Source: Cyanobacteriota bacterium
Lineage (GTDB): Bacteria > Cyanobacteriota > Cyanobacteriia > CACIAM-69d
Direction of reading: 5' to 3'
Assembly (NCBI GenBank): GCA_022402445.1
Contig: JAKRSF010000006.1
Coordinates: forward strand, 398,540 to 462,539
DNA length: 64,000 nt
The notes below the pieces were generated by a model. The model was not told the DNA's origin. It saw only the letters and a list, made by a program, of their open reading frames with translations, and made no database searches. A program made the position numbers and the translations under genes. Every line of letters starts with the position of its first letter. The stretch's first letter is position 1. Shown here piece after piece: positions 1 to 64,000 of the stretch.

Positions 1-816
1 AAGATCAGCTACGGGGCGTTTTCGGGGCATCTTTTGGCGTTTGCCTAGGATGGTTTTGTAATCGTTCCCCGAGAATACGTGATCCTTTTCCGACCAAGTA
101 AATGCCAGTTCCTCAAATGAATCATTTTGGATTGAAAGCACCTTAGTAAAGAATGATTTGGCGTCTGTTTTTGACTTAGCGAAATACGACAATTGATAGC
201 CGTTTACTTTGTCGTAGTAGGTAGCTTTTCCTGTTCCCCGTTCTAATTTATAGCCTACGAATAAATTTGCGATTTCGCGGGCAATTGATCTTAATTCTGT
301 TTCGGTTACCTGTTCAATGTCTTTTCTGTATCGAACGTTAATGGTCGAATGAACTGGCTGGCGTCCCATGTTTCGAGCCGATGATTTTAGCTCCCTAAAG
401 TACAGTTCAATCTGCGGATAGATTGTAATTGTGTTATGAAAATCCGTGTAGGGGATTCCATAAAACGAGTCGGGAACATTAAGCTTGACGTAGTTATTGA
501 AGATAGTTGCCTTGAGAAGCGCAATAGATACGCTTTCGTCAGGATCAAAAAAACAAAGCCTTGCTAATTTTTCCCTTGCGTTTTTGGGTATTGGTTCACG
601 TCGATTAGGGTCTGTACTTTTCAGGTACTCATCATACTTATCTAGAAATTCCTTTGAATCCCTCATTGCTTGCCTTACAAGCCTGTTGTGGACTGAACCA
701 AACTCGTTAATTAATCGGGCATTGCCTACACTCGATCTAGATGTAGGTCCGGCTTGAGAATCTGGATTACCTAGGGGATTCTCGTTAACGATATCCTGCT
801 TTTTTTTGGGTGCCAT
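1..816 (-). CDS. Unrecognised protein, homologue of the E2 gene at 45735-46568 (3' end missing)
   Basis: An open frame runs leftwards from an ATG at 816 (protein begins MAPKKKQDIV) to the window edge, giving 272 codons without a stop. An in-frame TGA lies four codons upstream, so this is the first possible ATG. It is clearly related to the 277-residue E2 protein. Residues YGIPYTDF, then PQIELYFRE, match YGIPTTAF and PQVMLYFKE at equal spacing; later NGYQLSYFAKS matches KGYQLQILARS, and ILGKRQKMPRKRPVADL matches ILGNSERLPRRRAVADV. In both elements the gene directly follows the ~1,200-residue giant protein. Function unknown; a structural or assembly partner of the giant protein is an inference. 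The E2 homologue is 277 residues and the matching part already extends to its residue ~245, so little should be missing unless E1 has an extension. Confidence 0.85.
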   Translation of the reverse strand, partial: MAPKKKQDIVNENPLGNPDSQAGPTSRSSVGNARLINEFGSVHNRLVRQAMRDSKEFLDKYDEYLKSTDPNRREPIPKNAREKLARLCFFDPDESVSIALLKATIFNNYVKLNVPDSFYGIPYTDFHNTITIYPQIELYFRELKSSARNMGRQPVHSTINVRYRKDIEQVTETELRSIAREIANLFVGYKLERGTGKATYYDKVNGYQLSYFAKSKTDAKSFFTKVLSIQNDSFEELAFTWSEKDHVFSGNDYKTILGKRQKMPRKRPVADL

Positions 817-830
817 GGCCTTGGGTCAGA

Positions 831-867
831 TGTAATTTACATTTGTAATAAACATTTGTTTATTACA
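831..867. repeat. TGT-W5-ACA dyad cluster A (3 sites)
   Basis: Three 11-bp dyads begin at 831, 844 and 857, exactly 13 bp apart with TT spacers. They fill the gap between the giant-protein gene and the leftward gene starting at 816, so they lie just upstream of that gene. They look like binding sites for a dimeric regulator or segregation protein. Confidence 0.85.
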
Positions 868-873
868 TTTTGC

Positions 874-3800
874 CTAGGGGGTAGGCTCATCGTCCTCATC
901 CCCAAACGTCTTTAACTCAACCTGTGCAAAGTCGCTGTCGGGGAATGAGTTCTTACGTCCAATAAATTCCGCTTGCTGGAATTTTAATGCAGCCTCAGCA
1001 CGGGCCTCTAGTAGCTCTTTTTGTGCGTCCGCAATTTCCTTGGCCCCGTTCTGGACTTCTTTGACCGCAGTAGCTACCGATGTCATCACCTCAAAAGCGT
1101 CTTGCACGTTTTGAAGTGTGCTGGTAAATGTCCTGATCTTGCCCGTATAAGAAAGGGTTTCAAAGACACGTTCATCCATCCAATCGTAGGCATTTTGAGG
1201 CACTACAGCCGCAGCCTTTAACCCATTGCCGATTCGACCCGTGTACGTGCCAATAACTCCCACGCTATCAAACAGAGAATTAAAGGCATTGTTAATAGCG
1301 CTTAGGGCGTTGGCTTGAGCTTGATAGATTCTATTGGCAGCAGCTAGGGTGATCTTTGTCTGTTCCCATTTCTCAGCCCCCAACAGTCGATCCATCAATG
1401 CCTCAAAGTTTTGATTGATGATGTCATTAAAATCAATCGCACTGTCATCAGGGTCTTTTAACGATAAAGCCTCTCTAGCGATGTCTACTACGGTGCTAAT
1501 CAAATCAATGGCGGTCTCTTTGATGTCCACCGATAGCATTACGCCGTTATGAATACTCATCGCTGTGCCAATGGCGTTAAAGATGTGAACCAACCCTAGG
1601 GTATTAAAGATTGAATTGACCCTAGTAGTTAATCCAATAGGTTGACCAAATAAGCCCCTGATAGGCTTGCCAACAGCAGTCTTTACCGAATCAGGGTTAG
1701 TGACCAATGCGCCAGACAACCCATTAGGAATGGGACCGGGTTCCCCAATGCGTCGCAAAATCTCAGCATCTTGGAATCGGCATGACGTGGGGCCGTTCGG
1801 AGACAGAACCGTATCCTTAGTCTTTGATGTGTCAGCTTTGATGGAATTGAGCAACTGGAAGACGCCAGCTAGGCCCGCCGTAACGCCAGCTAGGACGATC
1901 CCTGGCATGATGAAACGTATCATTTGCTCAATAGCCCCCATGGTGGAGTTATCGAGCTTCACACCCCCCTTAACGGTCGCTTCAGTAGCCTGTGCCGCTA
2001 CGCTTGCGTCTTTGCTGGCTTTTTCCCCAGACTTAGCGGCGGCGGTAGCTTCATTTAGCTTTGTCTCGATGGAACTTAACCGTCCGTCGGCCCTATCGGC
2101 TTGCGCGATTGTCCTGTCTAAGTCTCTATTGATGTCATATACAACCTGAGCGTTTAAGTCTTGACGGTTTTTAATGCCAGCTATTTCTGTAAGCGTCCTT
2201 ACTGCATCGGCTTTTAATCCGCTCAATACGTTTCTTGTTTCAGTGGCAAATTGAGCGATTGAATTATTCGTGTTTTGCACTGACGCATTAACCTGTGCAA
2301 TGCCAAGGCTTACGACACTCTGGACTGCACTAGGAATACCCGCAATTTGTCTGGACAGATTGGTTTGAACATTCAAGAGGTTTGTGTTAACGCTCTGAAC
2401 CAAGCTGCCTAGGTTCGATTGGATGTTAACAATAGTTTGATTGACTTGACTGGTTACATTGGCAGATTGATTGCTTACGTGTTGCCGAACCTCGCTAAAC
2501 TTGGCGTCAAGGCTTGCGGGGATATTTGCAATTTGACTATTAAGAGAACTGAGACGATTACCTAGCGATGCAATGTTTTGATTGGTGTCTTTGATTTCTG
2601 CCCTAATAAATCCCAGTAGTTGATTAATCATGGTTTGAATTAAGGACGATTGAGCATTAATCATCCCTTGGACTACGCCGTTTTGTGCGCCTAACTCTTG
2701 ACGCAATTGCTGCAAAGTAAGCATCGTTTTAATCTGGGCGATAATTTCATTAATCTTGACTTGCGCGGCTTGTAAGCCAGCGTCAAACTTAGCTTGAGCA
2801 TCCCTAACTTGTTTGGTTAACTCATTGCGAAGTTGGCCGACCTTGGTATCAAATGCCCTACTTAAATCATTGATCTTTTTGTCAATCATTCCCGGAATTT
2901 GCTTGATCTGAGATTGCAAGTCACGGATATAGTCCCCTTGCGTTTTATTCTCAGACGAAAGACGCTTAGTCTCATTAAAAAGCTTAGTGATGTCAGATTT
3001 AACCGATTCGATTCCACGTCTGACCGTTTCAAGTGCAGACTTTAACGCTGTTGTTTCTTTAGCGTTTGTTTCGATTTTCCTTTCGGCTGCATCTAGCTCC
3101 CTAGCGGTTGCATCTAGTTTTTTGGCCGTATCCGATGATTGCTTCTTAGTCGCATCTAGCTCTTTTTTGGATGCAGCCAAATCGCGTTTAATCGCAGCAT
3201 CTTCTTTTTTTGATGCTTCACTAGCGGCCTTAACCTCTTTTTTGGCCGATTCTACTTTGACTTCTACGCTTTTAATGGTGCGTTCAACTGTAACAAACCT
3301 AGGGATGATTTGAGTAAGCTTAATCGCAGGGGCACCACCACCCCCTTTAATAAGGGTTAGCTGGTTAAAGATTTGAGTGAATGATTTATCTTGCATTGCG
3401 TTGGCTTTTTCAAGCGTGTCAATGCGCCTAGACATCACATCAAAAGTCTTTTTATTAATAAATTCACTTAGAACCCTGTCAGCGAACGAAACAGCAGCCA
3501 AGATATTGCTGGCTTTAGATGCCAGGGTAAGCAATGGCTTAGATGCTTCTACAAGCTTTTTAACTGCGGGTTGTGACTTGATTACGTCCCCTAATTGACT
3601 TAGTTGACGCTTGAACGGCAAAAAGTCCTTAATATCTTTTTGAAGTACCCCTACAGTTCTTTTAATCGCGGGTACGTCTTTGATCGCAGTATTGACCCTT
3701 GTGGTAGTGGTTTTGACTGTGTTACTTAGATTCGTGAATCCTTTGTTTAAATTGTCGGCGACTTTTTTGGTTGATTGTGCCGTTCTATTTACTTCATTCA

Positions 3801-4548
3801 TTCTTTTGTTGAATGCAGCCATTTCGGCTTGACGCTTTCTAAAGTCGCTCGATAATTGCTCTACCTTGCGTCTATCGGCGGCTGCATTCTTGGGCAATTG
3901 CCGCAACGGTCCAATTTCACGGTTAAGTGTTTTTTCAACCGCTACAGCTTTTTTGTTGCTGGCATCGGCTAGAGCCTTGGCAGCCCGTGCCTGTGTTTCG
4001 GCTTGCTGTGCCTTGGCTTTAGCTGCATCAATCCCCCTGATTTGTCCTTTAACCCTGTCTACTTGCGCTCTGATTTGTTGCTGGTACTGTCGCGACTGGG
4101 TTCTGATTCCATTAATGCCGTCAGTGTTCGCCCGAATACGGCTATTAAGCCTGCCCTGTTCAGAGCGCAATGAATTATAGGAAGACTGCGCTTTTTTAGA
4201 TGTTTCTCTGGCTTCACTACTTAAGTTAAAGCTTCTTTCTAGGGACGCCCTTAGATTCCGTGTACCATTGGATCCCATCACGGACGTGTACCCAAACATT
4301 CCCACAACAATCAACGCTAGGGGACCATTGCCGCTAAGTGCTTCTTTGACCCATTGAATAACCTTCTTTTTGTCTAATTCATCTTTTCCCAGTCCCGCTG
4401 CTTTTTCAGCGATATCTAATGCTTCATCTGCGATTCCCCTAACTTTAAACATTTCACTTTGCAATCCCTTGGTTTCCTTTTGGATTTCCAAAAGCAAAGC
4501 CATGATTTCGCTACAGCTAGATTCAGTTTCAGGGGGTTGAGTAGTCAT
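874..4548 (-). CDS. Giant coiled-coil membrane protein of E1, 1224 aa
   Basis: Not a family I recognise. Residues about 70-90 and 880-905 are hydrophobic and look like membrane segments. Nearly everything between is heptad-rich coiled coil (Lys/Ala/Glu-rich to about 600, then Asn/Gln/Ser-rich), as in phage tape-measure or spike proteins. The last ~195 residues align with the end of the E2 giant protein (42145-45735) without a gap for about 95 residues: shared LKD-x-D-x2-ID, NRIYQA, RIGN-x-LK and NAY-x-WM fall at identical spacing. The ATG at 4548 overlaps the stop of the preceding gene, so the two are translationally coupled. It sits fourth in a leftward operon from 6458. A length-determining or envelope-spanning structural role is inferred from shape only. 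Confidence 0.85.
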   Translation of the reverse strand: MTTQPPETESSCSEIMALLLEIQKETKGLQSEMFKVRGIADEALDIAEKAAGLGKDELDKKKVIQWVKEALSGNGPLALIVVGMFGYTSVMGSNGTRNLRASLERSFNLSSEARETSKKAQSSYNSLRSEQGRLNSRIRANTDGINGIRTQSRQYQQQIRAQVDRVKGQIRGIDAAKAKAQQAETQARAAKALADASNKKAVAVEKTLNREIGPLRQLPKNAAADRRKVEQLSSDFRKRQAEMAAFNKRMNEVNRTAQSTKKVADNLNKGFTNLSNTVKTTTTRVNTAIKDVPAIKRTVGVLQKDIKDFLPFKRQLSQLGDVIKSQPAVKKLVEASKPLLTLASKASNILAAVSFADRVLSEFINKKTFDVMSRRIDTLEKANAMQDKSFTQIFNQLTLIKGGGGAPAIKLTQIIPRFVTVERTIKSVEVKVESAKKEVKAASEASKKEDAAIKRDLAASKKELDATKKQSSDTAKKLDATARELDAAERKIETNAKETTALKSALETVRRGIESVKSDITKLFNETKRLSSENKTQGDYIRDLQSQIKQIPGMIDKKINDLSRAFDTKVGQLRNELTKQVRDAQAKFDAGLQAAQVKINEIIAQIKTMLTLQQLRQELGAQNGVVQGMINAQSSLIQTMINQLLGFIRAEIKDTNQNIASLGNRLSSLNSQIANIPASLDAKFSEVRQHVSNQSANVTSQVNQTIVNIQSNLGSLVQSVNTNLLNVQTNLSRQIAGIPSAVQSVVSLGIAQVNASVQNTNNSIAQFATETRNVLSGLKADAVRTLTEIAGIKNRQDLNAQVVYDINRDLDRTIAQADRADGRLSSIETKLNEATAAAKSGEKASKDASVAAQATEATVKGGVKLDNSTMGAIEQMIRFIMPGIVLAGVTAGLAGVFQLLNSIKADTSKTKDTVLSPNGPTSCRFQDAEILRRIGEPGPIPNGLSGALVTNPDSVKTAVGKPIRGLFGQPIGLTTRVNSIFNTLGLVHIFNAIGTAMSIHNGVMLSVDIKETAIDLISTVVDIAREALSLKDPDDSAIDFNDIINQNFEALMDRLLGAEKWEQTKITLAAANRIYQAQANALSAINNAFNSLFDSVGVIGTYTGRIGNGLKAAAVVPQNAYDWMDERVFETLSYTGKIRTFTSTLQNVQDAFEVMTSVATAVKEVQNGAKEIADAQKELLEARAEAALKFQQAEFIGRKNSFPDSDFAQVELKTFGDEDDEPTP

Positions 4549-5216
4549 TAGAGTCTTTTGGGAATTTTGATGTTACCGAGAATTGATCGAGACTTGCCTA
4601 CCACCTCAGCACAAGGGAGACAACACCATCCTAGTTCTGCATTTTTGGTTACCGGGTCTTTCCAGCAAATGCCATAATTTTGGGGGCAATATCTAATCGG
4701 GTAAAATGAAAATGAAAACTTAGCTATTTCTGCATCAAATGTGGACGGTGAATAAAAGGCACTGGCAAATGTTCCTAGGGTTATGGTTCCATCTTTTGTT
4801 AATTCTCTCCCCTCCCATACCCTTGACCTATGGACTTCTACGACAGAACCACAATTACGGTTAGAGTCAATCTGAGTTAGATTTGCGTAAAAGTATCCAT
4901 CATTGGGATCCCAAAACACTCGATTAACATTGCCGTTGCATTCTTCAAAGTAAATAAAATTGAATCCCTGTTCTGATACCGGCCCCCAGTGACGTTTAAC
5001 GGTATACCAGCTAGTCCAACTTGTAGGAGTGTACCTAGAATAGCCAAACCTAATCCCATAGCCCCCATTGCTTGATACAGTTACCTGTTGGGTTCTGTCT
5101 TCTTTAAAAGAAACGGAAACTACGCCAAACGGAGTAGAAGCGCTAAAGGTTTTTTCGATATTCCCTTGCCGAACGATTTCTACCCTTGATCTTTGGTGTG
5201 GTTCAAATCTAAGCAT
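4548..5216 (-). CDS. Unrecognised Cys-containing beta-rich protein, 222 aa
   Basis: Family not recognised. The middle is rich in Tyr, Trp, Thr and Ser in alternating patterns suggestive of beta strands, and the C-terminal third has a cysteine cluster (YCPQNYGIC, then GWCCLPC) that could bind metal or form disulfides. Residues GYGIR followed by TPTSWTSWYTVK and later ECNGN resemble GFGIR, SWFTVK and DCNGV inside the E2 giant protein at about 43,620-43,770, so this separate gene corresponds to an internal domain there. Start and stop each overlap the neighbouring gene (5216 and 4548), so it forms a tight unit with them. Probably a structural partner of the giant protein. Confidence 0.8.
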   Translation of the reverse strand: MLRFEPHQRSRVEIVRQGNIEKTFSASTPFGVVSVSFKEDRTQQVTVSSNGGYGIRFGYSRYTPTSWTSWYTVKRHWGPVSEQGFNFIYFEECNGNVNRVFWDPNDGYFYANLTQIDSNRNCGSVVEVHRSRVWEGRELTKDGTITLGTFASAFYSPSTFDAEIAKFSFSFYPIRYCPQNYGICWKDPVTKNAELGWCCLPCAEVVGKSRSILGNIKIPKRL

Positions 5217-6082
5217 TAGGATTGCTTTGTGAATTTGATTGAATAAAATCGACTCATGGGGCTACAGACAATTCTAATGGTCATATTTGAGACATCCCTA
5301 GATATAATTACTTCTCCCTTTGCTATGTCCCTGCCCCCAAACTTTTGACGAAACAATTCATCAGTGCAAACGCGCGAAATGCTACCAGCGCTTGACGTTT
5401 CTTGCAAATAATGGCGTTGTTGTGTTTCTAAGGTTATTTGGGTGATTCTTTGACTTGCAGCATCAGAATAATAATCAACCTCGACAGTAAACTTACCCCT
5501 AGCCGTACTTAGGCCGGGAAACAATACCGGTACGGCCCCAACCCCAAACATAATCATTTGACCGTTTGTCTGGTTTCCGGCATACGTGTGTTCAATGTAT
5601 TCATCATTAATCAATGTCCCAAGGTAGTAACCATTCATGGAGTTTGCTGTTAGGTAATCCGCAAGCTGCTTTGCAGTCACAAAGTAGTCAGGTTGATTGC
5701 CGTATGACACAGGGGAGACTACTGCGGTCGTTTGGCTATAGAGAGTCAAGGTTAACTTGTTTTCAAAATAGGTTTTTCCATTAAAGCTAACCTCAGATTG
5801 ACGGCCCTTATCGACTCGAAAATTAAATGCTTCTGGACTAGGGCTATCCCCGGTGATTGATTGAATCTGACTCAACAAAGCAACCAAAAATGATGCAATG
5901 TTGGGGCACCATGCCTTATTCCAGCCAGGTAACAAAAGTAAATCAATCAATAGTTTTGAGCCATCGAAGGTAATTCCGTTGGCTGGGGTCAGTGCTGTGG
6001 GGTAAACTTCCTGACCGGCCACCATTTGACGGGAATTAACAAGAGCAATGTAATTAGGGTCAGTGGGAGATGAGTACGTCAT
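5216..6082 (-). CDS. Unrecognised beta-rich protein, 288 aa
   Basis: No family recognised. The first ~120 residues show the order short strand, leucine-rich helix (ASFLVALLSQIQSI), then two strands ending in NKLTLTLYSQT. The small neighbour at 6117-6458 and two E2 proteins (41832-42134, 46706-47056) show the same order. The rest alternates polar and hydrophobic residues as in beta sandwiches and ends in RFYSIKFTKQS. There is no signal peptide or membrane segment. It is second in the leftward operon, with 34 bp to the previous gene and a stop that overlaps the next start. A tail, tip or fibre-type structural protein is plausible but unproven. Confidence 0.75.
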   Translation of the reverse strand: MTYSSPTDPNYIALVNSRQMVAGQEVYPTALTPANGITFDGSKLLIDLLLLPGWNKAWCPNIASFLVALLSQIQSITGDSPSPEAFNFRVDKGRQSEVSFNGKTYFENKLTLTLYSQTTAVVSPVSYGNQPDYFVTAKQLADYLTANSMNGYYLGTLINDEYIEHTYAGNQTNGQMIMFGVGAVPVLFPGLSTARGKFTVEVDYYSDAASQRITQITLETQQRHYLQETSSAGSISRVCTDELFRQKFGGRDIAKGEVIISRDVSNMTIRIVCSPMSRFYSIKFTKQS

Positions 6083-6116
6083 TGGTTCTACCAGTCAGGG
6101 TTTACTTTTGGATTAA

Positions 6117-6458
6117 TTAGGGTGCGTAGCTATCGGGGGTAATCGACGGGATAGATTGAGGTGTGTAGAAGCTGATGCCGATGTTCACCGTATCCCAATT
6201 AACCGTGACACCTTCAGAATTAATCGTTGAATCAGTTCCTTTAGATGGCTCGGTTAGGGTTACTGATACTTGATCATTGGTTTCTCGAATGGATTCAGGA
6301 TAGATAGGTTGAAGCATTTTAATAATTGCCGCCACAACGCAATCGAGATTATCGAAGTTAGTCGTAGATAAACCGACTTGAGTTAGGGCGCTTGCGGGAA
6401 TAAGAACGCCGTCCACATCAGAGGACCAACCAGCGACGGATAGCGGTAGTTCAGACAT
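6117..6458 (-). CDS. Small unrecognised structural-like protein, 113 aa
   Basis: First gene of the leftward operon. The sequence has a strand region (VLIPASALTQVGL), a hydrophobic helix (LDCVVAAIIKMLQPIYP) and two beta strands near the end (VSVTLTEPS and VNIGISFY). The E2 protein at 41832-42134 has a comparable IPSS...LAVWAITGLQYMYP and sits at the matching place upstream of its giant protein, so the two are likely distant homologues. No enzyme motif is visible. A pair of TGT-W5-ACA dyads lies in the divergent gap upstream (6570-6593), so the operon is probably controlled with the rightward genes. Confidence 0.75.
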   Translation of the reverse strand: MSELPLSVAGWSSDVDGVLIPASALTQVGLSTTNFDNLDCVVAAIIKMLQPIYPESIRETNDQVSVTLTEPSKGTDSTINSEGVTVNWDTVNIGISFYTPQSIPSITPDSYAP

Positions 6459-6569
6459 GCCAAAACCTAGGTAGTGTGCATTTTCCTTATGAGCTTAGCA
6501 TCATTGCCCGTGACGCCATATATGCGCTTGCGTACCCTTTCCGCCCATGAGCAGCCCTACCTTGAAGTT

Positions 6570-6593
6570 TGTTTATTACATTTGTTTATTACA
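6570..6593. repeat. TGT-W5-ACA dyad cluster B (2 sites)
   Basis: Two identical sites (TGTTTATTACA) start at 6570 and 6583 in the divergent gap between the leftward operon (start 6458) and the rightward gene at 6748. The same gap holds a perfect 6-bp hairpin at 6649-6666 (GCGATG, 6-nt loop, CATCGC). Confidence 0.85.
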
Positions 6594-6747
6594 TTTTTGG
6601 ACCAGGGGAGCATCCCCAAACCCTTTGACTGTTTATGTCCTAGACCCTGCGATGGTATAGCATCGCAATTCGGCACAGAGCGGAAATTTTAGGTGTAGTG
6701 TTTAGACATAAATCAATGTTCCATTTGCAAGAAAAGGGCACAAGGCA

Positions 6748-7101
6748 ATGACAACTACTACGACCGTTTCGACCAAAACCTATTACGTTGAATCCGCTGG
6801 GGGTGGATACATTTCGTTCCGTGGCTCTACCAAGGTGTTCGCAGGAGTGGGAACCCTTTTGGGTTGGAGCGAAACGCCCCCCGCCGACAAAATTGAAGCT
6901 GCACGGGGCGCAGTTCCCAAGATTGTCATCTCCATGTACAACGAAACCTCGAAGCGTGGGCGAAGCGCTCGCGTGTACATCGACCCGAGTAAGCTTGAAG
7001 AGGCAATCGGTGCAACCGGGGATGCTTCCCTTAAGGGGAAAACTATTGATGGCTTTACGGTACGGCGAGCCTACACCCCCCGCCGTCGGGTTTACGTCTA
7101 G
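6748..7101 (+). CDS. Unrecognised 117-aa protein, candidate abundant structural subunit
   Basis: Opens with MTTTTTVSTKTYYV and continues with alternating patterns typical of beta structure. It ends in a basic tail (RRAYTPRRRVYV) that could contact DNA or acidic partners. The gene is visibly richer in C/G-ending codons than its AT-rich neighbours, which may reflect selection for high expression. It has a long 5' region with a hairpin and two dyads, and it is the first of three short rightward genes before a terminator. No homologue is evident in E2; the 180-residue protein at 47135 has a vaguely similar basic end but does not align. A major coat or sheath protein, or a DNA-binding protein, are the main alternatives. 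Confidence 0.75.
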   Translation: MTTTTTVSTKTYYVESAGGGYISFRGSTKVFAGVGTLLGWSETPPADKIEAARGAVPKIVISMYNETSKRGRSARVYIDPSKLEEAIGATGDASLKGKTIDGFTVRRAYTPRRRVYV

Positions 7102-7128
7102 GTCCATTAGCCGGAATAGGTTAGTGCC

Positions 7129-7485
7129 GTGTTGATTGGTAGTAAGGAAATTGGACTAGAGTTAGATCGGATTGCGACATTCCAGTTATCAATGCTGGGG
7201 TACGATTCAGTTTCTAATTCAGTCCGTTTCCTTACCCTTTCTGATTCAAATCCCAATTATTTCTTTGTCTACAAGCCAGGTATTTGGGCTCTAAAGCACA
7301 ACGGCATCTCATTCAACTACGGGAAATTTAGCCTTAATACGGGGGAGAATGTAATCAATGTAATTAATGGTCCAATTGAACAACTTCAATTAGTTAACCC
7401 CAACGCAACAATGGAGCTATGGTTAAAGCTCTATAGAACCTACCAGCCAGGGGACATCGAAGCACGTATAAGGTCATTCCCCTAG
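7129..7485 (+). CDS. Unrecognised 118-aa protein
   Basis: A GTG start at 7129 lies 27 bp after the previous stop; no ATG fits better. The protein is aromatic- and Asn-rich (NPNYFFVYKPGIW, NGISFNYGKFSLN) with short beta-like stretches and ends in EARIRSFP. There is no signal peptide, membrane segment or known motif. It lies between the candidate abundant protein and a small membrane protein, and all three precede a terminator at 7707-7733, so they probably form one transcript. Confidence 0.65.
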   Translation: MLIGSKEIGLELDRIATFQLSMLGYDSVSNSVRFLTLSDSNPNYFFVYKPGIWALKHNGISFNYGKFSLNTGENVINVINGPIEQLQLVNPNATMELWLKLYRTYQPGDIEARIRSFP

Positions 7486-7498
7486 GATGGTTAAGTAA

Positions 7499-7672
7499 AT
7501 GAGCGATCCCCTAGCTACGGTATTTCTATGTTGGTTGTGTTTAGCTAGCACGGTTTCGGTAGTGATCTACTTTCGCAAGCTTAATGAGGCACTGACAGAG
7601 TTTAGATCGTTCCATAGGAGCTATCTGCGGGCCAACAGGCTCGATCTAGAGCGTCGTAAGAACCCGTGGTAG
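7499..7672 (+). CDS. Small single-pass membrane protein, 57 aa
   Basis: Translation gives MSDPLATVFLCWLCL and continues as one hydrophobic segment (about residues 5-25), then a basic tail rich in Arg that ends RRKNPW. The ATG at 7499 follows the previous stop by 13 bp. Size and topology resemble small virion membrane proteins or holin-like accessory proteins, but no family is recognised. It is the last gene before the terminator at 7707-7733. Confidence 0.6.
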   Translation: MSDPLATVFLCWLCLASTVSVVIYFRKLNEALTEFRSFHRSYLRANRLDLERRKNPW

Positions 7673-7706
7673 CCTAGGGATTGTGAATGGCTTGCGTATC
7701 TCTGTC

Positions 7707-7733
7707 GCCCCCTCCCAAGGGGGTATTTTTTTG
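7707..7733 (+). terminator. Rho-independent terminator
   Basis: CCCCC (7708-7712), a 6-nt loop, GGGGG (7719-7723), then a T-rich run. It closes the three-gene unit 6748-7672. Confidence 0.8.
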
Positions 7734-7755
7734 TGCGTGGGGGGTCTAGGGAAAA

Positions 7756-7792
7756 TGTAAGTTACATTTGTTTATTACATTTGTTTATTACA
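7756..7792. repeat. TGT-W5-ACA dyad cluster C (3 sites)
   Basis: Sites begin at 7756, 7769 and 7782, 13 bp apart. The first has one non-W base in the centre (TGTAAGTTACA). Clusters C to H occupy the 673-bp gene-free interval 7673-8345, which otherwise shows only the terminator and GGG/CCC-rich spacers such as CCTAGGGGG. Confidence 0.85.
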
Positions 7793-7889
7793 TCCTGGTC
7801 AGGGGGTACCCCGTGGACTGACCAAACCCGAGCACCCACCCCAAGGCACCACACGGGCAAGCTAAGGGTCAAGACCCGTCTAGGATTTT

Positions 7890-7913
7890 TGTTTAATACA
7901 TTTGTTTTATACA
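7890..7913. repeat. TGT-W5-ACA dyad cluster D (2 sites)
   Basis: Sites at 7890 (TGTTTAATACA) and 7903 (TGTTTTATACA), separated by TT. Confidence 0.85.
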
Positions 7914-7963
7914 TTTTTCCTAGGGGGTGGGTTGGCTCTCTGGGATGCCCCCTCTAAACAGGA

Positions 7964-8000
7964 TGTTTAATACAAATGTATTAAACAAATGTTTAATACA
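7964..8000. repeat. TGT-W5-ACA dyad cluster E (3 sites)
   Basis: Sites at 7964, 7977 and 7990 with AA spacers. The middle copy is the reverse complement of the outer two, so the whole 37-bp cluster is itself symmetric. Confidence 0.85.
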
Positions 8001-8049
8001 AAAGCACTGGAGAGTTCCCTTAGAGATTCTGGGTGCCCCCTAGGTAGGA

Positions 8050-8073
8050 TGTTTAATACATATGTTTAATACA
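8050..8073. repeat. TGT-W5-ACA dyad cluster F (2 sites)
   Basis: Two TGTTTAATACA copies at 8050 and 8063, separated by TA. Confidence 0.85.
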
Positions 8074-8112
8074 TTTTCCCTAGAGGTTGCCTAGGTAGGG
8101 TCAAGGCCAAAA

Positions 8113-8136
8113 TGTTTAATACATTTGTATTATACA
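8113..8136. repeat. TGT-W5-ACA dyad cluster G (2 sites)
   Basis: Sites at 8113 (TGTTTAATACA) and 8126 (TGTATTATACA), separated by TT. Confidence 0.85.
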
Positions 8137-8164
8137 AATGCTCCAGAGGGTCTCAGGGTGAAAA

Positions 8165-8188
8165 TGTATTATACATTTGTTTAATACA
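8165..8188. repeat. TGT-W5-ACA dyad cluster H (2 sites)
   Basis: Sites at 8165 (TGTATTATACA) and 8178 (TGTTTAATACA), separated by TT. This is the last cluster before the gene at 8346. Confidence 0.85.
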
Positions 8189-8279
8189 TCCATCCCAGAG
8201 GGTAGGCTACGTCCCTCGGGTAGGGCATAAGCAGAATCACGCCAAAAAACTATATCAATCAACTTAATTAATCTATTTA

Positions 8280-8292
8280 TTGATTACATCAA
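8280..8292. promoter_or_regulatory. TTGAT-TAC-ATCAA dyad upstream of the 8346 gene
   Basis: A 5-bp inverted repeat with a 3-bp centre lies in very AT-rich DNA about 55 bp before the ATG at 8346. It could be an operator or part of the promoter. It differs from the TGT-W5-ACA type. Confidence 0.3.
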
Positions 8293-8345
8293 TGACATGG
8301 TATGGACGATAAAATCTATTTAATCAATTGAATTGGGTGATCATT

Positions 8346-8552
8346 ATGAGTACTAGAGGGGGTAAACGGGAAGGGGCAGGTAGAAACCCACGCTATAGAT
8401 CGCCATCACCTCGAAAGCAGGTCATCGTTCCAAGTGAATATGAGGATGAAGTAAGAGAGTACATCCTTTGGCTAGATCGCAAGGCTTACCCAGAAATTCG
8501 CATTAACACAGAGTCTCCACTAAATCAATACCTAGCCGAAAACGAAAACTAA
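8346..8552 (+). CDS. Small basic DNA-binding-like protein, 68 aa
   Basis: Begins MSTRGGKREGAGRNPRYRS. The GGKREGAGRP-type leader is common at the N terminus of small plasmid and phage DNA-binding proteins. The rest (VIVPSEYEDEVREYILWLD) could form a short strand followed by helices as in ribbon-helix-helix proteins, but I cannot confirm the fold. An in-frame ATG 18 bp upstream is less likely because the GGKREGAGR leader normally sits at the terminus. The gene directly follows the six clusters C-H, which makes it the best candidate in the window for the protein that binds TGT-W5-ACA. It has its own terminator. Confidence 0.7.
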   Translation: MSTRGGKREGAGRNPRYRSPSPRKQVIVPSEYEDEVREYILWLDRKAYPEIRINTESPLNQYLAENEN

Positions 8553-8567
8553 CCCCTTAATCTATTA

Positions 8568-8592
8568 CCCCGTATAAGTTGCGGGGTTTTTT
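8568..8592 (+). terminator. Rho-independent terminator after the 8346 gene
   Basis: CCCCG (8568-8572), a 9-nt loop, CGGGG (8582-8586), then six T. The following ~240 bp up to 8833 shows no recognisable gene or site. Confidence 0.8.
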
Positions 8593-8833
8593 AGTGCCAT
8601 AAACATAAGCAAATATTATTTAAATCAAATAAACGATAAGTACAAACCGTCTATTCAATTTCGGTTGAGTGTGCGAGTTTGAATACATCGAGTTAACAGC
8701 CAGTTGAATCGATGAATCAAAGGGAAACCCAATAAGGCAAGAGAACCTTGCTGCGGGGCCAAGTACGACGTGTGAACCACGGTGAGGCATTCCCGATTAA
8801 TTAGGCACAACTATTCCATTTGAGGATCAATCA

Positions 8834-9034
8834 ATGAGCAACTTTCAAATTGACCGCAAACCCAACGGCGTCACTATCACTCACCCTGACGGTCGCAAGC
8901 GGTTTCTACGTGGCATAGATCACATTCAACTGGTTCAAACTCTGGACATCGTAAAGGAAGCCTTTACGCCATCAGAAGCGTTTTCTACTTACACGGAATG
9001 GTGCAATAAATTCCTTTCCCTCTACTTTCCTTAG
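8834..9034 (+). CDS. Unrecognised 66-aa protein
   Basis: Begins MSNFQIDRKPNGVTI and includes HPDGRKRFLRG, a short beta-hairpin-like region, then an amphipathic helix (IQLVQTLDIVKEAF). It is preceded by TTGAGGATC about 10 bp before the ATG. It opens the series of small rightward genes. No family recognised; probably cytoplasmic. Confidence 0.6.
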   Translation: MSNFQIDRKPNGVTITHPDGRKRFLRGIDHIQLVQTLDIVKEAFTPSEAFSTYTEWCNKFLSLYFP

Positions 9035-9105
9035 GTCAGTCGGTTTACGTTCACCCACTAAAACCGTCCAATCATCCAATCATTCACCCTACCAACCACA
9101 AAGCA

Positions 9106-9354
9106 ATGGATTACTACCCTGGCAACTGCACCTTGATCGGAGAAACCCAACGGGGTAAGCACATTATTCGGCGCTATGTTTTGCCTAATCAATGGCAGCT
9201 TGAAGTACGTGAAAACGGCTTGGTTGAATCCCTCATTGGTGTCTGGCATCCCAATCACTTCGAGAACATCGATAGCGTGCGCAATGCTATCGGATGGGTT
9301 GATGTTGTCACCGCTAAGGGTCGCAAAACCGGCATAGCTACCAATTTCAAGTGA
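9106..9354 (+). CDS. Unrecognised 82-aa protein
   Basis: Begins MDYYPGNCTLIGE. The sequence suggests a small beta-rich fold with one helix, without membrane segments or known motifs. Its stop overlaps the ATG of the next small gene at 9354, so the two are coupled. The opposite-strand frame here was judged a shadow because this strand continues the run of overlapping genes. Confidence 0.6.
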   Translation: MDYYPGNCTLIGETQRGKHIIRRYVLPNQWQLEVRENGLVESLIGVWHPNHFENIDSVRNAIGWVDVVTAKGRKTGIATNFK

Positions 9355-9527
9355 TGGACTGGACCATCCATAGCGGCACACACGTTTCATCTAGTGGCTA
9401 CGAAATAAGGCTCTGTGGAGCTAAATGGAGAGCCTATAAGGATGGCAAGTACCTAGGCTCCTATTGGGCTCTATGTGCCGCAATGATCGACTGTGAACAA
9501 TTGCACAAACACGCACAAGGTAATTAA
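9354..9527 (+). CDS. Unrecognised 57-aa protein
   Basis: Translation begins MDWTIHSGTHVSSSGYEIR and contains WRAYKDGKYLGSY, a strand-turn-strand pattern seen in many small phage accessory proteins, then a short cysteine-bearing helix. The ATG overlaps the preceding TGA, which favours a real coupled gene. Function unknown. Confidence 0.55.
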   Translation: MDWTIHSGTHVSSSGYEIRLCGAKWRAYKDGKYLGSYWALCAAMIDCEQLHKHAQGN

Positions 9528-9531
9528 TTCC

Positions 9532-9933
9532 ATGGAAGACGCAACGCAAGAAACGATCGAGCAACTTACGATCAAATCCCACATTGACTACAGCGCGATT
9601 CATGACGATATTCCTGGCTATTGGGTGCATGTGACCCTATGGCTACCGGTGGATCACGATGGGACACTGCATCGCCTATTGCGCCATGAAACGGCTACAG
9701 CGCTGGGTATGAGCCTTAATGCTGCATGGGGTGCTGAGGTGGACTGGGACCGGCCTAACCATCACTCACGAATGGGTGTGCTAAGCCTCAAATGCCAGGG
9801 GTGGAATAGCGCTAAGGCGATGGGTGAGGACTACCTACACAACACGAAACGGGTATTGGGTGCCATCGCCAAAGGCAACCGGAAAATGACTCAATCGGCC
9901 CCTAACGTTGAACATCACACCGCAATCGTCTAG
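9532..9933 (+). CDS. Unrecognised 133-aa protein
   Basis: The ATG at 9532, four bases after the previous stop, is preferred over one at 9493 that lies inside the previous gene. The protein begins MEDATQETIEQLTIKSH. The middle (GYWVHVTLWLPVDHDGTL) looks beta-rich and is followed by an Ala/His-rich helix region. No known motif. It overlaps the next gene by 26 bp. Confidence 0.6.
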   Translation: MEDATQETIEQLTIKSHIDYSAIHDDIPGYWVHVTLWLPVDHDGTLHRLLRHETATALGMSLNAAWGAEVDWDRPNHHSRMGVLSLKCQGWNSAKAMGEDYLHNTKRVLGAIAKGNRKMTQSAPNVEHHTAIV

Positions 9934-10207
9934 ACCCTTTGATTGGGAACTAGATTGGCCCGATGATGATGCCCCCTTTGATGAATTTCATCAACACTAT
10001 GAAGCCACCTACAAGGCAATCATGGGGGGCATTCCTACCGATTCAATCGAGGCGACTTACGCATTTTGGGAGAGGGGATGTCGATGCCCCTTACTCCCAC
10101 CTACGGATGATGATGAGCAAGGCGAGGGTGGCCTAGGGTTCGACCCGTGCTATCTCGATCAGTTCTATCTCGCGACAATCATGATTTCTAATGAGGTTCG
10201 GCTATGA
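9908..10207 (+). CDS. Unrecognised acidic 99-aa protein
   Basis: A TTG start at 9908 is likely, as no ATG lies near. The protein is strongly acidic (WPDDDAPFDEF, PTDDDEQGEG), which is typical of small phage proteins that mimic DNA or inhibit enzymes, but this is only a resemblance. Its stop overlaps the ATG of the next gene (10204). Confidence 0.55.
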   Translation: MNITPQSSRPFDWELDWPDDDAPFDEFHQHYEATYKAIMGGIPTDSIEATYAFWERGCRCPLLPPTDDDEQGEGGLGFDPCYLDQFYLATIMISNEVRL

Positions 10208-10428
10208 ACGAGTACACAAAGGATCAACTCAAGAAAGCAGCCCAATACTATGCCGATGGCAATTGGGCAATGGGCAGGGATGCAGCCTGTAGGGCGTGGT
10301 CGGATGATACCGGAATCCCCATGGATGATCTAAAAAATCGCTCTGATTACGAAAGAAGCATCAGCGGATTGATTGCAATGGGCCTAGTGCTTGAGGCACA
10401 AGAAAAAGATGAATCGCAGACTCATTAA
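10204..10428 (+). CDS. Unrecognised 74-aa helical protein
   Basis: Begins MNEYTKDQLKKAAQYYADG and is mostly helical by pattern. Four-base overlap with the previous gene and 20-bp overlap with the next indicate a compact operon. No known family. Confidence 0.55.
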   Translation: MNEYTKDQLKKAAQYYADGNWAMGRDAACRAWSDDTGIPMDDLKNRSDYERSISGLIAMGLVLEAQEKDESQTH

Positions 10429-10678
10429 CTACGTCATGGACTCAATCCTTTGTAAGGATGATGTCAACTGGAATGAGATTGATGTGTTGAATGATTTGCT
10501 CAAGTACCACACCCAAGGGTTTGAGCAATGGCTTATCTACGAAAACCAGGGGAGTGCATTGATCTCTCATCTTGAAGGGTTTGGTGCGTACCTGGGTAGA
10601 GCTAAACGGGTCGATCATATCCACCTTGCATCTGTTAATCGACTCATCTATCAACTAAAGGGGGTTCTAGGATTCTGA
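10409..10678 (+). CDS. Unrecognised 89-aa helical protein
   Basis: The ATG at 10409 (MNRRLINYVMDSIL) is preferred over a TTG 18 bp upstream. It resembles the protein at 14813 in layout: a helix, then a phrase of the type DxVNWNEIDVLNDLL or QLDWSDIELLRGCV, then a longer helical part. The two may be paralogues. Function unknown. Confidence 0.6.
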   Translation: MNRRLINYVMDSILCKDDVNWNEIDVLNDLLKYHTQGFEQWLIYENQGSALISHLEGFGAYLGRAKRVDHIHLASVNRLIYQLKGVLGF

Positions 10679-10869
10679 TGATTTTCTACAAATCTGAGAT
10701 ACGCGAGGACGTATGGTGTGGGGTCAATCGATGGGGGGAGACTCCTAAGGTGTTGATTGAGAAAGTAGACAGGAATAATTACCTTGTCTATGCCCCTGGC
10801 AAGAATGGAACCGTCAACACAACATCATTGGCACAAGCCAAAAGTGAAGGGGAGAAGTTAATCGGATGA
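10678..10869 (+). CDS. Unrecognised 63-aa protein
   Basis: Begins MIFYKSEIREDVWCG. Short beta-rich sequence with an Ala/Lys helix at the end (LAQAKSEGEKLIG). Start and stop overlap both neighbours. No family recognised. Confidence 0.55.
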   Translation: MIFYKSEIREDVWCGVNRWGETPKVLIEKVDRNNYLVYAPGKNGTVNTTSLAQAKSEGEKLIG

Positions 10870-11207
10870 GTGAATTAAAACGGGTTCATTGGTCTGAGTT
10901 GCACGGCAATCCATTGCTAGCTAAGCTTCACCCCCAAATGATTCAATCTACCTTTTTCGACACCAAAATCGCGGTATTGAAGGGGCAAGGGACTAAGAAT
11001 GGTGGGGCAATCAAACAACAGGTAGTTGTTGCCTACGATTCAACATTCGTGATGGCTAAGTTGAGTGCTACATTAATACCTCTTAAGGTGTTGGGTAGGG
11101 CAAGGCTTGAGAAGCTATTGAGTGATGTGGTGACGTTTATTTTCACCGATGAGAATCATTCTCATTCTGAGTCTAATATGGGGGAAGATTCCAATGAAGG
11201 GGAATAA
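10866..11207 (+). CDS. Unrecognised 113-aa protein
   Basis: Begins MSELKRVHWSELHGNPLLAK. The central part (QQVVVAYDSTFVMAKLSATL) is beta-like, followed by a helix and an acidic Ser/His tail. It overlaps the nuclease-like gene by 14 bp, so it may act with it. No known motif. Confidence 0.55.
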   Translation: MSELKRVHWSELHGNPLLAKLHPQMIQSTFFDTKIAVLKGQGTKNGGAIKQQVVVAYDSTFVMAKLSATLIPLKVLGRARLEKLLSDVVTFIFTDENHSHSESNMGEDSNEGE

Positions 11208-11673
11208 ATTTGGGGCACAGAAGGTTCAACTCGAAACAGCCCAAGGGGAATTAATCACGTTCGATTCTCTCCTAGAGATGAACACCTACACGGCAATTAA
11301 ATCTACTTGCCAAGCGCTAGGGGTGAAAATTGTACCCCACTACCCACTACTGATTAAGGAGCAAACCCACCGATTTAAGCCACGACACTACCGGGTAGAT
11401 TTTGGGTTATTCAATCCTCCCTACCATGATCTATTCGTAGAGATCAAATCGTTCCCAACAATCAATGATGAATTTATTCTCAAGTTGGAAATGATGGACT
11501 CTTATGATCCTGGCCTACTGGATAACTACGTGATTGCCCTTGCAAATTCTAGAAGGGTCGTTTACCGGCGTGGTAAGGCTACAACCTTAGGGGATTTGGC
11601 ACAAAAGAAAACAGGATGCCCCATCGTTGATTTGGAGCAGCTTCCATGGTGGCTTGCGGCCTATTACGCATAG
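11194..11673 (+). CDS. DUF1064-like / Holliday-junction-type PD-(D/E)XK nuclease, 159 aa
   Basis: The ATG at 11194 (MKGNKFGAQKV) is chosen over an in-frame ATG at 11149 inside the previous gene. Features match the small phage nuclease fold: FDSLLEMNTYTAI (Glu of the first helix), YRVDFGLF (Asp), then LFVEIKSF (Glu-x-Lys), followed by helices. Members of this group are found in phages and plasmids and are predicted to cut branched DNA such as Holliday junctions during recombination or replication. It stands in the same rightward operon as the ATPase at 12612. Family assignment is by motif, not by search. Confidence 0.65.
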   Translation: MKGNKFGAQKVQLETAQGELITFDSLLEMNTYTAIKSTCQALGVKIVPHYPLLIKEQTHRFKPRHYRVDFGLFNPPYHDLFVEIKSFPTINDEFILKLEMMDSYDPGLLDNYVIALANSRRVVYRRGKATTLGDLAQKKTGCPIVDLEQLPWWLAAYYA

Positions 11674-11767
11674 CCCAACGGATCGCGATTGATTGATGGA
11701 CCAATAGGGGTTAGGTCCATAAACTGTCCCTCTTTGATTGATTCAACCCAAAAACCAAAGGACTCAA

Positions 11768-12484
11768 ATGAAACCGACTAGCTGGTTAAGTGAAGCGAAA
11801 AACTGTGATTTTGCGCGATTGACTGTGTTCCCGTTCGATCAGAAGGGCACGATCTTCATTAAAGAAGGTAAGGCTGTTACGACGGATGAAGGTGTGCGGT
11901 TGCTGTTGAACGTGCAGCACATCTATCTCGATTACGGCTCTGGTGAGGTTAATGGCAAAAAGTTGAAGGTCGAAGATCACCCATTCATCTTCATTGATCT
12001 GCACGATAAGCCATGGACTCGCAAGGGGTACCAAGGCAATCCCGATACCACCGCCGAACCGGTACCGCTTGAGCTTTACCTGTGTGAAGTATTCAAGGCC
12101 AATGCCGAATTGGCTAATGGATTCAAGGGTGAAATCAACCTGGCTGATTATTCGGCCCTAATGGAATTGGTGCAATCGGGCTCGATTCCGATTGATACGG
12201 TTCACTCCAAGATGGCCCAACTGGAGCCGGTTCAACTGAGTACTGAATTCGGGGCCAAAAAGGAACCCCCCATCTATGGGAAAGGGGGCCAGAAAGGGGG
12301 TTACACGGCCAAGAGCGAGGGGGATAAGGCAAAGGAACGCTTGGCGTTTTTGATCGAGTTCTGTGACCCGGATAACGCCAACGGGGCATGGTCCGATAAG
12401 TCCCTAATGGCCATGGATGTTCTGTTTGGCCCTCAGCGTCCCACTGATGCCGTAGAGCGCTTCGTTAAACTCATCCTTCCCTAG
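11768..12484 (+). CDS. Unrecognised 238-aa protein, possible DNA-metabolism factor
   Basis: The ATG at 11768 (MKPTSWLSEAKN) is preferred over an in-frame ATG at 11738. The first ~110 residues are beta-rich (TVFPFDQKGTIFIKEG), then helical, with a Gly/Lys-rich linker (YGKGGQKGGYTAKSEGDKA) before a final helical domain. This order of beta domain, flexible linker and tail recalls single-strand DNA-binding proteins, but no signature is clear. It lies between the nuclease-like and the ATPase genes, which would fit a replication or recombination role. Two dyad clusters follow. Confidence 0.6.
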   Translation: MKPTSWLSEAKNCDFARLTVFPFDQKGTIFIKEGKAVTTDEGVRLLLNVQHIYLDYGSGEVNGKKLKVEDHPFIFIDLHDKPWTRKGYQGNPDTTAEPVPLELYLCEVFKANAELANGFKGEINLADYSALMELVQSGSIPIDTVHSKMAQLEPVQLSTEFGAKKEPPIYGKGGQKGGYTAKSEGDKAKERLAFLIEFCDPDNANGAWSDKSLMAMDVLFGPQRPTDAVERFVKLILP

Positions 12485-12498
12485 CCCCTTGGGAGAAA

Positions 12499-12522
12499 TG
12501 TAATAAACATTTGTTTTAAACA
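12499..12522. repeat. TGT-W5-ACA dyad cluster I (2 sites)
   Basis: Sites at 12499 (TGTAATAAACA) and 12512 (TGTTTTAAACA), 15 bp after the previous stop. Confidence 0.85.
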
Positions 12523-12552
12523 AATCTCCCCTCATGGGGGGTGCTTGGCAAA

Positions 12553-12576
12553 TGTAATAAACATTTGTTTTAAACA
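12553..12576. repeat. TGT-W5-ACA dyad cluster J (2 sites)
   Basis: Sites at 12553 and 12566, the same pair as cluster I, just upstream of the ATPase gene start at 12612. Confidence 0.85.
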
Positions 12577-12611
12577 TCCCCCAGAACCCTTACTCTACCG
12601 TTCCCCCTCCC

Positions 12612-13838
12612 ATGCTCAACGCCAAAGAAGACGACGATGGCAAGGTGTCCATCCTGGGTGATCCGGTCCTGGCTCAAGCCCATGATGAGTTCGTGCCCCC
12701 TACGCCCAAAGCCTATGGCAACCGTATCGACTTTCAATTACTTCGATCACTGGGTAACGATGACGAACAATCATTCAATCCCGAATTACCCCTACACGTA
12801 AACCTGGAAAACGCGCTAGGACGGTGCGTAACCATCCATGAACCCGCTAGGCAATTGCCCATTATTAAGGCATTCCTATTGCTGCCATCGGCCCTAATCA
12901 ACATCGCGCCCATAGGCATCGCCCTAGGGCCATCCGGGTCAGGTAAATCGACATTGTGCAAGGTAGCCGCCGAACTTCATCGGGTCCAAATCCTCGCAGC
13001 ATCATCGACCTATGCCGCAGTGCGAAACCAGGTAAATACGTCCCGCTGGTTTGATGAAGAGTGTGTGTACGAGCGCCATACGATGCTCGTTTTTGATGAT
13101 CTGAAAGAACACGCATTCAACCCCGATCTATTCACGTTGTTTCGGTGTGGATACGACCGAGCTACGGAAACCATTGCCATCGCAACCGAGGGAGGTAAAA
13201 ACCTAGAGTTTAAATCATTCTGCCCTAAGCTTTTCTCAACCGTGAGTCAATTCCCGTTTGATTCCAAGTACGAGGAATTACTGAGGCGGTCATTGGTTTT
13301 CTTTTTCCAAAAGGATGAGAGTCAGAGGGAGTATGATGACCCATCCGATATCGGATGGAATGAGTACAGTGAAGCATTTCGTAAGAAATGGGAGGATAAC
13401 CAAAACTGCTTGCAATTTATTGAGCTTCTGAAAGGATTCAAGTCTAAACCCAAAGGGTTGAATCATTCTCAGTGGAAAATTAGCCGCCCATTGGTTGCGT
13501 CTTTGATCGCCAATGAAATCGCCCCAAACTATTTAACGGCGATTGGATTGATTAAAGAGTATTGGGCGGGGATGGTTCCTCCCAAATCACCTCTATTCCA
13601 AATTCTTGTGGATGTAATAGCGTCTCAGCGGACGGCATGGGAACAGAACCTAGAGCATGGGTATGTTGGCCCTTTCGAGATATCGCCCAAACTTGTAAAA
13701 GACGCCGTTGCACTCGCTGAATCATTGGGGCAGCTTGATCGACGTATTCAACCCCACGAAATACGCGATGAAATGGCGGCGCTGGGATGGACGCTAAAGA
13801 AAGGTGACGGGGGTGAGATCAAATGGCTAAACGATTAG
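12612..13838 (+). CDS. P-loop AAA-type ATPase, candidate replication helicase/initiator, 408 aa
   Basis: Walker A is GPSGSGKST at about residues 106-114 and Walker B is MLVFDD at 158-163. An arginine pair in ELLRRSLVFFF is placed where AAA+ and superfamily 3 helicases carry an arginine finger. The N-terminal ~90 residues are unassigned; the last ~60 (ISPKLVKDAVALAESLG and after) look like a winged-helix DNA-binding domain. Such proteins replicate phages and plasmids. No primase domain is attached. It is the only large enzyme in this part of E1 and overlaps the zinc-ribbon gene by 16 bp. The precise family is uncertain. Confidence 0.7.
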   Translation: MLNAKEDDDGKVSILGDPVLAQAHDEFVPPTPKAYGNRIDFQLLRSLGNDDEQSFNPELPLHVNLENALGRCVTIHEPARQLPIIKAFLLLPSALINIAPIGIALGPSGSGKSTLCKVAAELHRVQILAASSTYAAVRNQVNTSRWFDEECVYERHTMLVFDDLKEHAFNPDLFTLFRCGYDRATETIAIATEGGKNLEFKSFCPKLFSTVSQFPFDSKYEELLRRSLVFFFQKDESQREYDDPSDIGWNEYSEAFRKKWEDNQNCLQFIELLKGFKSKPKGLNHSQWKISRPLVASLIANEIAPNYLTAIGLIKEYWAGMVPPKSPLFQILVDVIASQRTAWEQNLEHGYVGPFEISPKLVKDAVALAESLGQLDRRIQPHEIRDEMAALGWTLKKGDGGEIKWLND

Positions 13839-14164
13839 CCACCAAAAAACGCAAATGCGTCGCCAACCCAGACCGAAAAATTCTCAAGATTGAGGATTAT
13901 TCATCTAATCTCATCCTGTGCCCCCGATGTCTTGCATCAAAGGGACATACGGTTAACGGCAAACATGGCAGTGAATGGCAAGCAACATGCCCTAATGGTC
14001 ACACGTTTACCAGAGGGCTTAAATCCATGCCATCGATGGATCAGTTCGAGTATGCCCAATATCTAAAAGAGGCATACCCTAGGACAAATACGTGGGTGAG
14101 ATACCTTGAGGTTGCCGTAGGCTACACATCCGTAGCGCAAGCAATCAATAGGGGCTTGATTTGA
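13823..14164 (+). CDS. Small zinc-ribbon protein, 113 aa
   Basis: A basic N terminus (MAKRLATKKRKC) precedes LCPRCLASKGH and ATCPNGHTF, two half-sites (CPRC and CxxxH) of a zinc ribbon like those of many phage transcription or replication accessory proteins. The last 40 residues look helical. The start overlaps the ATPase gene, which suggests they act together. Confidence 0.65.
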   Translation: MAKRLATKKRKCVANPDRKILKIEDYSSNLILCPRCLASKGHTVNGKHGSEWQATCPNGHTFTRGLKSMPSMDQFEYAQYLKEAYPRTNTWVRYLEVAVGYTSVAQAINRGLI

Positions 14165-14229
14165 TTAATGGACCCTTGGGGATATGGTCGATAAAGATTA
14201 TCCCATTCAATTAATTAGAAGGTAGCGAA

Positions 14230-14556
14230 ATGGAATTACCCGATGGGTTCGACTTGGGTGGGATGCCTCTGGATTTAGGCGAAAGCGTTGCCGACGCCCA
14301 ACCCAACAATGAAGATGTTCGGGCCAACGTTATTAGAACAATGGCCGTAATGCTTCACTTGTTTGAAAACTCCACCGTCTCAATCAGTGATGATCTTGAA
14401 TGGAAAGTTGAAACACCGGCTGACATGGTTGAGGGTCGATCAGAGTCAAAAGACGATCTAGGTAGGGCAGTTATTGCGGGATTTCTTATTGTTGCCAAGC
14501 AATGCCTATGGCGTGTTGCAAAGCTAGATGATGAGCTTCCCACTGATGATGATTAG
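14230..14556 (+). CDS. Unrecognised acidic 108-aa protein
   Basis: Begins MELPDGFDLGGMPLDLGE and is acidic overall, with a helical centre (NVIRTMAVMLHLFENS) and an acidic end (LDDELPTDDD). AGAAGG lies about 11 bp before the ATG. No family recognised. It overlaps the next gene by 29 bp. Confidence 0.55.
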   Translation: MELPDGFDLGGMPLDLGESVADAQPNNEDVRANVIRTMAVMLHLFENSTVSISDDLEWKVETPADMVEGRSESKDDLGRAVIAGFLIVAKQCLWRVAKLDDELPTDDD

Positions 14557-14800
14557 ATATCTGGGATACATCGACGATCCGAATCACAGGCATCGAATCC
14601 TGGTTTTTGATGATTCCCCTAATCTAATGGATCCGTGCTTGATCCATGTTCCCGATCGATGTCTGTTGAGCGACAAAGAATTACACTCTAGGATCAACAG
14701 GGAACTACATAGATATTGGGGAGAACAGTGCCGTAGATACGATCAATTAGGTCATTGCCTAGCCCAGCTTTCCGAATTAGATCACGCCATCCCGTTCTAG
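14528..14800 (+). CDS. Unrecognised 90-aa protein
   Basis: Two adjacent ATGs (14528, 14531) could start it. It contains YLGYIDDPNHRHRILVFDD, and the C-terminal half is helical and rich in Arg/His/Glu with two cysteines (YWGEQCRRYDQLGHC). No known motif. Confidence 0.5.
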   Translation: MMSFPLMMIRYLGYIDDPNHRHRILVFDDSPNLMDPCLIHVPDRCLLSDKELHSRINRELHRYWGEQCRRYDQLGHCLAQLSELDHAIPF

Positions 14801-14812
14801 GAGCAATAGAAG

Positions 14813-15163
14813 ATGAAAACCAAAGCTGACGCCATTCAAGTCTTAGTTGTGCGCCAATTGGATCAACTTTGCTTTGCTGACCAATTGGATTGGTCGGACA
14901 TCGAATTACTTAGAGGGTGCGTAATGCTTTACGCATACAAAAATGTCCTTTCGGCTGCAAATCCAATTGATGACGCGATTGAAAACATAAGCGTACTAAT
15001 TAACGAGAAAGAACAGTCAAAAGGGGATAATCCCATCATTGGATTAAGCGACATAGAGTTAAAGGCGATGAAAGCAGCCATGGGGAGGATCAAGCGCTTG
15101 CATGAGACCAAAACCAAAAAAGCACTAGAGCGCACCCCTGGTTACCTTCAGTTGGGGTTCTAG
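14813..15163 (+). CDS. Unrecognised 116-aa helical protein
   Basis: Last gene of the rightward series. AGGAGCAATAGAAG lies just before the ATG and offers a good ribosome-binding site. Entirely helical by pattern. The start (ADAIQVLVVRQLDQLC, then QLDWSDIELLRGC) parallels the protein at 10409. Function unknown. Confidence 0.6.
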   Translation: MKTKADAIQVLVVRQLDQLCFADQLDWSDIELLRGCVMLYAYKNVLSAANPIDDAIENISVLINEKEQSKGDNPIIGLSDIELKAMKAAMGRIKRLHETKTKKALERTPGYLQLGF

Positions 15164-15168
15164 TCAAA

Positions 15169-15205
15169 CGTAATAAACATTTGTAATTTACATTTGTATA
15201 TTACA
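15169..15205. repeat. TGT-W5-ACA dyad cluster K (3 sites, first degenerate)
   Basis: Sites at 15169 (CGT in place of TGT), 15182 and 15195, again 13 bp apart. This cluster follows the last gene of E1 and is not upstream of any gene, which argues against a purely promoter-linked role. Confidence 0.85.
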
Positions 15206-15214
15206 AAACACAGC

Positions 15215-15240
15215 TACCGTCCCCCAAAGGGCGGTTTTTT
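15215..15240 (+). terminator. Rho-independent terminator at the end of the E1 rightward genes
   Basis: ACCG and CCC pair with GGG and CGGT around a short CCAAA loop, followed by six T. Confidence 0.75.
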
Positions 15241-15319
15241 CATATTAACGATCCATATACGGTGCAAAGGGGCAACCCTGAGAGGCTAGAGTTACTTCAA
15301 ACGCTTACAGGCTAAGACT

Positions 15320-15384
15320 TTCAGGGATTCAGTCTACAACCCTTGGTAAGGGTGAGGTCACGAGTTCAATCCTCGTCAGAGGCT
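15320..15384 (+). other. tRNA 3'-half remnant, candidate attachment-site scar
   Basis: From an anticodon-loop-like TTCAGGG the sequence continues with a long variable arm (ACCCTT and AAGGGT pair) and a perfect T-arm (ACGAG, loop with GTTCAATCC, CTCGT at 15360-15376), then a 7-nt acceptor-like CAGAGGC and T. No matching 5' acceptor (GCCTCTG) or D-arm lies upstream, so this is not a complete tRNA. A class II tRNA (Leu or Ser type) is indicated. It lies where composition switches from E1 to HIP1-rich host DNA, as expected when an element integrates into a tRNA gene and displaces its 3' part. Confidence 0.6.
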
Positions 15385-15493
15385 CTCGCCAATGACCCTG
15401 CTTTCCGGGTTGATCTTTTGTAGATAGGCCGGTGGGCTTGGGTTTCAGCCGCTGACTGGTTGTCCAGCCCAGCCTAAGTGATGCTCGACGATG

Positions 15494-15537
15494 ATCCCCG
15501 AATGGGTGCCCTTGGGCTAGCCTATTCGGGGATTTTG
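15494..15537. terminator. Hairpin terminator between E1 and host genes
   Basis: ATCCCCGAAT pairs over 10 bp with ATTCGGGGAT across a 20-nt loop, followed by TTTT on the + strand. The rest of the 15391-15643 interval has no recognisable gene. Confidence 0.6.
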
Positions 15538-15643
15538 GGTTGGTTTGTGGGCCGATCGCGTACCGAAGGGGGCGCTTTTGGGCCGTTGGGGGATGCGATC
15601 GCCGAGCCCGAGGATCGGTAACGGGGCGATCGCGATCGCGCTA

Positions 15644-16051
15644 CTAGATCAGCCAGCCGGTTTCGTCATCATTGCTGGTGCGGCGCTTGTCGATGGGGAG
15701 CCCTTGGATGCGGCGATTGGCCGGGATGCCGTCGCTGGTGGGCATATTCGGGCGTCGGGCGGGTTTGCGCAGGGCCAGGGCGCGATCGCCGTCGCCGTCG
15801 GCCTCAGTCGGGGCGGGGGAAAGGTTGAGGGGGCGCGATTTGGCGGGGGCCGTTTGGATGGGCGCGATCGCACTTTGGTCTACGGCGCGATCGGGGGCTT
15901 GGCCGGGGGCTTGATCGAGCCAGAGGGCCAACCCCGCTTCGATCGCCCCATCGAGATCCGTGGTGGCGGCCAGGACGCGATCGAGCAACTGGGGATTGAG
16001 GGTAACCGAGAGGGTTTTCTTGGACGGCGAAAGGGAGCTAGGGGAAGCCAT
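15644..16051 (-). CDS. Ribbon-helix-helix-like protein, 135 aa
   Basis: The N-terminal ~45 residues (KKTLSVTLNPQLLDRVLAA, then AIEAGLALWL) have the strand-helix-helix spacing of CopG/CcdA-type DNA-binding proteins. The remainder is Pro/Ala-rich and likely disordered. The opposite-strand long frame over the same bases lacks any such pattern. No toxin partner is adjacent. It is a host-type gene rich in HIP1 sites and may be a transcription regulator. Confidence 0.6.
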   Translation of the reverse strand: MASPSSLSPSKKTLSVTLNPQLLDRVLAATTDLDGAIEAGLALWLDQAPGQAPDRAVDQSAIAPIQTAPAKSRPLNLSPAPTEADGDGDRALALRKPARRPNMPTSDGIPANRRIQGLPIDKRRTSNDDETGWLI

Positions 16052-16300
16052 GGCAGACCTAAACTACAGCCGAGGGGCCGGGTGAGGAACGGGCGCAGGC
16101 GGGGGCGGCAAATCGCCCAGGGACCGTCTGGCTAGGTTCCACTCTAATCGGTTTTGCCCATTTCCTTAGGTCCATTCCCTGGGGTGGGACCGGGCGATCG
16201 CGCCGCCGCTGGACCAGTTTGCTTTAATGGGGCGTAAATCACGGCCCCCGGCCCGAGGGGTGGGGAGCGCGGCCTAGGATCCCACGGGAGAGAAGCGTCT

Positions 16301-17554
16301 ATGTCGATTCGGTCTATGGGTACGGTGCGATCGCTGACGAACCCCAGCGCGGCCCCTAGTTTGGTTCCCGGTGCGATCGCGCCCCCCCAACCGATCGCCC
16401 TGCTGCGCCAGCGGGCCTGGGTGGAGCTCGATCTCGATGCCCTGCGCCACAATGTGCGCCAACTCAAGGACTGGACCGGCCCTGGGGTGGATCTGATGGC
16501 GGTGGTCAAGGCCGATGCCTACGGCCACGGTGCGATCGCCATTGCCCAAGCCGCCCGATCTGCGGGGGCCGATTGGCTGGCCGTCGCCACGATCGAGGAG
16601 GGGGGCCAACTGCGCGAGGCCGCGATCGCCCAGCCGGACACCGCCGCCGCCCTCGCCCAGGTGCCCATCCTGGTCCTGGGGGCCATCCACACGCCGGATC
16701 AGGTCAAGGCCCTGCTGCACTGGCGGTTGCAGCCCACCCTTTGCTGCCCCCAGCAGGCGGCCCTCGCGGCGGAGGTGGCCGAATCGTTGGGGCAGCGGCT
16801 GCCGGTCCACCTCAAAATTGATACGGGCATGTCCCGCCTGGGGGTGCTGTGGTCCGAGGCTCCCCAGTTGGTGCGGCAGGTGCGATCGCTCCGATCCCTA
16901 GAACTAGCCAGCATTTATTCCCACTTCGCCACCGCCGACGAGCCCGACGACGCAACCCTCCGGCGACAGCACCGGCGCTTTGAAATGGCGATCGCCCAAA
17001 TCCGCCAGGACGGCCATCCCCTGCCGCCGCTCCACATGGCAAATTCTGCGGCCACCCTGCGCGATCGCGCCCTGCACTACGATCGCATCCGCCCCGGCCT
17101 CTGTCTGTATGGCCTCTATCCGGCCCCGCACCTGGCGGACACTATGCCTCTGCGGCCCGTCTTGAGCGTCCGCGCCCGCATCACCCAGATCAAAACCATC
17201 CCCGCCGGTGAAGGGGTCAGCTACGGCCACCGCTTCACCACCGATCGCCCCACCCGCGTCGCCACCGTGGGCATTGGCTACGCCGACGGGGTACCGCGAT
17301 CGCTCTCCGGCCAGATCGACGTGCTGTGGCGCGGCCAGCGGATCCGCCAAATCGGCACCATCACCATGGATCAACTCATGCTCGACGCCACCGCCCAGCC
17401 CGACTTGCAACCGGGGGATACGGTCACCCTCCTGGGCAGCGACGGCGGCGATCGCATCCTCGCCGAAGACTGGGCCGACAAACTGGGCACCATCTCCTGG
17501 GAAATCCTGTGCAGCTTCCGCCATCGCCTCCCCCGCCTGATCCAAACCCCCTAG
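16301..17554 (+). CDS. alr: Alanine racemase
   Basis: Converts L-alanine to D-alanine with pyridoxal phosphate for peptidoglycan synthesis in the cytoplasm. The PLP lysine lies in VVKADAYGHG (about residue 70). The glycine-rich phosphate-binding part, GISYGH-like GEGVSYGHRF and VGIGYADG region, and TITMDQLMLD near the end fit the fold type III barrel and the C-terminal beta domain. The 417 residues are slightly longer than usual because of a ~35-residue N-terminal extension; a start at the next methionine is not excluded. It stands alone between the RHH-like gene and the Mo-nitro_C gene. Confidence 0.95.
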   Translation: MSIRSMGTVRSLTNPSAAPSLVPGAIAPPQPIALLRQRAWVELDLDALRHNVRQLKDWTGPGVDLMAVVKADAYGHGAIAIAQAARSAGADWLAVATIEEGGQLREAAIAQPDTAAALAQVPILVLGAIHTPDQVKALLHWRLQPTLCCPQQAALAAEVAESLGQRLPVHLKIDTGMSRLGVLWSEAPQLVRQVRSLRSLELASIYSHFATADEPDDATLRRQHRRFEMAIAQIRQDGHPLPPLHMANSAATLRDRALHYDRIRPGLCLYGLYPAPHLADTMPLRPVLSVRARITQIKTIPAGEGVSYGHRFTTDRPTRVATVGIGYADGVPRSLSGQIDVLWRGQRIRQIGTITMDQLMLDATAQPDLQPGDTVTLLGSDGGDRILAEDWADKLGTISWEILCSFRHRLPRLIQTP

Positions 17555-17764
17555 GACGCGATCGCCCAAAACCGTCAACATCCTAAATATTGCGATCGCC
17601 CCCCATCCCCAGCGGCTAAGATCAGCCCTAGACGGTCGATGGACCGTGGCGCACCGGGAGCCCGATCAATCCCCTCGATGCCCCAACACCCAGGGACTGA
17701 TCCCCAATGGATCCCGCCGCCCATCCATCGGCTAGCCCCAGCAAAGCCTTTGAGGAAAACCACC

Positions 17765-18457
17765 ATGACCTTAGTGGCCGAACCGTCCGATCGCGCCCGT
17801 ACCCACCTCTGGCTGCGGGGGCTGCTCACCATTGCCTGGGCCGATGGCCATTTTGACGAAGAGGAGCGGGAAGTCATCGCCGCCCTCACCCACGAAACGG
17901 TGACCCAGGAGGATGGGGGCGGCGGCAATAGCCTGATGGAACCCATCAGCCCCGAAGCCCTGGCCGAAGGACTCAAGGGGGATCCCATCGCCGCCCAGAA
18001 CTTCTTGCGCACCGCCGTCATGGTCGCGATCGCCGACGGCATCTTCTCCGAACCCGAGGCCCATATCATCCGGCAATTCAGCCGCGCCCTCCACCAGGAG
18101 GTGCCCTCCCTCGATGCCCTGCAGAAGCACTGCGCCCCCACCGAAGGGCTCGATTCCGGCGTCGGCAGCCCCCTGGCCCCCCCCAGTGACCACCACGGCC
18201 CCGATGTGCTGCATCCGGTGCGGGATTGGCTCGATGGCTTCGAGGTCCATAACCCGAAGGTGGCGAAATTTTTGTGCAAGATGATTCCCGCCCAATGCCC
18301 CTTCGAGCGGGATGTGGTCCTGTTTGGCCGCAAAATCGTTCACATTCCCCCCATGTGTAAGATCAATCCCCTCTATGAGCAGATGGTGGGCCTGCGGTTT
18401 CGGGCCTTGTCCTATCTGGCGGATGACTGCGGTGAGGATGTTTCTGAGTATTGCTAG
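17765..18457 (+). CDS. Mo-nitro_C / TerB-like domain protein, 230 aa
   Basis: Residues about 10-115 form a TerB-like helical region (ADGHFDEEEREVIAAL and later IADGIFSEPE repeats an acidic metal-binding-like pattern). The end carries the cyanobacterial Mo-nitro_C signature: MIPAQCPFERDV, IPPMCKINPLYEQMV, LRFRALSYLADDCGEDV. Databases call the family 'Mo-dependent nitrogenase C-terminal', but it is not nitrogenase; members are common in non-fixing cyanobacteria and the function is unknown. The ATG at 17765 is chosen over an upstream frame opening because the TerB part starts right after it. Confidence 0.85.
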   Translation: MTLVAEPSDRARTHLWLRGLLTIAWADGHFDEEEREVIAALTHETVTQEDGGGGNSLMEPISPEALAEGLKGDPIAAQNFLRTAVMVAIADGIFSEPEAHIIRQFSRALHQEVPSLDALQKHCAPTEGLDSGVGSPLAPPSDHHGPDVLHPVRDWLDGFEVHNPKVAKFLCKMIPAQCPFERDVVLFGRKIVHIPPMCKINPLYEQMVGLRFRALSYLADDCGEDVSEYC

Positions 18458-18481
18458 GGGTTAAATCTCCCCACAATCAAC

Positions 18482-18596
18482 CGTAGGGGCAGGGTTTTCC
18501 CGCCCAGCCCCCACCGACACTGATCGTCCAACGGTTGAACAGGTTTAGGGTAATCGCTCGGGCGAGGGTTGGGAGACCCAACCCCTACGATGACGG
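18482..18596. repeat. Dispersed palindromic repeat pair (GTAGGGG type)
   Basis: GTAGGGGCAGGG at 18483 onward and the inverted form GGGTTGGGAGACCCAACC ending in CCTACG (18566-18588) frame a ~115-bp segment. Nearly the same units recur at 37190-37347. This kind of short repeat is widespread between cyanobacterial genes. The remainder of the interval up to 18740 shows no gene. Confidence 0.65.
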
Positions 18597-18740
18597 AAAT
18601 GACAACAGACATCCCCTAGGCCCTGGATGATGAGGGGTTGAGGGCCTTTCAGGGGGCGGCGGTGGCGATCGCGACGGCCGCCCATGGACACCCCGGTATG
18701 ATGGGGGGGACGTTATTGCACCGGCAAGGGTGCCGACACT

Positions 18741-19526
18741 GTGCTCGTTCCTTCACCGCGTCCTTCGCAGACTGCGCCCTGGCGGCAGTGGCTGGATATT
18801 TTTGCCGTTGGCCTGTGGGGGGCGGTGCTGCTGACCTTCTGGCGCACCCGGCAGTTGGGCCTGTTGATCCATCCGGCCTATAACGGTCTGGTGGTGGCGG
18901 CGGGGTTGATTTTACTGTGTGTGTTTGCCTTTTCGGTGCTGGTGATTGTGCGATCGCGGCGATCGGCGCGCGCCCTAGAGGAGGCCGGGGCCGCGAACCA
19001 TACGCCCGTGCTGCCGGCGGGCATGACGGGGAGTTTGCTGCTGGCGGCGGCCCTGCTGGCCCTGGTGGTGCCCCCCAAACCGTTTACCAGTACGAAGGTG
19101 CTGGCTCGGGGTGGCCCGTCGGAGACGATCATTGCCACCCGGGCGAATCCCCAAGCGTTCCGCAGTAATGCCAAGCCGGAGGATCGCACGCTGCTGGAGT
19201 GGGTGCGGACGATCGCGGCCTACCCGGAGCCGGATGCCTATGTGGGCCAAAAGGCGGTGGTGAGTGGGTTTGTGCTGCGATCGGAGGAACTGCCGACGGG
19301 CTATTTTTGGCTGGCGCGCTTTGCGATCACCTGCTGCGCCGCCGATGCCTATCCGATTACCCTGACGGCGAAGATGCCGCCGGGACGAGCGATTCCGCCC
19401 AATGATACGTGGCTTCAGGTCACGGCCCAGGCCAAGTCGGTGACGTGGGACGATCGCCGTCAGGTGGCTTTTCAGCTTGAAACCGTTGAAGAGATTCCGA
19501 CTCCGAAAAATCCCTATGACTACTAG
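18741..19526 (+). CDS. TIGR03943-like (DUF1980) membrane protein, 261 aa
   Basis: Two or three N-terminal membrane segments (about 17-35, 45-70 and 95-110) precede a soluble domain with LLEWVRTIAAYPEPDAYVGQ and FAITCCAADAYPI, the CC pair being characteristic of this family. In many bacteria it is encoded beside a DUF318 permease and is called a putative permease subunit; no permease gene is adjacent here. A GTG start at 18741 places the first membrane helix correctly. The stop overlaps the ATG of the next gene (CTATGACTACTAG), so the two are coupled. Confidence 0.8.
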   Translation: MLVPSPRPSQTAPWRQWLDIFAVGLWGAVLLTFWRTRQLGLLIHPAYNGLVVAAGLILLCVFAFSVLVIVRSRRSARALEEAGAANHTPVLPAGMTGSLLLAAALLALVVPPKPFTSTKVLARGGPSETIIATRANPQAFRSNAKPEDRTLLEWVRTIAAYPEPDAYVGQKAVVSGFVLRSEELPTGYFWLARFAITCCAADAYPITLTAKMPPGRAIPPNDTWLQVTAQAKSVTWDDRRQVAFQLETVEEIPTPKNPYDY

Positions 19527-21129
19527 AGGTGGGTTGAATCGGAACCAAACGCCGTCGCCGTCGCCGAAGGGGCCGGGGCGATCGCCGTTGGGGTTCCTGG
19601 GGGGGTGGCAGCCGCTGGATCGGGCGGTGGCGTTGGTGGCCCTGGTGGCGACCGTGGCGATCGCGGTGGTGCTGCTGCTGGGCGATCGGACGGCGGCGGG
19701 GGTGCGGGATTTTTCCTGGGCGGATCAAACGATTTCGGCCCGCGATCGCGCCTTCATCTTGAGCTTCAATCGGCCCGTGGAGCGCAATAGCGTCGAATCC
19801 ACCCTGAAAATTGAGCCGCCCCTGCCGGGAAAAATTAGCTGGTCCGGGCCGCGCATGGCCTATACCCTCGATGAACCGGTGCCCTATGGCAGCAGCTACG
19901 GGGTGACGGTGGCGGGGATGCGGGCGGCCAAACCCGATGGGGAGGTGGATCCCGATGCGCGGCCCGCTCCGCCCTTTGTGGCCAGTTTCCGCAGCCGCGA
20001 TCGCGCCTTTGCCTACATCGGAACGGCGGCGGAGGAGGCGGGGCGGCTGGTGCTCTATAACCTCAGTCGCCAGGAACGGCAGATCCTCACGCCGCCGGAT
20101 TTGGTGGTCAATGAATTTATCCCCTCGCCCAACCGCGATCGCATCCTCTTCGCCGCGATCGACCGGCGCAACAGCGGCGACGGGGCCAGCGCCATCCCCG
20201 ACCAGAAACTGTTCACGGTCACCACCGGCCTAGGGGACGAGCCGGAAAACCGCCGTTGGTTCCAGCGGCAGCCGGTGGAGGCGGGCGAGATTACCCTAGT
20301 GCTCGACAATCGGGACTATCAAAACCTCAAGTTTGACCTGTCCCCCGATGGCGACACGGTGGTGGTGCAGCGGGTCAGCCGCAGTGATCCCGGTGAATTT
20401 GGCCTGTGGGTGCTGCGATCGGGCCGCAAGCCGGAACCCCTCGAAAGTGCGCCGGGGGGTGAGTTTCAGATCACGCCGGATGGGGCCGCGATCGCCATGA
20501 CCCAGGGGGAAGGGGTGGCCATCCTACCGCTACCGGAGCGGGGGAGCCGTCGCCTGGGAGCGGCCACCGATCGCGCGATCGAGCCCATTGACTTCCTGCC
20601 CAAATTTGGCTCCCTGCTGGACTTCACCGCCGATGGCACCAAGGCCGCCATGGTGCAGTTCAACCCCGACTTCACCCGCGCCCTCTATGCCATCACGAAC
20701 CAGGGGGAGCAGATCGAGTTGGGGCGGCTGTCGGGATCGATTCTGGCGGCGCAGTTTTCCCCCGATGGCGACACGCTCTTCGGCTTGCTCACCCAATTGA
20801 TTGATGGGGAGACCTATCGGGAACAGCCCTACCTCGCCGCGATCGACCTCAAAACCAAGGCGGTTTCGCCCCTGCTGATTTTGCCGGAGCAGCCGGATGT
20901 GACGCTGGATCTGGCCCCGGATGGGCTGGCGCTGCTGTTTGATCGGGTGGTGACGGTCCAGGGGGATGGGGCCGCCGAGGGGGCTGGTCCGGTGACCCGA
21001 GGGGGTGCGCCCGTCCAGGAAAGTCAGCTTTGGCTGTTGCCCATCGTGCGCAATGGGGCGGGGCAGGTCCAGGCGATCGAACCCCAGGAGCTTCCCCTGC
21101 AGGGACTGCGGCCCCAGTGGATGCCGTAG
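19516..21129 (+). CDS. Membrane-anchored Ig-like/beta-propeller protein, 537 aa
   Basis: The ATG at 19516 overlaps the previous stop and is preferred. A Pro-rich N terminus is followed by one membrane helix (about residues 35-55: AVALVALVATVAIAVVLLL). Next comes an Ig-like domain (FILSFNRPVERNSVESTLK, resembling bacterial Big_5), then TolB/WD40-like propeller repeats with SPDGDT and LAPDGLALLFD phrases. The bulk should face the periplasm. The role is unknown; propellers of this kind bind proteins or peptidoglycan. Co-transcription with the TIGR03943-like gene is likely. Confidence 0.75.
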   Translation: MTTRGGLNRNQTPSPSPKGPGRSPLGFLGGWQPLDRAVALVALVATVAIAVVLLLGDRTAAGVRDFSWADQTISARDRAFILSFNRPVERNSVESTLKIEPPLPGKISWSGPRMAYTLDEPVPYGSSYGVTVAGMRAAKPDGEVDPDARPAPPFVASFRSRDRAFAYIGTAAEEAGRLVLYNLSRQERQILTPPDLVVNEFIPSPNRDRILFAAIDRRNSGDGASAIPDQKLFTVTTGLGDEPENRRWFQRQPVEAGEITLVLDNRDYQNLKFDLSPDGDTVVVQRVSRSDPGEFGLWVLRSGRKPEPLESAPGGEFQITPDGAAIAMTQGEGVAILPLPERGSRRLGAATDRAIEPIDFLPKFGSLLDFTADGTKAAMVQFNPDFTRALYAITNQGEQIELGRLSGSILAAQFSPDGDTLFGLLTQLIDGETYREQPYLAAIDLKTKAVSPLLILPEQPDVTLDLAPDGLALLFDRVVTVQGDGAAEGAGPVTRGGAPVQESQLWLLPIVRNGAGQVQAIEPQELPLQGLRPQWMP

Positions 21130-21401
21130 GGGTTGAGTCTTCTCCCAACCCGCGCCCAACTGATCACCCCAAACCCGTTCAACCTTGGGCATGTCAGGGA
21201 TCGGGGGGGCAGGGGGGACTTGGAATGTGGAGTGACCTGAATCTTAAACAAACTGAAAACTTCGGATCTTGACCTGTTCAGATCGAACCTTTTTGGGGGG
21301 GGGCCGGTCCAAAGCCTTGAACGTACTTGCAGGGCAGTGATTTAACCAGGGGTTCTGTGCCGGTTACTCATGTTCAGTCCAGGTCTGAGGATCGAGCGTC
21401 C

Positions 21402-22001
21402 ATGGTGGATTCTGTGGTGAACCCGACCGATGGGCGCGATCGCGTCCCTTCCGATCGGCACTTAATTCAGGATTGTTTGCGGGGGGATTCCCGCAGCTTT
21501 GCGGAACTGTATCGCCGCCATCAGCAGCGGGTGCGCTCGACCCTCTATCAACTCTGCGGCGCGGATCGCCTGGACGATCTGGTGCAGGAAACGTTTCTGC
21601 GGGCGTGGCGGGGGTTGCCAAAATTCCGGCAGTCGGCCCAGTTTTCCACTTGGCTGTACCGGATTGCTTGGAATGTGGCCAGTGATTGCCGTCAGGATCT
21701 GGCCCGCGATCGCGATCGCCTTGCGGCCATGCAGCGATCGTTCCAGGAGGGGGGTGGCGGCGGCGGCGGCCCGCACCGGGAGGCGCTCATGCGGTTGCAC
21801 TATCAGGAACTGGTTCAGCAGGGCCTGGGGCAACTGAGCTTTGATACGCGAACGGTGGTGGTGCTGTGTGATCTCGAAGATCTCCCCCAAAAGGAGGTGG
21901 CGCGCATCCTTGGGATTCCCGTCGGTACGGTGAAATCACGTCTATCCTATGGACGATCAAGTCTGCGGCAGTATATGGAGCGCCAAGGAGTTCAGCTATG
22001 A
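21402..22001 (+). CDS. ECF-type RNA polymerase sigma factor, 199 aa
   Basis: Sigma-70 region 2 is visible as DCLRGDSRSFAELYRRH through DDLVQETFLRAWRGL and FSTWLYRIAWNVASD; region 4 as LSFDTRTVVVLCDLEDLPQ, KEVARILGIPVGTVKSRLS. No region 1 or 3, as expected for the extracytoplasmic-function group. A glycine run separates the two regions. The ATG at 21402 is chosen; upstream in-frame starts are a TTG and a GTG. The stop overlaps the ATG of the next gene, an anti-sigma-like membrane protein, and a Spy-like periplasmic protein follows, which indicates an envelope-stress circuit. Confidence 0.9.
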   Translation: MVDSVVNPTDGRDRVPSDRHLIQDCLRGDSRSFAELYRRHQQRVRSTLYQLCGADRLDDLVQETFLRAWRGLPKFRQSAQFSTWLYRIAWNVASDCRQDLARDRDRLAAMQRSFQEGGGGGGGPHREALMRLHYQELVQQGLGQLSFDTRTVVVLCDLEDLPQKEVARILGIPVGTVKSRLSYGRSSLRQYMERQGVQL

Positions 22002-22528
22002 CGCGCAATTTGTTCCCGGAACAGGACCGGCCATTGGTGGACTTTTTGCGTCAGCATCGACCGTCGCCGCCGCCCCCGGCTCGGGATCTGGAGGCGGATC
22101 TACTGGCGGCGATCGCGGCGGAACCTCGGCCTCTGTCCCTGCCGTCGGCGGCCCCTGAGCTTTCGGAGTTGGGGAACCAGGGGACCGTGCCCAACCTGCG
22201 CCAATGGTTCACCCTGATTCCGGCCCTGGCGGCGGGGTTTGCCCTGGCCTGGGGGACGATGCGCCCGCCCCAAAATTCCTCCGCGATCGCCCAGGATGGC
22301 CCTGAGCGGGAATTGGCGGTCTTTTTTGAGGCCAGTTGGAATGGCAGCCTGTCCCAAACGGCTAGCTATGACTGGATGTCCTCGGAGCCCCTTGCTACCC
22401 CTGGGGAAAGTCTGGAGGGGCCGGGAGCCGCGACGCCGGCCCAGTTGTCGCCGCCGCCCTCGTCGTCCCCGGAGCAGCCGGGCGATCGCTCGTCAATTCA
22501 ACCTGGGGCCATCCCGATCCGTGGCTAG
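21998..22528 (+). CDS. Probable anti-sigma factor, single-pass membrane protein, 176 aa
   Basis: Overlaps the sigma gene by ATGA. The N-terminal ~60 residues are cytoplasmic and include an acidic helix (ARDLEADLLAAIAAEP). One membrane helix follows (WFTLIPALAAGFALAWGTM, about residues 68-88), then a Pro/Ser-rich periplasmic tail of ~85 residues. No HxxxCxxC zinc motif is present, so it is not a ZAS-type factor. The assignment rests on position and topology. It should hold the ECF factor at the membrane until a periplasmic signal arrives. Confidence 0.7.
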   Translation: MTRNLFPEQDRPLVDFLRQHRPSPPPPARDLEADLLAAIAAEPRPLSLPSAAPELSELGNQGTVPNLRQWFTLIPALAAGFALAWGTMRPPQNSSAIAQDGPERELAVFFEASWNGSLSQTASYDWMSSEPLATPGESLEGPGAATPAQLSPPPSSSPEQPGDRSSIQPGAIPIRG

Positions 22529-22744
22529 GGCTCGGGTGCGCCTGCGGTGGGCGATGGGTTGACCCTTTTTCGATGGTTCGCTGTTGTTCAGGTTTCGTTT
22601 TCCAGTTCCACGGTTCCTAGTTTCCCTTTCGTTTGACGGATTAGTACTATGCCCCACCGCGATCGCGGCCCGCCGGTCCCCCCGGTCCGATTTCCCATGG
22701 CCGTTTTGCCCCCCTTATCCTCAAAAATTCCAGGAGACCTACCC

Positions 22745-23401
22745 ATGAACCTGTCCCCCCGTCGTTTTTCCTTCATTGCCTTGGCGTCCTTTGCGGTGGG
22801 TGGCGTGGCTGCCTACTTGCCCCAACTGATGGCCAATGTCCCCCAGGCGATCGCCAACACCGCCACCACCAACGGCAACGGCACCCCCACCGAACTGGCC
22901 CAACAGCGCCCCAACGGCCAAATGCCCCCCGGCGAGCAGCGCGGTCGGGATGGCGGTCGGGGCGGTCGCGGCGGCCCTGACGGCGGCATGGGCCTCCTGC
23001 GGGATCTGAACCTCACCCCAGAGCAGACCGCCCGCATGGAAACCATCCGCGAAACCTATCGCCCCCAAATGGAACAGCAGCACGCGGCGGTGCGATCGGC
23101 CCATGAAGCCCTCGATCGCCTCATGGCCGGTGAAGCTTCCGATGCCCAACTGCGTACCCAGCACCAGGCCCTCCTGGCTGCTAAGCAACGGATGGATGAA
23201 ATTCGCTTCAACAGCATGTTGGAGATGCGATCGGTCCTGACGGCGGCGCAACGGCAGGAGGTGGCCCAGCGGATGGCCCAGCGGCGTGAGGAGCGCCAGA
23301 ACAATTGGGGCGGCGGCGAAGGGCGGATGCGCGGTGGCGATCGCCGGGGTCCCGGTGGCCCCGGTGGTCCCGGCGGTCCGGGGGGTGGCCCGGATCTGTA
23401 G
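22745..23401 (+). CDS. Spy/CpxP-like periplasmic protein (LTXXQ), 218 aa
   Basis: A signal peptide covers about residues 1-40 (FSFIALASFAVGGVAAYL). After a Gly/Arg-rich stretch comes LLRDLNLTPEQTARMETIR and later VLTAAQRQEVAQRM, the two LTxxQ-type motifs of Spy/CpxP chaperones and related metal-sensing proteins. The C terminus is a Gly/Pro/Arg low-complexity tail. It follows the sigma/anti-sigma pair after ~215 bp and is a plausible target or sensor of that circuit. The ATG at 22745 places the signal peptide at the terminus; an in-frame ATG at 22649 would bury it. Confidence 0.8.
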   Translation: MNLSPRRFSFIALASFAVGGVAAYLPQLMANVPQAIANTATTNGNGTPTELAQQRPNGQMPPGEQRGRDGGRGGRGGPDGGMGLLRDLNLTPEQTARMETIRETYRPQMEQQHAAVRSAHEALDRLMAGEASDAQLRTQHQALLAAKQRMDEIRFNSMLEMRSVLTAAQRQEVAQRMAQRREERQNNWGGGEGRMRGGDRRGPGGPGGPGGPGGGPDL

Positions 23402-23528
23402 GCCGTAGGGGGCGGTGGTCTAGGGTGGTGCGGTTTTTTTAAACAAAGGTTAGTGTTTCCTTTGCCTACGATCGCGGGTGACGGCGATAGGTTAACGGGG
23501 TTTCCCTGGCCATGAGCCCCATACCCCC

Positions 23529-24992
23529 ATGCTGAACCTAGTCCCGCGATCGTGGTTGCCGTTCCAAAGGCGGCCCCTGCTGCGCTCCTTGACCACCTGG
23601 GGCGCGATCGCCCTGATGAGCTGCGGCCTGACCGTGGCGATCGCACCGCCCAACCTGGCCCAGTCGCCCCATCTCCACGGCGAACTGGCCTTTACCCTTG
23701 AGGGCCTCGGGGGCGCAGAAATGCTCGCCGTTTCCGCCGATGGCCAGCGGGCCGTGGTGGCCGGTGGGGATGCCATTGCCGCCGTCGCCATTGGGGCCAA
23801 TCAACTGACGGTGGAGCAGCGCCAAACCCTGACGCCCGATCTATTGCCGAGCGGTTCAACGGCGGCGGAAATCACCGGCGTGGCCATCAGCCCGGACGGT
23901 ACCTTTGCCCTGGCGGGGGTCAAGGATAACGATGAGGCCAACCTCGCCACGTTTGATGAGGTGCCCGGTAAAGTTGTTGCCTTTTCCCTGCCGGATCTGC
24001 GGGTGCTGGGATCGGTGACCGTGGGCCGTGGGCCGGATTCCGTCGCGATCGCGGCCAATGGCCAGTTCGCCGCCGTCGCCAATGAAGATGAAGAAAACGA
24101 AGAGGATTTAACGAATCCGGAGAACCGACCGGGCAGCATTTCAATCATTGACCTGCGCCAGGGACCGGCGGCCATGGCCCAGGTGGCGGTGCCGATTCCG
24201 GCGGCGGGCATCCCCTTCTTTGCCCAGGATCCACAGCCGGAGACGGTGAAAATCGCCGCCGACAGTTCCTTCATCCTCACAACGCTCCAGGAAAATAACG
24301 CGGTGGCGCGGATTGATGTGCCGATGCCCCTGCCGATGCCCCTGACGGCGAGTGCATTCCAGGTGAAAATTTTTGACGCGGGGATTCGGACGGGCCTGGG
24401 CCTCACGCAGGATCGCGTCGGGACGGGGGCTTGCCGCTCCAGTGCCTATGATGCTCCCCTGCGGCAGGGATTTATGTCGGCGCGGGAGCCGGATGGCATC
24501 GCGATCGCGCCGGACCTGAGCTTCTTTGTGACGGCGGACGAGGATAACCTCACGGAAACCAACGGCCAAGCCTACCGTGGGATGCCCATCAGTCCCCATG
24601 GGGCGCGCAGTATCAGTGCCTTTGATGCCCGCACGGGGGAACTGCTCGGCGACAGTGGCGACACGATCGAAGAGGCCATCATCGCGGCGAAATTGCCCCA
24701 ACGGTGCAGCAGCAAAGGCCCAGAGCCCGAGGTGGTGGCCGTGGCGGCGGTGGGCGATCGCGTGATTGCGGCGGTGGCGATCGAGCGATCGGATGCGGTG
24801 ACCCTGCATGATGTCACCAATCCCCGCGATATTAAACTGCTCGATACGGTGGCGCTCAATCCCGCGATCGTCGGGACCGATGAGGCGGCGGTATTCGAGC
24901 CGGAGGGCATTGAAATTATTCCCGCCACCCGCCAAATTGTGGTGTCGAGCCCTGAAGCGGGGGCCATGAGCTTAATTAATTTGCGGATGTAG
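23529..24992 (+). CDS. Secreted beta-propeller protein, 487 aa
   Basis: A signal-peptide-like N terminus has a hydrophobic core at about 20-40 (SLTTWGAIALMSCGLTVAIA) and an AQS cleavage-like site. The rest consists of YVTN/choice-of-anchor-I-type propeller repeats: GVAISPDGTFALAGVKD, PDSVAIAANGQFAAVANED, PDGIAIAPDLSFFVTADED and EPEGIEIIPATRQIVVSSP. Acidic loops (NEDEENEEDL) might bind calcium. Proteins of this type sit in the periplasm or outside the cell; some relatives are phosphatase-like, but no catalytic residues are evident. It stands alone. Confidence 0.75.
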   Translation: MLNLVPRSWLPFQRRPLLRSLTTWGAIALMSCGLTVAIAPPNLAQSPHLHGELAFTLEGLGGAEMLAVSADGQRAVVAGGDAIAAVAIGANQLTVEQRQTLTPDLLPSGSTAAEITGVAISPDGTFALAGVKDNDEANLATFDEVPGKVVAFSLPDLRVLGSVTVGRGPDSVAIAANGQFAAVANEDEENEEDLTNPENRPGSISIIDLRQGPAAMAQVAVPIPAAGIPFFAQDPQPETVKIAADSSFILTTLQENNAVARIDVPMPLPMPLTASAFQVKIFDAGIRTGLGLTQDRVGTGACRSSAYDAPLRQGFMSAREPDGIAIAPDLSFFVTADEDNLTETNGQAYRGMPISPHGARSISAFDARTGELLGDSGDTIEEAIIAAKLPQRCSSKGPEPEVVAVAAVGDRVIAAVAIERSDAVTLHDVTNPRDIKLLDTVALNPAIVGTDEAAVFEPEGIEIIPATRQIVVSSPEAGAMSLINLRM

Positions 24993-25238
24993 GACGTTTC
25001 GTGGCGATCGCGGCGTGGCCCTGGGGTTTCACCGCGATCGCCCCACCGCCCCTCCCATGGGAGATCCGCCCAGAATTCACCCCAAACAACCATCAAACCG
25101 CAACCTAACCCCAATCAAACCTTCAACCAAAGTTAAGGGGAACAGCCTTGGTAAAATAGCTGGGCGCAACGGCATCGCACCGCCATGCCCCGTCCCGCAC
25201 CTAGAGAAAAAAAGAGAGCAGAGAGTTTAGCGACACCC

Positions 25239-25964
25239 ATGGCAACGGCAACCAGCCTCGATATTCCCGCCCTCGACGCGGAACTGACCCGCGAAAGCCC
25301 CCAGGCCATCCTCGCCCGTGCCCTGGATCTGTATGACAACATCGCCATTTCCTTCAGCGGCGCTGAGGATGTGGTGCTTATCGACATGGCCCACCGCCTC
25401 GGGAAGCCCGTCAAGGTCTTTAGCCTCGATACGGGACGGCTCCACCCAGAAACCTATCAATTCATCGATCGCGTCCGCAAGCACTACGGCATCACCATCG
25501 ATCTGATGTATCCCGACGCCGCCGCGATCGAAGCCCTCGTGGCCGAAAAGGGTTTATTTAGCTTCTTTGAAGACGGTCACCAGGAATGCTGCGGCATCCG
25601 CAAAGTGGCCCCCCTGCGCCGCAAACTCGCCACCCTCGACGCCTGGATCACCGGCCAGCGGAAGGACCAAAACCCCGCCACCCGCGCCAGCGTCCCCGTC
25701 GCGCAAGTGGATCAAGCCTTCTCCAGCGAAGGGCGCGAACTGGTCAAATTCAACCCCCTCGCCAACTGGACCTCCGCCGACGTGTGGATGTATATCCGTT
25801 CCTACGAGGTGCCCTACAACAGCCTCCACGAACGCGGTTTTGTGAGCATCGGCTGCGAGCCCTGCACCCGCCCGGTTCTGCCCCAACAGCATGAGCGGGA
25901 AGGCCGCTGGTGGTGGGAAAACGCCGATAAGAAGGAGTGCGGTCTCCACGCGCCCCAAAAATAG
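25239..25964 (+). CDS. cysH: Phosphoadenylyl-/adenylyl-sulfate reductase
   Basis: Reduces activated sulfate to sulfite in assimilation. [14 protein letters not shown] is the nucleotide-binding loop, and [30 protein letters not shown] and the C-terminal KKECGLH with the catalytic cysteine are present. It also has [13 protein letters not shown] and CEPCTRPV, the paired cysteines that bind a 4Fe-4S cluster in APS reductases; PAPS-only enzymes lack them. APS (or dual) specificity is therefore likely. The ATG at 25239 gives a normal N terminus; an upstream ATG at 25185 would add a basic stretch without homology to the family. Confidence 0.93.
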
Positions 25965-26051
25965 GGAAAACAGGGAAAATCGGCGGTAGGGTGCGTTCGG
26001 CAAGGTTTTGATCTCCGCGATCTCGCCTTTCCTCCGAACGCACCGAGCCCA

Positions 26052-26285
26052 TCAAAATTTCGCCGGTCTGTTTATCTGGGAAACCGCGATCGCGTCGTCG
26101 AAGTAGGTTTTGAGGCTGGGGCGATCTTCAATGGGGCGATCTAGATCGCGGCGCTCGAATCGCAGCGGGCCAACTGCGGCTACGGCGATCGCTAGGGAAT
26201 TTCGTCTTCCAATCCAAGCTGCTGATAAACGTCTTCGAGGCTGAGGTGGACGCGATCGCGTTTTGCCTGTTCCTGCCTTTGCCAA
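26052..26285 (-). pseudogene. Rearranged DUF29 fragment joined to the tail of a neighbouring gene
   Basis: Read leftwards, 26270-26196 repeats the last codons of the gene at 26792-26995 (LSLEDVYQQLGLEDEIP, then stop). At the HIP1 octamer near 26186 it switches to a copy of the middle of the DUF29 gene (RRDLDRPIEDRPSLKTYFDDAIA). The open frame across the join is accidental. It is the product of a tandem duplication followed by an internal deletion. The rest of the 25965-26306 interval has no gene. Confidence 0.75.
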
Positions 26286-26306
26286 TGGTCTAAATTTAAC
26301 GGTCGG

Positions 26307-26762
26307 TCAACTGTTTGATTGGCTGTCGCTCGGGTCGGGGTAGAAGTCGCGATCGCGGATTTGGTCGATGGTGTAGGGGCAGGTTTCGGGGAAGGTGGTT
26401 TCGGGGAGGTCGGTTTCCGCGATCGCTAAATCCCGTGCGTTTTCATAGGCGTGCGCGATCGCGTCATCGAAGTAAGTTTTGAGGCTGGGGCTATCTTCAA
26501 TGAGGCGATCTAGATCGCGGCGCTGCACTCGAATTGTGGCGAGCCAACTGCGGCTACGGCGATCGCTTTGGAACTGCCATTTGAGGAGATGCCCGATCAG
26601 GATAGCGAGGCGGTTACGAAGTTCCTGTCGCTGCTGTTTGCCCAAGCTTTGGATTTCCTCAACGAGATTCAGTACGTCGATTTTTTGCCAGTCGCCCTCC
26701 TTGAGCAGTTGCGCTTGATCTTGGGTCCAAGCATGAAAATCGGTGTCGTAGTTAGATTTCAT
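26307..26762 (-). CDS. DUF29 family protein, 151 aa
   Basis: Contains the typical DUF29 pattern: YDTDFHAWTQDQAQLLKEG, LVEEIQSLGKQQRQELRNRL and HLLKWQFQSDRRSRSW. The family is numerous in cyanobacteria and of unknown function. It is cytoplasmic, with no membrane segment. It lies downstream of the PIN-like gene and its small partner in the same direction. A damaged partial copy follows at 26052-26285. Confidence 0.88.
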   Translation of the reverse strand: MKSNYDTDFHAWTQDQAQLLKEGDWQKIDVLNLVEEIQSLGKQQRQELRNRLAILIGHLLKWQFQSDRRSRSWLATIRVQRRDLDRLIEDSPSLKTYFDDAIAHAYENARDLAIAETDLPETTFPETCPYTIDQIRDRDFYPDPSDSQSNS

Positions 26763-26791
26763 GGCGTTTCATGGCGAATCTGACGCAATCG

Positions 26792-26995
26792 CTAGGGAAT
26801 TTCGTCTTCCAACCCAAGCTGCTGATAAACGTCTTCGAGGCTGAGGTCGGCGCGATCGCGCTTCCGCTCGTTCAATAATTCCATCAGTTCTGGAGTTTTG
26901 GACGACTTGTTGCACCTCATTATCAGCAGCAGTTTCAGTGGGCTTTCAATCAATCGACGGAATAACTCAACTCCCTCAAGGGTGTTACTGTTCAT
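26792..26995 (-). CDS. Small protein coupled to the PIN-like gene, 67 aa
   Basis: An ATG at 26995 (GATGAACAGTAA) overlaps the stop of the PIN-like gene by 11 bp. The product begins MNSNTLEGVELFRRLIESPL and ends LEDVYQQLGLEDEIP. The duplicated copy of its tail at 26196-26270 keeps the same reading and stop, which supports the frame. It could be an antitoxin or accessory of the PIN-like protein, or the remains of a larger gene truncated at the islet edge. Confidence 0.5.
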   Translation of the reverse strand: MNSNTLEGVELFRRLIESPLKLLLIMRCNKSSKTPELMELLNERKRDRADLSLEDVYQQLGLEDEIP

Positions 26996-28223
26996 CCGGG
27001 GTGCATTGGGGCAAAACGGCCTCATATTCAAAAATATATTCTCCGTCAGGCAAATTGTATCCTTGCTGTGTCGATTGGATATGTATATTGAAGTCGAAGT
27101 TTGTTCCAGTATTTGCACTGATGGTGTGTGCGGGAGTCTCAGGAGGACACTGAAGTAATCTCAATTCCATATTAGGAGAACCTGTCATCTTGGGTTCCAA
27201 GCGACCACTACAGGTGAATTTAGGTACTGGTCTAACTAGTGTCGCTTTCAGCCGTCCAAGACGCTTCTCCTCATCAGTCACAGTCTCTTCTTGCGATATC
27301 CTGATCAGCAAATTTGTACTTCTCAGCAACCTAAGCTTCTGCACCTCTCGAATTTCTTTGAGTGCATCTTCCACAGATTCATCTACAGATTTATCTTCAC
27401 TATTTCGCAGGGCAAACTCAACAAACCGGTCTGTCCTGTATGCCAATACTTTTCGTCCAGTAAATGTGTAGAACTCTCTGAGAAGCTCATCTCTCAAACC
27501 AGTAATTCTGCCTGAGTTCTTTGCCCACCAGTCCTCTTTTTGATCAGAAGTAACAAGGATGATATCTGTCTGTTTCTCTTGTGCATACAAGAGAAACTGC
27601 TTCCAAACAAAGTAGTCACCATGCTTTCCAACATCTTTGTAACCTGGCGGGATTTTATTCTCAACTCTCCTCTTCGCCTCATTTAGGGCTTCCGTTTTTA
27701 ATTCATCATCAAATGCTGGCCCACATCGATCTGCGAACAAGTCAATGATTCTTGTCAGAACAGGATCCTCTCGACGATATTTTGGATATTGCTCCTGGGC
27801 TAATCGAATCTCCTCACGAACCTCCTTGAAAGCTGCATTAATTGAGCTTTCAAGATTTTCGATTAGTTGGTCTTTCAAGACTCTTATTTGACTAAATTCT
27901 TTCTTTGATTCTGAAAATGATGTCAGAAACTCTTCTTGAATTTTTCTTATAGCACTTTGGGCTTGCTCAAACTTACTCTCTGCCTTAGCGATGGTACTGT
28001 GCCTGTTTTTAAAAAACTCTTCAGCAACTTGATTGCTAAGCCACATCCTACCTCGGAAAAGGTCGAGGGATTTCAATATCTGATCTACCGTATTTTGATC
28101 GTATCTGTATAGGTCGAGCAATACATTTGTATCTACTGTTAAGGTTCCATGGTCCCAAATATCCTTGATCTCTTCATCGGTCATCGGGAGTGCCCATGAA
28201 AAGCTGCTCTTTAGGCTGGTCAT
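26985..28223 (-). CDS. PIN-like (DUF4935-type) nuclease domain protein, 412 aa
   Basis: The N-terminal ~270 residues match the bacterial PIN-like layout: LTVDTNVLLDLYRYDQ (first Asp), a long coiled-coil insert (EQAQSAIRKIQEEFL to EVREEIRLAQEQ), HGDYFVWKQFLLYAQE, and DIILVTSDQKEDWWAKNSG (late Asp residues). The last ~90 residues are a separate beta-rich domain. PIN domains cut RNA; this subgroup is often found in defence islands. The gene is AT-rich and free of HIP1, unlike all neighbours, which suggests recent transfer. A 67-residue partner overlaps its 3' end. There is no signal peptide. Confidence 0.8.
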   Translation of the reverse strand: MTSLKSSFSWALPMTDEEIKDIWDHGTLTVDTNVLLDLYRYDQNTVDQILKSLDLFRGRMWLSNQVAEEFFKNRHSTIAKAESKFEQAQSAIRKIQEEFLTSFSESKKEFSQIRVLKDQLIENLESSINAAFKEVREEIRLAQEQYPKYRREDPVLTRIIDLFADRCGPAFDDELKTEALNEAKRRVENKIPPGYKDVGKHGDYFVWKQFLLYAQEKQTDIILVTSDQKEDWWAKNSGRITGLRDELLREFYTFTGRKVLAYRTDRFVEFALRNSEDKSVDESVEDALKEIREVQKLRLLRSTNLLIRISQEETVTDEEKRLGRLKATLVRPVPKFTCSGRLEPKMTGSPNMELRLLQCPPETPAHTISANTGTNFDFNIHIQSTQQGYNLPDGEYIFEYEAVLPQCTPDEQ

Positions 28224-28308
28224 TTTGATGTTTGTGATGTGATTTTTACGTTTTCATGGCGCGATCGCGGGGCTCCGAAGAACCACTCGCGATCGCACTC
28301 TCAATCAA

Positions 28309-30105
28309 TTAGCGCTTACCGGCCACCTTCTTCTTGGCAAGCTTCCGCAAACGGATCGACTCCGGCGTCACCTCCACCATTTCATCAGACCCGATATATT
28401 CCAGCGCCCGCTCCAGCGTCATCTCCACCGGCGTTTGCAACTGCACCAATTCATCACCACCCGCCGCACGATGGTTGGTCAACTGCTTCGCCTTACAGAC
28501 ATTCAGTTCTAGATCCTGGTTGCGGTTGTGCTCACCCACAATCATGCCCTTGTAGACCTTCGTGCCCGGTTCAATGAAGAACACGCCGCGATCTTCTGCG
28601 TTTTTGAGGGCATAGAACGTCGCCACCCCTTCCTCAAAGGAAATCAGCACACCGTTGCGGCGGGTTTCCACATCTCCGCACATGGGGCGATATTCCAGGA
28701 AGCTGTGGTTCATGATGCCTTCGCCCCGCGTCATGCGGATGAATTCACCCCGGAAGCCGATCAATCCACGGGCCGGAATCACGAATTCCAAATGGGTGCG
28801 ACCGGTGGCATCGGTCATCATGTCCTGCATGTCGGCGCGGCGCTGGCCCAGTTTTTCGATGCAGCTACCGGCGGCGGCTTCGGGCACGTCCAACACCAAT
28901 TGCTCGAACGGTTCGCAGGGCTGGCCGCCCACTTCGCGGAAGATCACCTGGGGCTGGGACACCTGAAACTCATAGCCTTCCCGGCGCATGGTTTCAATCA
29001 AAATGCCCAGGTGCAGTTCCCCACGACCGGACACGGAGAAGCGATCGGGCGAGTCGGTTTCTTCGACCCGCAGGGCCACGTTGGTTTCCAGTTCCCGCAT
29101 CAGGCGATCGCGGATTTGGCGAGAGGTGACAAACTTCCCTTCACGGCCCGCAAACGGCGAATCATTGACGCAGAAGGTCATCTGCAACGTCGGCTCATCC
29201 ACCTTGATCAAAGGCAGGGCCTGGGGCTCATTGGGACAGGTGATGGTTTCGCCAATGTTGGCATCGGCAAAGCCCGCCACGGCGACGATATCCCCCGCAC
29301 CGGCGGACTCGATTTCGACCCGCTGTAGGCCCACAAAGCCGAGCAGTTTGGTGATTTTGCCCTTGGTGATGCTGCCGTCTTCTTTCGTGAGGGCCGCCTG
29401 CTGACCGGCGGAGATGGTGCCATTGTGGACGCGGCCAATGACGATGCGCCCCAGGTATTCGGAATAGTCGAGGGTCGTGACCTGCAATTGCAGCGGCTTG
29501 GTGCGATCGCCCACCGGCGGCGGCACATTTTCGAGGATCGCGTCAAAGAGCGGCTGCATATTGTCCGACTCGTCCGCCATAGTGCGCTTGGCGAAACCGC
29601 CCAGGCCCGAGGCAAACAGGTAGGGAAAATCGCACTGATCGTCATCGGCCCCCAGTTCCACGAACAGGTCAAAGACCTTATCGACGGCGGTCATAGGGTC
29701 AGCGCGGGGGCGATCGATTTTGTTGACCACCACGATCGGCCGTAGGCCCTTCTCCAGGGCTTTTTTGAGCACAAATCGGGTCTGGGGCATCGGCCCTTCG
29801 TTGGCATCCACGATGAGGATGCAGCCGTCCACCATGCCCAGCACCCGCTCCACTTCGCCGCCGAAGTCCGCGTGGCCGGGGGTATCGACAATATTGATCA
29901 GGGTTTCGCCGTAGCGCACCGCCGTATTTTTCGACAGAATCGTGATGCCCCGCTCCCGTTCCAGATCGTTGGAATCCATCACGCAGGTGGGCACGTCTTC
30001 CCCGTCTCGGAAAATGCCCGATTGTTTCAGGAGGGCGTCAACGAGGGTGGTTTTACCGTGGTCGACGTGGGCAATGATGGCAACGTTACGAATCGGAAGG
30101 CTCAT
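28309..30105 (-). CDS. typA: Ribosome-associated GTPase TypA/BipA
   Basis: Translational GTPase that binds the ribosome under stress or during assembly. G1 is [14 protein letters not shown], the switch region [13 protein letters not shown]3 [12 protein letters not shown] and G4 VVNKIDRP. The C-terminal BipA-specific part includes [20 protein letters not shown] and [17 protein letters not shown]. The 598 residues are normal for the family. HIP1-bearing host gene, transcribed leftwards and apparently monocistronic. Confidence 0.96.
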
Positions 30106-30331
30106 AGGGCTTCGGGGTTACACACAAAGAGGGGCGCGAATGGGACGCCGGTTGCTGATGGTACCGCGTCCGCTGCGGGGGTCCGTTTTTTAAAAGACCT
30201 CATTGTAAAGAATATTAACAAGTTTTGACGGTCTTGACTTGATTTTTTGGGCCGATCGCGCGATCGCGCCTTGGGGATTTGGGTGGAGCGTTTGGATTGG
30301 GGCGGTTGATCTTGGTGAGGGCGTTAGGCGT

Positions 30332-32092
30332 TTAGGGGGAACCGTGGCGGGGGCCGATCGCGGCGATCGCGGGTTTCTTGCCCCGCAGCCAGTAGGTTTC
30401 CATGACGCCTTTTCCTTTGATGTGGATTGTGCCTCGGGGTTCAAAGTCGTAGCGATCCTTGAGGCGATCGTAGGTGGCGGCGGTCACTTGAATTTGGCCG
30501 GGGACGCCGGAAGATTCCATGCGCGAGGCCACGTTAACCGCATCGCCCCAGAGGTCATAAATGAATTTTTTGGTGCCAATGACGCCCGCCACCACCATGC
30601 CCGTGTTGATGCCAATGCGGATCTGAAAATCCTCGTGGGTGCTGTCCCGGAAGGCGTCAACTTTTTGCTGCATGGCGAGGGCCATTTCCGCGATCGCTTC
30701 GGCGTGGTCGGGGCGGCGGATGGGCAGACCGGAGGCGACCATGTAGGCATCGCCAATGGTTTTAATTTTCTCTAGCCTGAGGTCTTCCACCAGTTCATCA
30801 AATTCGGAAAAAATGCGGTTTAGAAAATCCACCAGTTCAATGGGTTGCAGTCGGGCAGACAGGGGCGTGAAACCCACAATATCGGCAAAAAGAATCGTCA
30901 CTTCATCAAAATGTTCGGCGATGGAATTGCGGCTTTGTTTGAGTTGAAGGGCGATGGATTCCGGCAGGATATTGAGCAATAAACTTTCGGAGCGTTCCTT
31001 TTCGATATTGAGTTCGCCGAGGGCAATTTCCAGTTCGATCGCCTTTTCCCGATAGCGTGCATCCGCCTGCCGCAGGGCGCTTTCCTTGGCGAGGGCCTCT
31101 TCGGACCGGGCGAGCTGCTGGCTGGCCCGCAACAGCCGGTTCAGCAGCCACCACCCCACTAGGCCAAAGGCAACCCCCGCGATCGCGAGGCTGCCCCCCA
31201 GGTAAAGGCTCGCCAAAATGCCCTGCTGGTGCAGATCTCGAGGTATTTCCACCCGCAACAGGGCCAGGGGTTGCCCCTGCACATCATCGAGCCGCGCATA
31301 GCCCGCCACGCGATCGCGATCGGTGGGAATCACAATAATCGCCGAATCGGGAATGGTGGCATCGTCGCCGCTGGGCTGGGCCGCGAGGCGATCGCGCACC
31401 GCCCGGATGTGGTCATTGGGGGAACCCGTCAGGGGCACCAGATCTAGATCTACCCGCAACTGCCGTTCAATGGCGGCGATCTGCTCCTCGGCGAAATAGC
31501 GCCCCATGGCCAGCGCCCCCCGGGGCAGGGCCGTCGCCTGCCGGTTGGTGATGGCGCACACCACCAGAAGCATTGGCCCCGCTTCGGTGCGGATCCAGCC
31601 GCGCTGCTCACTGGTTTGCGAGAGGGGGCGCTGCTGGCGGGGCCATGCGGCCAGGTGATCGCGCACGGAGGGGGGCAGGGGGGTCAGGGCCGTCGCGCCC
31701 AGGGGAAGCTGCCGCCCATAGCGGAATTGCCCATCCGCCAGGACCGCCGCCAGGATGTTCAAACCCAAGTTCTGCTGGGTGCTGATGCCCATGCTGTTGC
31801 GCTCGAAGCGGGGATCGCCCGTCGCCATATAGTCGTAGGCTTCGTCCCACCGGGCATAGTCGCAGGTGTTGGCCCGCAAGCCTTGCAATTCCGCCGCGAT
31901 CGCATCGAGCGATCGGCGCACATCTTTACGGATATTGGCCTGTTCTAAGGCCCCCAAACTGCCCAACAGCACCGAGGCCGCGATCGCGTAAAGCAGCCCC
32001 AGGACCAGGGCCATCCCCAGCCCCAAGCCCAACCCTAGATAGCTTCGATGCCGTCGGTGTTGCTTAGCCATCAAAGTTACCTGGTCATCCAC
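30332..32092 (-). CDS. CHASE4-domain adenylate/guanylate cyclase, 586 aa
   Basis: One membrane helix near the N terminus (about 17-38), a periplasmic CHASE4-type sensor (ARWDEAYDYMATGDPRFERN, typical WD motif), a second helix at about 300-320, a short coiled coil, then a class III cyclase domain. Metal-binding Asp residues are in TILFADIVGFT and IKTIGDAYMVASG; DLWGDAVNVASRMES carries the conserved transition-state Asn and Arg. FIYDLWGD fits adenylate cyclases (Lys in GTKKF, Asp in YDLWGD). Makes cyclic nucleotide in response to an extracellular signal. The sensor part resembles that of the histidine kinase at 58980. Confidence 0.92.
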   Translation of the reverse strand: MDDQVTLMAKQHRRHRSYLGLGLGLGMALVLGLLYAIAASVLLGSLGALEQANIRKDVRRSLDAIAAELQGLRANTCDYARWDEAYDYMATGDPRFERNSMGISTQQNLGLNILAAVLADGQFRYGRQLPLGATALTPLPPSVRDHLAAWPRQQRPLSQTSEQRGWIRTEAGPMLLVVCAITNRQATALPRGALAMGRYFAEEQIAAIERQLRVDLDLVPLTGSPNDHIRAVRDRLAAQPSGDDATIPDSAIIVIPTDRDRVAGYARLDDVQGQPLALLRVEIPRDLHQQGILASLYLGGSLAIAGVAFGLVGWWLLNRLLRASQQLARSEEALAKESALRQADARYREKAIELEIALGELNIEKERSESLLLNILPESIALQLKQSRNSIAEHFDEVTILFADIVGFTPLSARLQPIELVDFLNRIFSEFDELVEDLRLEKIKTIGDAYMVASGLPIRRPDHAEAIAEMALAMQQKVDAFRDSTHEDFQIRIGINTGMVVAGVIGTKKFIYDLWGDAVNVASRMESSGVPGQIQVTAATYDRLKDRYDFEPRGTIHIKGKGVMETYWLRGKKPAIAAIGPRHGSP

Positions 32093-32252
32093 CGGGATCT
32101 CTCCTGTTCCATGGCCGGTTCAACCATAGCCAAGTTGCGACCGGGGTTGTGGCCTAGGGCGAGCCGTGGCCGGGACCGGTGCGCGAGTTAGCGCCAATTT
32201 CCTCCATTCTCCATCGCCTCGCCCCCCAGGTCCGGTCGGTTGGTCCGTGGAA

Positions 32253-33995
32253 CTACTGAGGTGTCCCCGAGGGGATGGCCATGGGGCGCGTTTCTGGGCC
32301 ATTGGCTTCAGGATTTGGGGAAATGGCCTGAAATTGGTGGTCTTCATCGGGCAGAGGGGTGGCCCCCAGGGCGATCGCGGCCTGACGGTGCTTATCGAGG
32401 GTTTCTAGGGGAAGCGGCCCTTCGAGGTGGTGCCAGGGCAACATTTCCGCCGCCCCCCACGGACGATGGACATAGTGATCGAGGGGGGGCAAGGTGCCGC
32501 GCAATTCCTTGAAGGCCCGCCGGTAGCTGCCCAGGGACACGCGATCGGGGTTGTCCGTGTCCCCCAAGCCATACTCGCGCACGGCAGTTAGCAACGCTCC
32601 GAGGCGGCGATCGCCCCTAGAAATGAGGGCCTGGACCACGGACCAACTATAGCTTTCGGGCCGAAACTCGATGCCCTTGGGCACCAGGCGTTTGCGCAAA
32701 AATTTCAGGCGCTTTTCCGCCGCCGGATCCACGCCGTACCATTGGAACGGGGTATGGGATTTGGGGACAAAGGTACTGCACCCAAAGGTGAGCCGCAGAC
32801 GGGGGGCGGCCTTTTTTAGGGCAATGAGTAGATCCGTCGTCGCCTCCAGATCCGCCTCCGTTTCGCCCGGAACGCCCGCCATGCCGTAGAGCTTGAGCCC
32901 CTTGAGGCCCCCGGCCTGGGCATTCACGGCGGCTTGGATGATGTCCGCCTGGTCCAGCTTTTTATTGACGATTTGCCGCAGCCGTTCCGAGCCGCTTTCA
33001 ATGGCGATCGTGAGCGATCGCGTCTCCCGCTGACTGAGGACCCGCGCCAATTTTTCCGTCACCGTGGCCGCCCGCACCGAGGCAATGCTCACCCGCACGC
33101 CGTCATAGGTGGGCCGCGCCAGTTCATCGAGCAGGGCGTCAAATTCCGGATGCTGGGTCACGGACGCCCCCAACAGGCCCAGGCGATCGGTCACCGCCAG
33201 CCCCCGCGCGATCGCGGGCAGGAGGGACGTTTCCAGATCCGGCGTGCGGAAGGGCAAAGTGAGATAGCTCGCCAGACAAAACCGGCACAGTTCCGGGCAG
33301 CTACGCACCGTTTCCACCATGAAAATATTGTCCCAGGCGGCGTGGGGCGTCACCACCGTCGAGGCGGAAAGCTGGTTACCGCGATAGGTTTGCTTTTTGA
33401 CCGTGGCGGGGATCGATCCATGGGTCGGCGCGATCGCGGCGATCGGCCCATCCCCATCCGCATAGGTCACCTGATAGAGAGCCGGTACATAAAGCCCCGG
33501 CACCTGGCCCAGAGTGAGCAAAATTTCATCGCGCGATCGCCCCCGCACGGGCCGGTAGGCATCAATGAAGGCATCCAGGACCACCTCCCCATCCCCGAGG
33601 AGGATCACGTCAAAAAAGTCCGCAAAGGGTTCTGGGTTACCCGTCAGGACCGGCCCGCCCCCAAAAATAATCGGGTCCGAGTCCCCGCGATCGCGGCTGT
33701 GGATCGGGATCTGGAGCCGTTCCAACAATGTGAGAATGTTGGCATAATCTAATTCCCAGGACAGGGAAAACCCCAGCAGATCCGGCGCGTGATCGAGGGG
33801 TTCCGCCGCATCCAGAAACAGACGCGCCACCTCCAGATCGGGCCGCGACGCCAGCTTCGCCCACACCACCTGATAGCCCAGGCTCGTGATGCCCACACTG
33901 TAGGAATTGGGAAAGGCAAACACCAGCGGAATCGCCGTCGCCTCCGCGATCGCGGGGGTAAACAGCAACGTTTCAGCGTCAAAGGGATGGGCCAT
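32253..33995 (-). CDS. B12-binding-like radical SAM protein, 580 aa
   Basis: The N-terminal region (FAFPNSYSVGITSLGYQVVW, then LLGFSLSWELDYANIL and IIFGGGPVLTGNPEPFADFF) resembles TIGR03960/B12-binding-like radical SAM proteins. The cluster motif is SCPELCRFCLASY. ESGSERLRQIVNKKL and KLYGMAGVPGETEADL follow as in other radical SAM enzymes. A C-terminal ~100 residues is unassigned. The TIGR03960 partner (DUF2344) is not fused or adjacent. The substrate is unknown; tRNA or small-molecule methylthiolation or methylation are possible. Confidence 0.85.
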   Translation of the reverse strand: MAHPFDAETLLFTPAIAEATAIPLVFAFPNSYSVGITSLGYQVVWAKLASRPDLEVARLFLDAAEPLDHAPDLLGFSLSWELDYANILTLLERLQIPIHSRDRGDSDPIIFGGGPVLTGNPEPFADFFDVILLGDGEVVLDAFIDAYRPVRGRSRDEILLTLGQVPGLYVPALYQVTYADGDGPIAAIAPTHGSIPATVKKQTYRGNQLSASTVVTPHAAWDNIFMVETVRSCPELCRFCLASYLTLPFRTPDLETSLLPAIARGLAVTDRLGLLGASVTQHPEFDALLDELARPTYDGVRVSIASVRAATVTEKLARVLSQRETRSLTIAIESGSERLRQIVNKKLDQADIIQAAVNAQAGGLKGLKLYGMAGVPGETEADLEATTDLLIALKKAAPRLRLTFGCSTFVPKSHTPFQWYGVDPAAEKRLKFLRKRLVPKGIEFRPESYSWSVVQALISRGDRRLGALLTAVREYGLGDTDNPDRVSLGSYRRAFKELRGTLPPLDHYVHRPWGAAEMLPWHHLEGPLPLETLDKHRQAAIALGATPLPDEDHQFQAISPNPEANGPETRPMAIPSGTPQ

Positions 33996-34029
33996 GGGGT
34001 TTTAGGGAGAGGGCAATCAAAACCGAGCC

Positions 34030-35520
34030 CTAGCGGGGGAACGGCGTGAGGCTAACAAAATGCCGATAGGTGAGGGCTGAGGTTTCGCGGATCAAATCTC
34101 CCGCGCGGCCATCGTTCGGGGGCCGGTGCATCAGGGTCGCGATCGCGTAGCGGCGGCCATTGGGCAAATCCACCATCCCCGCGTCCCCCAACAGTTTCGC
34201 CAGGGTGCCGGTCTTGTGGGCAATGATCGCATCCGGCCCCAGGGGACGCGGCAGCAAACTGCGGCCCTTGGTATTTTGCAGAATATTGAGTAGGCGATCA
34301 CGCGATCGCAAACTCACCAACTCCCCCCGGTGCAGCAGGCCCATCAGCACCGCCATATCCCGCGCGCTGGTGGTATTGGTGCCCGCCAAATCCGGCAGCA
34401 GATTTTGGATCACCGTATGCTCCAGGCCCCATTCCCGGAACCGCTGGTTTAATTTAGCCGCCCCCCCCAGGCGATCAATCGCCATATTCGTCGCCGTATT
34501 GTCGCTGATGATGATCATCTGGGTCACCGTTTCCAGGGCCGAGAATTTCGTCCCCACCGGGCGATATTGCATCACCCCCGCCTCAGCGGCCACCAATTCC
34601 TTCTTCATCACCAACTGCTCATCCAGGCGGATCCGCCCCGCATCCACCTCCTGGAAAAAGGCCACCAGAATCGGAATTTTGATCACGCTCGCCGCGATCG
34701 ACGCCTGGGTATCATTCCAGGAGGCAAAATCCCCCGTATCCAGGTCCACCACGGCGATGCGCGGGCTCACATTCCCGGCCCGCTTCGTCACCAAAGCCTG
34801 CAATTTATTCTGCAACGCATCGCTGCGGCGTTTCAGGGGCGATTCCGGCACCGCGTTGACGGCATTGGTATTGGATGCCCCATTGCCGCCATTTTGAGTA
34901 GTTCCGAGCCGCGCCGCCGTCGCCTGGGCCACGCGATCGACCGCAACACCGCTGGAGGCGGCGGGCTGCCGCAGGGACGGGTCAAAGGCCAGCATGATCG
35001 TGCCGACGATCGCGCCGAGCCCCACCCCCACAATCGACGTGCGCAGGATCTGCACCGGCAACGGGGGACCGCTGCGCCGCTGCACCAGATGGCTGCCCGC
35101 CGGTTGGGGATCGCTGGGAATGTCGGAGAGGGGCGGCGGGGCAGTCACCTTGGTCGGCTTGGGCAGGACCGGCGGCGGCGGCGTTTGGGGGGTGGGGACC
35201 GACGGGCGCGCCTCGGATCGTTTTTCGGGTCGCCTTTCTGGACGTTTTTCTGCGGGGGCCTCGGACCGCCGGGGCGATCGCGCCGCAGATCCTGACGAAG
35301 ATCCCGACACCATCAGCGCTTCGAGCAACACCACCCCCCGCTGGAGCCAGTTCAATTCACTCCAGTGGGGCGTCGGGCGACCCGGCGATCGCGGCGGCAC
35401 CGACCGGGGCGGGATGGCGGCCATGGGCGTCGGCGGCGTGGCGGACGGGCGCGGGTGGCGATCGCGCAGGGACGCGGGGGACAGTTCGCGGCGCGGGTCC
35501 GAAGGGGGCGGCTGGGTCAT
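34030..35520 (-). CDS. Class A beta-lactamase-like serine hydrolase, membrane-anchored, 496 aa
   Basis: About 165 Pro/Arg-rich residues lie before a membrane helix (SIVGVGLGAIVGTIMLAF) near residue 180. The hydrolase domain has all three active-site boxes: SVIK (Ser-x-x-Lys), SDN (in IIISDNTATNM) and KTG (in AHKTGTLAKL). A Glu-166-type omega loop is not obvious. Cyanobacterial relatives are common and may be peptidoglycan hydrolases or penicillin-binding-like proteins, not resistance enzymes. The ATG at 35520 (MTQPPPSDPRR) is chosen; the upstream ATG at 35613 would overlap proC more deeply. Confidence 0.82.
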   Translation of the reverse strand: MTQPPPSDPRRELSPASLRDRHPRPSATPPTPMAAIPPRSVPPRSPGRPTPHWSELNWLQRGVVLLEALMVSGSSSGSAARSPRRSEAPAEKRPERRPEKRSEARPSVPTPQTPPPPVLPKPTKVTAPPPLSDIPSDPQPAGSHLVQRRSGPPLPVQILRTSIVGVGLGAIVGTIMLAFDPSLRQPAASSGVAVDRVAQATAARLGTTQNGGNGASNTNAVNAVPESPLKRRSDALQNKLQALVTKRAGNVSPRIAVVDLDTGDFASWNDTQASIAASVIKIPILVAFFQEVDAGRIRLDEQLVMKKELVAAEAGVMQYRPVGTKFSALETVTQMIIISDNTATNMAIDRLGGAAKLNQRFREWGLEHTVIQNLLPDLAGTNTTSARDMAVLMGLLHRGELVSLRSRDRLLNILQNTKGRSLLPRPLGPDAIIAHKTGTLAKLLGDAGMVDLPNGRRYAIATLMHRPPNDGRAGDLIRETSALTYRHFVSLTPFPR

Positions 35521-35658
35521 GGCAACAGGGCGGCGGGGCACCGGGCGACGGCGATCGCATTTTAGCAATGGCGCTTCCCCTCGGCGGTGGGGGTGGCGAT
35601 CGTAGGTGGACAAATCCGGGCGATTATTGAAGCGAAAGACCAGTTGGCGAGGCTAGAA

Positions 35659-36471
35659 ATGGTGAGATTTGGGGTCATTGGCGGGGGCGTGATGGCGGAG
35701 GCGATCGTGTCGCGGCTGCTGGCGGCGGGGACGATCGCGCCAACGGCGGTGCTGGTGAGTGAACCCATGGCCCAGCGGCGGCAGATCTTGGAGGAGCGCT
35801 ACGCGATCGCCACCACCGACGACAACCGCGCCGTCATCACCCAGGCGGAAACAATCCTGCTGGCCATTAAACCCCAGGTGTTTGGCCCCGTCGCGGCGGC
35901 GTTGGAGGATGCGATCGCGGGGCGGACCGGCGCGGCTCCCCTGATCCTGTCAATTTTGGCGGGGGTGCCCCTGGCGAAACTGGAAGCCGCCTTCCCCACC
36001 TGGCCCGTGGTGCGCGCCATGCCCAACACCCCCGCCACCGTTGGGGCCGCCATGACGGCGATCGCGGCGGGCCAAGCCACCACAGCGGCGCAACTGGAGC
36101 AGGCCACGGCCCTCTTCCAGGCGATCGGCGAGGTGGTGACCGTCCCCGAAACCCTCATGGATGCGGTCACGGGCCTGTCGGGGTCGGGGCCTGCCTATGT
36201 GGCGCTGCTGATCGAGGCGTTGGCGGATGGGGGCGTGGCGGCGGGGCTGCCCCGGGCGATCGCCCTGCAACTAGCCACCCAAACCGTACGGGGCACGGCG
36301 CAACTGGTGGCGGAAACGGGGCTCCATCCGGCGGTCCTCAAGGATCAGGTCACCAGCCCCGGTGGCACCACGATCGCGGGGGTGACCGCCCTCGAAAACC
36401 ACGGCTTCCGGGCCGCTGCGATCGCCGCCGTCAAGGCCGCCGCCACGCGATCGCGGGAACTGGGCAGTTAG
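35659..36471 (+). CDS. proC: Pyrroline-5-carboxylate reductase
   Basis: Last step of proline synthesis, NAD(P)H-dependent. FGVIGGGVMAEAI is the Rossmann dinucleotide loop; LAIKPQVFGPV, VRAMPNTPATVGAAM and GLSGSGPAYVALLIEALADGG are family motifs, and LKDQVTSPGGTTIAGV the C-terminal signature. The ATG at 35659 puts the Rossmann strand at the terminus, giving 270 residues, the normal size. Confidence 0.96.
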   Translation: MVRFGVIGGGVMAEAIVSRLLAAGTIAPTAVLVSEPMAQRRQILEERYAIATTDDNRAVITQAETILLAIKPQVFGPVAAALEDAIAGRTGAAPLILSILAGVPLAKLEAAFPTWPVVRAMPNTPATVGAAMTAIAAGQATTAAQLEQATALFQAIGEVVTVPETLMDAVTGLSGSGPAYVALLIEALADGGVAAGLPRAIALQLATQTVRGTAQLVAETGLHPAVLKDQVTSPGGTTIAGVTALENHGFRAAAIAAVKAAATRSRELGS

Positions 36472-36485
36472 GACCTAGTGGCTGC

Positions 36486-37061
36486 TCAACCTTTGCCCAT
36501 GCGGCGTTTGAGTTCTTCGAGTTCGCTATCGGTCTCCCAGCGGCGGAACTGCTCTTCGAGGGGATCGTAGGGCGATCGCGGCGGGGGCGTCGGTGTCCAA
36601 CTGGGGGGCGGTGTTGGTGACTGTTGAGCAGCCTGGGCCGCCTGGGCTCGTTGGGCCGCCGCCTTGGCCTTCACCTCCTGGCGACGGGTTGCAATTTGCC
36701 CCAGGAGGGTTTCGAGCTGCTGCGATCGCGCCTTCACCCCCGCCATCTGGCCCCAAAGCTGATTCCCCTGGCGCAACAGGGCCGCCTCCCGCTCCCTGGC
36801 CGCCGCCGCCAATTTCAGTTCCCCCGCCGCCTCCACCTTTTGGATCCGGATGTGCCAGCGCTGGATATCCTGGGCCGTCTCTAGGATCTGCGCTTGCAGG
36901 CGACTTTCCTGACCCTTCAGATCCACCAGCGTGCGGCGGGCATCGGCCTCCTGTTCCCGCAACTGTTCCTCGATCGCCTGGAGTTCCAGCTCCGGATGCT
37001 CCCGCAGAAACTCCTCAAGCCGCGCCTCTAGGAACTGGTTGAAATCATCAAATAACCCCAT
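36486..37061 (-). CDS. TIGR04376-like coiled-coil protein, 191 aa
   Basis: Begins MGLFDDFNQFLEARLEEFLR, followed by ELELQAIEEQLREQEADARR, which matches a small cyanobacteria-specific family. Long coiled coil over residues 20-130, then a Pro/Gln/Ala-rich linker and a conserved acidic end (EEQFRRWETDSELEELKRRM). Function unknown, cytoplasmic. The ATG at 37061 is preferred; an upstream frame start at 37154 would add 31 residues with no family counterpart. Confidence 0.8.
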   Translation of the reverse strand: MGLFDDFNQFLEARLEEFLREHPELELQAIEEQLREQEADARRTLVDLKGQESRLQAQILETAQDIQRWHIRIQKVEAAGELKLAAAAREREAALLRQGNQLWGQMAGVKARSQQLETLLGQIATRRQEVKAKAAAQRAQAAQAAQQSPTPPPSWTPTPPPRSPYDPLEEQFRRWETDSELEELKRRMGKG

Positions 37062-37189
37062 CCCCCGCCTCCATCTCACCGAATCAAGTTTTAACCATCG
37101 AGCCCAGAAACCCAGGGGATGTGTCAAGACAAGGGGCTTAGAGCCTGCCATCAATCAGTCTACAACCCCCATATATTTCGCCCTCCCAA

Positions 37190-37381
37190 CCGATGGCGGG
37201 GTTTCCCTGCCCAGCCCCTGCGATCCCCGTTCAGACCGCGATCGCCCCCGGCCCCCACGATCCCTGATGTACCCAAGATTGAAATTGAACCGGTTGATGG
37301 CGATCGCGTGGGGCCGGGTTGGGAGACCCAACCCCTACGGCGACGGAATTGGGCTTGAATCGGTTGATGGCGATCGCACGG
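37190..37381. repeat. Dispersed GTAGGGG-type repeat with internal duplications
   Basis: GCGGGGTTTCCCTGCCCAGC near 37196 and GGGTTGGGAGACCCAACC ending in CCTACG near 37316 repeat the pair seen at 18482-18596. In addition CGGTTGATGGCGATCGC occurs twice (37291 and 37360). The interval 37062-37408 has no gene. Confidence 0.65.
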
Positions 37382-37408
37382 AATTTAAGAATTTCAGCGC
37401 GATCGCCC

Positions 37409-38296
37409 CTAATTCCCCAGGAGGGTTTTGACCGCCGCCCCCACATCCGCCTGACGCATCAGGGATTCCCCCACCAGGACCGCCTTGGCCCCGGCCGCCG
37501 CCACGCGATCGAGATCGGCGCGATCGCCCAGGCCCGACTCGCTCACCACTAAAATATCCCGCTCCGCCAACTGATCGCCCCGTTGGGCCAGCAGATCGCA
37601 AGTGGTTTCAAGGGTCGTCTCAAAGGTTTCGAGGTTGCGGTTATTGATGCCCACCAACTGCACCCCATCGAGGGCCAGGACGCGATCGAGCTCTTCGAGG
37701 GTGTGGACCTCCACCAGGGCCGCCATGCCCAGACTGTTGATGATTTTGAGCATGTATTGCAGATCGCTGTCCTTGAGGATGGCGGCGATCAGCAGCACCG
37801 CATCGGCCCCATTGGCGCGGGCGAGATAGATCTGGAACGGGTAGAGGACAAATTCTTTGCACAGCAGCGGCACCTTGACCGCTTGGCGCACCTGGGCGAG
37901 GTACTCGAAGCTGCCCTGGAAAAATTCCTGATCCGTCAGGACCGATAGGCAGGCGGCCCCGCTGGCGGCGTAGGTTTCGGCGATCGCAACGGGGTCAAAA
38001 TCCTCGCGGATGATGCCTTTGCTGGGGGAGGCTTTTTTCACCTCGGCGATGAGGGCGGGGGCCGGGGCGGGGGGCGTCCGCAGGGCGGCGATGAAATCCA
38101 GGGGCGCGTCCATTTGACGGACCTTGAGCCGCAGATCATTGAAGGGGATGCGCGATCGCAGCCGTTCCACCTCCGATTCCTTATGCCAAACGATTTTTTC
38201 GAGGATGTGGCGCGGTTCCGCATCGGGGATGCGGCTGGTGTAGGTCACCTGCTCGACGTGGATGGCGGGGTTGGGATTGATGCGGCGGATTTGCAT
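37409..38296 (-). CDS. trpC: Indole-3-glycerol phosphate synthase
   Basis: Tryptophan pathway. [74 protein letters not shown] and [15 protein letters not shown] are the standard barrel motifs, including the catalytic Lys, Glu and Asn residues. The 295 residues include the ~40-residue N-terminal extension usual in cyanobacteria. Monocistronic and leftward. Confidence 0.96.
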
Positions 38297-38498
38297 GGCG
38301 ATCGCGGTGTCGGATTAGCCCCTCAGGATAGCGAGTTTTGCGATCGCCCGGCACCGGCCCCGCCCTAGGCCCGCCCCATGGTCGATCCACCACCCCCGGC
38401 GATCGGAGCAGCTTGATATAGTTGCAGTCGGCAGGGTTCTGGCTAGGTTTCGTCCCTATCCGGCGGCGCGCCACGTTCCATTGCAGGGTCCCTCCCCC

Positions 38499-40751
38499 AT
38501 GAATTTCACCGGCCTGTTGCAGCGGCTCCCCTGGCGGTTCAATCCCTACGATCCCCCTTCGACGATCGCGGCGGTGATGGCGGGGCTGGTGACGGGGGGC
38601 ATCGGGGTGAGTTTGTGTTTGTCGTTTGGGGTGCTGATTTTTTCGGGGCCGCTGACGGATTTTTGCCAGGTGGGGGTGACCTTGGCCCTGTTGAGCGGCT
38701 GCGTTGCCAGTGGCGCGATCGCGATCGCCAGCTCCAACCGAGTGATCGCCGTGCCCCAGGAAACCCCGGCGGCGATCCTGGCCCTGCTGGCGAGCCTGGT
38801 GGTGGAGGACTTGCCCCTGGATGCGCCGCCGCCGGTGCTGTTTATCAATGTGGCCGCCGCGATCGCCACCTGCACCCTGCTCGTGGGGTTGGGCTGCTGG
38901 CTGCTGGGGAAATTCCGCCTCGGGTCCGTCGTGCGGTTTGTGCCCTACCCGGTTTTGGGGGGCTTTCTGGCGGGCACCGGCTGGCTGCTGATCACGGGGG
39001 CGCTCCAGGTGATCGGCGTGGACCTGGGGGAGGTGGCCCAGTGGTTCTCGTCCGACACCCCCCTCTGGCGCGCGGTGCCCAGTGCTGCCTTCGCGATCGC
39101 CCTATTGATTGCGTCGCGTCGCTCTAGCCATTGGGCCATTCTGCCCGGAGGGATTCTGTTGGGGGCGATCGCCTTCTATGGCCTGCTGGGGGGCACCGGC
39201 ACCAGTCTGGAGGCGGCGCGGCTCGGGGGGTGGCTGCTCACGGTGCCGGACGGGGGGCCGTTGCAGATTTCGGGCCTCACGCCGGACACCTTCGGCGCGA
39301 TCGCCTGGGGCAACCTCTTCAGCCACATCGACACCCTCGGCACCATCGTCGCCCTGAGCATCATCGACCTGCTCCTGAGCGTCAGCAGTATCGAGCTCAA
39401 CCTAGAAGGGGATTTGCGCATCGACCAGGAACTCAAGGCCGTCGGCCTCACCAATCTGCTCCTGGCCCCGATCGCGGGGTTGCCCAGCTACCATGACGCC
39501 GCCCTGTCCGCCCTGCCGGAACGGTTTGGGGTCAATCAACGGCTGGTGGGATTCGTGGTGGCGGCGGTGTTTGCCGTGGCCATGGTGGCGAGCGGTTCCC
39601 TGGTGGGCCTCATCCCCAAACCCCTGATCGCCGGAATTTTGATCTATCTGGGCCTGTCGTTCCTGTGGGACTGGCTGGTGGAGGGCTACCGGGAAATGCC
39701 GCCGAGTGACTACGGCGTGGTCTGGCTGATTTTGATCGCGATCGCGTCGTCCGGCTTCCTCGAAGGCATCGGGGCGGGCCTGCTGGCGTCCGTGGCGATT
39801 TTTGCCTTCCGCTATAGCCGCGTCCCCGTCGCTAAATTCACCTGCACCTTGCTGGAGCGCCCCAGTGACGTGGAGCGATCGGCGGCGGAACAGCGGGTGC
39901 TGCAACGGGGCGGCCACCGGATTTTTATCCTGGAATTGCAGGGATTTATTTTCTTTGGCACCGCTTACCAGGTCGTGTCCCTGGTGCGGCAGCGGCTAGA
40001 GGGCCATCCCATTGAAGTGGTGGTGTTGGACTTTCGGATGGTCAATGGCCTCGACTCGTCCGCCCTGATGAGCTTTGTGAAATTGCGGCGGCTGGCGGCC
40101 AACAATGGCTTTCGGCTGGCCTTTTCCCAGGTGCGTCCGGCGGATCTGGCGCGGCTCCAGCAGCGGGGCTGCATCAGCGATGAGGATTGGGTCTGTCGCG
40201 GTTTCCCGGAGCTGAATCGGGCGCTGGAATGGTGCGAGGATGCCCTCCTGGCCGAAGAGACCCTGTCCCTGGGCAATAACCACGAGGAGACGCGGGAGCT
40301 GTTGCGGGGCGGCATTGGCACGGATTGCGTGAGCCTGTGGGAGTTTTTGGGGGAGGAGCTGCGATCGCGGCTGATGGACTATTTGCAGGTGGTGCGGCTG
40401 GACTACCAGGAGTTGCTCTTTGAACAGGGGGATCCGCCCAATGGCCTGTACTGTCTGGCGTCGGGGCGGGTGAGTGTGTTTTTGACGTTGCCGGATGGTT
40501 CTACGAAACGTCTGCGTAAATATACGGCGGGAACGATCCTGGGGGAGCTGGGCCTGTATCAAAATGCGCCGCGATCGGCCTCCGTGGTGGCGGAATGTCC
40601 GACGCGGCTGTATTACTTGTCTACCCAGGCGTTTGAGCAGATCGAGGCGGAATCGACGGTGCTGGCGTCGGCCCTCCATCGCTACATTGTCATTTCCATT
40701 GCCGATCGTCTGCGGTACCGGGAACGGGAGTTGCGCCTGTTTTGGCATTAG
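38499..40751 (+). CDS. SulP-type anion transporter with STAS and cyclic-nucleotide-binding domains, 750 aa
   Basis: Ten or more membrane helices over about residues 20-430. A STAS domain follows (FFGTAYQVVSLVRQRL, VVLDFRMVNGLDSSALMSFVKL with the conserved DFR..DSS motif), then a CRP-like cNMP-binding domain (YQELLFEQGDPPNGLYCLASG, GTILGELGLYQNAPRSASV). Members move sulfate, bicarbonate or other anions into the cell. The cNMP domain suggests direct control, possibly by the cyclase at 30332, though that link is only a suggestion. The ATG at 38499 follows a C-rich stretch; an upstream TTG at 38481 is also possible. Confidence 0.9.
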   Translation: MNFTGLLQRLPWRFNPYDPPSTIAAVMAGLVTGGIGVSLCLSFGVLIFSGPLTDFCQVGVTLALLSGCVASGAIAIASSNRVIAVPQETPAAILALLASLVVEDLPLDAPPPVLFINVAAAIATCTLLVGLGCWLLGKFRLGSVVRFVPYPVLGGFLAGTGWLLITGALQVIGVDLGEVAQWFSSDTPLWRAVPSAAFAIALLIASRRSSHWAILPGGILLGAIAFYGLLGGTGTSLEAARLGGWLLTVPDGGPLQISGLTPDTFGAIAWGNLFSHIDTLGTIVALSIIDLLLSVSSIELNLEGDLRIDQELKAVGLTNLLLAPIAGLPSYHDAALSALPERFGVNQRLVGFVVAAVFAVAMVASGSLVGLIPKPLIAGILIYLGLSFLWDWLVEGYREMPPSDYGVVWLILIAIASSGFLEGIGAGLLASVAIFAFRYSRVPVAKFTCTLLERPSDVERSAAEQRVLQRGGHRIFILELQGFIFFGTAYQVVSLVRQRLEGHPIEVVVLDFRMVNGLDSSALMSFVKLRRLAANNGFRLAFSQVRPADLARLQQRGCISDEDWVCRGFPELNRALEWCEDALLAEETLSLGNNHEETRELLRGGIGTDCVSLWEFLGEELRSRLMDYLQVVRLDYQELLFEQGDPPNGLYCLASGRVSVFLTLPDGSTKRLRKYTAGTILGELGLYQNAPRSASVVAECPTRLYYLSTQAFEQIEAESTVLASALHRYIVISIADRLRYRERELRLFWH

Positions 40752-40799
40752 GGCCACCCTTGGGGGACTGCCGGTATGCTGAATCCCCAGCAGAACAAC

Positions 40800-41372
40800 C
40801 TAGAGAGCATCGACCGCCGCCTGAAGCACCGCCGCCCCCACGTCCACATACCGGGCCAGGTTTGCAATCGAGCGGTGCCCGGTCAGTTCTTGAACCACCC
40901 GGAGCGAATATCCCTTACTCACCAGTTCAGTGCAGAACCCCCGGCGGGCAGAGTAGAGCGAGTAACCCCGGTTTTCCAAATTGCTGCGAGCGATCGCCCG
41001 CCTGAATGCCCGATCCATGGCACGGAGCCCCAAAGGCTGAGAGCGATCACGCGGTGAAGGAAAAAGCCAGCCGTCATCGGGCACCGGCAGCGCCTGTAGG
41101 AATGGAGCCAGCCCCGACGAGACAGGCACGGTTCTCGATCGCCCATCTTTTCGGTGCTGGCCCGGAAATGTGATGGAGGGCAGCACCCGGCGGGGGGCAG
41201 CGGATCCAAACACATCACCCACCCGCAATTTTAGGACTGCAGAGGGGCGTTCCCCGGTGTACCACGCGATCGCCCAGAAGAGCCGATGGGCGTCGGAACG
41301 GAAACCGCCGTAGATTTGCCGAAAACTTTTGGCATTGCACGGCGTAGCTTGACCATTTCTCTGATTCTTCAA
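40800..41372 (-). CDS. Tyrosine recombinase catalytic domain, 190 aa
   Basis: Only the catalytic half is present. TGERPSAVLKLRVGDV contains the first Arg, YSLYSARRGFCTELV the second Arg with Tyr-Ser replacing the usual His-x-Leu, and LTGHRSIANLARYVDV the box II His and the nucleophile-like Tyr. A core-binding N-terminal domain is lacking. The short form could still be active, as in some small integrases, or a relic. It lies at the edge of E2, pointing outwards, as element integrases often do. Confidence 0.8.
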   Translation of the reverse strand: MKNQRNGQATPCNAKSFRQIYGGFRSDAHRLFWAIAWYTGERPSAVLKLRVGDVFGSAAPRRVLPSITFPGQHRKDGRSRTVPVSSGLAPFLQALPVPDDGWLFPSPRDRSQPLGLRAMDRAFRRAIARSNLENRGYSLYSARRGFCTELVSKGYSLRVVQELTGHRSIANLARYVDVGAAVLQAAVDAL

Positions 41373-41562
41373 GTTCTACATTTATTCGTATTAGATTGAA
41401 AACACGAACAATCCTCAAGTAAAAAACAACGAGAACCTTTAGAAGTCAGTATAGGCAAGGGTTACAGGTTTTTATAGATGTTCTTAAAATATCTATTTCT
41501 GGGCAATTTTCAGCCAGGTTTTTAAGTTTCATGGTGAAGGGAAACACCCCGTTGCCCTCGCC

Positions 41563-41835
41563 ATGGATCCCGTCCCGCAAATCACTGAACTATCCCCCCT
41601 GCCCGAGCAGTTTGGCGAAATCCGCCGACAGTTTTTTGCGATCGTCGAAATGGTGACGGCCACCGCCGTCGGGCCACACCAGCGAACGGATTACCTGCTA
41701 GACCTAGCCAACCAAACAGACGCCCTGGCTACTGCCGCCGTTCTCCAAAGCCAGAAACTGCGGGCCATCCATGACGCGATTGAACGTTTGAACCAATCCA
41801 ATACCCCTACCAGTCCTACCGGAGACGATGAATGA
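41563..41835 (+). CDS. Unrecognised 90-aa protein, first gene of the E2 operon
   Basis: Helical throughout (EQFGEIRRQFFAIVEMVTATA, LDLANQTDALATAAVLQSQ), with a disordered Thr/Ser/Pro end. Four-base overlap with the next gene. The ~190 bp upstream are AT-rich for this region and probably hold the operon promoter. No family recognised. Confidence 0.65.
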   Translation: MDPVPQITELSPLPEQFGEIRRQFFAIVEMVTATAVGPHQRTDYLLDLANQTDALATAAVLQSQKLRAIHDAIERLNQSNTPTSPTGDDE

Positions 41836-42134
41836 CCGCTTTTACCACCAGCCAGATCCCGTCATCGGTTGACACACTCGAAAAATTGGCAGTGTGGGCG
41901 ATCACGGGTTTGCAGTACATGTACCCCACCGCCGTGAGCGAAGAGGGCGAGGGGTTCGTCGAAAAAGCTGTAACCAGCAACAGCTATTACATCCAGAGTG
42001 CCAACCGTCATGCGTTTTTGGGGCGCGTGTCCCTTGGCCTGAGTCCTGATCGCGTTGTGGGGGGTGCAAAGCACTGGACCTATGCCCTGAATCTGGGGAC
42101 CGACCCGCTACCCGTGATTTTCACCACCAACTAG
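41832..42134 (+). CDS. Small structural-like protein, 100 aa
   Basis: Has IPSSVDTLEKLAVWAITGLQYMYP followed by strands (AFLGRVSLGLS, HWTYALNLGTD). This resembles the E1 protein at 6117-6458 (IPASALTQV, then VVAAIIKMLQPIYP), and both stand upstream of the giant-protein gene. I treat them as distant homologues. Only 10 bp separate it from the giant-protein gene. Confidence 0.7.
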   Translation: MTAFTTSQIPSSVDTLEKLAVWAITGLQYMYPTAVSEEGEGFVEKAVTSNSYYIQSANRHAFLGRVSLGLSPDRVVGGAKHWTYALNLGTDPLPVIFTTN

Positions 42135-42144
42135 GCCCCGCCCT

Positions 42145-45100
42145 ATGCCAGGTTTTGCCCCCATCCCTGATCCATGGGAAGTTCCGCTCAGCAATACGCC
42201 GGGAGTCCCCATCGAGGAGGGGGAGGGGAGTACACCTGGAAATTCACCCCCCACCCCCGACCCCTGGCGATCGCAGCCGCCCCCCACAGAGCCCACCACG
42301 CCCCTAAGACAAGAGAACTATCGCGCCCCCGCCGCCACACCCCACGCACCAGCGCAAGGGCCACGCCAGCAACTCACCACATTTGACGGTAACGGGCGTC
42401 TTTTCCGCCTAGTCCGCGATGCAGAAGGGCGCGTGAGCAGCGAGGACATGGGACCAATCCCAGCGCCGCCCACAACGGCCAGAGATCCCATCGCAGTTCC
42501 CAGAAACGGATGGGATCGAGCGGCCCAGCGCGCCGCCTATCGCCCCCGCGATCCGGATTTGTTGCGGACTTACCTTAATCTCTCAGAGCAACTGAATAGG
42601 AACCTTGTCAGCGAGACGGATCCAAACCCCTTCATTCCAGAAGGGAGCGCGAGATATCGGCCTACCGTCGCTGACACATTCCGGCAAATCGTGCAGCAGG
42701 ATCACGCTCTTTGGGAAAGGGGAGTTAACCAAAATTTTCGTGATCTAGAGCGCCAAGCGCAGATCAGAAACCTCGAATCAGCCTTTAACCTGCCCGCCAA
42801 CGGAACCCGATCAGACCCGCGACAGATTGCCAGCATTCGTCACCGACTCGAAAGAACCTTATACGACGAGGGACTGATGGGCGGGCTGGCCAGACAACCA
42901 CCCCGGCCCCCGCTGGCTACGCAGGGAGGAGCCCCACCAACGGCCGCCCGCCCCCGCCCTGCAACACCACAAGGAAGCGTATCCAGCCGTGCCAGTGGCG
43001 CGACACCTGGCGGACGCCCTACCAGCGGCGGCGGAAGCCCCGGAGGCAGTAACCAGGGCAACCTACGGCCCGCCGGTGCCCCCACCTCAGTAGCGGCCCC
43101 GCCCGGTCAAACCACCGCCCGCGTAGTCGCCGGGGGGACCGCCGTGCGACCGTCCGGCGTCAGGCCAGCGGCCCCGTTTGCCAGCCTGCCCCCGGTGGAG
43201 GCCGCCAACCGTCTGTTGGGATTTATCCCGCCCGTCGTACAGCGGCGGATCCTTCCCGCCCTTGGCGGCCTGGGGACGATCGTCGGCACTGGCGGCGACG
43301 TACTGCGAGGGCGCGGCCCCCTGGGAATCCTCGGGAACAATGTCGGGGGATGGGGCGGCGGTGCCCTTGGCGCAGCCGGTGGGGCATTTCTTGCGGGGCC
43401 GGTCGGCGGCGTCCTCGGGGGCGTCGGTGGCGGTGCCCTTGGCGGGGGGATTCTTGGAAAGTTGGGAGATGCCCTAGATGGCCTATTCGGGAATGCCCCG
43501 GTTCTCAATTCGTTGCCGTTATTCCCCCCAAAACCTAACGGGAGAACAGCCGGATCACCCACCCTAAAAAATTTCGACGAGCCAGACATCGACTACATCG
43601 ACGACGTTCCCAACCCTGGACGCGGATTCGGCATCAGAGTTAGGGACGTGGCGGGTAGTACCACCCCCACCCCCGGCCAAATATCCTTCGGGTCATGGTT
43701 CACGGTTAAGTCCTACGCGATCCGCATCAACGAAGCGCTGAACCATCGCTTTATTTGGGGGACAGACTGCAATGGGGTAGAGCAAGCCCTGTTTGACCTG
43801 GATTTTTACGAGAACCAGGACTACACCCGCTCGATCGAAATCACATCCAGCCGATCGTGCCCTGGGGAGCCGGAAACCATCACGCAATCGGGGACAGAGC
43901 CGGGGCGACGGCGACAGGGTAACGGAGCCACCCGCACCGGCCCGCGATCATTCCCCCCGGCCACCCCCCAAACCGGCCCCGGTCAATTTCCCAATTTCGC
44001 CCCAGCAGGTCAATCACCCGATCGCTACGGCAATCCCAGAGGAGGGGAGGGGAATGCCCCCAGCAGCCCCCAGCAGGTGCCCAGCACCAACCCCATCAAA
44101 CCGGGAACCGGCGACGGATCACCGGCCCCGGCACCGCCCGCCGTGAAGCCCGCGCCGCCGGACGCCCGCGCCCCCCTGGCAGATCCGCAAAATCGGCCCA
44201 AGAATCCGCAGCCGGACAATCTGGACAATCCCAACGGCAACCCAGGGCGATCGCCCGCCACGGCCCCCGCCAAAAAGGATGCACCGGGGGCCGGGATTCA
44301 GTTCGATGCGATGGGGCTGCCCATTGGCCGCGCCCGCAGTGGCGTTCATGCCCGCGAGAACACCGGCAACGTCATCGAACCCAAGCAATCGGGCTTTACC
44401 AACTTCGGGAACGGGGTGCGGATTCCCAACGAGCTTCTCGGCAGCGAGGAAGCCCGGAAGTATTACACCGATCTGGCCAAGGCCCTAGGGACGCCAGGGG
44501 CACCACTTCCCGACATGCCCCAGAAGTTGCGGGATAAACTCAACGCCCCCAGCTCGAGTACCAGCACCACCACGCGCCCCACCACGAGACCGGGGGAAAC
44601 CGTCACCAGCGATCGCCCGCTGATTTTGCCCATTCCCGCGCCCCAGAAGATCACCAGTTCCGACCGCCGTCCCATTCAGGACCGGCAGACGTCTCCCTTT
44701 GACGCGCCCGCCAACCCCAGCCCCAGCGCCGCCGGGAGTCCCTGCACCAGCCGATGCAGCACAGGCATCGACGCAGGGGTTAGGCAAGCCAACGAAAAAT
44801 TAGACCGTCTCACATCGGGGAACGCCGTCGCCGCCGGGTCCGGCGTTGCCCAGGGGGCCGACTTGATCGCCCTCAATCAAGTGCTGGCGAATCAGCGGCA
44901 AATGCTCAATTGGATGGGGCCAACACCCCCGACGCTGAAGGGAGCCGCACCCGGAATGGGCGGATTCATACAGCGATTTTTCGACACGGTTCTTAACAAT
45001 CAGATCGTCCAGACCACCGTCAATTGGCTAACGTTTTTCGTGGTGTTCAATAACGCCATGATGTTGGGCCGCAACGTCGTAGAGACGGTTGGCGACCTGA

Positions 45101-45735
45101 TGACGCTGAGCTTAGAAGCGTTCCGCCGACAGTTTGGCCTGAAGGACCGTGAGGACGAAATGATCGACGTGAATGAGGCGGTCAGGAAGGGGTTTGATCT
45201 ATGGATGGTGTCCCTGTTGGGGCGAGATCAATATCAAGCGCTGTTGGCGAAATGGATCCAGTTCAACCGCATTTATCAGGCGGGGGCTCAAATTCTCTAC
45301 AACGTGCGATCGCTGTTCGACGGCAGCCGCGCAATCTTAGAACTGCTGGCGACCAATGTGGCGCGGATCGGTAATGCCCTCAAAAATAGCCGGATCGTCA
45401 ACGGCAACGCCTACCCATGGATGGCTGAAAACGTCAGCGCCCTTACGGCCCGCTGGCAGCGGATGTATCAGGCGATCGAGAACGTGGAAAACACCGCTAG
45501 CGTTCTATCAGGCATTTCCGGCGAGGTCATCAACATCCAGGACGAAGCCGCCGAGTTGGCCGAGTCTAAGCAACGGTTTGAGGAGGCCCTCGACCAGGGG
45601 CAGCGGTTGCTTGACCCCGAAGGTAAGCCAAAACCGGGGGATAACAAGCCGATTCAGGCGCTGGAGGACGCAAAGCGCCGCGTTTCCGAAGCCGGAGATA
45701 TTCCAGTGCAGCAGTTTTTTAGAGGTGGGGATTAA
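42145..45735 (+). CDS. Giant multidomain membrane protein of E2, 1196 aa
   Basis: Order along the chain: a Pro-rich N terminus; a helical region about 120-240; a Gly/Pro/Ser linker; a glycine-zipper hydrophobic stretch at about 390-450 (GGALGAAGGAFLAGPVGGV); a beta domain at about 490-580 (GFGIR, SWFTVK, DCNGV) resembling the separate 222-residue E1 protein; a long Pro/Asn/Gly linker; a membrane-like helix (VNWLTFFVVFNNAMML) near 960; and a ~195-residue end aligned without gap to the E1 giant protein (LKDREDEMID, NRIYQA, RIGNALK, NAYPWM). It ends by overlapping the next gene. Function unknown; a pore, tether or spike role is inferred. Confidence 0.85.
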   Translation: MPGFAPIPDPWEVPLSNTPGVPIEEGEGSTPGNSPPTPDPWRSQPPPTEPTTPLRQENYRAPAATPHAPAQGPRQQLTTFDGNGRLFRLVRDAEGRVSSEDMGPIPAPPTTARDPIAVPRNGWDRAAQRAAYRPRDPDLLRTYLNLSEQLNRNLVSETDPNPFIPEGSARYRPTVADTFRQIVQQDHALWERGVNQNFRDLERQAQIRNLESAFNLPANGTRSDPRQIASIRHRLERTLYDEGLMGGLARQPPRPPLATQGGAPPTAARPRPATPQGSVSSRASGATPGGRPTSGGGSPGGSNQGNLRPAGAPTSVAAPPGQTTARVVAGGTAVRPSGVRPAAPFASLPPVEAANRLLGFIPPVVQRRILPALGGLGTIVGTGGDVLRGRGPLGILGNNVGGWGGGALGAAGGAFLAGPVGGVLGGVGGGALGGGILGKLGDALDGLFGNAPVLNSLPLFPPKPNGRTAGSPTLKNFDEPDIDYIDDVPNPGRGFGIRVRDVAGSTTPTPGQISFGSWFTVKSYAIRINEALNHRFIWGTDCNGVEQALFDLDFYENQDYTRSIEITSSRSCPGEPETITQSGTEPGRRRQGNGATRTGPRSFPPATPQTGPGQFPNFAPAGQSPDRYGNPRGGEGNAPSSPQQVPSTNPIKPGTGDGSPAPAPPAVKPAPPDARAPLADPQNRPKNPQPDNLDNPNGNPGRSPATAPAKKDAPGAGIQFDAMGLPIGRARSGVHARENTGNVIEPKQSGFTNFGNGVRIPNELLGSEEARKYYTDLAKALGTPGAPLPDMPQKLRDKLNAPSSSTSTTTRPTTRPGETVTSDRPLILPIPAPQKITSSDRRPIQDRQTSPFDAPANPSPSAAGSPCTSRCSTGIDAGVRQANEKLDRLTSGNAVAAGSGVAQGADLIALNQVLANQRQMLNWMGPTPPTLKGAAPGMGGFIQRFFDTVLNNQIVQTTVNWLTFFVVFNNAMMLGRNVVETVGDLMTLSLEAFRRQFGLKDREDEMIDVNEAVRKGFDLWMVSLLGRDQYQALLAKWIQFNRIYQAGAQILYNVRSLFDGSRAILELLATNVARIGNALKNSRIVNGNAYPWMAENVSALTARWQRMYQAIENVENTASVLSGISGEVINIQDEAAELAESKQRFEEALDQGQRLLDPEGKPKPGDNKPIQALEDAKRRVSEAGDIPVQQFFRGGD

Positions 45736-46568
45736 TGCCGTTACCCCCTGCGTTTTCACCCACTGAACACCTACAGGACGCCGTAAAACGGCTCTACAAC
45801 CGTCAGGTTGCGAACCATTTTCGCGACTTAGGCCCGGAAGATTGGCCCCTAGACATCAGCTCCCCCCGATCATCCCTGCGGACGGCTTGCACCCACCAGG
45901 AGCAAGACACCGCAATCATGAGCTTGATGAGGATGTGGCTGTTCGATCTGACGGTGCGGCGGGAGGAACTGACGGACCCGCCGATCTACGGAATCCCAAC
46001 GACGGCGTTTCAGGCGGAGCGCAAGTTTAGGCCGCAAGTCATGCTGTATTTCAAGGAAGACCGGCAGGACGTGGAACCCGGATTTGAGGCGGTGGAGGGG
46101 CGGATCAGTTTCAGGATCCAGGATGAATCGACGGAATCGATCACCATGGCGAAGTTGACCCAGATCGCCCAGCGCATTAAGTCGAATTTTGCTCCAGCCG
46201 GTGGCTATATCTGGCGCAAGGGCCGGGAGATGTTCAGCTACAGCGACTGGGATAAGGGGTACCAGCTCCAGATCCTGGCCCGCTCTGATCCGGAGGCGAG
46301 GGCGTTGGTGGACAAGGTGCTGAACTGCCAAAGCCATACGCCGGATATGAGCAAGTTCAATCGCAGCACCAATGCGGCAGAGGCCAGCGCCTACCCGACC
46401 ATTCCCCCGACGCGCTCCATTTTGGGGAACTCTGAACGGTTGCCCCGGCGGCGGGCGGTGGCGGATGTGCGCTTTCAGTATGCGATCGCCCATATCCACG
46501 GGCGAAAGAAGCGGGTTTGTTTGGTGGATCTGTCCGGGCGGTTCAATGATCCCCTTGTGGCGGCCTAG
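45735..46568 (+). CDS. Partner protein of the giant protein, 277 aa
   Basis: Homologue of the E1 gene at 1-816 (YGIPTTAF, PQVMLYFKE, KGYQLQILARS, LPRRRAVADV), in the same position after the giant protein. Mixed alpha/beta composition, many Arg and Gln, no membrane segment or signal peptide. Start and stop of the pair overlap by one base, so expression is coupled. Conservation of the pair in two divergent elements argues that the two proteins act together. Confidence 0.85.
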   Translation: MPLPPAFSPTEHLQDAVKRLYNRQVANHFRDLGPEDWPLDISSPRSSLRTACTHQEQDTAIMSLMRMWLFDLTVRREELTDPPIYGIPTTAFQAERKFRPQVMLYFKEDRQDVEPGFEAVEGRISFRIQDESTESITMAKLTQIAQRIKSNFAPAGGYIWRKGREMFSYSDWDKGYQLQILARSDPEARALVDKVLNCQSHTPDMSKFNRSTNAAEASAYPTIPPTRSILGNSERLPRRRAVADVRFQYAIAHIHGRKKRVCLVDLSGRFNDPLVAA

Positions 46569-46705
46569 GCCCGCGCGATCGCCCCAGGGCAGCCCCAGGG
46601 CCGCCGTTTGATCCATGAAAGGTTTAACCGTTTCCGCCGCGAATATACCCCCAGAGGGCGGATAGGTTGGGGTCAAATCAACACACCCCTGGAGACCCGG
46701 CCCCC

Positions 46706-47056
46706 ATGGCACTGGTAGACGAACTCAAAGCAACCCTGACTGTTGCAAGCCTTGACGACGGCAGCGGCAACCTACGGATCCCGCTGGCGGCCCTGGGCGT
46801 ACAGGACGCGGCCACCAGCCCGATCACCGATGAGCAATTGATCGACGCGATGTTTGGCCTGTTGGCGGGCCTATCGACAGCCCAGACGGCCCACAACCAA
46901 TCGGCACCGGAGGGGACGCGGATCAATTCCTTCACGTTCTCCCCGAGCACCAGCCTGCAAACCGACGGCCAGGGCGACACCTTCAGCGATCGCAACTTCA
47001 CGGTGCGGTTCCGGCAGTACATGCAGCCGAGCGACCTGGCCGCCGTGCTGTCCTAA
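46706..47056 (+). CDS. Small structural-like protein, 116 aa
   Basis: The ATG at 46706 (MALVDELKATLTVAS) is chosen; an earlier frame start at 46667 adds a Pro-rich stretch. Has LRIPLAALGV, a leucine-rich helix (LIDAMFGLLAGLSTAQ) and two strands (INSFTFSPSTSL, NFTVRFRQYM), the same order as in the small proteins at 6117 and 41832. Its abundance or location is unknown. It begins a second group of genes after a ~137-bp gap. Confidence 0.7.
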   Translation: MALVDELKATLTVASLDDGSGNLRIPLAALGVQDAATSPITDEQLIDAMFGLLAGLSTAQTAHNQSAPEGTRINSFTFSPSTSLQTDGQGDTFSDRNFTVRFRQYMQPSDLAAVLS

Positions 47057-47134
47057 GCAGCCCTCGCATGAGATGGGCGATCGCCCGCGATCGCCCCCGG
47101 TTCATTTTTCCTCCAGTCCCCAACCTAAAAAAAC

Positions 47135-47677
47135 ATGAGACGCCGACGCTTTAACCGAATCAAAGAAGTCATTCGCAAGGGAGAAGCCGCCGCGAAGTCG
47201 TTGCCCTACATCCAAAAGTATTTGGAAGTTGTGGACGGCACCCGCAAAATTACCCGTGGGGCCGCCTCGATCCCCGATCTGCAAGGGCGGCAGTATTTCA
47301 CCCTGAAACCCTTTGGGCTGCCCGCCACTGCCAATGACACTGTTGTCTGGATGACGGGGCGAGCCAACACGGAACGGAACACCTTTGGCCTGACCAATGA
47401 CGTTCTCAACCTTGACCCCGACGGGGCGGGACGCTCTGATGCGGGGCTCTTGCCCGCCAAAGCGGTAGTTTCCCGGTGGTCCACCTCATCGGACAAAATC
47501 TCAGATATCACCGGCCTGACCTATAAAAAGCGCAACGCTTCCACCTACACTTGCCCGTTTGGGAAAACTGGCACAGAGAACGAATTTGATGTGCAAGAGG
47601 AGATCTTCCAAGCGGTGCGGGGCAGTGGCGACAACCGGGGGGTGACCTTCAAGCCCGAGCGCATGTATGCCAGCTAA
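47135..47677 (+). CDS. Unrecognised 180-aa protein with basic N terminus
   Basis: Starts MRRRRFNRIKEVIRKGEAAA, a strongly basic helix that could touch DNA or membranes, then a beta-rich part (RQYFTLKPFGLPATANDTVV) with polar Thr/Asn/Asp loops. No signal peptide. It overlaps the next gene by 11 bp. Candidate coat-like or tail protein by character only. Confidence 0.65.
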   Translation: MRRRRFNRIKEVIRKGEAAAKSLPYIQKYLEVVDGTRKITRGAASIPDLQGRQYFTLKPFGLPATANDTVVWMTGRANTERNTFGLTNDVLNLDPDGAGRSDAGLLPAKAVVSRWSTSSDKISDITGLTYKKRNASTYTCPFGKTGTENEFDVQEEIFQAVRGSGDNRGVTFKPERMYAS

Positions 47678-47933
47678 CCCCGTCTGGTTAGACCCGATTG
47701 AATCGGCATTGAGGCCCGAGATCGCAGTGATCGACGGCCTCACCGATGCTGAGATCAGGGCGGAACTGGAGCGTTTGCATCAAGTCAATCTGGCGATTGA
47801 TGGGCTGCTTTATGGCGACGACGATCCCGATATGTTTCTGGACAAAATAGAAACTTTTCTAGAGCAATCCCCCGAGGATTATCTAGGTGCGGCTATCGAG
47901 AACTGCGAAGAAATAGGGTTGATTCTGCCATGA
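47667..47933 (+). CDS. Unrecognised acidic 88-aa protein
   Basis: Short, acidic, helical (LTDAEIRAELERLHQVN, YGDDDPDMFLDKIETFL). Overlaps both neighbours. Could be a chaperone for the basic protein before it, but nothing in the sequence proves this. Confidence 0.6.
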   Translation: MPANPVWLDPIESALRPEIAVIDGLTDAEIRAELERLHQVNLAIDGLLYGDDDPDMFLDKIETFLEQSPEDYLGAAIENCEEIGLILP

Positions 47934-48481
47934 GTTGGGTAAGCCTGGGATTTTACGAGCTTTCCTTACCTAAAGATCAGTTAGAAAATCCTTGGGTTTT
48001 TCCCTTTGGTGATATTCCCGTATCGCCTATTGATGCGTTTGCAATTCGCATTCTTTACAGTTCTGGACAAGTCATTAAGGACGGTAAGGCATACTATCCC
48101 ACGATTTTTGGGGGGATGTGCCATGCGCTTTTTGAACCGCCCTTAAGCAATCCGTCGATTCTGGCCACGCGACAACTGCACTACAGCCACGGGGATTCTG
48201 TCGTGTATCCCTTTGGTCCAACGGGGGAAACCTACAATCCCAACACGGGTAAGTTCCTCAAAGGCTCAATGATTTGGAATTTCAATGAGGCAACTGAGAT
48301 ATTTGAACTCAGGAGCAATCTCTTAACCAAGATTGGCTTTAGGGCTTATCCCAAAAAGCGAGGTGTTTCCAAGCGAAATATGCCGACCGAAACCGGATTT
48401 AAGCAGGTTTATCCGTGGTGGTATGAGGATACACGGCGACAATTTACGATCCAAGTTGAGCTATGGACGGGCAACCTGTAG
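47930..48481 (+). CDS. Unrecognised 183-aa protein
   Basis: Rich in Tyr, Phe, Pro and Asn with alternating strand patterns (WVSLGFYELSLPKDQ, RQLHYSHGDSVVYPFG, RQFTIQVELWTG). AT-richer and nearly free of HIP1 compared with the rest of E2, so it may have a separate origin. Short start overlap with the previous gene (ATGA). No family recognised. Confidence 0.65.
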   Translation: MSWVSLGFYELSLPKDQLENPWVFPFGDIPVSPIDAFAIRILYSSGQVIKDGKAYYPTIFGGMCHALFEPPLSNPSILATRQLHYSHGDSVVYPFGPTGETYNPNTGKFLKGSMIWNFNEATEIFELRSNLLTKIGFRAYPKKRGVSKRNMPTETGFKQVYPWWYEDTRRQFTIQVELWTGNL

Positions 48482-48518
48482 CGCTCCATTCTGCAATGTT
48501 CTTTAGTGGTATTTTCCC

Positions 48519-48881
48519 GTGGACGGCAAACAGCGACACCCGTTGACGCTACAAGAGCGAGTCAGCTTAATTGAGCTTGAACTTAACGGATCGGGTAACA
48601 GTTTCTCATCGAGAATCGCGCACCTAGAGGCCCATGGCCGTTCAGTGGAGCGCCTAGAGGAGAAGGTTGACCGGTTAGATGAGCGGCTAGACCAGATCCA
48701 TCTGGATTTGCAGGGGCTTGCGGGGTTGCGATCGCTGTCTCCGGTGGCGGCGATCGCGCGGCATTTTCCAGGGGGGCGATTGGGGATGGTGGCGGCTTTT
48801 GTGGCGACAGTGGCGGCGATCCATGTGGTCGTGGACTATTTCGGTGTGCTGTCTCTGTTGCGGGCGCTGTTCCGTCTGTAG
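48519..48881 (+). CDS. Coiled-coil/membrane protein, holin-like topology, 120 aa
   Basis: A GTG start. Residues 10-65 form an amphipathic coiled coil (EERVSL-type LQERVSLIELEL, VERLEEKVDRLDERLDQI). One membrane helix follows at about 88-112 (LGMVAAFVATVAAIHVVVDYF). This layout resembles phage haemolysin XhlA and similar lysis accessory proteins, as well as envelope-anchoring proteins. The assignment is by topology only. Confidence 0.65.
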   Translation: MDGKQRHPLTLQERVSLIELELNGSGNSFSSRIAHLEAHGRSVERLEEKVDRLDERLDQIHLDLQGLAGLRSLSPVAAIARHFPGGRLGMVAAFVATVAAIHVVVDYFGVLSLLRALFRL

Positions 48882-49061
48882 GGCGATCGCGCGATCACCC
48901 CTACCAGCGTCGCCGCCCCCCACCGGCCCCATGGTCCGTGATCGCGATAGGGGCGATCGCGGCGGCGACGGCGGCGACGGAGGGCCGATGGGGGTGATGG
49001 CCACCGGGCGGATAATGGGGAACCCCGCGATCGCGCCCGGTAAAAATTTACCGATCTGGTT

Positions 49062-50255
49062 ATGCCCTACGAACTTTCTGAGCCGCTGGCGATCGTGTCG
49101 ATCGTGCCGATCACTTGGCACACCTGGCAACCGACGACCCAGCAAGTCGCGATCGCCCACGACATCGGCATCAGCAGCAGCAGCGAAACACCGCCATTTT
49201 TCTATGAAGTCAAATCGGTCTGGCTCGATGGCGAGGGCGCGATCGCGTTGATCGGGGACACATTGGGCACGCGGCCCGCTGTGCCAGGGGAACCGCCCCA
49301 TTATTGGCAGTTGCCAGAGGTGATGCCTTTGCCCGAATTGGTGCCCGCGATCGCCCTACGCGCCATCCGCCCCGCCCCCCTGCGCTGGCATGGGCAAATC
49401 TTTGGGCTATCCAGCACACCGCAATACGCCCCGCTGACGGAATTTAGCCACACCGGGGCGCTGCAAACCTTCGATCTACCCAATCTCCCGGATTACCGGG
49501 TCAAAGTGCTGATTTGGGGCTGTGGCGGGGGGCCGTCCATCGCAGGGTTTGGCGGCAATGGGGGCTTCACTGAGGCGATCTTCACCATTGGGGCCATCGA
49601 TGGCGGGGGGACGATTCTGCCGGGAGCCTACTGGGTTGCGGTGGGGGCAGGCGGCCAACGGAACCAATTGGCGAGGGGGCTGTTTGGCGGTGGCAGCACT
49701 GGAAACTTTCCTACGAATCCAGGGGGCGGGGGGGGCGACTTTAGCGGCATTGGACGGGGGGCGGTGGTGAGCCAGGGCAGCGCGATCGCGATCGCTGGCG
49801 GCGGCGGCGGGGCAATTTACAGCATCGCTGGGTACAACGGCGGCCACGGCGGCGGCACATTCGGAGGAAATGCAAGATCAAGCTCCCCAGCCAACGACGG
49901 CAAAGGCGGATCTCAGGCATCAGGAGGAGCAGCGGGGACAGGGTACATCACATCCCCTCCAGGAGAGGCGGGCACTTCATTGGCAGGCGGAAACGCTGGC
50001 CTATACGCATCGGCCTATGCGTCGGGGGCGGGCGGTGCTGGCTACTGGGGAGGTGGTGCGGGAGGGCCTCACGGAGGCGGGGGCGGATCGGGATACAGCC
50101 GATCGCCCAATGCCACCCTCACCGCTGGGACAGATGCAGGGCCGGGGAACGCATCATCACCATTGCGGCCCGCTGGAGTTGGGGCGGGCGGCCAACCGGG
50201 CCAAACGAAGGGCGGTGATGGGTTTGTCAGGATTGAAATTTTAGAGCCGCTGTAG
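49062..50255 (+). CDS. Glycine-rich adhesin/tail-fibre-like protein, 397 aa
   Basis: The N-terminal ~145 residues are a separate beta domain. From about 145 the sequence follows the glycine-rich domain known from phage fibre tips and bacterial surface proteins: YRVKVLIWGCGGGPSIAGFG, then GGFTEAIFTIGAI, GAYWVAVGAGGQ, many GGGG runs and a final GGDGFVRIEI strand. Such domains recognise receptors. An 8-G tract at 49728-49735 and several 5-6-G tracts lie in the coding sequence. A hairpin terminator follows directly, so this is the last gene of the rightward operon. Confidence 0.8.
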   Translation: MPYELSEPLAIVSIVPITWHTWQPTTQQVAIAHDIGISSSSETPPFFYEVKSVWLDGEGAIALIGDTLGTRPAVPGEPPHYWQLPEVMPLPELVPAIALRAIRPAPLRWHGQIFGLSSTPQYAPLTEFSHTGALQTFDLPNLPDYRVKVLIWGCGGGPSIAGFGGNGGFTEAIFTIGAIDGGGTILPGAYWVAVGAGGQRNQLARGLFGGGSTGNFPTNPGGGGGDFSGIGRGAVVSQGSAIAIAGGGGGAIYSIAGYNGGHGGGTFGGNARSSSPANDGKGGSQASGGAAGTGYITSPPGEAGTSLAGGNAGLYASAYASGAGGAGYWGGGAGGPHGGGGGSGYSRSPNATLTAGTDAGPGNASSPLRPAGVGAGGQPGQTKGGDGFVRIEILEPL

Positions 50256-50268
50256 CCCCCGCCAAGTC

Positions 50269-50312
50269 ACAAAACGCCCCGCGCGATCGCGATAGGATCG
50301 GCGGGGTTTTGT
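50269..50312. terminator. Long hairpin terminator after the adhesin gene
   Basis: ACAAAACGCCCCGC on the left pairs with GCGGGGTTTTGT on the right (12 bp or more) around a HIP1-containing loop. The A-rich and T-rich arms would allow it to act in both directions. Confidence 0.75.
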
Positions 50313-50325
50313 CGGGATCTTTGCT

Positions 50326-50730
50326 TTGCTCAGGGAAATTATAGGCGCGGCGATCGAAGCACTGATCGCCGCCTCGCTATTTCTGTACAGCCTTTGGCCC
50401 TTGGCTCTGGCTGCATTGGTGCTGTGGGTTCTCTGGCTGACCATCAAAAACTTTCCCCGCCGCCCGCGCCCACCCAGACACCGCCGCGTCGAAAACCAGG
50501 GGATCCCCTATGAGGAGTGGAAACTTGCCCGCGACAACGGAATGATCTTGGGGGCGGGCCACTGGAACCGAGGCGATCGCGCCGCCCCCGGACGACCGGG
50601 CCATGGGGGCAGAACGATCGCCCCTATCCTATTCCTGATTGGTTTCGCGATCGCGTACACCCACCTTCCCACCGGGCTTGCGGTGATCTTGATCGCCAGC
50701 ATGATCGGGGCGATCGCCCTGCGGCAGTGA
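50326..50730 (+). CDS. Small membrane protein, 134 aa
   Basis: A TTG start at 50326 is the likely one. There are hydrophobic segments at about 5-35 (ALIAASLFLYSLWPLALAALV) and 98-132 (ILFLIGFAIAYTHLPTG), with a basic loop between that holds PRHRRVENQGIPYEEWK. No known family. The 3' end overlaps a gene on the other strand. Confidence 0.5.
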   Translation: MLREIIGAAIEALIAASLFLYSLWPLALAALVLWVLWLTIKNFPRRPRPPRHRRVENQGIPYEEWKLARDNGMILGAGHWNRGDRAAPGRPGHGGRTIAPILFLIGFAIAYTHLPTGLAVILIASMIGAIALRQ

Positions 50731-51399
50731 TTCCCCCGCCGCTGGCTTCCATCCCCGGTAAACCCACCCCCGGTTAACCACAAACTCCCAACCCTTTGGG
50801 CGATCGCGATCGGTCAGGGGGGCGATCGCGCGATCGCCCCCACCACCACCGGGGGAACCGCCACCGGCAACGCCAGGACGCACCCCACCGGAGCCGGGAG
50901 CTGCAAGGGCGCGATCGCCGCGATCGCAGCCACTGCCGCCGGGAGGATCACCAGCAGCAGCACCAGCACGGTCCCCACCGCCACCACCGGCCTTCGCCGA
51001 TCGCGCATCGCGATCGCTCGCGACCCATTTCCGAATCTGGAGCCGGATCACCGCAGGGGGCGCACCCCGGCCAATCAACCGCTCGACCGTGGCCCCCCGG
51101 TCTTGCACCAGGGACGTATGGGACTGACCACCGGGGATATGGTGCCAAGACTTCAATCGGCCCTCCTCGATGACCAAATACCGCAGGTAATAAACCCCGT
51201 GCGACCGATACTCATCGACCCGGTGGAATGTTTCCGCAACCATTGGTTTTTCGTTGGTTGCGGAAGTTTTTGGGGGGGTGGTTTGGCCCTGGCCGGCCAG
51301 GGGGCCGGTGCATCCTTTGTGGCAATCGGGGCAGTACCAGCCGTCTCGATGATCCAGGGACGGCCACGCCCTCAGATGCAGGCAGGGGGAATCGGCCAT
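50629..51399 (-). CDS. Putative zinc-binding protein, 256 aa
   Basis: The N terminus contains WYCPDCHKGCTG, preceded by CLHLRAW, a plausible zinc site. A beta-like stretch (GVYYLRYLVIEEGRLKSWHH) follows, then a Gly/Ala/Arg/Asp low-complexity part created by HIP1-rich DNA. Near the end GWEFVVNRGWVYRGWKP looks like a conserved short motif. The last ~35 residues overlap the opposite gene and may be read-through of low-complexity DNA. No function recognised. Confidence 0.5.
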   Translation of the reverse strand: MADSPCLHLRAWPSLDHRDGWYCPDCHKGCTGPLAGQGQTTPPKTSATNEKPMVAETFHRVDEYRSHGVYYLRYLVIEEGRLKSWHHIPGGQSHTSLVQDRGATVERLIGRGAPPAVIRLQIRKWVASDRDARSAKAGGGGGDRAGAAAGDPPGGSGCDRGDRALAAPGSGGVRPGVAGGGSPGGGGGDRAIAPLTDRDRPKGWEFVVNRGWVYRGWKPAAGESLPQGDRPDHAGDQDHRKPGGKVGVRDRETNQE

Positions 51400-51680
51400 A
51401 GCTCAAACTCCGTGGCGTATTCTTTACAGCCCGCGATCGCGCGGTAGGGGGCCATCACGGCCTCGGTATCCGTCGCCGATAGCGACGAACTGAACAGACC
51501 GAAATCCGATAGCCAGTAGCCCCACAGCCCGCCCTCACAGCACGGGTTATCGAACCAAAAGACGGACTCGACCCGGCAGGACAGAATGACGATGCCAACG
51601 GTGCAACCGGAGAGGACGAAACGCCGAGAACGCAGGACGCGATCGCCAGGGCCATAGGGCGATGAGTAATTCGCTTGCAT
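51372..51680 (-). CDS. Unrecognised 102-aa protein
   Basis: Begins MQANYSSPYGPGDRV. A hydrophobic core (FVLSGCTVGIVILSC) and an aromatic patch (VFWFDNPCCEGGLWGYWLSD) could indicate a small beta fold or one membrane segment. It overlaps the start of the zinc-binding gene by 28 bp. Another frame on the same strand at 51690-51783 competes with its first part. Confidence 0.5.
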   Translation of the reverse strand: MQANYSSPYGPGDRVLRSRRFVLSGCTVGIVILSCRVESVFWFDNPCCEGGLWGYWLSDFGLFSSSLSATDTEAVMAPYRAIAGCKEYATEFELWPIPPACI

Positions 51681-51754
51681 GGGAGACCTCGAAAATATCG
51701 GGACTACAACGGAACCAACCGGCGATCGCGTTGAGCAACCGCCGGTCGGCAGGG

Positions 51755-51916
51755 TTATTCAATTGGGGCATCGCCCAGGTCATCGGGCGGTTCCACTAAG
51801 GCCACATTCGCTTCCCAATCGGCCAAAACCTGTTTCAAGTCCTCAATCTGGGATTCAAACAGCGCACGGCGGGCCTGGATTCGCTCGACCTCGCGATCGC
51901 AATCTTCAAGTTGCAA
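51755..51916 (-). CDS. Small coiled-coil protein, ~53 aa
   Basis: Reading on from just after the RHH gene stop gives LEDCDREVERIQARRALFE, a clear coiled coil, ending PPDDLGDAPIE. No ATG is present; the TTG at 51916 is the best candidate, and a CTG overlapping the RHH stop codon is another. Probably coupled to the RHH gene. Confidence 0.45.
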   Translation of the reverse strand: MQLEDCDREVERIQARRALFESQIEDLKQVLADWEANVALVEPPDDLGDAPIE

Positions 51917-51930
51917 CTGAACAGAGGCGA

Positions 51931-52131
51931 TCAGGAAGCGTAACGTTTTCCCGTGAGTTCCAGGTTTAGGTCGGGAGCCAACAGACCGCGCGCGAACCGT
52001 TCCACCAACTCCGATGGGCTGAGATCGAGCGCCGTCGCTTGATGCTTCAGCCGCCCCCACGCTGTCGGAGTCAGGTAGAGAACCCGCCGCTGCTTGTTCT
52101 CCCCATACAGCAAGTCGCTTGCTTTGGGCAT
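51931..52131 (-). CDS. Ribbon-helix-helix/HTH-type regulator, 66 aa
   Basis: Compact sequence: QRRVLYLTPTAWGRLKHQAT (strand and first helix), then LSPSELVERFARGLL (second helix). This is the spacing of CopG/Arc-type DNA-binding dimers. Three similar dyads, TTAGTGGCACTAAC and relatives, lie 32-99 bp before its start, so autoregulation is likely. It may be the main regulator of E2. Confidence 0.7.
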   Translation of the reverse strand: MPKASDLLYGENKQRRVLYLTPTAWGRLKHQATALDLSPSELVERFARGLLAPDLNLELTGKRYAS

Positions 52132-52162
52132 TGTTCACCTCATCCATATACACGCCCCAATC

Positions 52163-52230
52163 TTAGTGGCACTAACCCTTGACATCTTAGTTGCACTAAC
52201 GCTAAGAATACAAGTGTTGGTGCCACTAAC
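52163..52230. promoter_or_regulatory. Three operator-like dyads TTAGTGGCACTAAC
   Basis: Copies at 52163-52176, 52187-52200 and 52217-52230, with centre spacing of 24 and 30 bp. The first is a perfect 13-bp palindrome (TTAGTG-G-CACTAA); the others differ at one or two bases. They stand between the leftward RHH-type gene and the rightward gene at 52506. The rest of this 374-bp gap is HIP1-rich without a visible gene. Confidence 0.75.
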
Positions 52231-52505
52231 GTAGAGCGATCGCGATCGCGGCACACCGCCACCGGGCCGTATTGGGCAGCGCTGGACGAACCGAGCCAGC
52301 CGCACACCGCACCCAAGCGCACCCCGGCAATCTGCCACCGGCACCCCGGCGATCGCGCCCCCACCTCGCAACACCAGGGGACGCGATCGCGCAGATCCCA
52401 TAGCCAACCGGCCAAATGCCTATGCAGCAACAGCTTCGATTTTTTTGAGTAGTCCATGGCGATCGCTCCAATGGCAGCGCGATCGCCCCTATCTCACATG
52501 AACCT

Positions 52506-53036
52506 ATGCACACTCAACACATTGGAAGGGTCAGCGGCAACGCCCGCGCCATCGCGATCCAGGTTCGATACTTTCGGGATGCCTTGCAGGAACGGTTACG
52601 GCCAGGGCTCGATCTTCGAGAAACCGGCGTAGTGATATCCATCGCCTTGATGCACCTGTTGAAGGTGGAGTGGCGGAAAAAAAGCAGCATTCAGGCCCGC
52701 TCGATCGCCGGATCTACGGCCCATGTTGCCCGCACCATCGTCGAAGTTTGCAAGGGAACCCAGATGCTTACCCCATGGACCGGGGAGCAGCCCACGGACT
52801 TCTTACCCGTCATGGCCATGCTGTGGCTCACCGCCCACCAGGCTGAACATGGCGTATCGGTGCGGGTGAAGTTGGAGAGCCTGCTACCCGGCGCGATCGA
52901 GATGGCCATCACCAAAGATGAGGAGATGTTCCGGCTGATGATGCGCGACACCCTGCACGGCATCGGAGACCTTGCCCCCATGGGGGGAGGATTCACGGTG
53001 ACGATCGGCCATGGGCCAGGGGGCAGCGATGACTAG
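52506..53036 (+). CDS. Unrecognised 176-aa protein
   Basis: Helical pattern with VISIALMHLLKVEWRKKSS and SIAGSTAHVARTIVEVCKG. The end is Gly-rich (APMGGGFTVTIGHGPGG). A Leu-rich repeat-like centre could bind another protein. No known motif. Overlaps the next gene by 8 bp. Confidence 0.6.
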   Translation: MHTQHIGRVSGNARAIAIQVRYFRDALQERLRPGLDLRETGVVISIALMHLLKVEWRKKSSIQARSIAGSTAHVARTIVEVCKGTQMLTPWTGEQPTDFLPVMAMLWLTAHQAEHGVSVRVKLESLLPGAIEMAITKDEEMFRLMMRDTLHGIGDLAPMGGGFTVTIGHGPGGSDD

Positions 53037-53454
53037 GCTCATGCTCACCCAGCAGATGATCGACCTGGACGCGATCCGCTCTGTCAGATGGGTATGGGTC
53101 CGCGACGGCATGATCGCCCAGATATTTTGGGCGGGCCTTGGCGAGGTGAGCTGCATTACCCTGACCGGCCTAGACGCGATCCGCCTACGGAGCGCCCTGG
53201 AGGAATTGAGCGCCCCGCCGGAGGCCCTGGACGCGATCGCCTTTACGCAGGCATACGCGATCGCCGATGGCTTGCCCGAAGACCGAGCCACAGAAATTGC
53301 GCGGGCCGTTGCCATTGCGAGCGGGGAATGGGAGCTACCTGACCCGGCCCCCGGTGAACCGTTCGACGACACCGACGCGATCGAGGACATGCCCAAGCCG
53401 GACCAGGTTTGGCAAACCCCGGCAGATTTGCCCCTAATCCCCCTCGACTTTTGA
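53029..53454 (+). CDS. Unrecognised 141-aa protein
   Basis: The ATG at 53029 (MTRLMLTQQMIDLDAIRSV) is preferred over one at 53011 that is further inside the previous gene. Beta-like N terminus (VRWVWVRDGMIAQIFWAGL), helical middle, acidic Pro-rich tail. Function unknown. Confidence 0.6.
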   Translation: MTRLMLTQQMIDLDAIRSVRWVWVRDGMIAQIFWAGLGEVSCITLTGLDAIRLRSALEELSAPPEALDAIAFTQAYAIADGLPEDRATEIARAVAIASGEWELPDPAPGEPFDDTDAIEDMPKPDQVWQTPADLPLIPLDF

Positions 53455-53553
53455 TTTCTCACATCCGAAAACCGACCGCGATCGCGCCGCCAGGGGCCAG
53501 GGCCACCGCGCCCATCCACCGGCCCGCGATCGCGGGGAAACACCATCACCCCA

Positions 53554-53976
53554 ATGGAGATTACGGCCATGTTTTTTGTGGTTAGCCGCACCAACTCCTA
53601 CGTTCCCCGCCGGGAGCCGATCGCCCTATTCACCAGCAAGATCCACGCAGCCCTATTCATGGCAGCGATGCGAAACAACAACGACGCGATCGATGAACGC
53701 ATGGAGATTGTGAACGTGCGGCGGATGAACTACAACGCCAGCCTGTCCATGATGCAGCGCTATTTTCAACTGCTGAACCAGGGGGCGCAGCTTATCCCCA
53801 TGCCCCCCAAGGATGAGAACGCCGACGCGGTGGCCATCACCACCACCCAGCAGATGAAGACTCTGTTAGCCCTGGCTCAATCGCGCGGCCAGGACGGTGC
53901 AGCAGAAGGCCCAGGGGAGCCCGCCCGCGATCGCGATCGCCAGCCCCGCGATCGCCGCAGGGACCAAACCGCCTAA
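53554..53976 (+). CDS. Unrecognised 140-aa protein
   Basis: The ATG at 53554 or the one at 53569 (MFFVVSRTNSYVPRREP) could start it. The first ~90 residues look like a small alpha/beta fold (SKIHAALFMAAMRNNND, MEIVNVRRMNYN). The tail is low complexity (RDRDRQPRDRRR), produced by HIP1-rich DNA. Confidence 0.55.
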   Translation: MEITAMFFVVSRTNSYVPRREPIALFTSKIHAALFMAAMRNNNDAIDERMEIVNVRRMNYNASLSMMQRYFQLLNQGAQLIPMPPKDENADAVAITTTQQMKTLLALAQSRGQDGAAEGPGEPARDRDRQPRDRRRDQTA

Positions 53977-54402
53977 AACATCACGACCGGGGGGGAGCCG
54001 ATCAGCCATCGGGCGATCGCCCCCTCCGGGCGACTCCATATATACAGACCCCAGGGCTGATGTTCCATCGCTAGGCGCAGCCCATACAGTCCAGGACCGG
54101 CGACTACTTAGACCCATCCCAACCGAGCCCGCCCGCCGTGGCGGTTTCCCTTGGGGCGGCGTCCAAACCCGTCCCCCGCGCAGCAGCGGCGATGCTCCCA
54201 GGCTTTAATGCTGAAACAGGCTCATAGCGGCCTTTCGCCTTTCCTAGGCTCAAGAGCATTGCCCGTCGCGCGGCCCCCCGCGAACAGCCCCGCATAGGGG
54301 CCACGGCCTTAAGAAGGAATTAGGCTACCCCTACGGCGGCCTTTGGGTGATTACGCAGGCCCAGCGATCGCGGGATCCAAACCCATCACCCCATGAGTCC
54401 TA
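53977..54402 (+). ncRNA. Non-coding leader of the IS110-like gene, candidate bridge RNA
   Basis: There is no convincing gene in these 426 bp, which are rich in short inverted repeats (for example GCTCATAGCGG and AGGCTCAAGAGC around 54218-54255, and GGCCCCCC with GGGGCC near 54272-54300). IS110-group elements encode a structured RNA upstream of the recombinase gene that pairs with target and donor DNA. Position and length fit. The RNA itself and its loops cannot be modelled by eye, so this is a candidate only. Confidence 0.45.
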
Positions 54403-55605
54403 ATGAAGCAACCAACGGTTGCAGGCATCGACGTGAGCAAAAATTCCGTCAGTGTCTGCGTTATATCCGAACGCCCGGACGCACCTAGACAATTTTTCTA
54501 CGAGGCGGAATTTGAGAAGCTGTACGCCGACGCGGAAGGCATCAAGCGCCTATTGGCCCTGAAGCCCGCGATCGCGGTGATGGAGCCCACCGGCACCAAT
54601 TACAGCCGCCTATGGGGAACCCACCTAGCCCGCCAGGGTTGCGAGGTGTGGTTAGCGCCCCATAACAAACTCAGGAGCTACCGGGCCAACGCCCTCAACC
54701 TGCCCGACAAAGACGACGATGCGGACGCCCTAGCCCTTGCCTGCTATTGGTTTGACCACCACCGAGACCCCTACGCATGGGCGCAAGTGAGACAACCCAA
54801 GATCGCCCAGTTACGCAAGCACGTCCTGCGGTTGGCCCACCTATCCAGGGTCCAGAGCCCGATCATCAACCGAGCGCGGCAGGATATGGCGTGGCAGTTC
54901 CCAGAAGCCGCCCACGTTAAATCCGTCCGCACCGCCGGGAGCGATCGCGCCCCCCTGCTTTGGGCGTGGATTGCGGGCGAACGCAAGAGCGCCAAGTATG
55001 ATCGGATGCTTGCCCAATCGGTGGGCCTGGGAATTGAGGAGAGCCTGATAGACCACGCCCGCCGAATTTGTGGCTTGCAGCAGGAGGAGGCCCGCATCGA
55101 GCGAGAAATCGCCGCGATCGTGCGATCATCGCCGGAGTTTTTGCCCTACCGCCAGGTGTTCGCCGATTTTGGCTTTGGCCTGCGAACCGAAGCCCTGATC
55201 TTGAGCCAGATCTATCCGCTCGAAGCCTACCTAGGCCCCGACGGACGCCCCGAGGTGAAGATCCGCAAGGGCCGGATCAGCGGCAAACCCACCAAGCGCC
55301 GCCTGTCCGAGCGCCGTTTTCAAAAAGCCCTAGGGGTGGCCCCCACCAGCGATAGCAGCGGCGATAAGCAGACCCGCGCGATCGTCGGCGGTTCAGACCT
55401 GTGTCGGAAGGGATTGTGGCTATGGCTATTGACCCGGATCGAACCCAAACAGACGCGCCTTGCCAATCCCATCGGTCAACTACTGGGGGAGCGCCTGGAG
55501 CAGGAGAAAGCTACCAAGCCCGCCCGACTGGCGCGATCGCGCGTCAGTGCCTACGCGGCCCGTCTACTGTTTAGGCGATTGGTGGCCGCGATCGCCCCCG
55601 AATAA
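54403..55605 (+). CDS. IS110-family recombinase/transposase, 400 aa
   Basis: The N-terminal RuvC-like DEDD domain is intact by motif: AGIDVSKNSVSVCV (Asp), AIAVMEPTGTNYSRL (Glu), then LPDKDDDADALALACYW (Asp, Asp). A coiled stretch follows (QQEEARIEREIAAIV). The C-terminal domain has FQKALGVAPTSDSSGDKQTR, where the serine next to Gly corresponds to the catalytic serine of IS110 enzymes, then RKGLWLWL. No terminal inverted repeats are expected in this family. It is the last gene of E2 before a terminator. It could move itself, or E2 as a whole. Confidence 0.85.
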   Translation: MKQPTVAGIDVSKNSVSVCVISERPDAPRQFFYEAEFEKLYADAEGIKRLLALKPAIAVMEPTGTNYSRLWGTHLARQGCEVWLAPHNKLRSYRANALNLPDKDDDADALALACYWFDHHRDPYAWAQVRQPKIAQLRKHVLRLAHLSRVQSPIINRARQDMAWQFPEAAHVKSVRTAGSDRAPLLWAWIAGERKSAKYDRMLAQSVGLGIEESLIDHARRICGLQQEEARIEREIAAIVRSSPEFLPYRQVFADFGFGLRTEALILSQIYPLEAYLGPDGRPEVKIRKGRISGKPTKRRLSERRFQKALGVAPTSDSSGDKQTRAIVGGSDLCRKGLWLWLLTRIEPKQTRLANPIGQLLGERLEQEKATKPARLARSRVSAYAARLLFRRLVAAIAPE

Positions 55606-55620
55606 CCATCATCACCACCC

Positions 55621-55659
55621 AACGCGGCCTGATCGCATGGACCGGGCCGCGTTATTTTT
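55621..55659 (+). terminator. Rho-independent terminator after the IS110-like gene
   Basis: AACGCGGCC (55621-55629) pairs with GGCCGCGTT (55645-55653), followed by ATTTTT. Confidence 0.85.
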
Positions 55660-55724
55660 GCAATGAACATACCGAAAACTGCTAGAAGGAAAGGCGGATA
55701 TTGCCGGGGCGGGAGCGGGTGACG

Positions 55725-56216
55725 ATGGCGGATTTGACGGGCATGGCGGAGATGGCGGAAACGGCGGTGTGGCGATCGCTCCTGACGGGGGTGGGGTCAT
55801 TGCTGGCGGTGCTGGCGGCGGTGATGGGGCTGATGGCGTGGATCTATCGCCGGGAGGGGGTTGATACGGTGCTGTTCCGCGAGGCGATCGCGCCGCCGTC
55901 TTCGGACATTTCGGAAATTTCTGATGCCTACGGGAAGGGGTGCGATGCCTTTGGGCGCGATCGCTACCGGGCGGCGGTGGCGGCCTTTGAGACGGCGGTG
56001 GCTGAAACTCCGACCCTGCCCGAGGCGTACCATAACTTGGGCCTGAGTTTGGCGAATTTGCGGGACGACACGACGGCCACGGCGGCCCTGGTGCAGGCGG
56101 GGGAATTGTATTTAGAGCGGGGCGATCGCCAGGGCAGTGCGCTGGTGCGGCGGCATTTGTCGGCGATTTTGGCCCGGAAGCAGGCGCGGGAAAATCGTCA
56201 GGCGTCGGGCACCTAA
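55725..56216 (+). CDS. Membrane-anchored TPR protein, 163 aa
   Basis: The ATG at 55725 follows a TTG/GTG-rich leader. One membrane helix at about 20-43 (LTGVGSLLAVLAAVMGLMAWI), then two TPR-like repeats (ISDAYGKGCDAFGRDRYRAA, LPEAYHNLGLSLANLRDD). Likely a scaffold at the membrane. The end overlaps the end of the convergent cobB gene by four bases. Confidence 0.75.
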   Translation: MADLTGMAEMAETAVWRSLLTGVGSLLAVLAAVMGLMAWIYRREGVDTVLFREAIAPPSSDISEISDAYGKGCDAFGRDRYRAAVAAFETAVAETPTLPEAYHNLGLSLANLRDDTTATAALVQAGELYLERGDRQGSALVRRHLSAILARKQARENRQASGT

Positions 56217-57685
56217 CGGCCTTTTAGGGCTTCCTGGCGGCAGGCGGCCACGAAGGCGCGGGCGATCGCGGGATTACTGGCGAAATGGAGATGGACGTAG
56301 CTGGCGATCGTATTGCCGAGGCGATAGCCCGCCGGTTGCACGGTGCCGCGTGAATCCGTGAGGCGATAGGGGTGTGTCAGGCCGCGATCGCCTCCGAGAC
56401 TTTCCTGATCTATCCCATCCCAGAAGATCTCAGAATAGTGAAATCGGTGACCGCGAATCGTTTCACCGATCGCCCGCCCCCCGAAAAAATCCAGAATTTC
56501 GAGATCGACATACCCCAGGGTGGGCCGCGCCGTCAGCCGAGTCCGAAAGGGCAAAAAACCCACCGCCGGGTAGCGATCGCCCGCGCGGGTTTCGATGCTC
56601 TGACCCAGGTACATCAGGCCGCCGCATTCCGCATAGACGGGACCGCCCTGGGCGCAAAAATCCGTGATCGCCCGCCGCAGGGATTCATTCGCCGCGATCG
56701 CGGGGCCGTGGAGTTCCGGATAGCCGCCCCCGATGAACAGCCCATCCAAATCCGGCGGCAGGGCGCGATCGGCCAGGGGTGAAAAGGGGATCAACTGCGC
56801 CCCCAAATCCTCCAAAATCGCCAAACTGTCCGGGTAATAAAAACAAAACGCCGCATCCTGGGCGAGACCAATCCGCACCTCAGCCAATCCCTGAGCCAAG
56901 GGGCTTAAGTCCCTTGCTATCCCGGCATCCTCGCCAGCCGTAGCGGTTTCCGGCGATCGCGGCACCGTCGAGCGCCCCAACCCCATCACCCGCTCCAGAT
57001 CCAGCGCCCCCGCGATCGCCTCCGCCAAGGCTTCTAGGTGAGATTCACCCCCATCCCCCTCCGCCGCCAAATGCAAACCCAGGTGACGGCTCGCGATCGC
57101 GAACTCCTCACACCGCCGCACCCAGCCCAGCACCGGCACCGGCCCAGACTCCAACGCCTCCGCAATCAACGATCCGTGGTGATCGCTCCCCACCCGATTC
57201 ACGATCACCCCCGCCAGCTCCAGCGACGGATCAAAGCCCCCATAGCCCGCCACCAGCGCCGCCGCACTGCGCGACAGCCCCCGCCCATCAATCACCAGCA
57301 GCACCGGAGCCCCCAGCACCTTCGCCAACTCCGCCGTACTGCCCGCCGCCGTGCTGCCCCGCCCGTCAAACAGGCCCATCACCCCCTCCACGATCGCCAG
57401 ATCGCAGTCCGCCGCCGCCCGCTGAAACAACGCCCGACAGGTTTCCGCCGACAGCATCCAACTGTCGAGATTGCGCGATCGCCGCCCCGCCGCGCGATCG
57501 TGGTGCCCCGGATCAATAAAATCCGGCCCCACCTTAAACGGCTGCACTCGCACCTTTCGCCGCGCCAACGCCCGCATCAGCCCCAGCGCGATCGACGTTT
57601 TGCCCACCCCGCTGTGGGTTCCCGCAATCACCAGCGTCGGAATTGTCGCGGCCTGGGGATCTCGATCCACACCCACAAAAGTCAT
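56213..57685 (-). CDS. cobB: Cobyrinate a,c-diamide synthase
   Basis: Amidates cobyrinate or hydrogenobyrinate at positions a and c, with glutamine and ATP, in cobalamin synthesis (also called cbiA). The N-terminal P-loop is AGTHSGVGKTSIALGL, then VQPFKVGPDFIDPGHH and AIVEGVMGLFDG. The C-terminal glutaminase-type domain has GLFIGGGYPELHG, GPVYAECGGLMYLG with the catalytic Cys, and GHRFHYSEI. The 490 residues are normal. Its start faces the toxin-antitoxin genes across a short divergent gap. Confidence 0.95.
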   Translation of the reverse strand: MTFVGVDRDPQAATIPTLVIAGTHSGVGKTSIALGLMRALARRKVRVQPFKVGPDFIDPGHHDRAAGRRSRNLDSWMLSAETCRALFQRAAADCDLAIVEGVMGLFDGRGSTAAGSTAELAKVLGAPVLLVIDGRGLSRSAAALVAGYGGFDPSLELAGVIVNRVGSDHHGSLIAEALESGPVPVLGWVRRCEEFAIASRHLGLHLAAEGDGGESHLEALAEAIAGALDLERVMGLGRSTVPRSPETATAGEDAGIARDLSPLAQGLAEVRIGLAQDAAFCFYYPDSLAILEDLGAQLIPFSPLADRALPPDLDGLFIGGGYPELHGPAIAANESLRRAITDFCAQGGPVYAECGGLMYLGQSIETRAGDRYPAVGFLPFRTRLTARPTLGYVDLEILDFFGGRAIGETIRGHRFHYSEIFWDGIDQESLGGDRGLTHPYRLTDSRGTVQPAGYRLGNTIASYVHLHFASNPAIARAFVAACRQEALKGR

Positions 57686-57692
57686 CTAATTA

Positions 57693-57708
57693 GTACAATA
57701 AGTTGTAC
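57693..57708. promoter_or_regulatory. Palindromic operator of the YefM/YoeB-type genes
   Basis: GTACAA-TAAG-TTGTAC is a perfect 6-bp inverted repeat lying 20 bp before the antitoxin ATG. It contains the TGTACA-type hexamers bound by YefM-YoeB in other bacteria. It is also within 8 bp of the cobB start, so binding might affect that gene. Confidence 0.7.
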
Positions 57709-57727
57709 AACAAAACAGCAATTAACC

Positions 57728-57979
57728 ATGGACGCCATTAGCTATTCGACCGCACGGGCGAACCTCGCCGGTACCATGGATCGGGTTTGCAACGACCACG
57801 AGCCCATGATTATCACGCGCAAGGGGCGACCAGCGGTGGTCATGCTGTCCCTAGAGGATTACAAAGCCCTCGAAGAAACCGCCTACCTGCTGCGCAGTCC
57901 CGCCAATGCAAAACGCCTACTCGGGGCAATTCAGCAACTGATGATGGGCGAAGGCATTGAGCGAGAACTGGTTGAGTGA
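57728..57979 (+). CDS. Antitoxin, YefM/Phd family, 83 aa
   Basis: Starts MDAISYSTARANLAGTMDRV, with EPMIITRKGRPAVVMLSLEDY, the signature of Phd/YefM antitoxins, then a flexible toxin-binding tail. Overlaps the toxin gene by four bases. Binds the upstream palindrome, alone or with the toxin, to repress the pair. Confidence 0.92.
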   Translation: MDAISYSTARANLAGTMDRVCNDHEPMIITRKGRPAVVMLSLEDYKALEETAYLLRSPANAKRLLGAIQQLMMGEGIERELVE

Positions 57980-58230
57980 AGCTGATTTTTGCGGAAAACG
58001 CCTGGGAGGACTATCTCTACTGGCAGGGGCAAGATAAACGGACGCTGAAGCGGATTAATGAACTCATTCGCGCCACCCAGCGGGATCCCTACGGGGGCAT
58101 CGGTAAGCCAGAACCCCTGAAACATGCCCTAGCGGGATTCTGGTCGCGCCGCATCACGGACGAACACCGCATGGTCTACAGGGTTGAGGGGGATGCCCTA
58201 TGGATTGCCCAACTGCGCTACCACTACTAA
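57976..58230 (+). CDS. yoeB: Toxin, Txe/YoeB-type ribosome-dependent mRNA endonuclease, 84 aa
   Basis: A GTG start inside the antitoxin stop. Contains FAENAWEDYLYWQGQDKR, ELIRATQRDPYGGIGKPE and SRRITDEHRMVYRVEG with the catalytic Glu, Arg and His residues, ending in RYHY, the conserved end of YoeB. Cuts mRNA on the ribosome when the antitoxin is degraded. Complete and apparently functional. Confidence 0.93.
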   Translation: MKLIFAENAWEDYLYWQGQDKRTLKRINELIRATQRDPYGGIGKPEPLKHALAGFWSRRITDEHRMVYRVEGDALWIAQLRYHY

Positions 58231-58285
58231 TGATGATAATGATGGTGAGCTAGGGCGAGATCGCGGACAGGCCAGAAAATCCCTT

Positions 58286-58933
58286 CTAATCCTCGCCAAC
58301 GGATTGCGATCGCCCCGCCTGCAAAACCATTGCCGCCTGCAACTTCAAGCCCGGAAACGTCGGGGATACAATCATTTGATCGCCCCGAAACTGCTCAATT
58401 TCATACTCCCCATTCACCAAACTACAGATTGAGAGGGTAGGTCGCTTGGGCTTGCCAATATGCCGCGTCCCCCCCAATCCAGCATGGTCCACAATCCAAT
58501 ATTCAGGAATCCCTAAAGCCCCATAATCTTCAAGCTTGCGCGCGTAGTCATTTTGCCAATTGCTACTCACTACTTCCGCCACAAACTTGATGGATGAACC
58601 CAGGGTCAAGATTGATTGATCCGCCCATAGGGGTTCTTGAACTAGGGCATTTTTATCAACAATCGCCAAATCAGGACGAAAGGCCGTCATAGCCAGATCA
58701 GAAGGGCGAAGCAATCCCCGCTGAAGGATAAACCACGGCAAATCCGCCCCATCAATCTGAACACAGAGCTTGGCCGTCATGAAGGCTACAATCTCCTCAT
58801 GGAGGCCCGTTGGTTCCAAGTCAAAAACCTCCCCATCGATCAGTTCATAGCGATCCTCATCCCTAAAACGATCAAGGAACTCGTCAAGGTTCAGTAATTT
58901 TTGTTGGATGCCTGGATCAACGGCGATCGCCAT
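58286..58933 (-). CDS. Uma2-family (DUF820) PD-(D/E)XK protein, 215 aa
   Basis: Typical family features: YELIDGEVFDLEPTGLHEEI, PDLAIVDKN (Asp), VAEVVSSNW (Glu), YGALGIPEYWIVD. The Uma2 family is very numerous in cyanobacteria and has a restriction-endonuclease fold, but its substrate is unknown. The C-terminal third matches the expected beta region. Host-type, monocistronic. Confidence 0.88.
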   Translation of the reverse strand: MAIAVDPGIQQKLLNLDEFLDRFRDEDRYELIDGEVFDLEPTGLHEEIVAFMTAKLCVQIDGADLPWFILQRGLLRPSDLAMTAFRPDLAIVDKNALVQEPLWADQSILTLGSSIKFVAEVVSSNWQNDYARKLEDYGALGIPEYWIVDHAGLGGTRHIGKPKRPTLSICSLVNGEYEIEQFRGDQMIVSPTFPGLKLQAAMVLQAGRSQSVGED

Positions 58934-58979
58934 AGTCTCAGTCGATCTCCTTTAGATTTAACCGATTTAAACCATAGCC

Positions 58980-61900
58980 CTAGGTGGACTCATTCCACTC
59001 CGGCTGTTCAATGGGAATTTCAATCCAAAACTCAGTCCCCTTACCGGGCGCAGATTTGCATTGGATCGTGCCGCGATGTTTTTCGACGATGATTTGATAG
59101 CTAATCGAGAGGCCCAAACCGGTCCCCTGGCCCACGGGTTTGGTGGTGAAGAAGGGATCGAACAGCTTGGCGCGCACGGCGGGGGTCATGCCCGGACCGT
59201 TGTCGGCAACGATGATGCGGACGCGATCGGGCTTGAGGAAGTCGGTGGAAATGGTGAGGCGCGGCGGTTTGGGGGGCGTGACACTACAGGACAGGACCAC
59301 CGGGCGATCGCCCACTCCGGACTGACTCCCTGCGGCCCCATCGGACGGCGCACCTTGGGGGGAGGCGCTGCCGTAATAGCGCGTGGCGGCGGATCGACCG
59401 GAGCGATCGAAGGACACGACGGGGGGCCGATTGTACTGGGATTCGAGGGCGTCGATGGAGTTGGCCACCACGTTCATAAAAACTTGGTTGAGTTGCCCCG
59501 CATAGCACACCACTTCGGGAAGATTGCCGTATTCCTTAACAATTTCAACGCCGGGATAATGGCTATTGGCCTTGAAGCGATGTTGCAAAATGAGCAGGGT
59601 GTTGTCGATGCCTTCGTGGATATCGACGGGTTTCATTTCCGCCTGATCGAGCCGCGAGAAGTTGCGCAGGGAGGCGACGATTTGACAGATGCGATCGGCC
59701 CCAATTCGCATGGAATCGAGGGTTTTGGGCAGGTCTTCGGTGATGAAATCCACGTCCACTTCTTCCGCGAGGGTGCCCAGTTCGAGGGGGGGATCGGGCA
59801 TGTGTTGCCGATAGAGTTCCAGCAGGCGAATTAGGTCGATGACGTAGCGGCGGGCGTAGGTGAGGTTGCCGTGGATGAAGGTGGTGGGGTTGTTGATTTC
59901 GTGGGCGACGCCGGCGACCATTTGGCCGAGGCTGGACATTTTTTCGGTTTGGATCAGTTGGGTTTGGGTGGCCTTGAGTTCCTTGAGGGTTTGGCTGAGT
60001 TGGTCCGCTTGGCGCTGGGCCTGGAGGGCGGTGCTGCGGGCTTGATCGTAGAGGGCGGCCTGGTCGATCGCGATCGCGAGCTGTTCGGTGACGGCCCGGA
60101 GCAGTTCAATGTCGCTAGAACTCCAGGTGCGGATATTGTCGTTTTCGCCGCACTGGATGATGCCCAGTTCGCCGGAGCGGGTCTGGACGAGCATCGATAG
60201 GATGGCGGTGTAGCCGCGATCGCGCAGCATGGCCTGGAGGGGCGGATCATCGCAGCGGTTGACATCATCCACCCGGCAGAGTTTGTCGCTGCGCAGCCGC
60301 CGCACGATCGATTCCACGCCGCGATCGTTGTCATTAATGGGGCTGGTGGCCTCGGTCAGGTGTTCCGATCGCGACTCGCAGACAATTTCGAGGCGATTCG
60401 GGCCGCCGCTGCCCCCCGGCCGATACCAGCCAAACCAGCAGCGATCGGCATTGAGGAGATTGCGCACCCCCGTCACCGCCGCCTCCAGGACCGTTTCCGT
60501 ATCGAGGGAGTCGCGGATCTGGCTGGCCAGTTGGAACAGCAGCGCTTCCCGACGGCTGGTGAGTTCCTGGCGCGCCCAGGCCCGGTCAATGCCGAGGGCA
60601 AGGGCATTGGCCAGCCAGCCCAGCACGTCCTGCACGCGATCGGTGAAGGGCCGCAGGGCATAGACGGCGAAGGCCCCCACCAGGCGATCCTCCACCACCA
60701 GGGGATAGCCCGCAAAGCTCAGGGTTTGGCCATTGCTGAGGACATCTTGATAGAAGGACGGGCAGCGGTTGTGGACCACTTCGCCAATGACCGATTCGCC
60801 GACGGGGATCGATTGGTGGAGGGTGCTGCGCACCAGGGGGGCATCCATCCACTCGCTCGTCGGGTCCGCTTGGCTGGCCTGGGCCTGGAGCTGGAGCCGA
60901 CCGATGTTGGGCAGATAGGTCCAGACGCAGGCCAGTTCGCAGCCGATTTGGCTGACGATGAGATCGACGCAGGACCGCAAAATGTCGTCGAGATCCCCCG
61001 TGCGGCACAGGGCAATGCCCACCTCCGCTTCGACCACCGAGAGGCGCGATCGCTCCATCAGATCCTCCTGGGAGCGGCGGCGATCGCTAATATCCTCGAC
61101 CGTCCCTTCGTAATAGAGCAATTGGCCCGCCTCATCGCAGACCGCCGTAGCATTTTCCGAGATCCAAATGGTGCTGCCATCGGGCCGCTGCACCTGGGAT
61201 TCAAAATTGGACACGCGCCCGTCCCGTTGCAGCCGATCCATCAGAACGGTGGCGCGATCGCGTTCCACATAGGGCGGCCCGCCGCGATCATTAAACGACG
61301 CAATCAACTCCGCCTCCGACCCAAACCCATAGAGCCGCGCCATGGCCGGATTCACCGCAATCCAGCGGCCACTCGGTTCCGCCTGGAAAATCCCCTCCAA
61401 AGCATTCTCAAAAATGCTGCGATATTTCGCCTCCGTCTCCCGCTGGGCCCGCTCCGCCCGCTTCCGCTCCGTAATATCAATGCCCACAATGAAGGCCGAG
61501 CGGTTGTCGTTATACTTCTGGGCCACCACCAGGTAATGCTCGGACTGGCCATTGTTCATCCGCTCAATTTCCTGGGTCGCCTCCGAAGAGGGGGACGCGA
61601 ACAGCGCCATCACAAAATTGCGGAACCCTTCCCCATAGCCCAAAAAGCCAATGTCGCGCCCGATGAATTCCTCCGGCTTCCGGCCAAAAGAGTCCGCCAA
61701 ATGGCGGTTCACCTCCAGATAGCGCAGATCGTCACTCACCCGCGACACGATGCCCGGTACCGCCTCTAGGATGGCCTGGAGGCGATCGCGCAGGGACAGC
61801 AAATCCTTCTCGGACTGCTTGCGGGGGGTAATGTCCTCGACGGTGCCCTCATAGAACAGCAGTTTGCCGCTGCTATCGCGCACGGCCCTGGCCGACTCCG

Positions 61901-63248
61901 AAATCCAAATGATGCGGCCATCGCGGCGATAGACCTGGGATTCAAACTCCTTGATGGAGCCGTGGCGCTCGATCGCATCAATAAACGCTTGGCGACGCTG
62001 GGGATCCACATAGAGCCCCTCCGCATTGGCATGGACCGTTTGGAACTCCTCATCGGAGTTGTAGCCATAGATCTGGAGCAGGGCCGGATTCGCGCTCAGG
62101 TAGCGGCCATCGGCGGTGGTCTGAAAAATCCCCTCGATCGCATTCTCAAAAATGCTGCGATATTTCGCCTCCGCATTGCGCACCGCATCCTGGGAACTTT
62201 CCAGCCGGTCCAGGGTGTTATTGAGAATCGACGCCAGTTCCGCCAGCTCATCGGTGCCGGGGAGTTCCTCCACCCGCATGGACGGATCCCCACTCGACCC
62301 GATGGCGCTCACGCGATCGCTCAACTGCATCAACCGCGCCAGCACCAGCCGCTCCAGCAGCACCAGGGCCACCGTCCCCACCAGCAGGCCCACAATAAAC
62401 AGCAGCGCAAACAGATAGCGGGTACTCACCTCCCCCTGGGCGTAGATCTCCCGAGGCAAATCCACCCGCACCAGCAAACTAGGGCGATTGTCAATATTGC
62501 GCAAAATCGCATAGCCGCGAATTTGCCTGCGTCCCAGGGGCCGCGCCAGGGTAGCCTCATCATCCCCAAGGCTCAGCAGGGTTTGGACCGCCAACTGATC
62601 CTGCGCATCCTTGAGGGTCGCTAGGGGCACCAAACTGATATTGAGCTGGGTCAAGCTGGCGATGCGGTTGAGTTCTGGCCCCTGCAAAAAACGGCCCACC
62701 ACCAGGGTGCCGCGCACCGGCCCGTTGCCCTGGCTGGTGACGATGGGGCGCGAGGCGATGAGGACCGGCCCCTCGGGCAGGAGCATGATGCCCTTAATGA
62801 TGGCGTCGGGGGAGGGGCTACGGGTCAGGTCCGGGCGATCGCGCAGGGCCTGACGGAAACTGTCGGCAATGGGGATGATCTCGCGCCGTTGCAGGTCATA
62901 GCCCCGCTCAAACACGGGTTCCCCCTGGCCGTCGAACAGAATCAGCAGATTGAGCCGCAGGTAGTCAAAGGTGCGATCGACAAAGTTGGACTGCACGTAG
63001 GTACTGTTGCGGTCCGCCATGAAGCTATAGGTATCGTCCCATTCCGCATAGTCGCGGGCGGTGGCGTCAAGGTCCAAGGCCGTATCCGACAGCACATCCA
63101 CGGCCCGTTCCATATCCCGCTGCATTTCCTGGGCCTCTAGGGCGCGGAAATCATTCAGCAAAAAGCTTGAGGAGGTGGCGAACAGGACCAGGTTCAGGCA
63201 CAGAATGGCCAGACCGACGATGGTTAGGATTTTGACGCGTAATCTCAT
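58980..63248 (-). CDS. Multi-sensor histidine kinase (CHASE4-HAMP-PAS3-GAF2-HisKA-HATPase), 1422 aa
   Basis: Domains in order, roughly: membrane helix 7-29; CHASE4 sensor 50-265 (ARDYAEWDDTYSFMADR); helix 275-297; HAMP to ~350; three PAS domains (each AKYRSIFENA or similar) to ~745; two GAF domains to ~1090; a coiled coil; HisKA with phospho-acceptor in VAGVAHEINNPTTFIHGN; HATPase with NVVANSIDALE, VADNGPGMTPAV and GTGLGLSISYQI. The ATG at 63248 has GGAGGTGAG just upstream, an exceptionally strong ribosome-binding site, so the longer frame to 63362 is rejected. No receiver domain or adjacent response regulator, so the partner is elsewhere. Confidence 0.93.
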   Translation of the reverse strand: MRLRVKILTIVGLAILCLNLVLFATSSSFLLNDFRALEAQEMQRDMERAVDVLSDTALDLDATARDYAEWDDTYSFMADRNSTYVQSNFVDRTFDYLRLNLLILFDGQGEPVFERGYDLQRREIIPIADSFRQALRDRPDLTRSPSPDAIIKGIMLLPEGPVLIASRPIVTSQGNGPVRGTLVVGRFLQGPELNRIASLTQLNISLVPLATLKDAQDQLAVQTLLSLGDDEATLARPLGRRQIRGYAILRNIDNRPSLLVRVDLPREIYAQGEVSTRYLFALLFIVGLLVGTVALVLLERLVLARLMQLSDRVSAIGSSGDPSMRVEELPGTDELAELASILNNTLDRLESSQDAVRNAEAKYRSIFENAIEGIFQTTADGRYLSANPALLQIYGYNSDEEFQTVHANAEGLYVDPQRRQAFIDAIERHGSIKEFESQVYRRDGRIIWISESARAVRDSSGKLLFYEGTVEDITPRKQSEKDLLSLRDRLQAILEAVPGIVSRVSDDLRYLEVNRHLADSFGRKPEEFIGRDIGFLGYGEGFRNFVMALFASPSSEATQEIERMNNGQSEHYLVVAQKYNDNRSAFIVGIDITERKRAERAQRETEAKYRSIFENALEGIFQAEPSGRWIAVNPAMARLYGFGSEAELIASFNDRGGPPYVERDRATVLMDRLQRDGRVSNFESQVQRPDGSTIWISENATAVCDEAGQLLYYEGTVEDISDRRRSQEDLMERSRLSVVEAEVGIALCRTGDLDDILRSCVDLIVSQIGCELACVWTYLPNIGRLQLQAQASQADPTSEWMDAPLVRSTLHQSIPVGESVIGEVVHNRCPSFYQDVLSNGQTLSFAGYPLVVEDRLVGAFAVYALRPFTDRVQDVLGWLANALALGIDRAWARQELTSRREALLFQLASQIRDSLDTETVLEAAVTGVRNLLNADRCWFGWYRPGGSGGPNRLEIVCESRSEHLTEATSPINDNDRGVESIVRRLRSDKLCRVDDVNRCDDPPLQAMLRDRGYTAILSMLVQTRSGELGIIQCGENDNIRTWSSSDIELLRAVTEQLAIAIDQAALYDQARSTALQAQRQADQLSQTLKELKATQTQLIQTEKMSSLGQMVAGVAHEINNPTTFIHGNLTYARRYVIDLIRLLELYRQHMPDPPLELGTLAEEVDVDFITEDLPKTLDSMRIGADRICQIVASLRNFSRLDQAEMKPVDIHEGIDNTLLILQHRFKANSHYPGVEIVKEYGNLPEVVCYAGQLNQVFMNVVANSIDALESQYNRPPVVSFDRSGRSAATRYYGSASPQGAPSDGAAGSQSGVGDRPVVLSCSVTPPKPPRLTISTDFLKPDRVRIIVADNGPGMTPAVRAKLFDPFFTTKPVGQGTGLGLSISYQIIVEKHRGTIQCKSAPGKGTEFWIEIPIEQPEWNEST

Positions 63249-63718
63249 GCACTCACCTCCCGATCGCGGGGCTCGGGGCGACCGGTTAGGCCAGCGGGGA
63301 AATAGGAACGAACTGCCATGGAGTCTTGATTCACAGGGCCAGGGGCGGGATCGGGATGGCATGACTCGGGCGCGCGATCGCGATCATGGCTCGGACACCA
63401 AAGCCACACCACCCCCCACGATGCGGTGCAACGGCTGCCGGGCTGCCTAACGATCAAGCCTAGTCTTTCAATCTATTCTGATGGATTTTGGTGACGCCCC
63501 TTAACCTTGGCGGGTCACCGGGGCTCCGGCCCTACCCATAATCAATGCCGATGATCCAGGGCGATCGCTGGGCGATCGCGATCGCGCGGACACCCTTCCC
63601 ATTGATGGTAGCGCAGTCCACCGGGGGGCTCCCACCCGGCGCAGCGCCCTGGCCCTTGGCCCCAAACGCAGGGCTCCCAGGGCTCCGAACGGCCCGCCAT
63701 GGAGGTCTAGAAAAAGAA
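63249..63718. other. Gene-free interval
   Basis: No supportable gene. Contains scattered HIP1 octamers and the upstream region of the histidine kinase gene. Short frames here on either strand have no family features, and one overlaps the tRNA. Confidence 0.6.
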
Positions 63719-63792
63719 CGGACGCGAAGGGACTCGAACCCCCGACACCCAGAACCGGAATCTGGTGCTCTATCCAACTGAGCTACGCGTCC
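63719..63792 (-). tRNA. tRNA-Arg (anticodon CCG)
   Basis: On the minus strand the acceptor GGACGCG pairs with CGCGTCC, the D-arm is GCTCAGTTGGATAGAGC, the anticodon arm is CCAGA-TTCCGGT-TCTGG giving anticodon CCG, and the T-loop is TTCGAGT. CCA is not encoded. Structure complete. Confidence 0.95.
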
Positions 63793-63928
63793 TTAAGGAT
63801 TTGGCTCCGGCCCTTGCCTGAGCTAGACGATTATAGCCGCCGATCGCCGCGATCGCAATCGCCCACCCCGATCAGTTTAGATTGAACTTGGATTGAACCG
63901 TTTCCCCGACCCCGGAACCGCCGCCGCC

Positions 63929-64000
63929 CTAGGGATCCTTCAGCGGCACCGTCAGGCGATCCATGCGGCTCACCGCAAACCCCTGGGCATAGTCAATCCC
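63929..64000 (-). CDS. C-terminal end of an EAL-domain protein (partial)
   Basis: Leftward frame ending at 63929; the visible residues are GIDYAQGFAVSRMDRLTVPL and KDP. The phrase DYAQGF is the conserved end of EAL domains, which cleave cyclic-di-GMP. Only 23 residues are in the window, so domain architecture and activity cannot be judged. Confidence 0.65.
   Translation of the reverse strand, partial: GIDYAQGFAVSRMDRLTVPLKDP

Follow-up and report, generated by a model that had tools for sequence, protein, structure and literature searches.

The window (the whole stretch of 64,000 nucleotides analysed here) was found to carry two mobile elements, designated E1 and E2, each of which encodes a giant protein followed by a protein of the family designated p272; the features of both are listed in Table 1. 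E1 is a 17,951-bp insertion in a tRNA-Thr gene with a 48-bp repeat, corresponding to the 3' part of the tRNA, at both bounds. It therefore extends from 2,612 bp to the left of the window to window position 15386, and not from 1 to 6458 as the first-pass annotation had it. The GC content of E1 is 0.44-0.48, compared to 0.58 or more in the flanks, and the whole element contains no HIP1 site, compared to 1.7 per kb in E2 and 3.7 per kb in the chromosome between the elements; a difference in HIP1 content had already been noted in the first-pass annotation. The left end of E1 encodes a 378-aa recombinase, which matched an integrase profile (1e-26) and, weakly, Pfam Phage_integrase (3.7e-4). The p272-family gene of E1 is cut by the window edge, with 113 bp lying beyond it, and the full protein is 309 aa (L003 17887-18816, where L003 is the DNA left of the window). 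From its sequence, the P-loop ATPase of E1 is probably a replication helicase.

Table 1. Features of E1 and E2, with positions in the window and strand
Feature	Position	Strand	Remarks
E1 p272-family protein	1-816	-	Homologous to 45735-46568; p272 profile match in own genome
E1 giant stalk protein, 1224 aa, coiled-coil type, conserved C-terminal domain	874-4548	-	
E1 Cys-rich protein, p217 type, CCxPC at C terminus	4548-5216	-	hhalign E 3.5e-5 over Cys motif
E1 288-aa late-operon protein	5216-6082	-	No relative found
E1 small alpha/beta protein, s109 family	6117-6458	-	Family always with coiled or collagen stalks
E1 117-aa small basic protein	6748-7101	+	Placed by position and composition
E1 early-arm protein	10866-11207	+	Common to duplicated element of genome G189, tblastn 2e-9
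E1 P-loop ATPase	12612-13838	+	Weak Pfam PF00910; tblastn 2e-39 to G189 element
E1 attR, 48-bp tRNA-Thr 3' copy	15339-15386	+	Other copy L003 15388-15435, 2,612 bp left of window
E2 190-aa catalytic-domain tyrosine recombinase	40800-41372	-	Divergent from module; Pfam Phage_integrase 1.3e-17
E2 90-aa protein	41563-41835	+	No relative found
E2 small protein, E2_100 family	41832-42134	+	Family always with Pro/Gly-rich stalks; 31 loci
E2 giant, 1196 aa, Pro/Gly-rich, glycine zipper, conserved C-terminal domain	42145-45735	+	
E2 p272-family protein, 277 aa	45735-46568	+	AlphaFold pLDDT 89, no known fold
E2 129-aa small protein after p272	46667-47056	+	No relative found
E2 p180-family protein	47135-47677	+	AlphaFold pLDDT 91, no known fold
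E2 p88-family protein	47667-47933	+	66 loci
E2 183-aa protein, p161 position	47930-48481	+	Sole relative in L063, 46% identity
E2 120-aa protein, coiled coil and membrane helix, membrane-coil position	48519-48881	+	
E2 Gly-rich fibre-like protein	49062-50255	+	phrog_1589 8.7e-11 (no known function); Pfam ALK_LTK_GRD 5e-7
E2 other arm, 256-aa protein	50629-51399	-	Relatives in other elements, tblastn 1e-5
E2 other arm, 132-aa protein	51755-52153	-	Relative in G033 element (L063), tblastn 4e-19

E2 is a second element, diverged relative to E1, and was found to span 40800 to about 52153 at the least, beyond the 41563-48881 originally assigned to it. Its end is put at 52153 or further because relatives of the two proteins of its other arm occur in other elements; a search for a DNA repeat at its bounds found none. 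The Gly-rich fibre-like protein of E2 is probably an appendage, to judge by its profile matches.

The giants of the two elements were aligned by BLASTP over 206 residues of the C-terminal domain (29% identity, 2e-23), including a gap-free block of approximately 97 residues from LKD to NAYxWM, in good agreement with the ungapped match of about 95 residues noted in the first-pass annotation, and the p272-family proteins encoded after them are homologous as had been claimed (BLASTP 2e-20, 29% identity). The description of the giants as different outside the shared block was also accurate, that of E1 being of coiled-coil type and that of E2 Pro/Gly-rich with a glycine zipper. Small proteins do precede both giants, but they belong to two different families (s109 and E2_100) with no detectable homology. 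No third copy of the giant or of p272 was found in this genome using the p272 profile and a genome search, giving exactly two. There is good support for regarding E1 and E2 as separate lineages of a single undescribed family of small cyanobacterial mobile elements. Assignment of the E1 288-aa and E2 129-aa proteins to the s109 family was unsupported (E about 0.04-0.05), a p217-like domain suspected by eye within the E2 giant was rejected (hhalign E 0.64), and Phi92 gp135 was rejected as an s109 relative (E 0.69).

The p272 profile matched 26 of 386 sampled cyanobacterial genomes (approximately 7%), several of which carry two or three copies (three being the maximum). A scan of 84,980 species for two motifs of the giant C terminus, which reaches only giants bearing those two motifs, identified 78 further loci, all of them in Cyanobacteria (mostly Nostocales, together with Leptolyngbyaceae, Oculatella, Aphanothece, Spirulinaceae and others); the module has so far been found in this phylum only. 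It was also located on four complete circular plasmids of 15.6-37 kb, namely pHT582-1 (37 kb) and pHT582-2 (15.6 kb) of HT-58-2, pMIC7113.08 (20.8 kb) and unnamed14 of Tolypothrix PCC 7601 (20.8 kb). No paper describing the module was found in the literature.

At most loci the genes are arranged in the order divergent recombinase, s109 or E2_100, p217, giant, p272, p180, p88, p161 and membrane-coil protein, with 73 loci detected by the p179/p180 profile and a membrane-coil protein at 45 loci. Recombinases of approximately 190 aa were upstream of the module and divergent from it in 44 of 46 cases, and the E2 recombinase occupies the same place and strand. Phase variation by this small recombinase was considered and rejected, as no consistent inverted repeats were found around the promoter region. 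Among the 38 loci flanked on either side by 4.5 kb or more, p272 followed the giant on the same strand without exception (gap of 20 bp or less in 34), so that the suggestion of a recurring gene pair holds outside this genome. In the first set of loci, which had been selected with p272, 29 also had a detectable giant, and at several of the remainder a glycine-zipper helical segment and p272 were fused in one polypeptide. Distances between giant C termini were correlated with those between p272 proteins (Mantel r 0.45, 0 of 2000 permutations). The constant position of p272 after the giant, the fusion polypeptides and the correlated distances argue that the products belong to one complex. Signal-peptide-like N termini (scored by a simple hydrophobicity rule) were absent from s109, p217, giant, p272, p180 and p161, which points to assembly in the cytoplasm; an ordinarily secreted filament is disfavoured because the module is without Sec signals.

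The middle part of the giant was found to be coiled coil, collagen-like or Pro/Gly-rich; 17 typed giants contain Gly-x-y repeats. Using a cut-off of 0.16 Pro+Gly, which was chosen after the composition had been seen, the type of the upstream gene corresponded to the type of stalk in 79 of 79 typed loci (s109 with all 49 coiled or collagen giants that had a recognised partner, E2_100 with all 30 Pro/Gly-rich giants); at 7 more loci neither partner was recognised. On a quick tree of p272, stalk type changed 14 times, 11 of these changes being forced by well-supported branches, and the partner-plus-stalk block has therefore been exchanged repeatedly relative to p272. Since the two genes are adjacent, the linkage between partner and stalk is most simply explained by joint exchange.

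The Gly-x-y repeats are reminiscent of the Scl/Lcl collagen-like adhesins, although here collagen is one of three interchangeable stalks, and collagen-like and lectin-like domains are typical of adhesins generally. As the module is constant while the replication genes vary between elements, it could be a cargo which benefits the host, encoding a cell-surface fibre for adhesion or aggregation that rides on mobile elements. This is improbable, however, given that no signal peptide, sortase motif (LPXTG anchor) or autotransporter domain is present and that the genes form a compact, coupled operon commonly located beside recombinase and element genes.

The module proteins were screened against Pfam, NCBIfam, PADLOC and PHROGs, where the giants alone gave matches, all of them to coiled coil or collagen, and against PDB sequences, with the same outcome and no relative. 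The only PADLOC matches were coiled-coil LmuB/MukB-like ones, mainly to the E1 giant, and an anti-phage defence system was rejected on this basis. AlphaFold models of p272 and p180 had no significant match among solved structures; in BFVD, the p272 model matched an unnamed entry (A0A510E869, E 8.7e-4, TM 0.38, rmsd 15). There was no relative of the module proteins among 50,697 phages, nor a confirmed relative in IMG/VR, which was searched with short peptide patterns (the same query, A4, found 79 places in genomes). As proposed at the outset, none of the searches assigned the giant or p272 to a phage or secretion family already described. A commonly shed virion is disfavoured because the module is absent from the phage and viral-contig collections. 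Host CRISPR spacers directed at a module were looked for by searching the 386 genomes at the DNA level, and only homologues and low-complexity repeats were recovered.

The E1 giant matched a tape measure family (phrog_167, 5.5e-14), mostly within the coiled coil, while the E2 giant gave no match and the conserved C-terminal domain gave no significant tape-measure match in a profile search. Terminase, portal, HK97-type capsid and tail tube had no Pfam or PHROG match in the module, as judged mostly by sequence profiles. The tape-measure-like E1 giant, the fibre-like proteins and the varying length of the giant would suit a very divergent tailed prophage or a tailocin-like defective tail, with a tube, baseplate and tape measure beyond profile detection. 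This is quite improbable, as the p180 and p272 models have no significant match to tail tube, Dit, baseplate or capsid structures, and head genes are missing from elements that nevertheless replicate and integrate by themselves. The elements resemble Caudoviricetes in their tRNA attachment sites, tyrosine recombinase, regulator pair, primase/helicase, late operon and long coiled-coil and fibre-like proteins, but differ in their size (approximately 10-21 kb), in having no recognised terminase, portal, major capsid, tail tube or endolysin, and in the lack of matches among the phage records.

Mobility was evident from related loci. At one of these (L057) a 43-bp tRNA-Phe repeat surrounds a complete element of 12.6 kb. 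Alongside nine genes of the module, it carries a lipoprotein-like gene and a divergent HTH pair, and it encodes a primase/AAA_25 protein (805 aa) and an integrase (305 aa). This element has no recognisable terminase, portal, capsid or packaging ATPase, and its only proteins of terminase or portal length are the giant, the primase-helicase and the integrase. At another (L059), a 45-bp tRNA-Lys repeat bounds 9.9 kb without an integrase; this is probably a remnant, with a VapE-type gene that appears truncated by eye. Genome G189 carries two copies of approximately 16 kb, 5.1 Mb apart and 98% identical over 12.5 kb, with differing direct repeats at their flanks (18 and 22 bp) and an early arm which has its ATPase and one small protein in common with E1. 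Recombinases thus occur together with attachment repeats or multiple copies, as in integrative elements, and the PICI-type layout was also found, in which a tRNA island of 10-20 kb carries integrase, regulators and primase/helicase. It is established that these cyanobacterial elements form a family whose members integrate or exist as plasmids, and that they share a conserved and tightly coupled module of several proteins.

The likeness to PICIs, including the capsid-forming type (cf-PICIs), extends to size, tRNA integration, VapE/primase-type replication and divergent regulators. The tRNA-Phe element, with its HTH pair, primase-helicase and integrase and no recognisable capsid or packaging genes, the VapE-type helicases found among the elements and the fibre-like genes are consistent with a helper-dependent phage satellite, which would supply its own adsorption or tail-like part and borrow capsid and packaging motor from a tailed phage resident in the same cell. 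Such a satellite would be the mirror image of the cf-PICIs, which carry their own capsid genes; the present elements have none, their stalk/fibre module is unrelated, and they also persist as plasmids. We consider a satellite of this kind unlikely, since no terminase small subunit or capsid-redirection gene was recognised, there is no tail tube homology, no helper is known, and satellites packaged in virions would be expected in the viral collections, where none was found. Tycheposons, which are tRNA-integrated elements of marine picocyanobacteria with tyrosine recombinases, share both of these features when set beside the present elements by description only, but most of the module's occurrences are in Nostocales and other lineages of fresh water or soil.

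An FtsK/HerA-like ATPase with N-terminal membrane segments is encoded on the Tolypothrix plasmid and at 9 loci. Together with the hydrophobic or glycine-zipper segments of many giants and the membrane-coil protein, it raises the prospect of an envelope-crossing device, in which the giant would span the envelope and the ATPase would move element DNA between neighbouring cells. This is quite improbable: neither E1 nor the complete 12.6-kb element encodes the ATPase, no relaxase or type IV secretion gene had a profile match in the proteins scanned, and all four plasmids were typed as non-mobilizable in PLSDB. Inoviruses (Zot-encoding filamentous phages) are likewise small and integrating or episomal, but no Zot/pI homology was found among the proteins scanned, the FtsK/HerA-like ATPase occurs in a minority of loci, the E1 ATPase is replication-like, and no small major coat protein was identified.

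Appendage-like proteins were found beside the module, with an F5/8C domain (PHROG tail, 6e-9), a LamG-like domain (PHROG baseplate wedge, 1e-13) and a tail-fibre C-terminal domain (PHROG, 5e-13). The fixed gene set probably encodes some large protein structure, possibly a virus-like particle. The reading we tentatively prefer, which is quite possible if short of probable, is that the module is the late operon of an element resembling a phage or a satellite and forms a cytoplasmic particle built around the giant stalk and bearing glycan-binding fibres; the layout of the complete 12.6-kb element and the appendage-like neighbours speak for it. Elements of approximately 10-21 kb reside as tRNA islands or circular plasmids with a recombinase, regulators, their own primase/helicase arm and the late operon, the products of which would assemble in the cytoplasm into a multi-protein particle serving element transfer. 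The giant would be the axial stalk, its variable middle setting the length and being matched by the upstream partner (s109 or E2_100), and its conserved C-terminal domain would dock with p272. The remainder of the particle body may consist of p180, p88, p161 and the Cys-rich p217, while variable lectin-like proteins would bind the polysaccharide coat of the host and the small membrane-coil protein would anchor or release the particle. Against a particle stand pHT582-2, where the giant and p272 are the sole intact module genes, the presence of the FtsK/HerA-like ATPase in some elements only, and the results given above: no terminase, portal, capsid or tail-tube homology, a tape-measure match confined to the E1 giant and mostly to its coiled coil, p272 and p180 models unlike any solved structure, and no relative among the phages or in IMG/VR.

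A further possibility, somewhat unlikely, is that the particle belongs to a virus-like lineage confined to cyanobacteria, whose distinct architecture current virus detection has missed; its stalk would have interchangeable coiled-coil, collagen and Pro/Gly middles, and no capsid or terminase gene is recognised. The elements are not called viruses here, mainly because complete ones lack capsid and packaging genes and because they are absent from viral collections. Of the conserved apparatus of an undescribed element family put forward in the first-pass annotation, the conserved module and the new family stand, and the three forms it offered, virion, envelope-crossing device and filament, are candidates.

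The proteins of the module are nameless in the family libraries searched. If they do form a particle, a transfer agent has escaped notice in a bacterial phylum that is among the best studied; Tolypothrix PCC 7601, Allocoleopsis PCC 7113 and HT-58-2, the strains with complete plasmids, are directly testable hosts. As a minor observation, the 117-aa protein of E1 had no significant match, and by eye it resembles the occupants of the p180 slot in other elements.

Genome G189 carries two copies of the element (L158/L067 and L159/L052), which were found to be 98% identical to each other; the ends of both bear repeated ATGCTCA motifs and their flanking direct repeats differ, which suggests that a 471-aa recombinase mediates integration with loose target choice. 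The right end of E2 may have been lost through the neighbouring IS110-like transposase, the family of which is also carried by other loci examined.

An FtsK/HerA-like ATPase was present in 9 element loci and is a candidate DNA motor of some elements. In the family of p217, the protein encoded before the giant stalk protein, five cysteines are invariant and the motif YPGYCCxxC occurs (alignment A9), marking an unassigned Cys-rich domain. Of the module genes, plasmid pHT582-2 retains only those for the giant protein and p272, and it also encodes a 1664-aa protein in which a YGTHF stretch resembles, by eye, MACPF pore-forming proteins.

Features in the window and in element loci (L numbers; L003, DNA left of the window)
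Feature	Location	Remark	Basis
IS110-like transposase	window 54403-55605	directly right of E2	by eye
1460-aa PAS/GAF multi-domain sensor histidine kinase	window 58980-63362	not within elements	by eye
GNAT-like acetyltransferase	L003 17340-17927	overlaps end of E1 p272 gene	by eye
FtsK/HerA-like ATPase	L153 13323-14513	N-terminal membrane segments	
p217 family member	L098 7957-8607	aligned with relatives	
1664-aa YGTHF protein	L005 9827-14821	on pHT582-2
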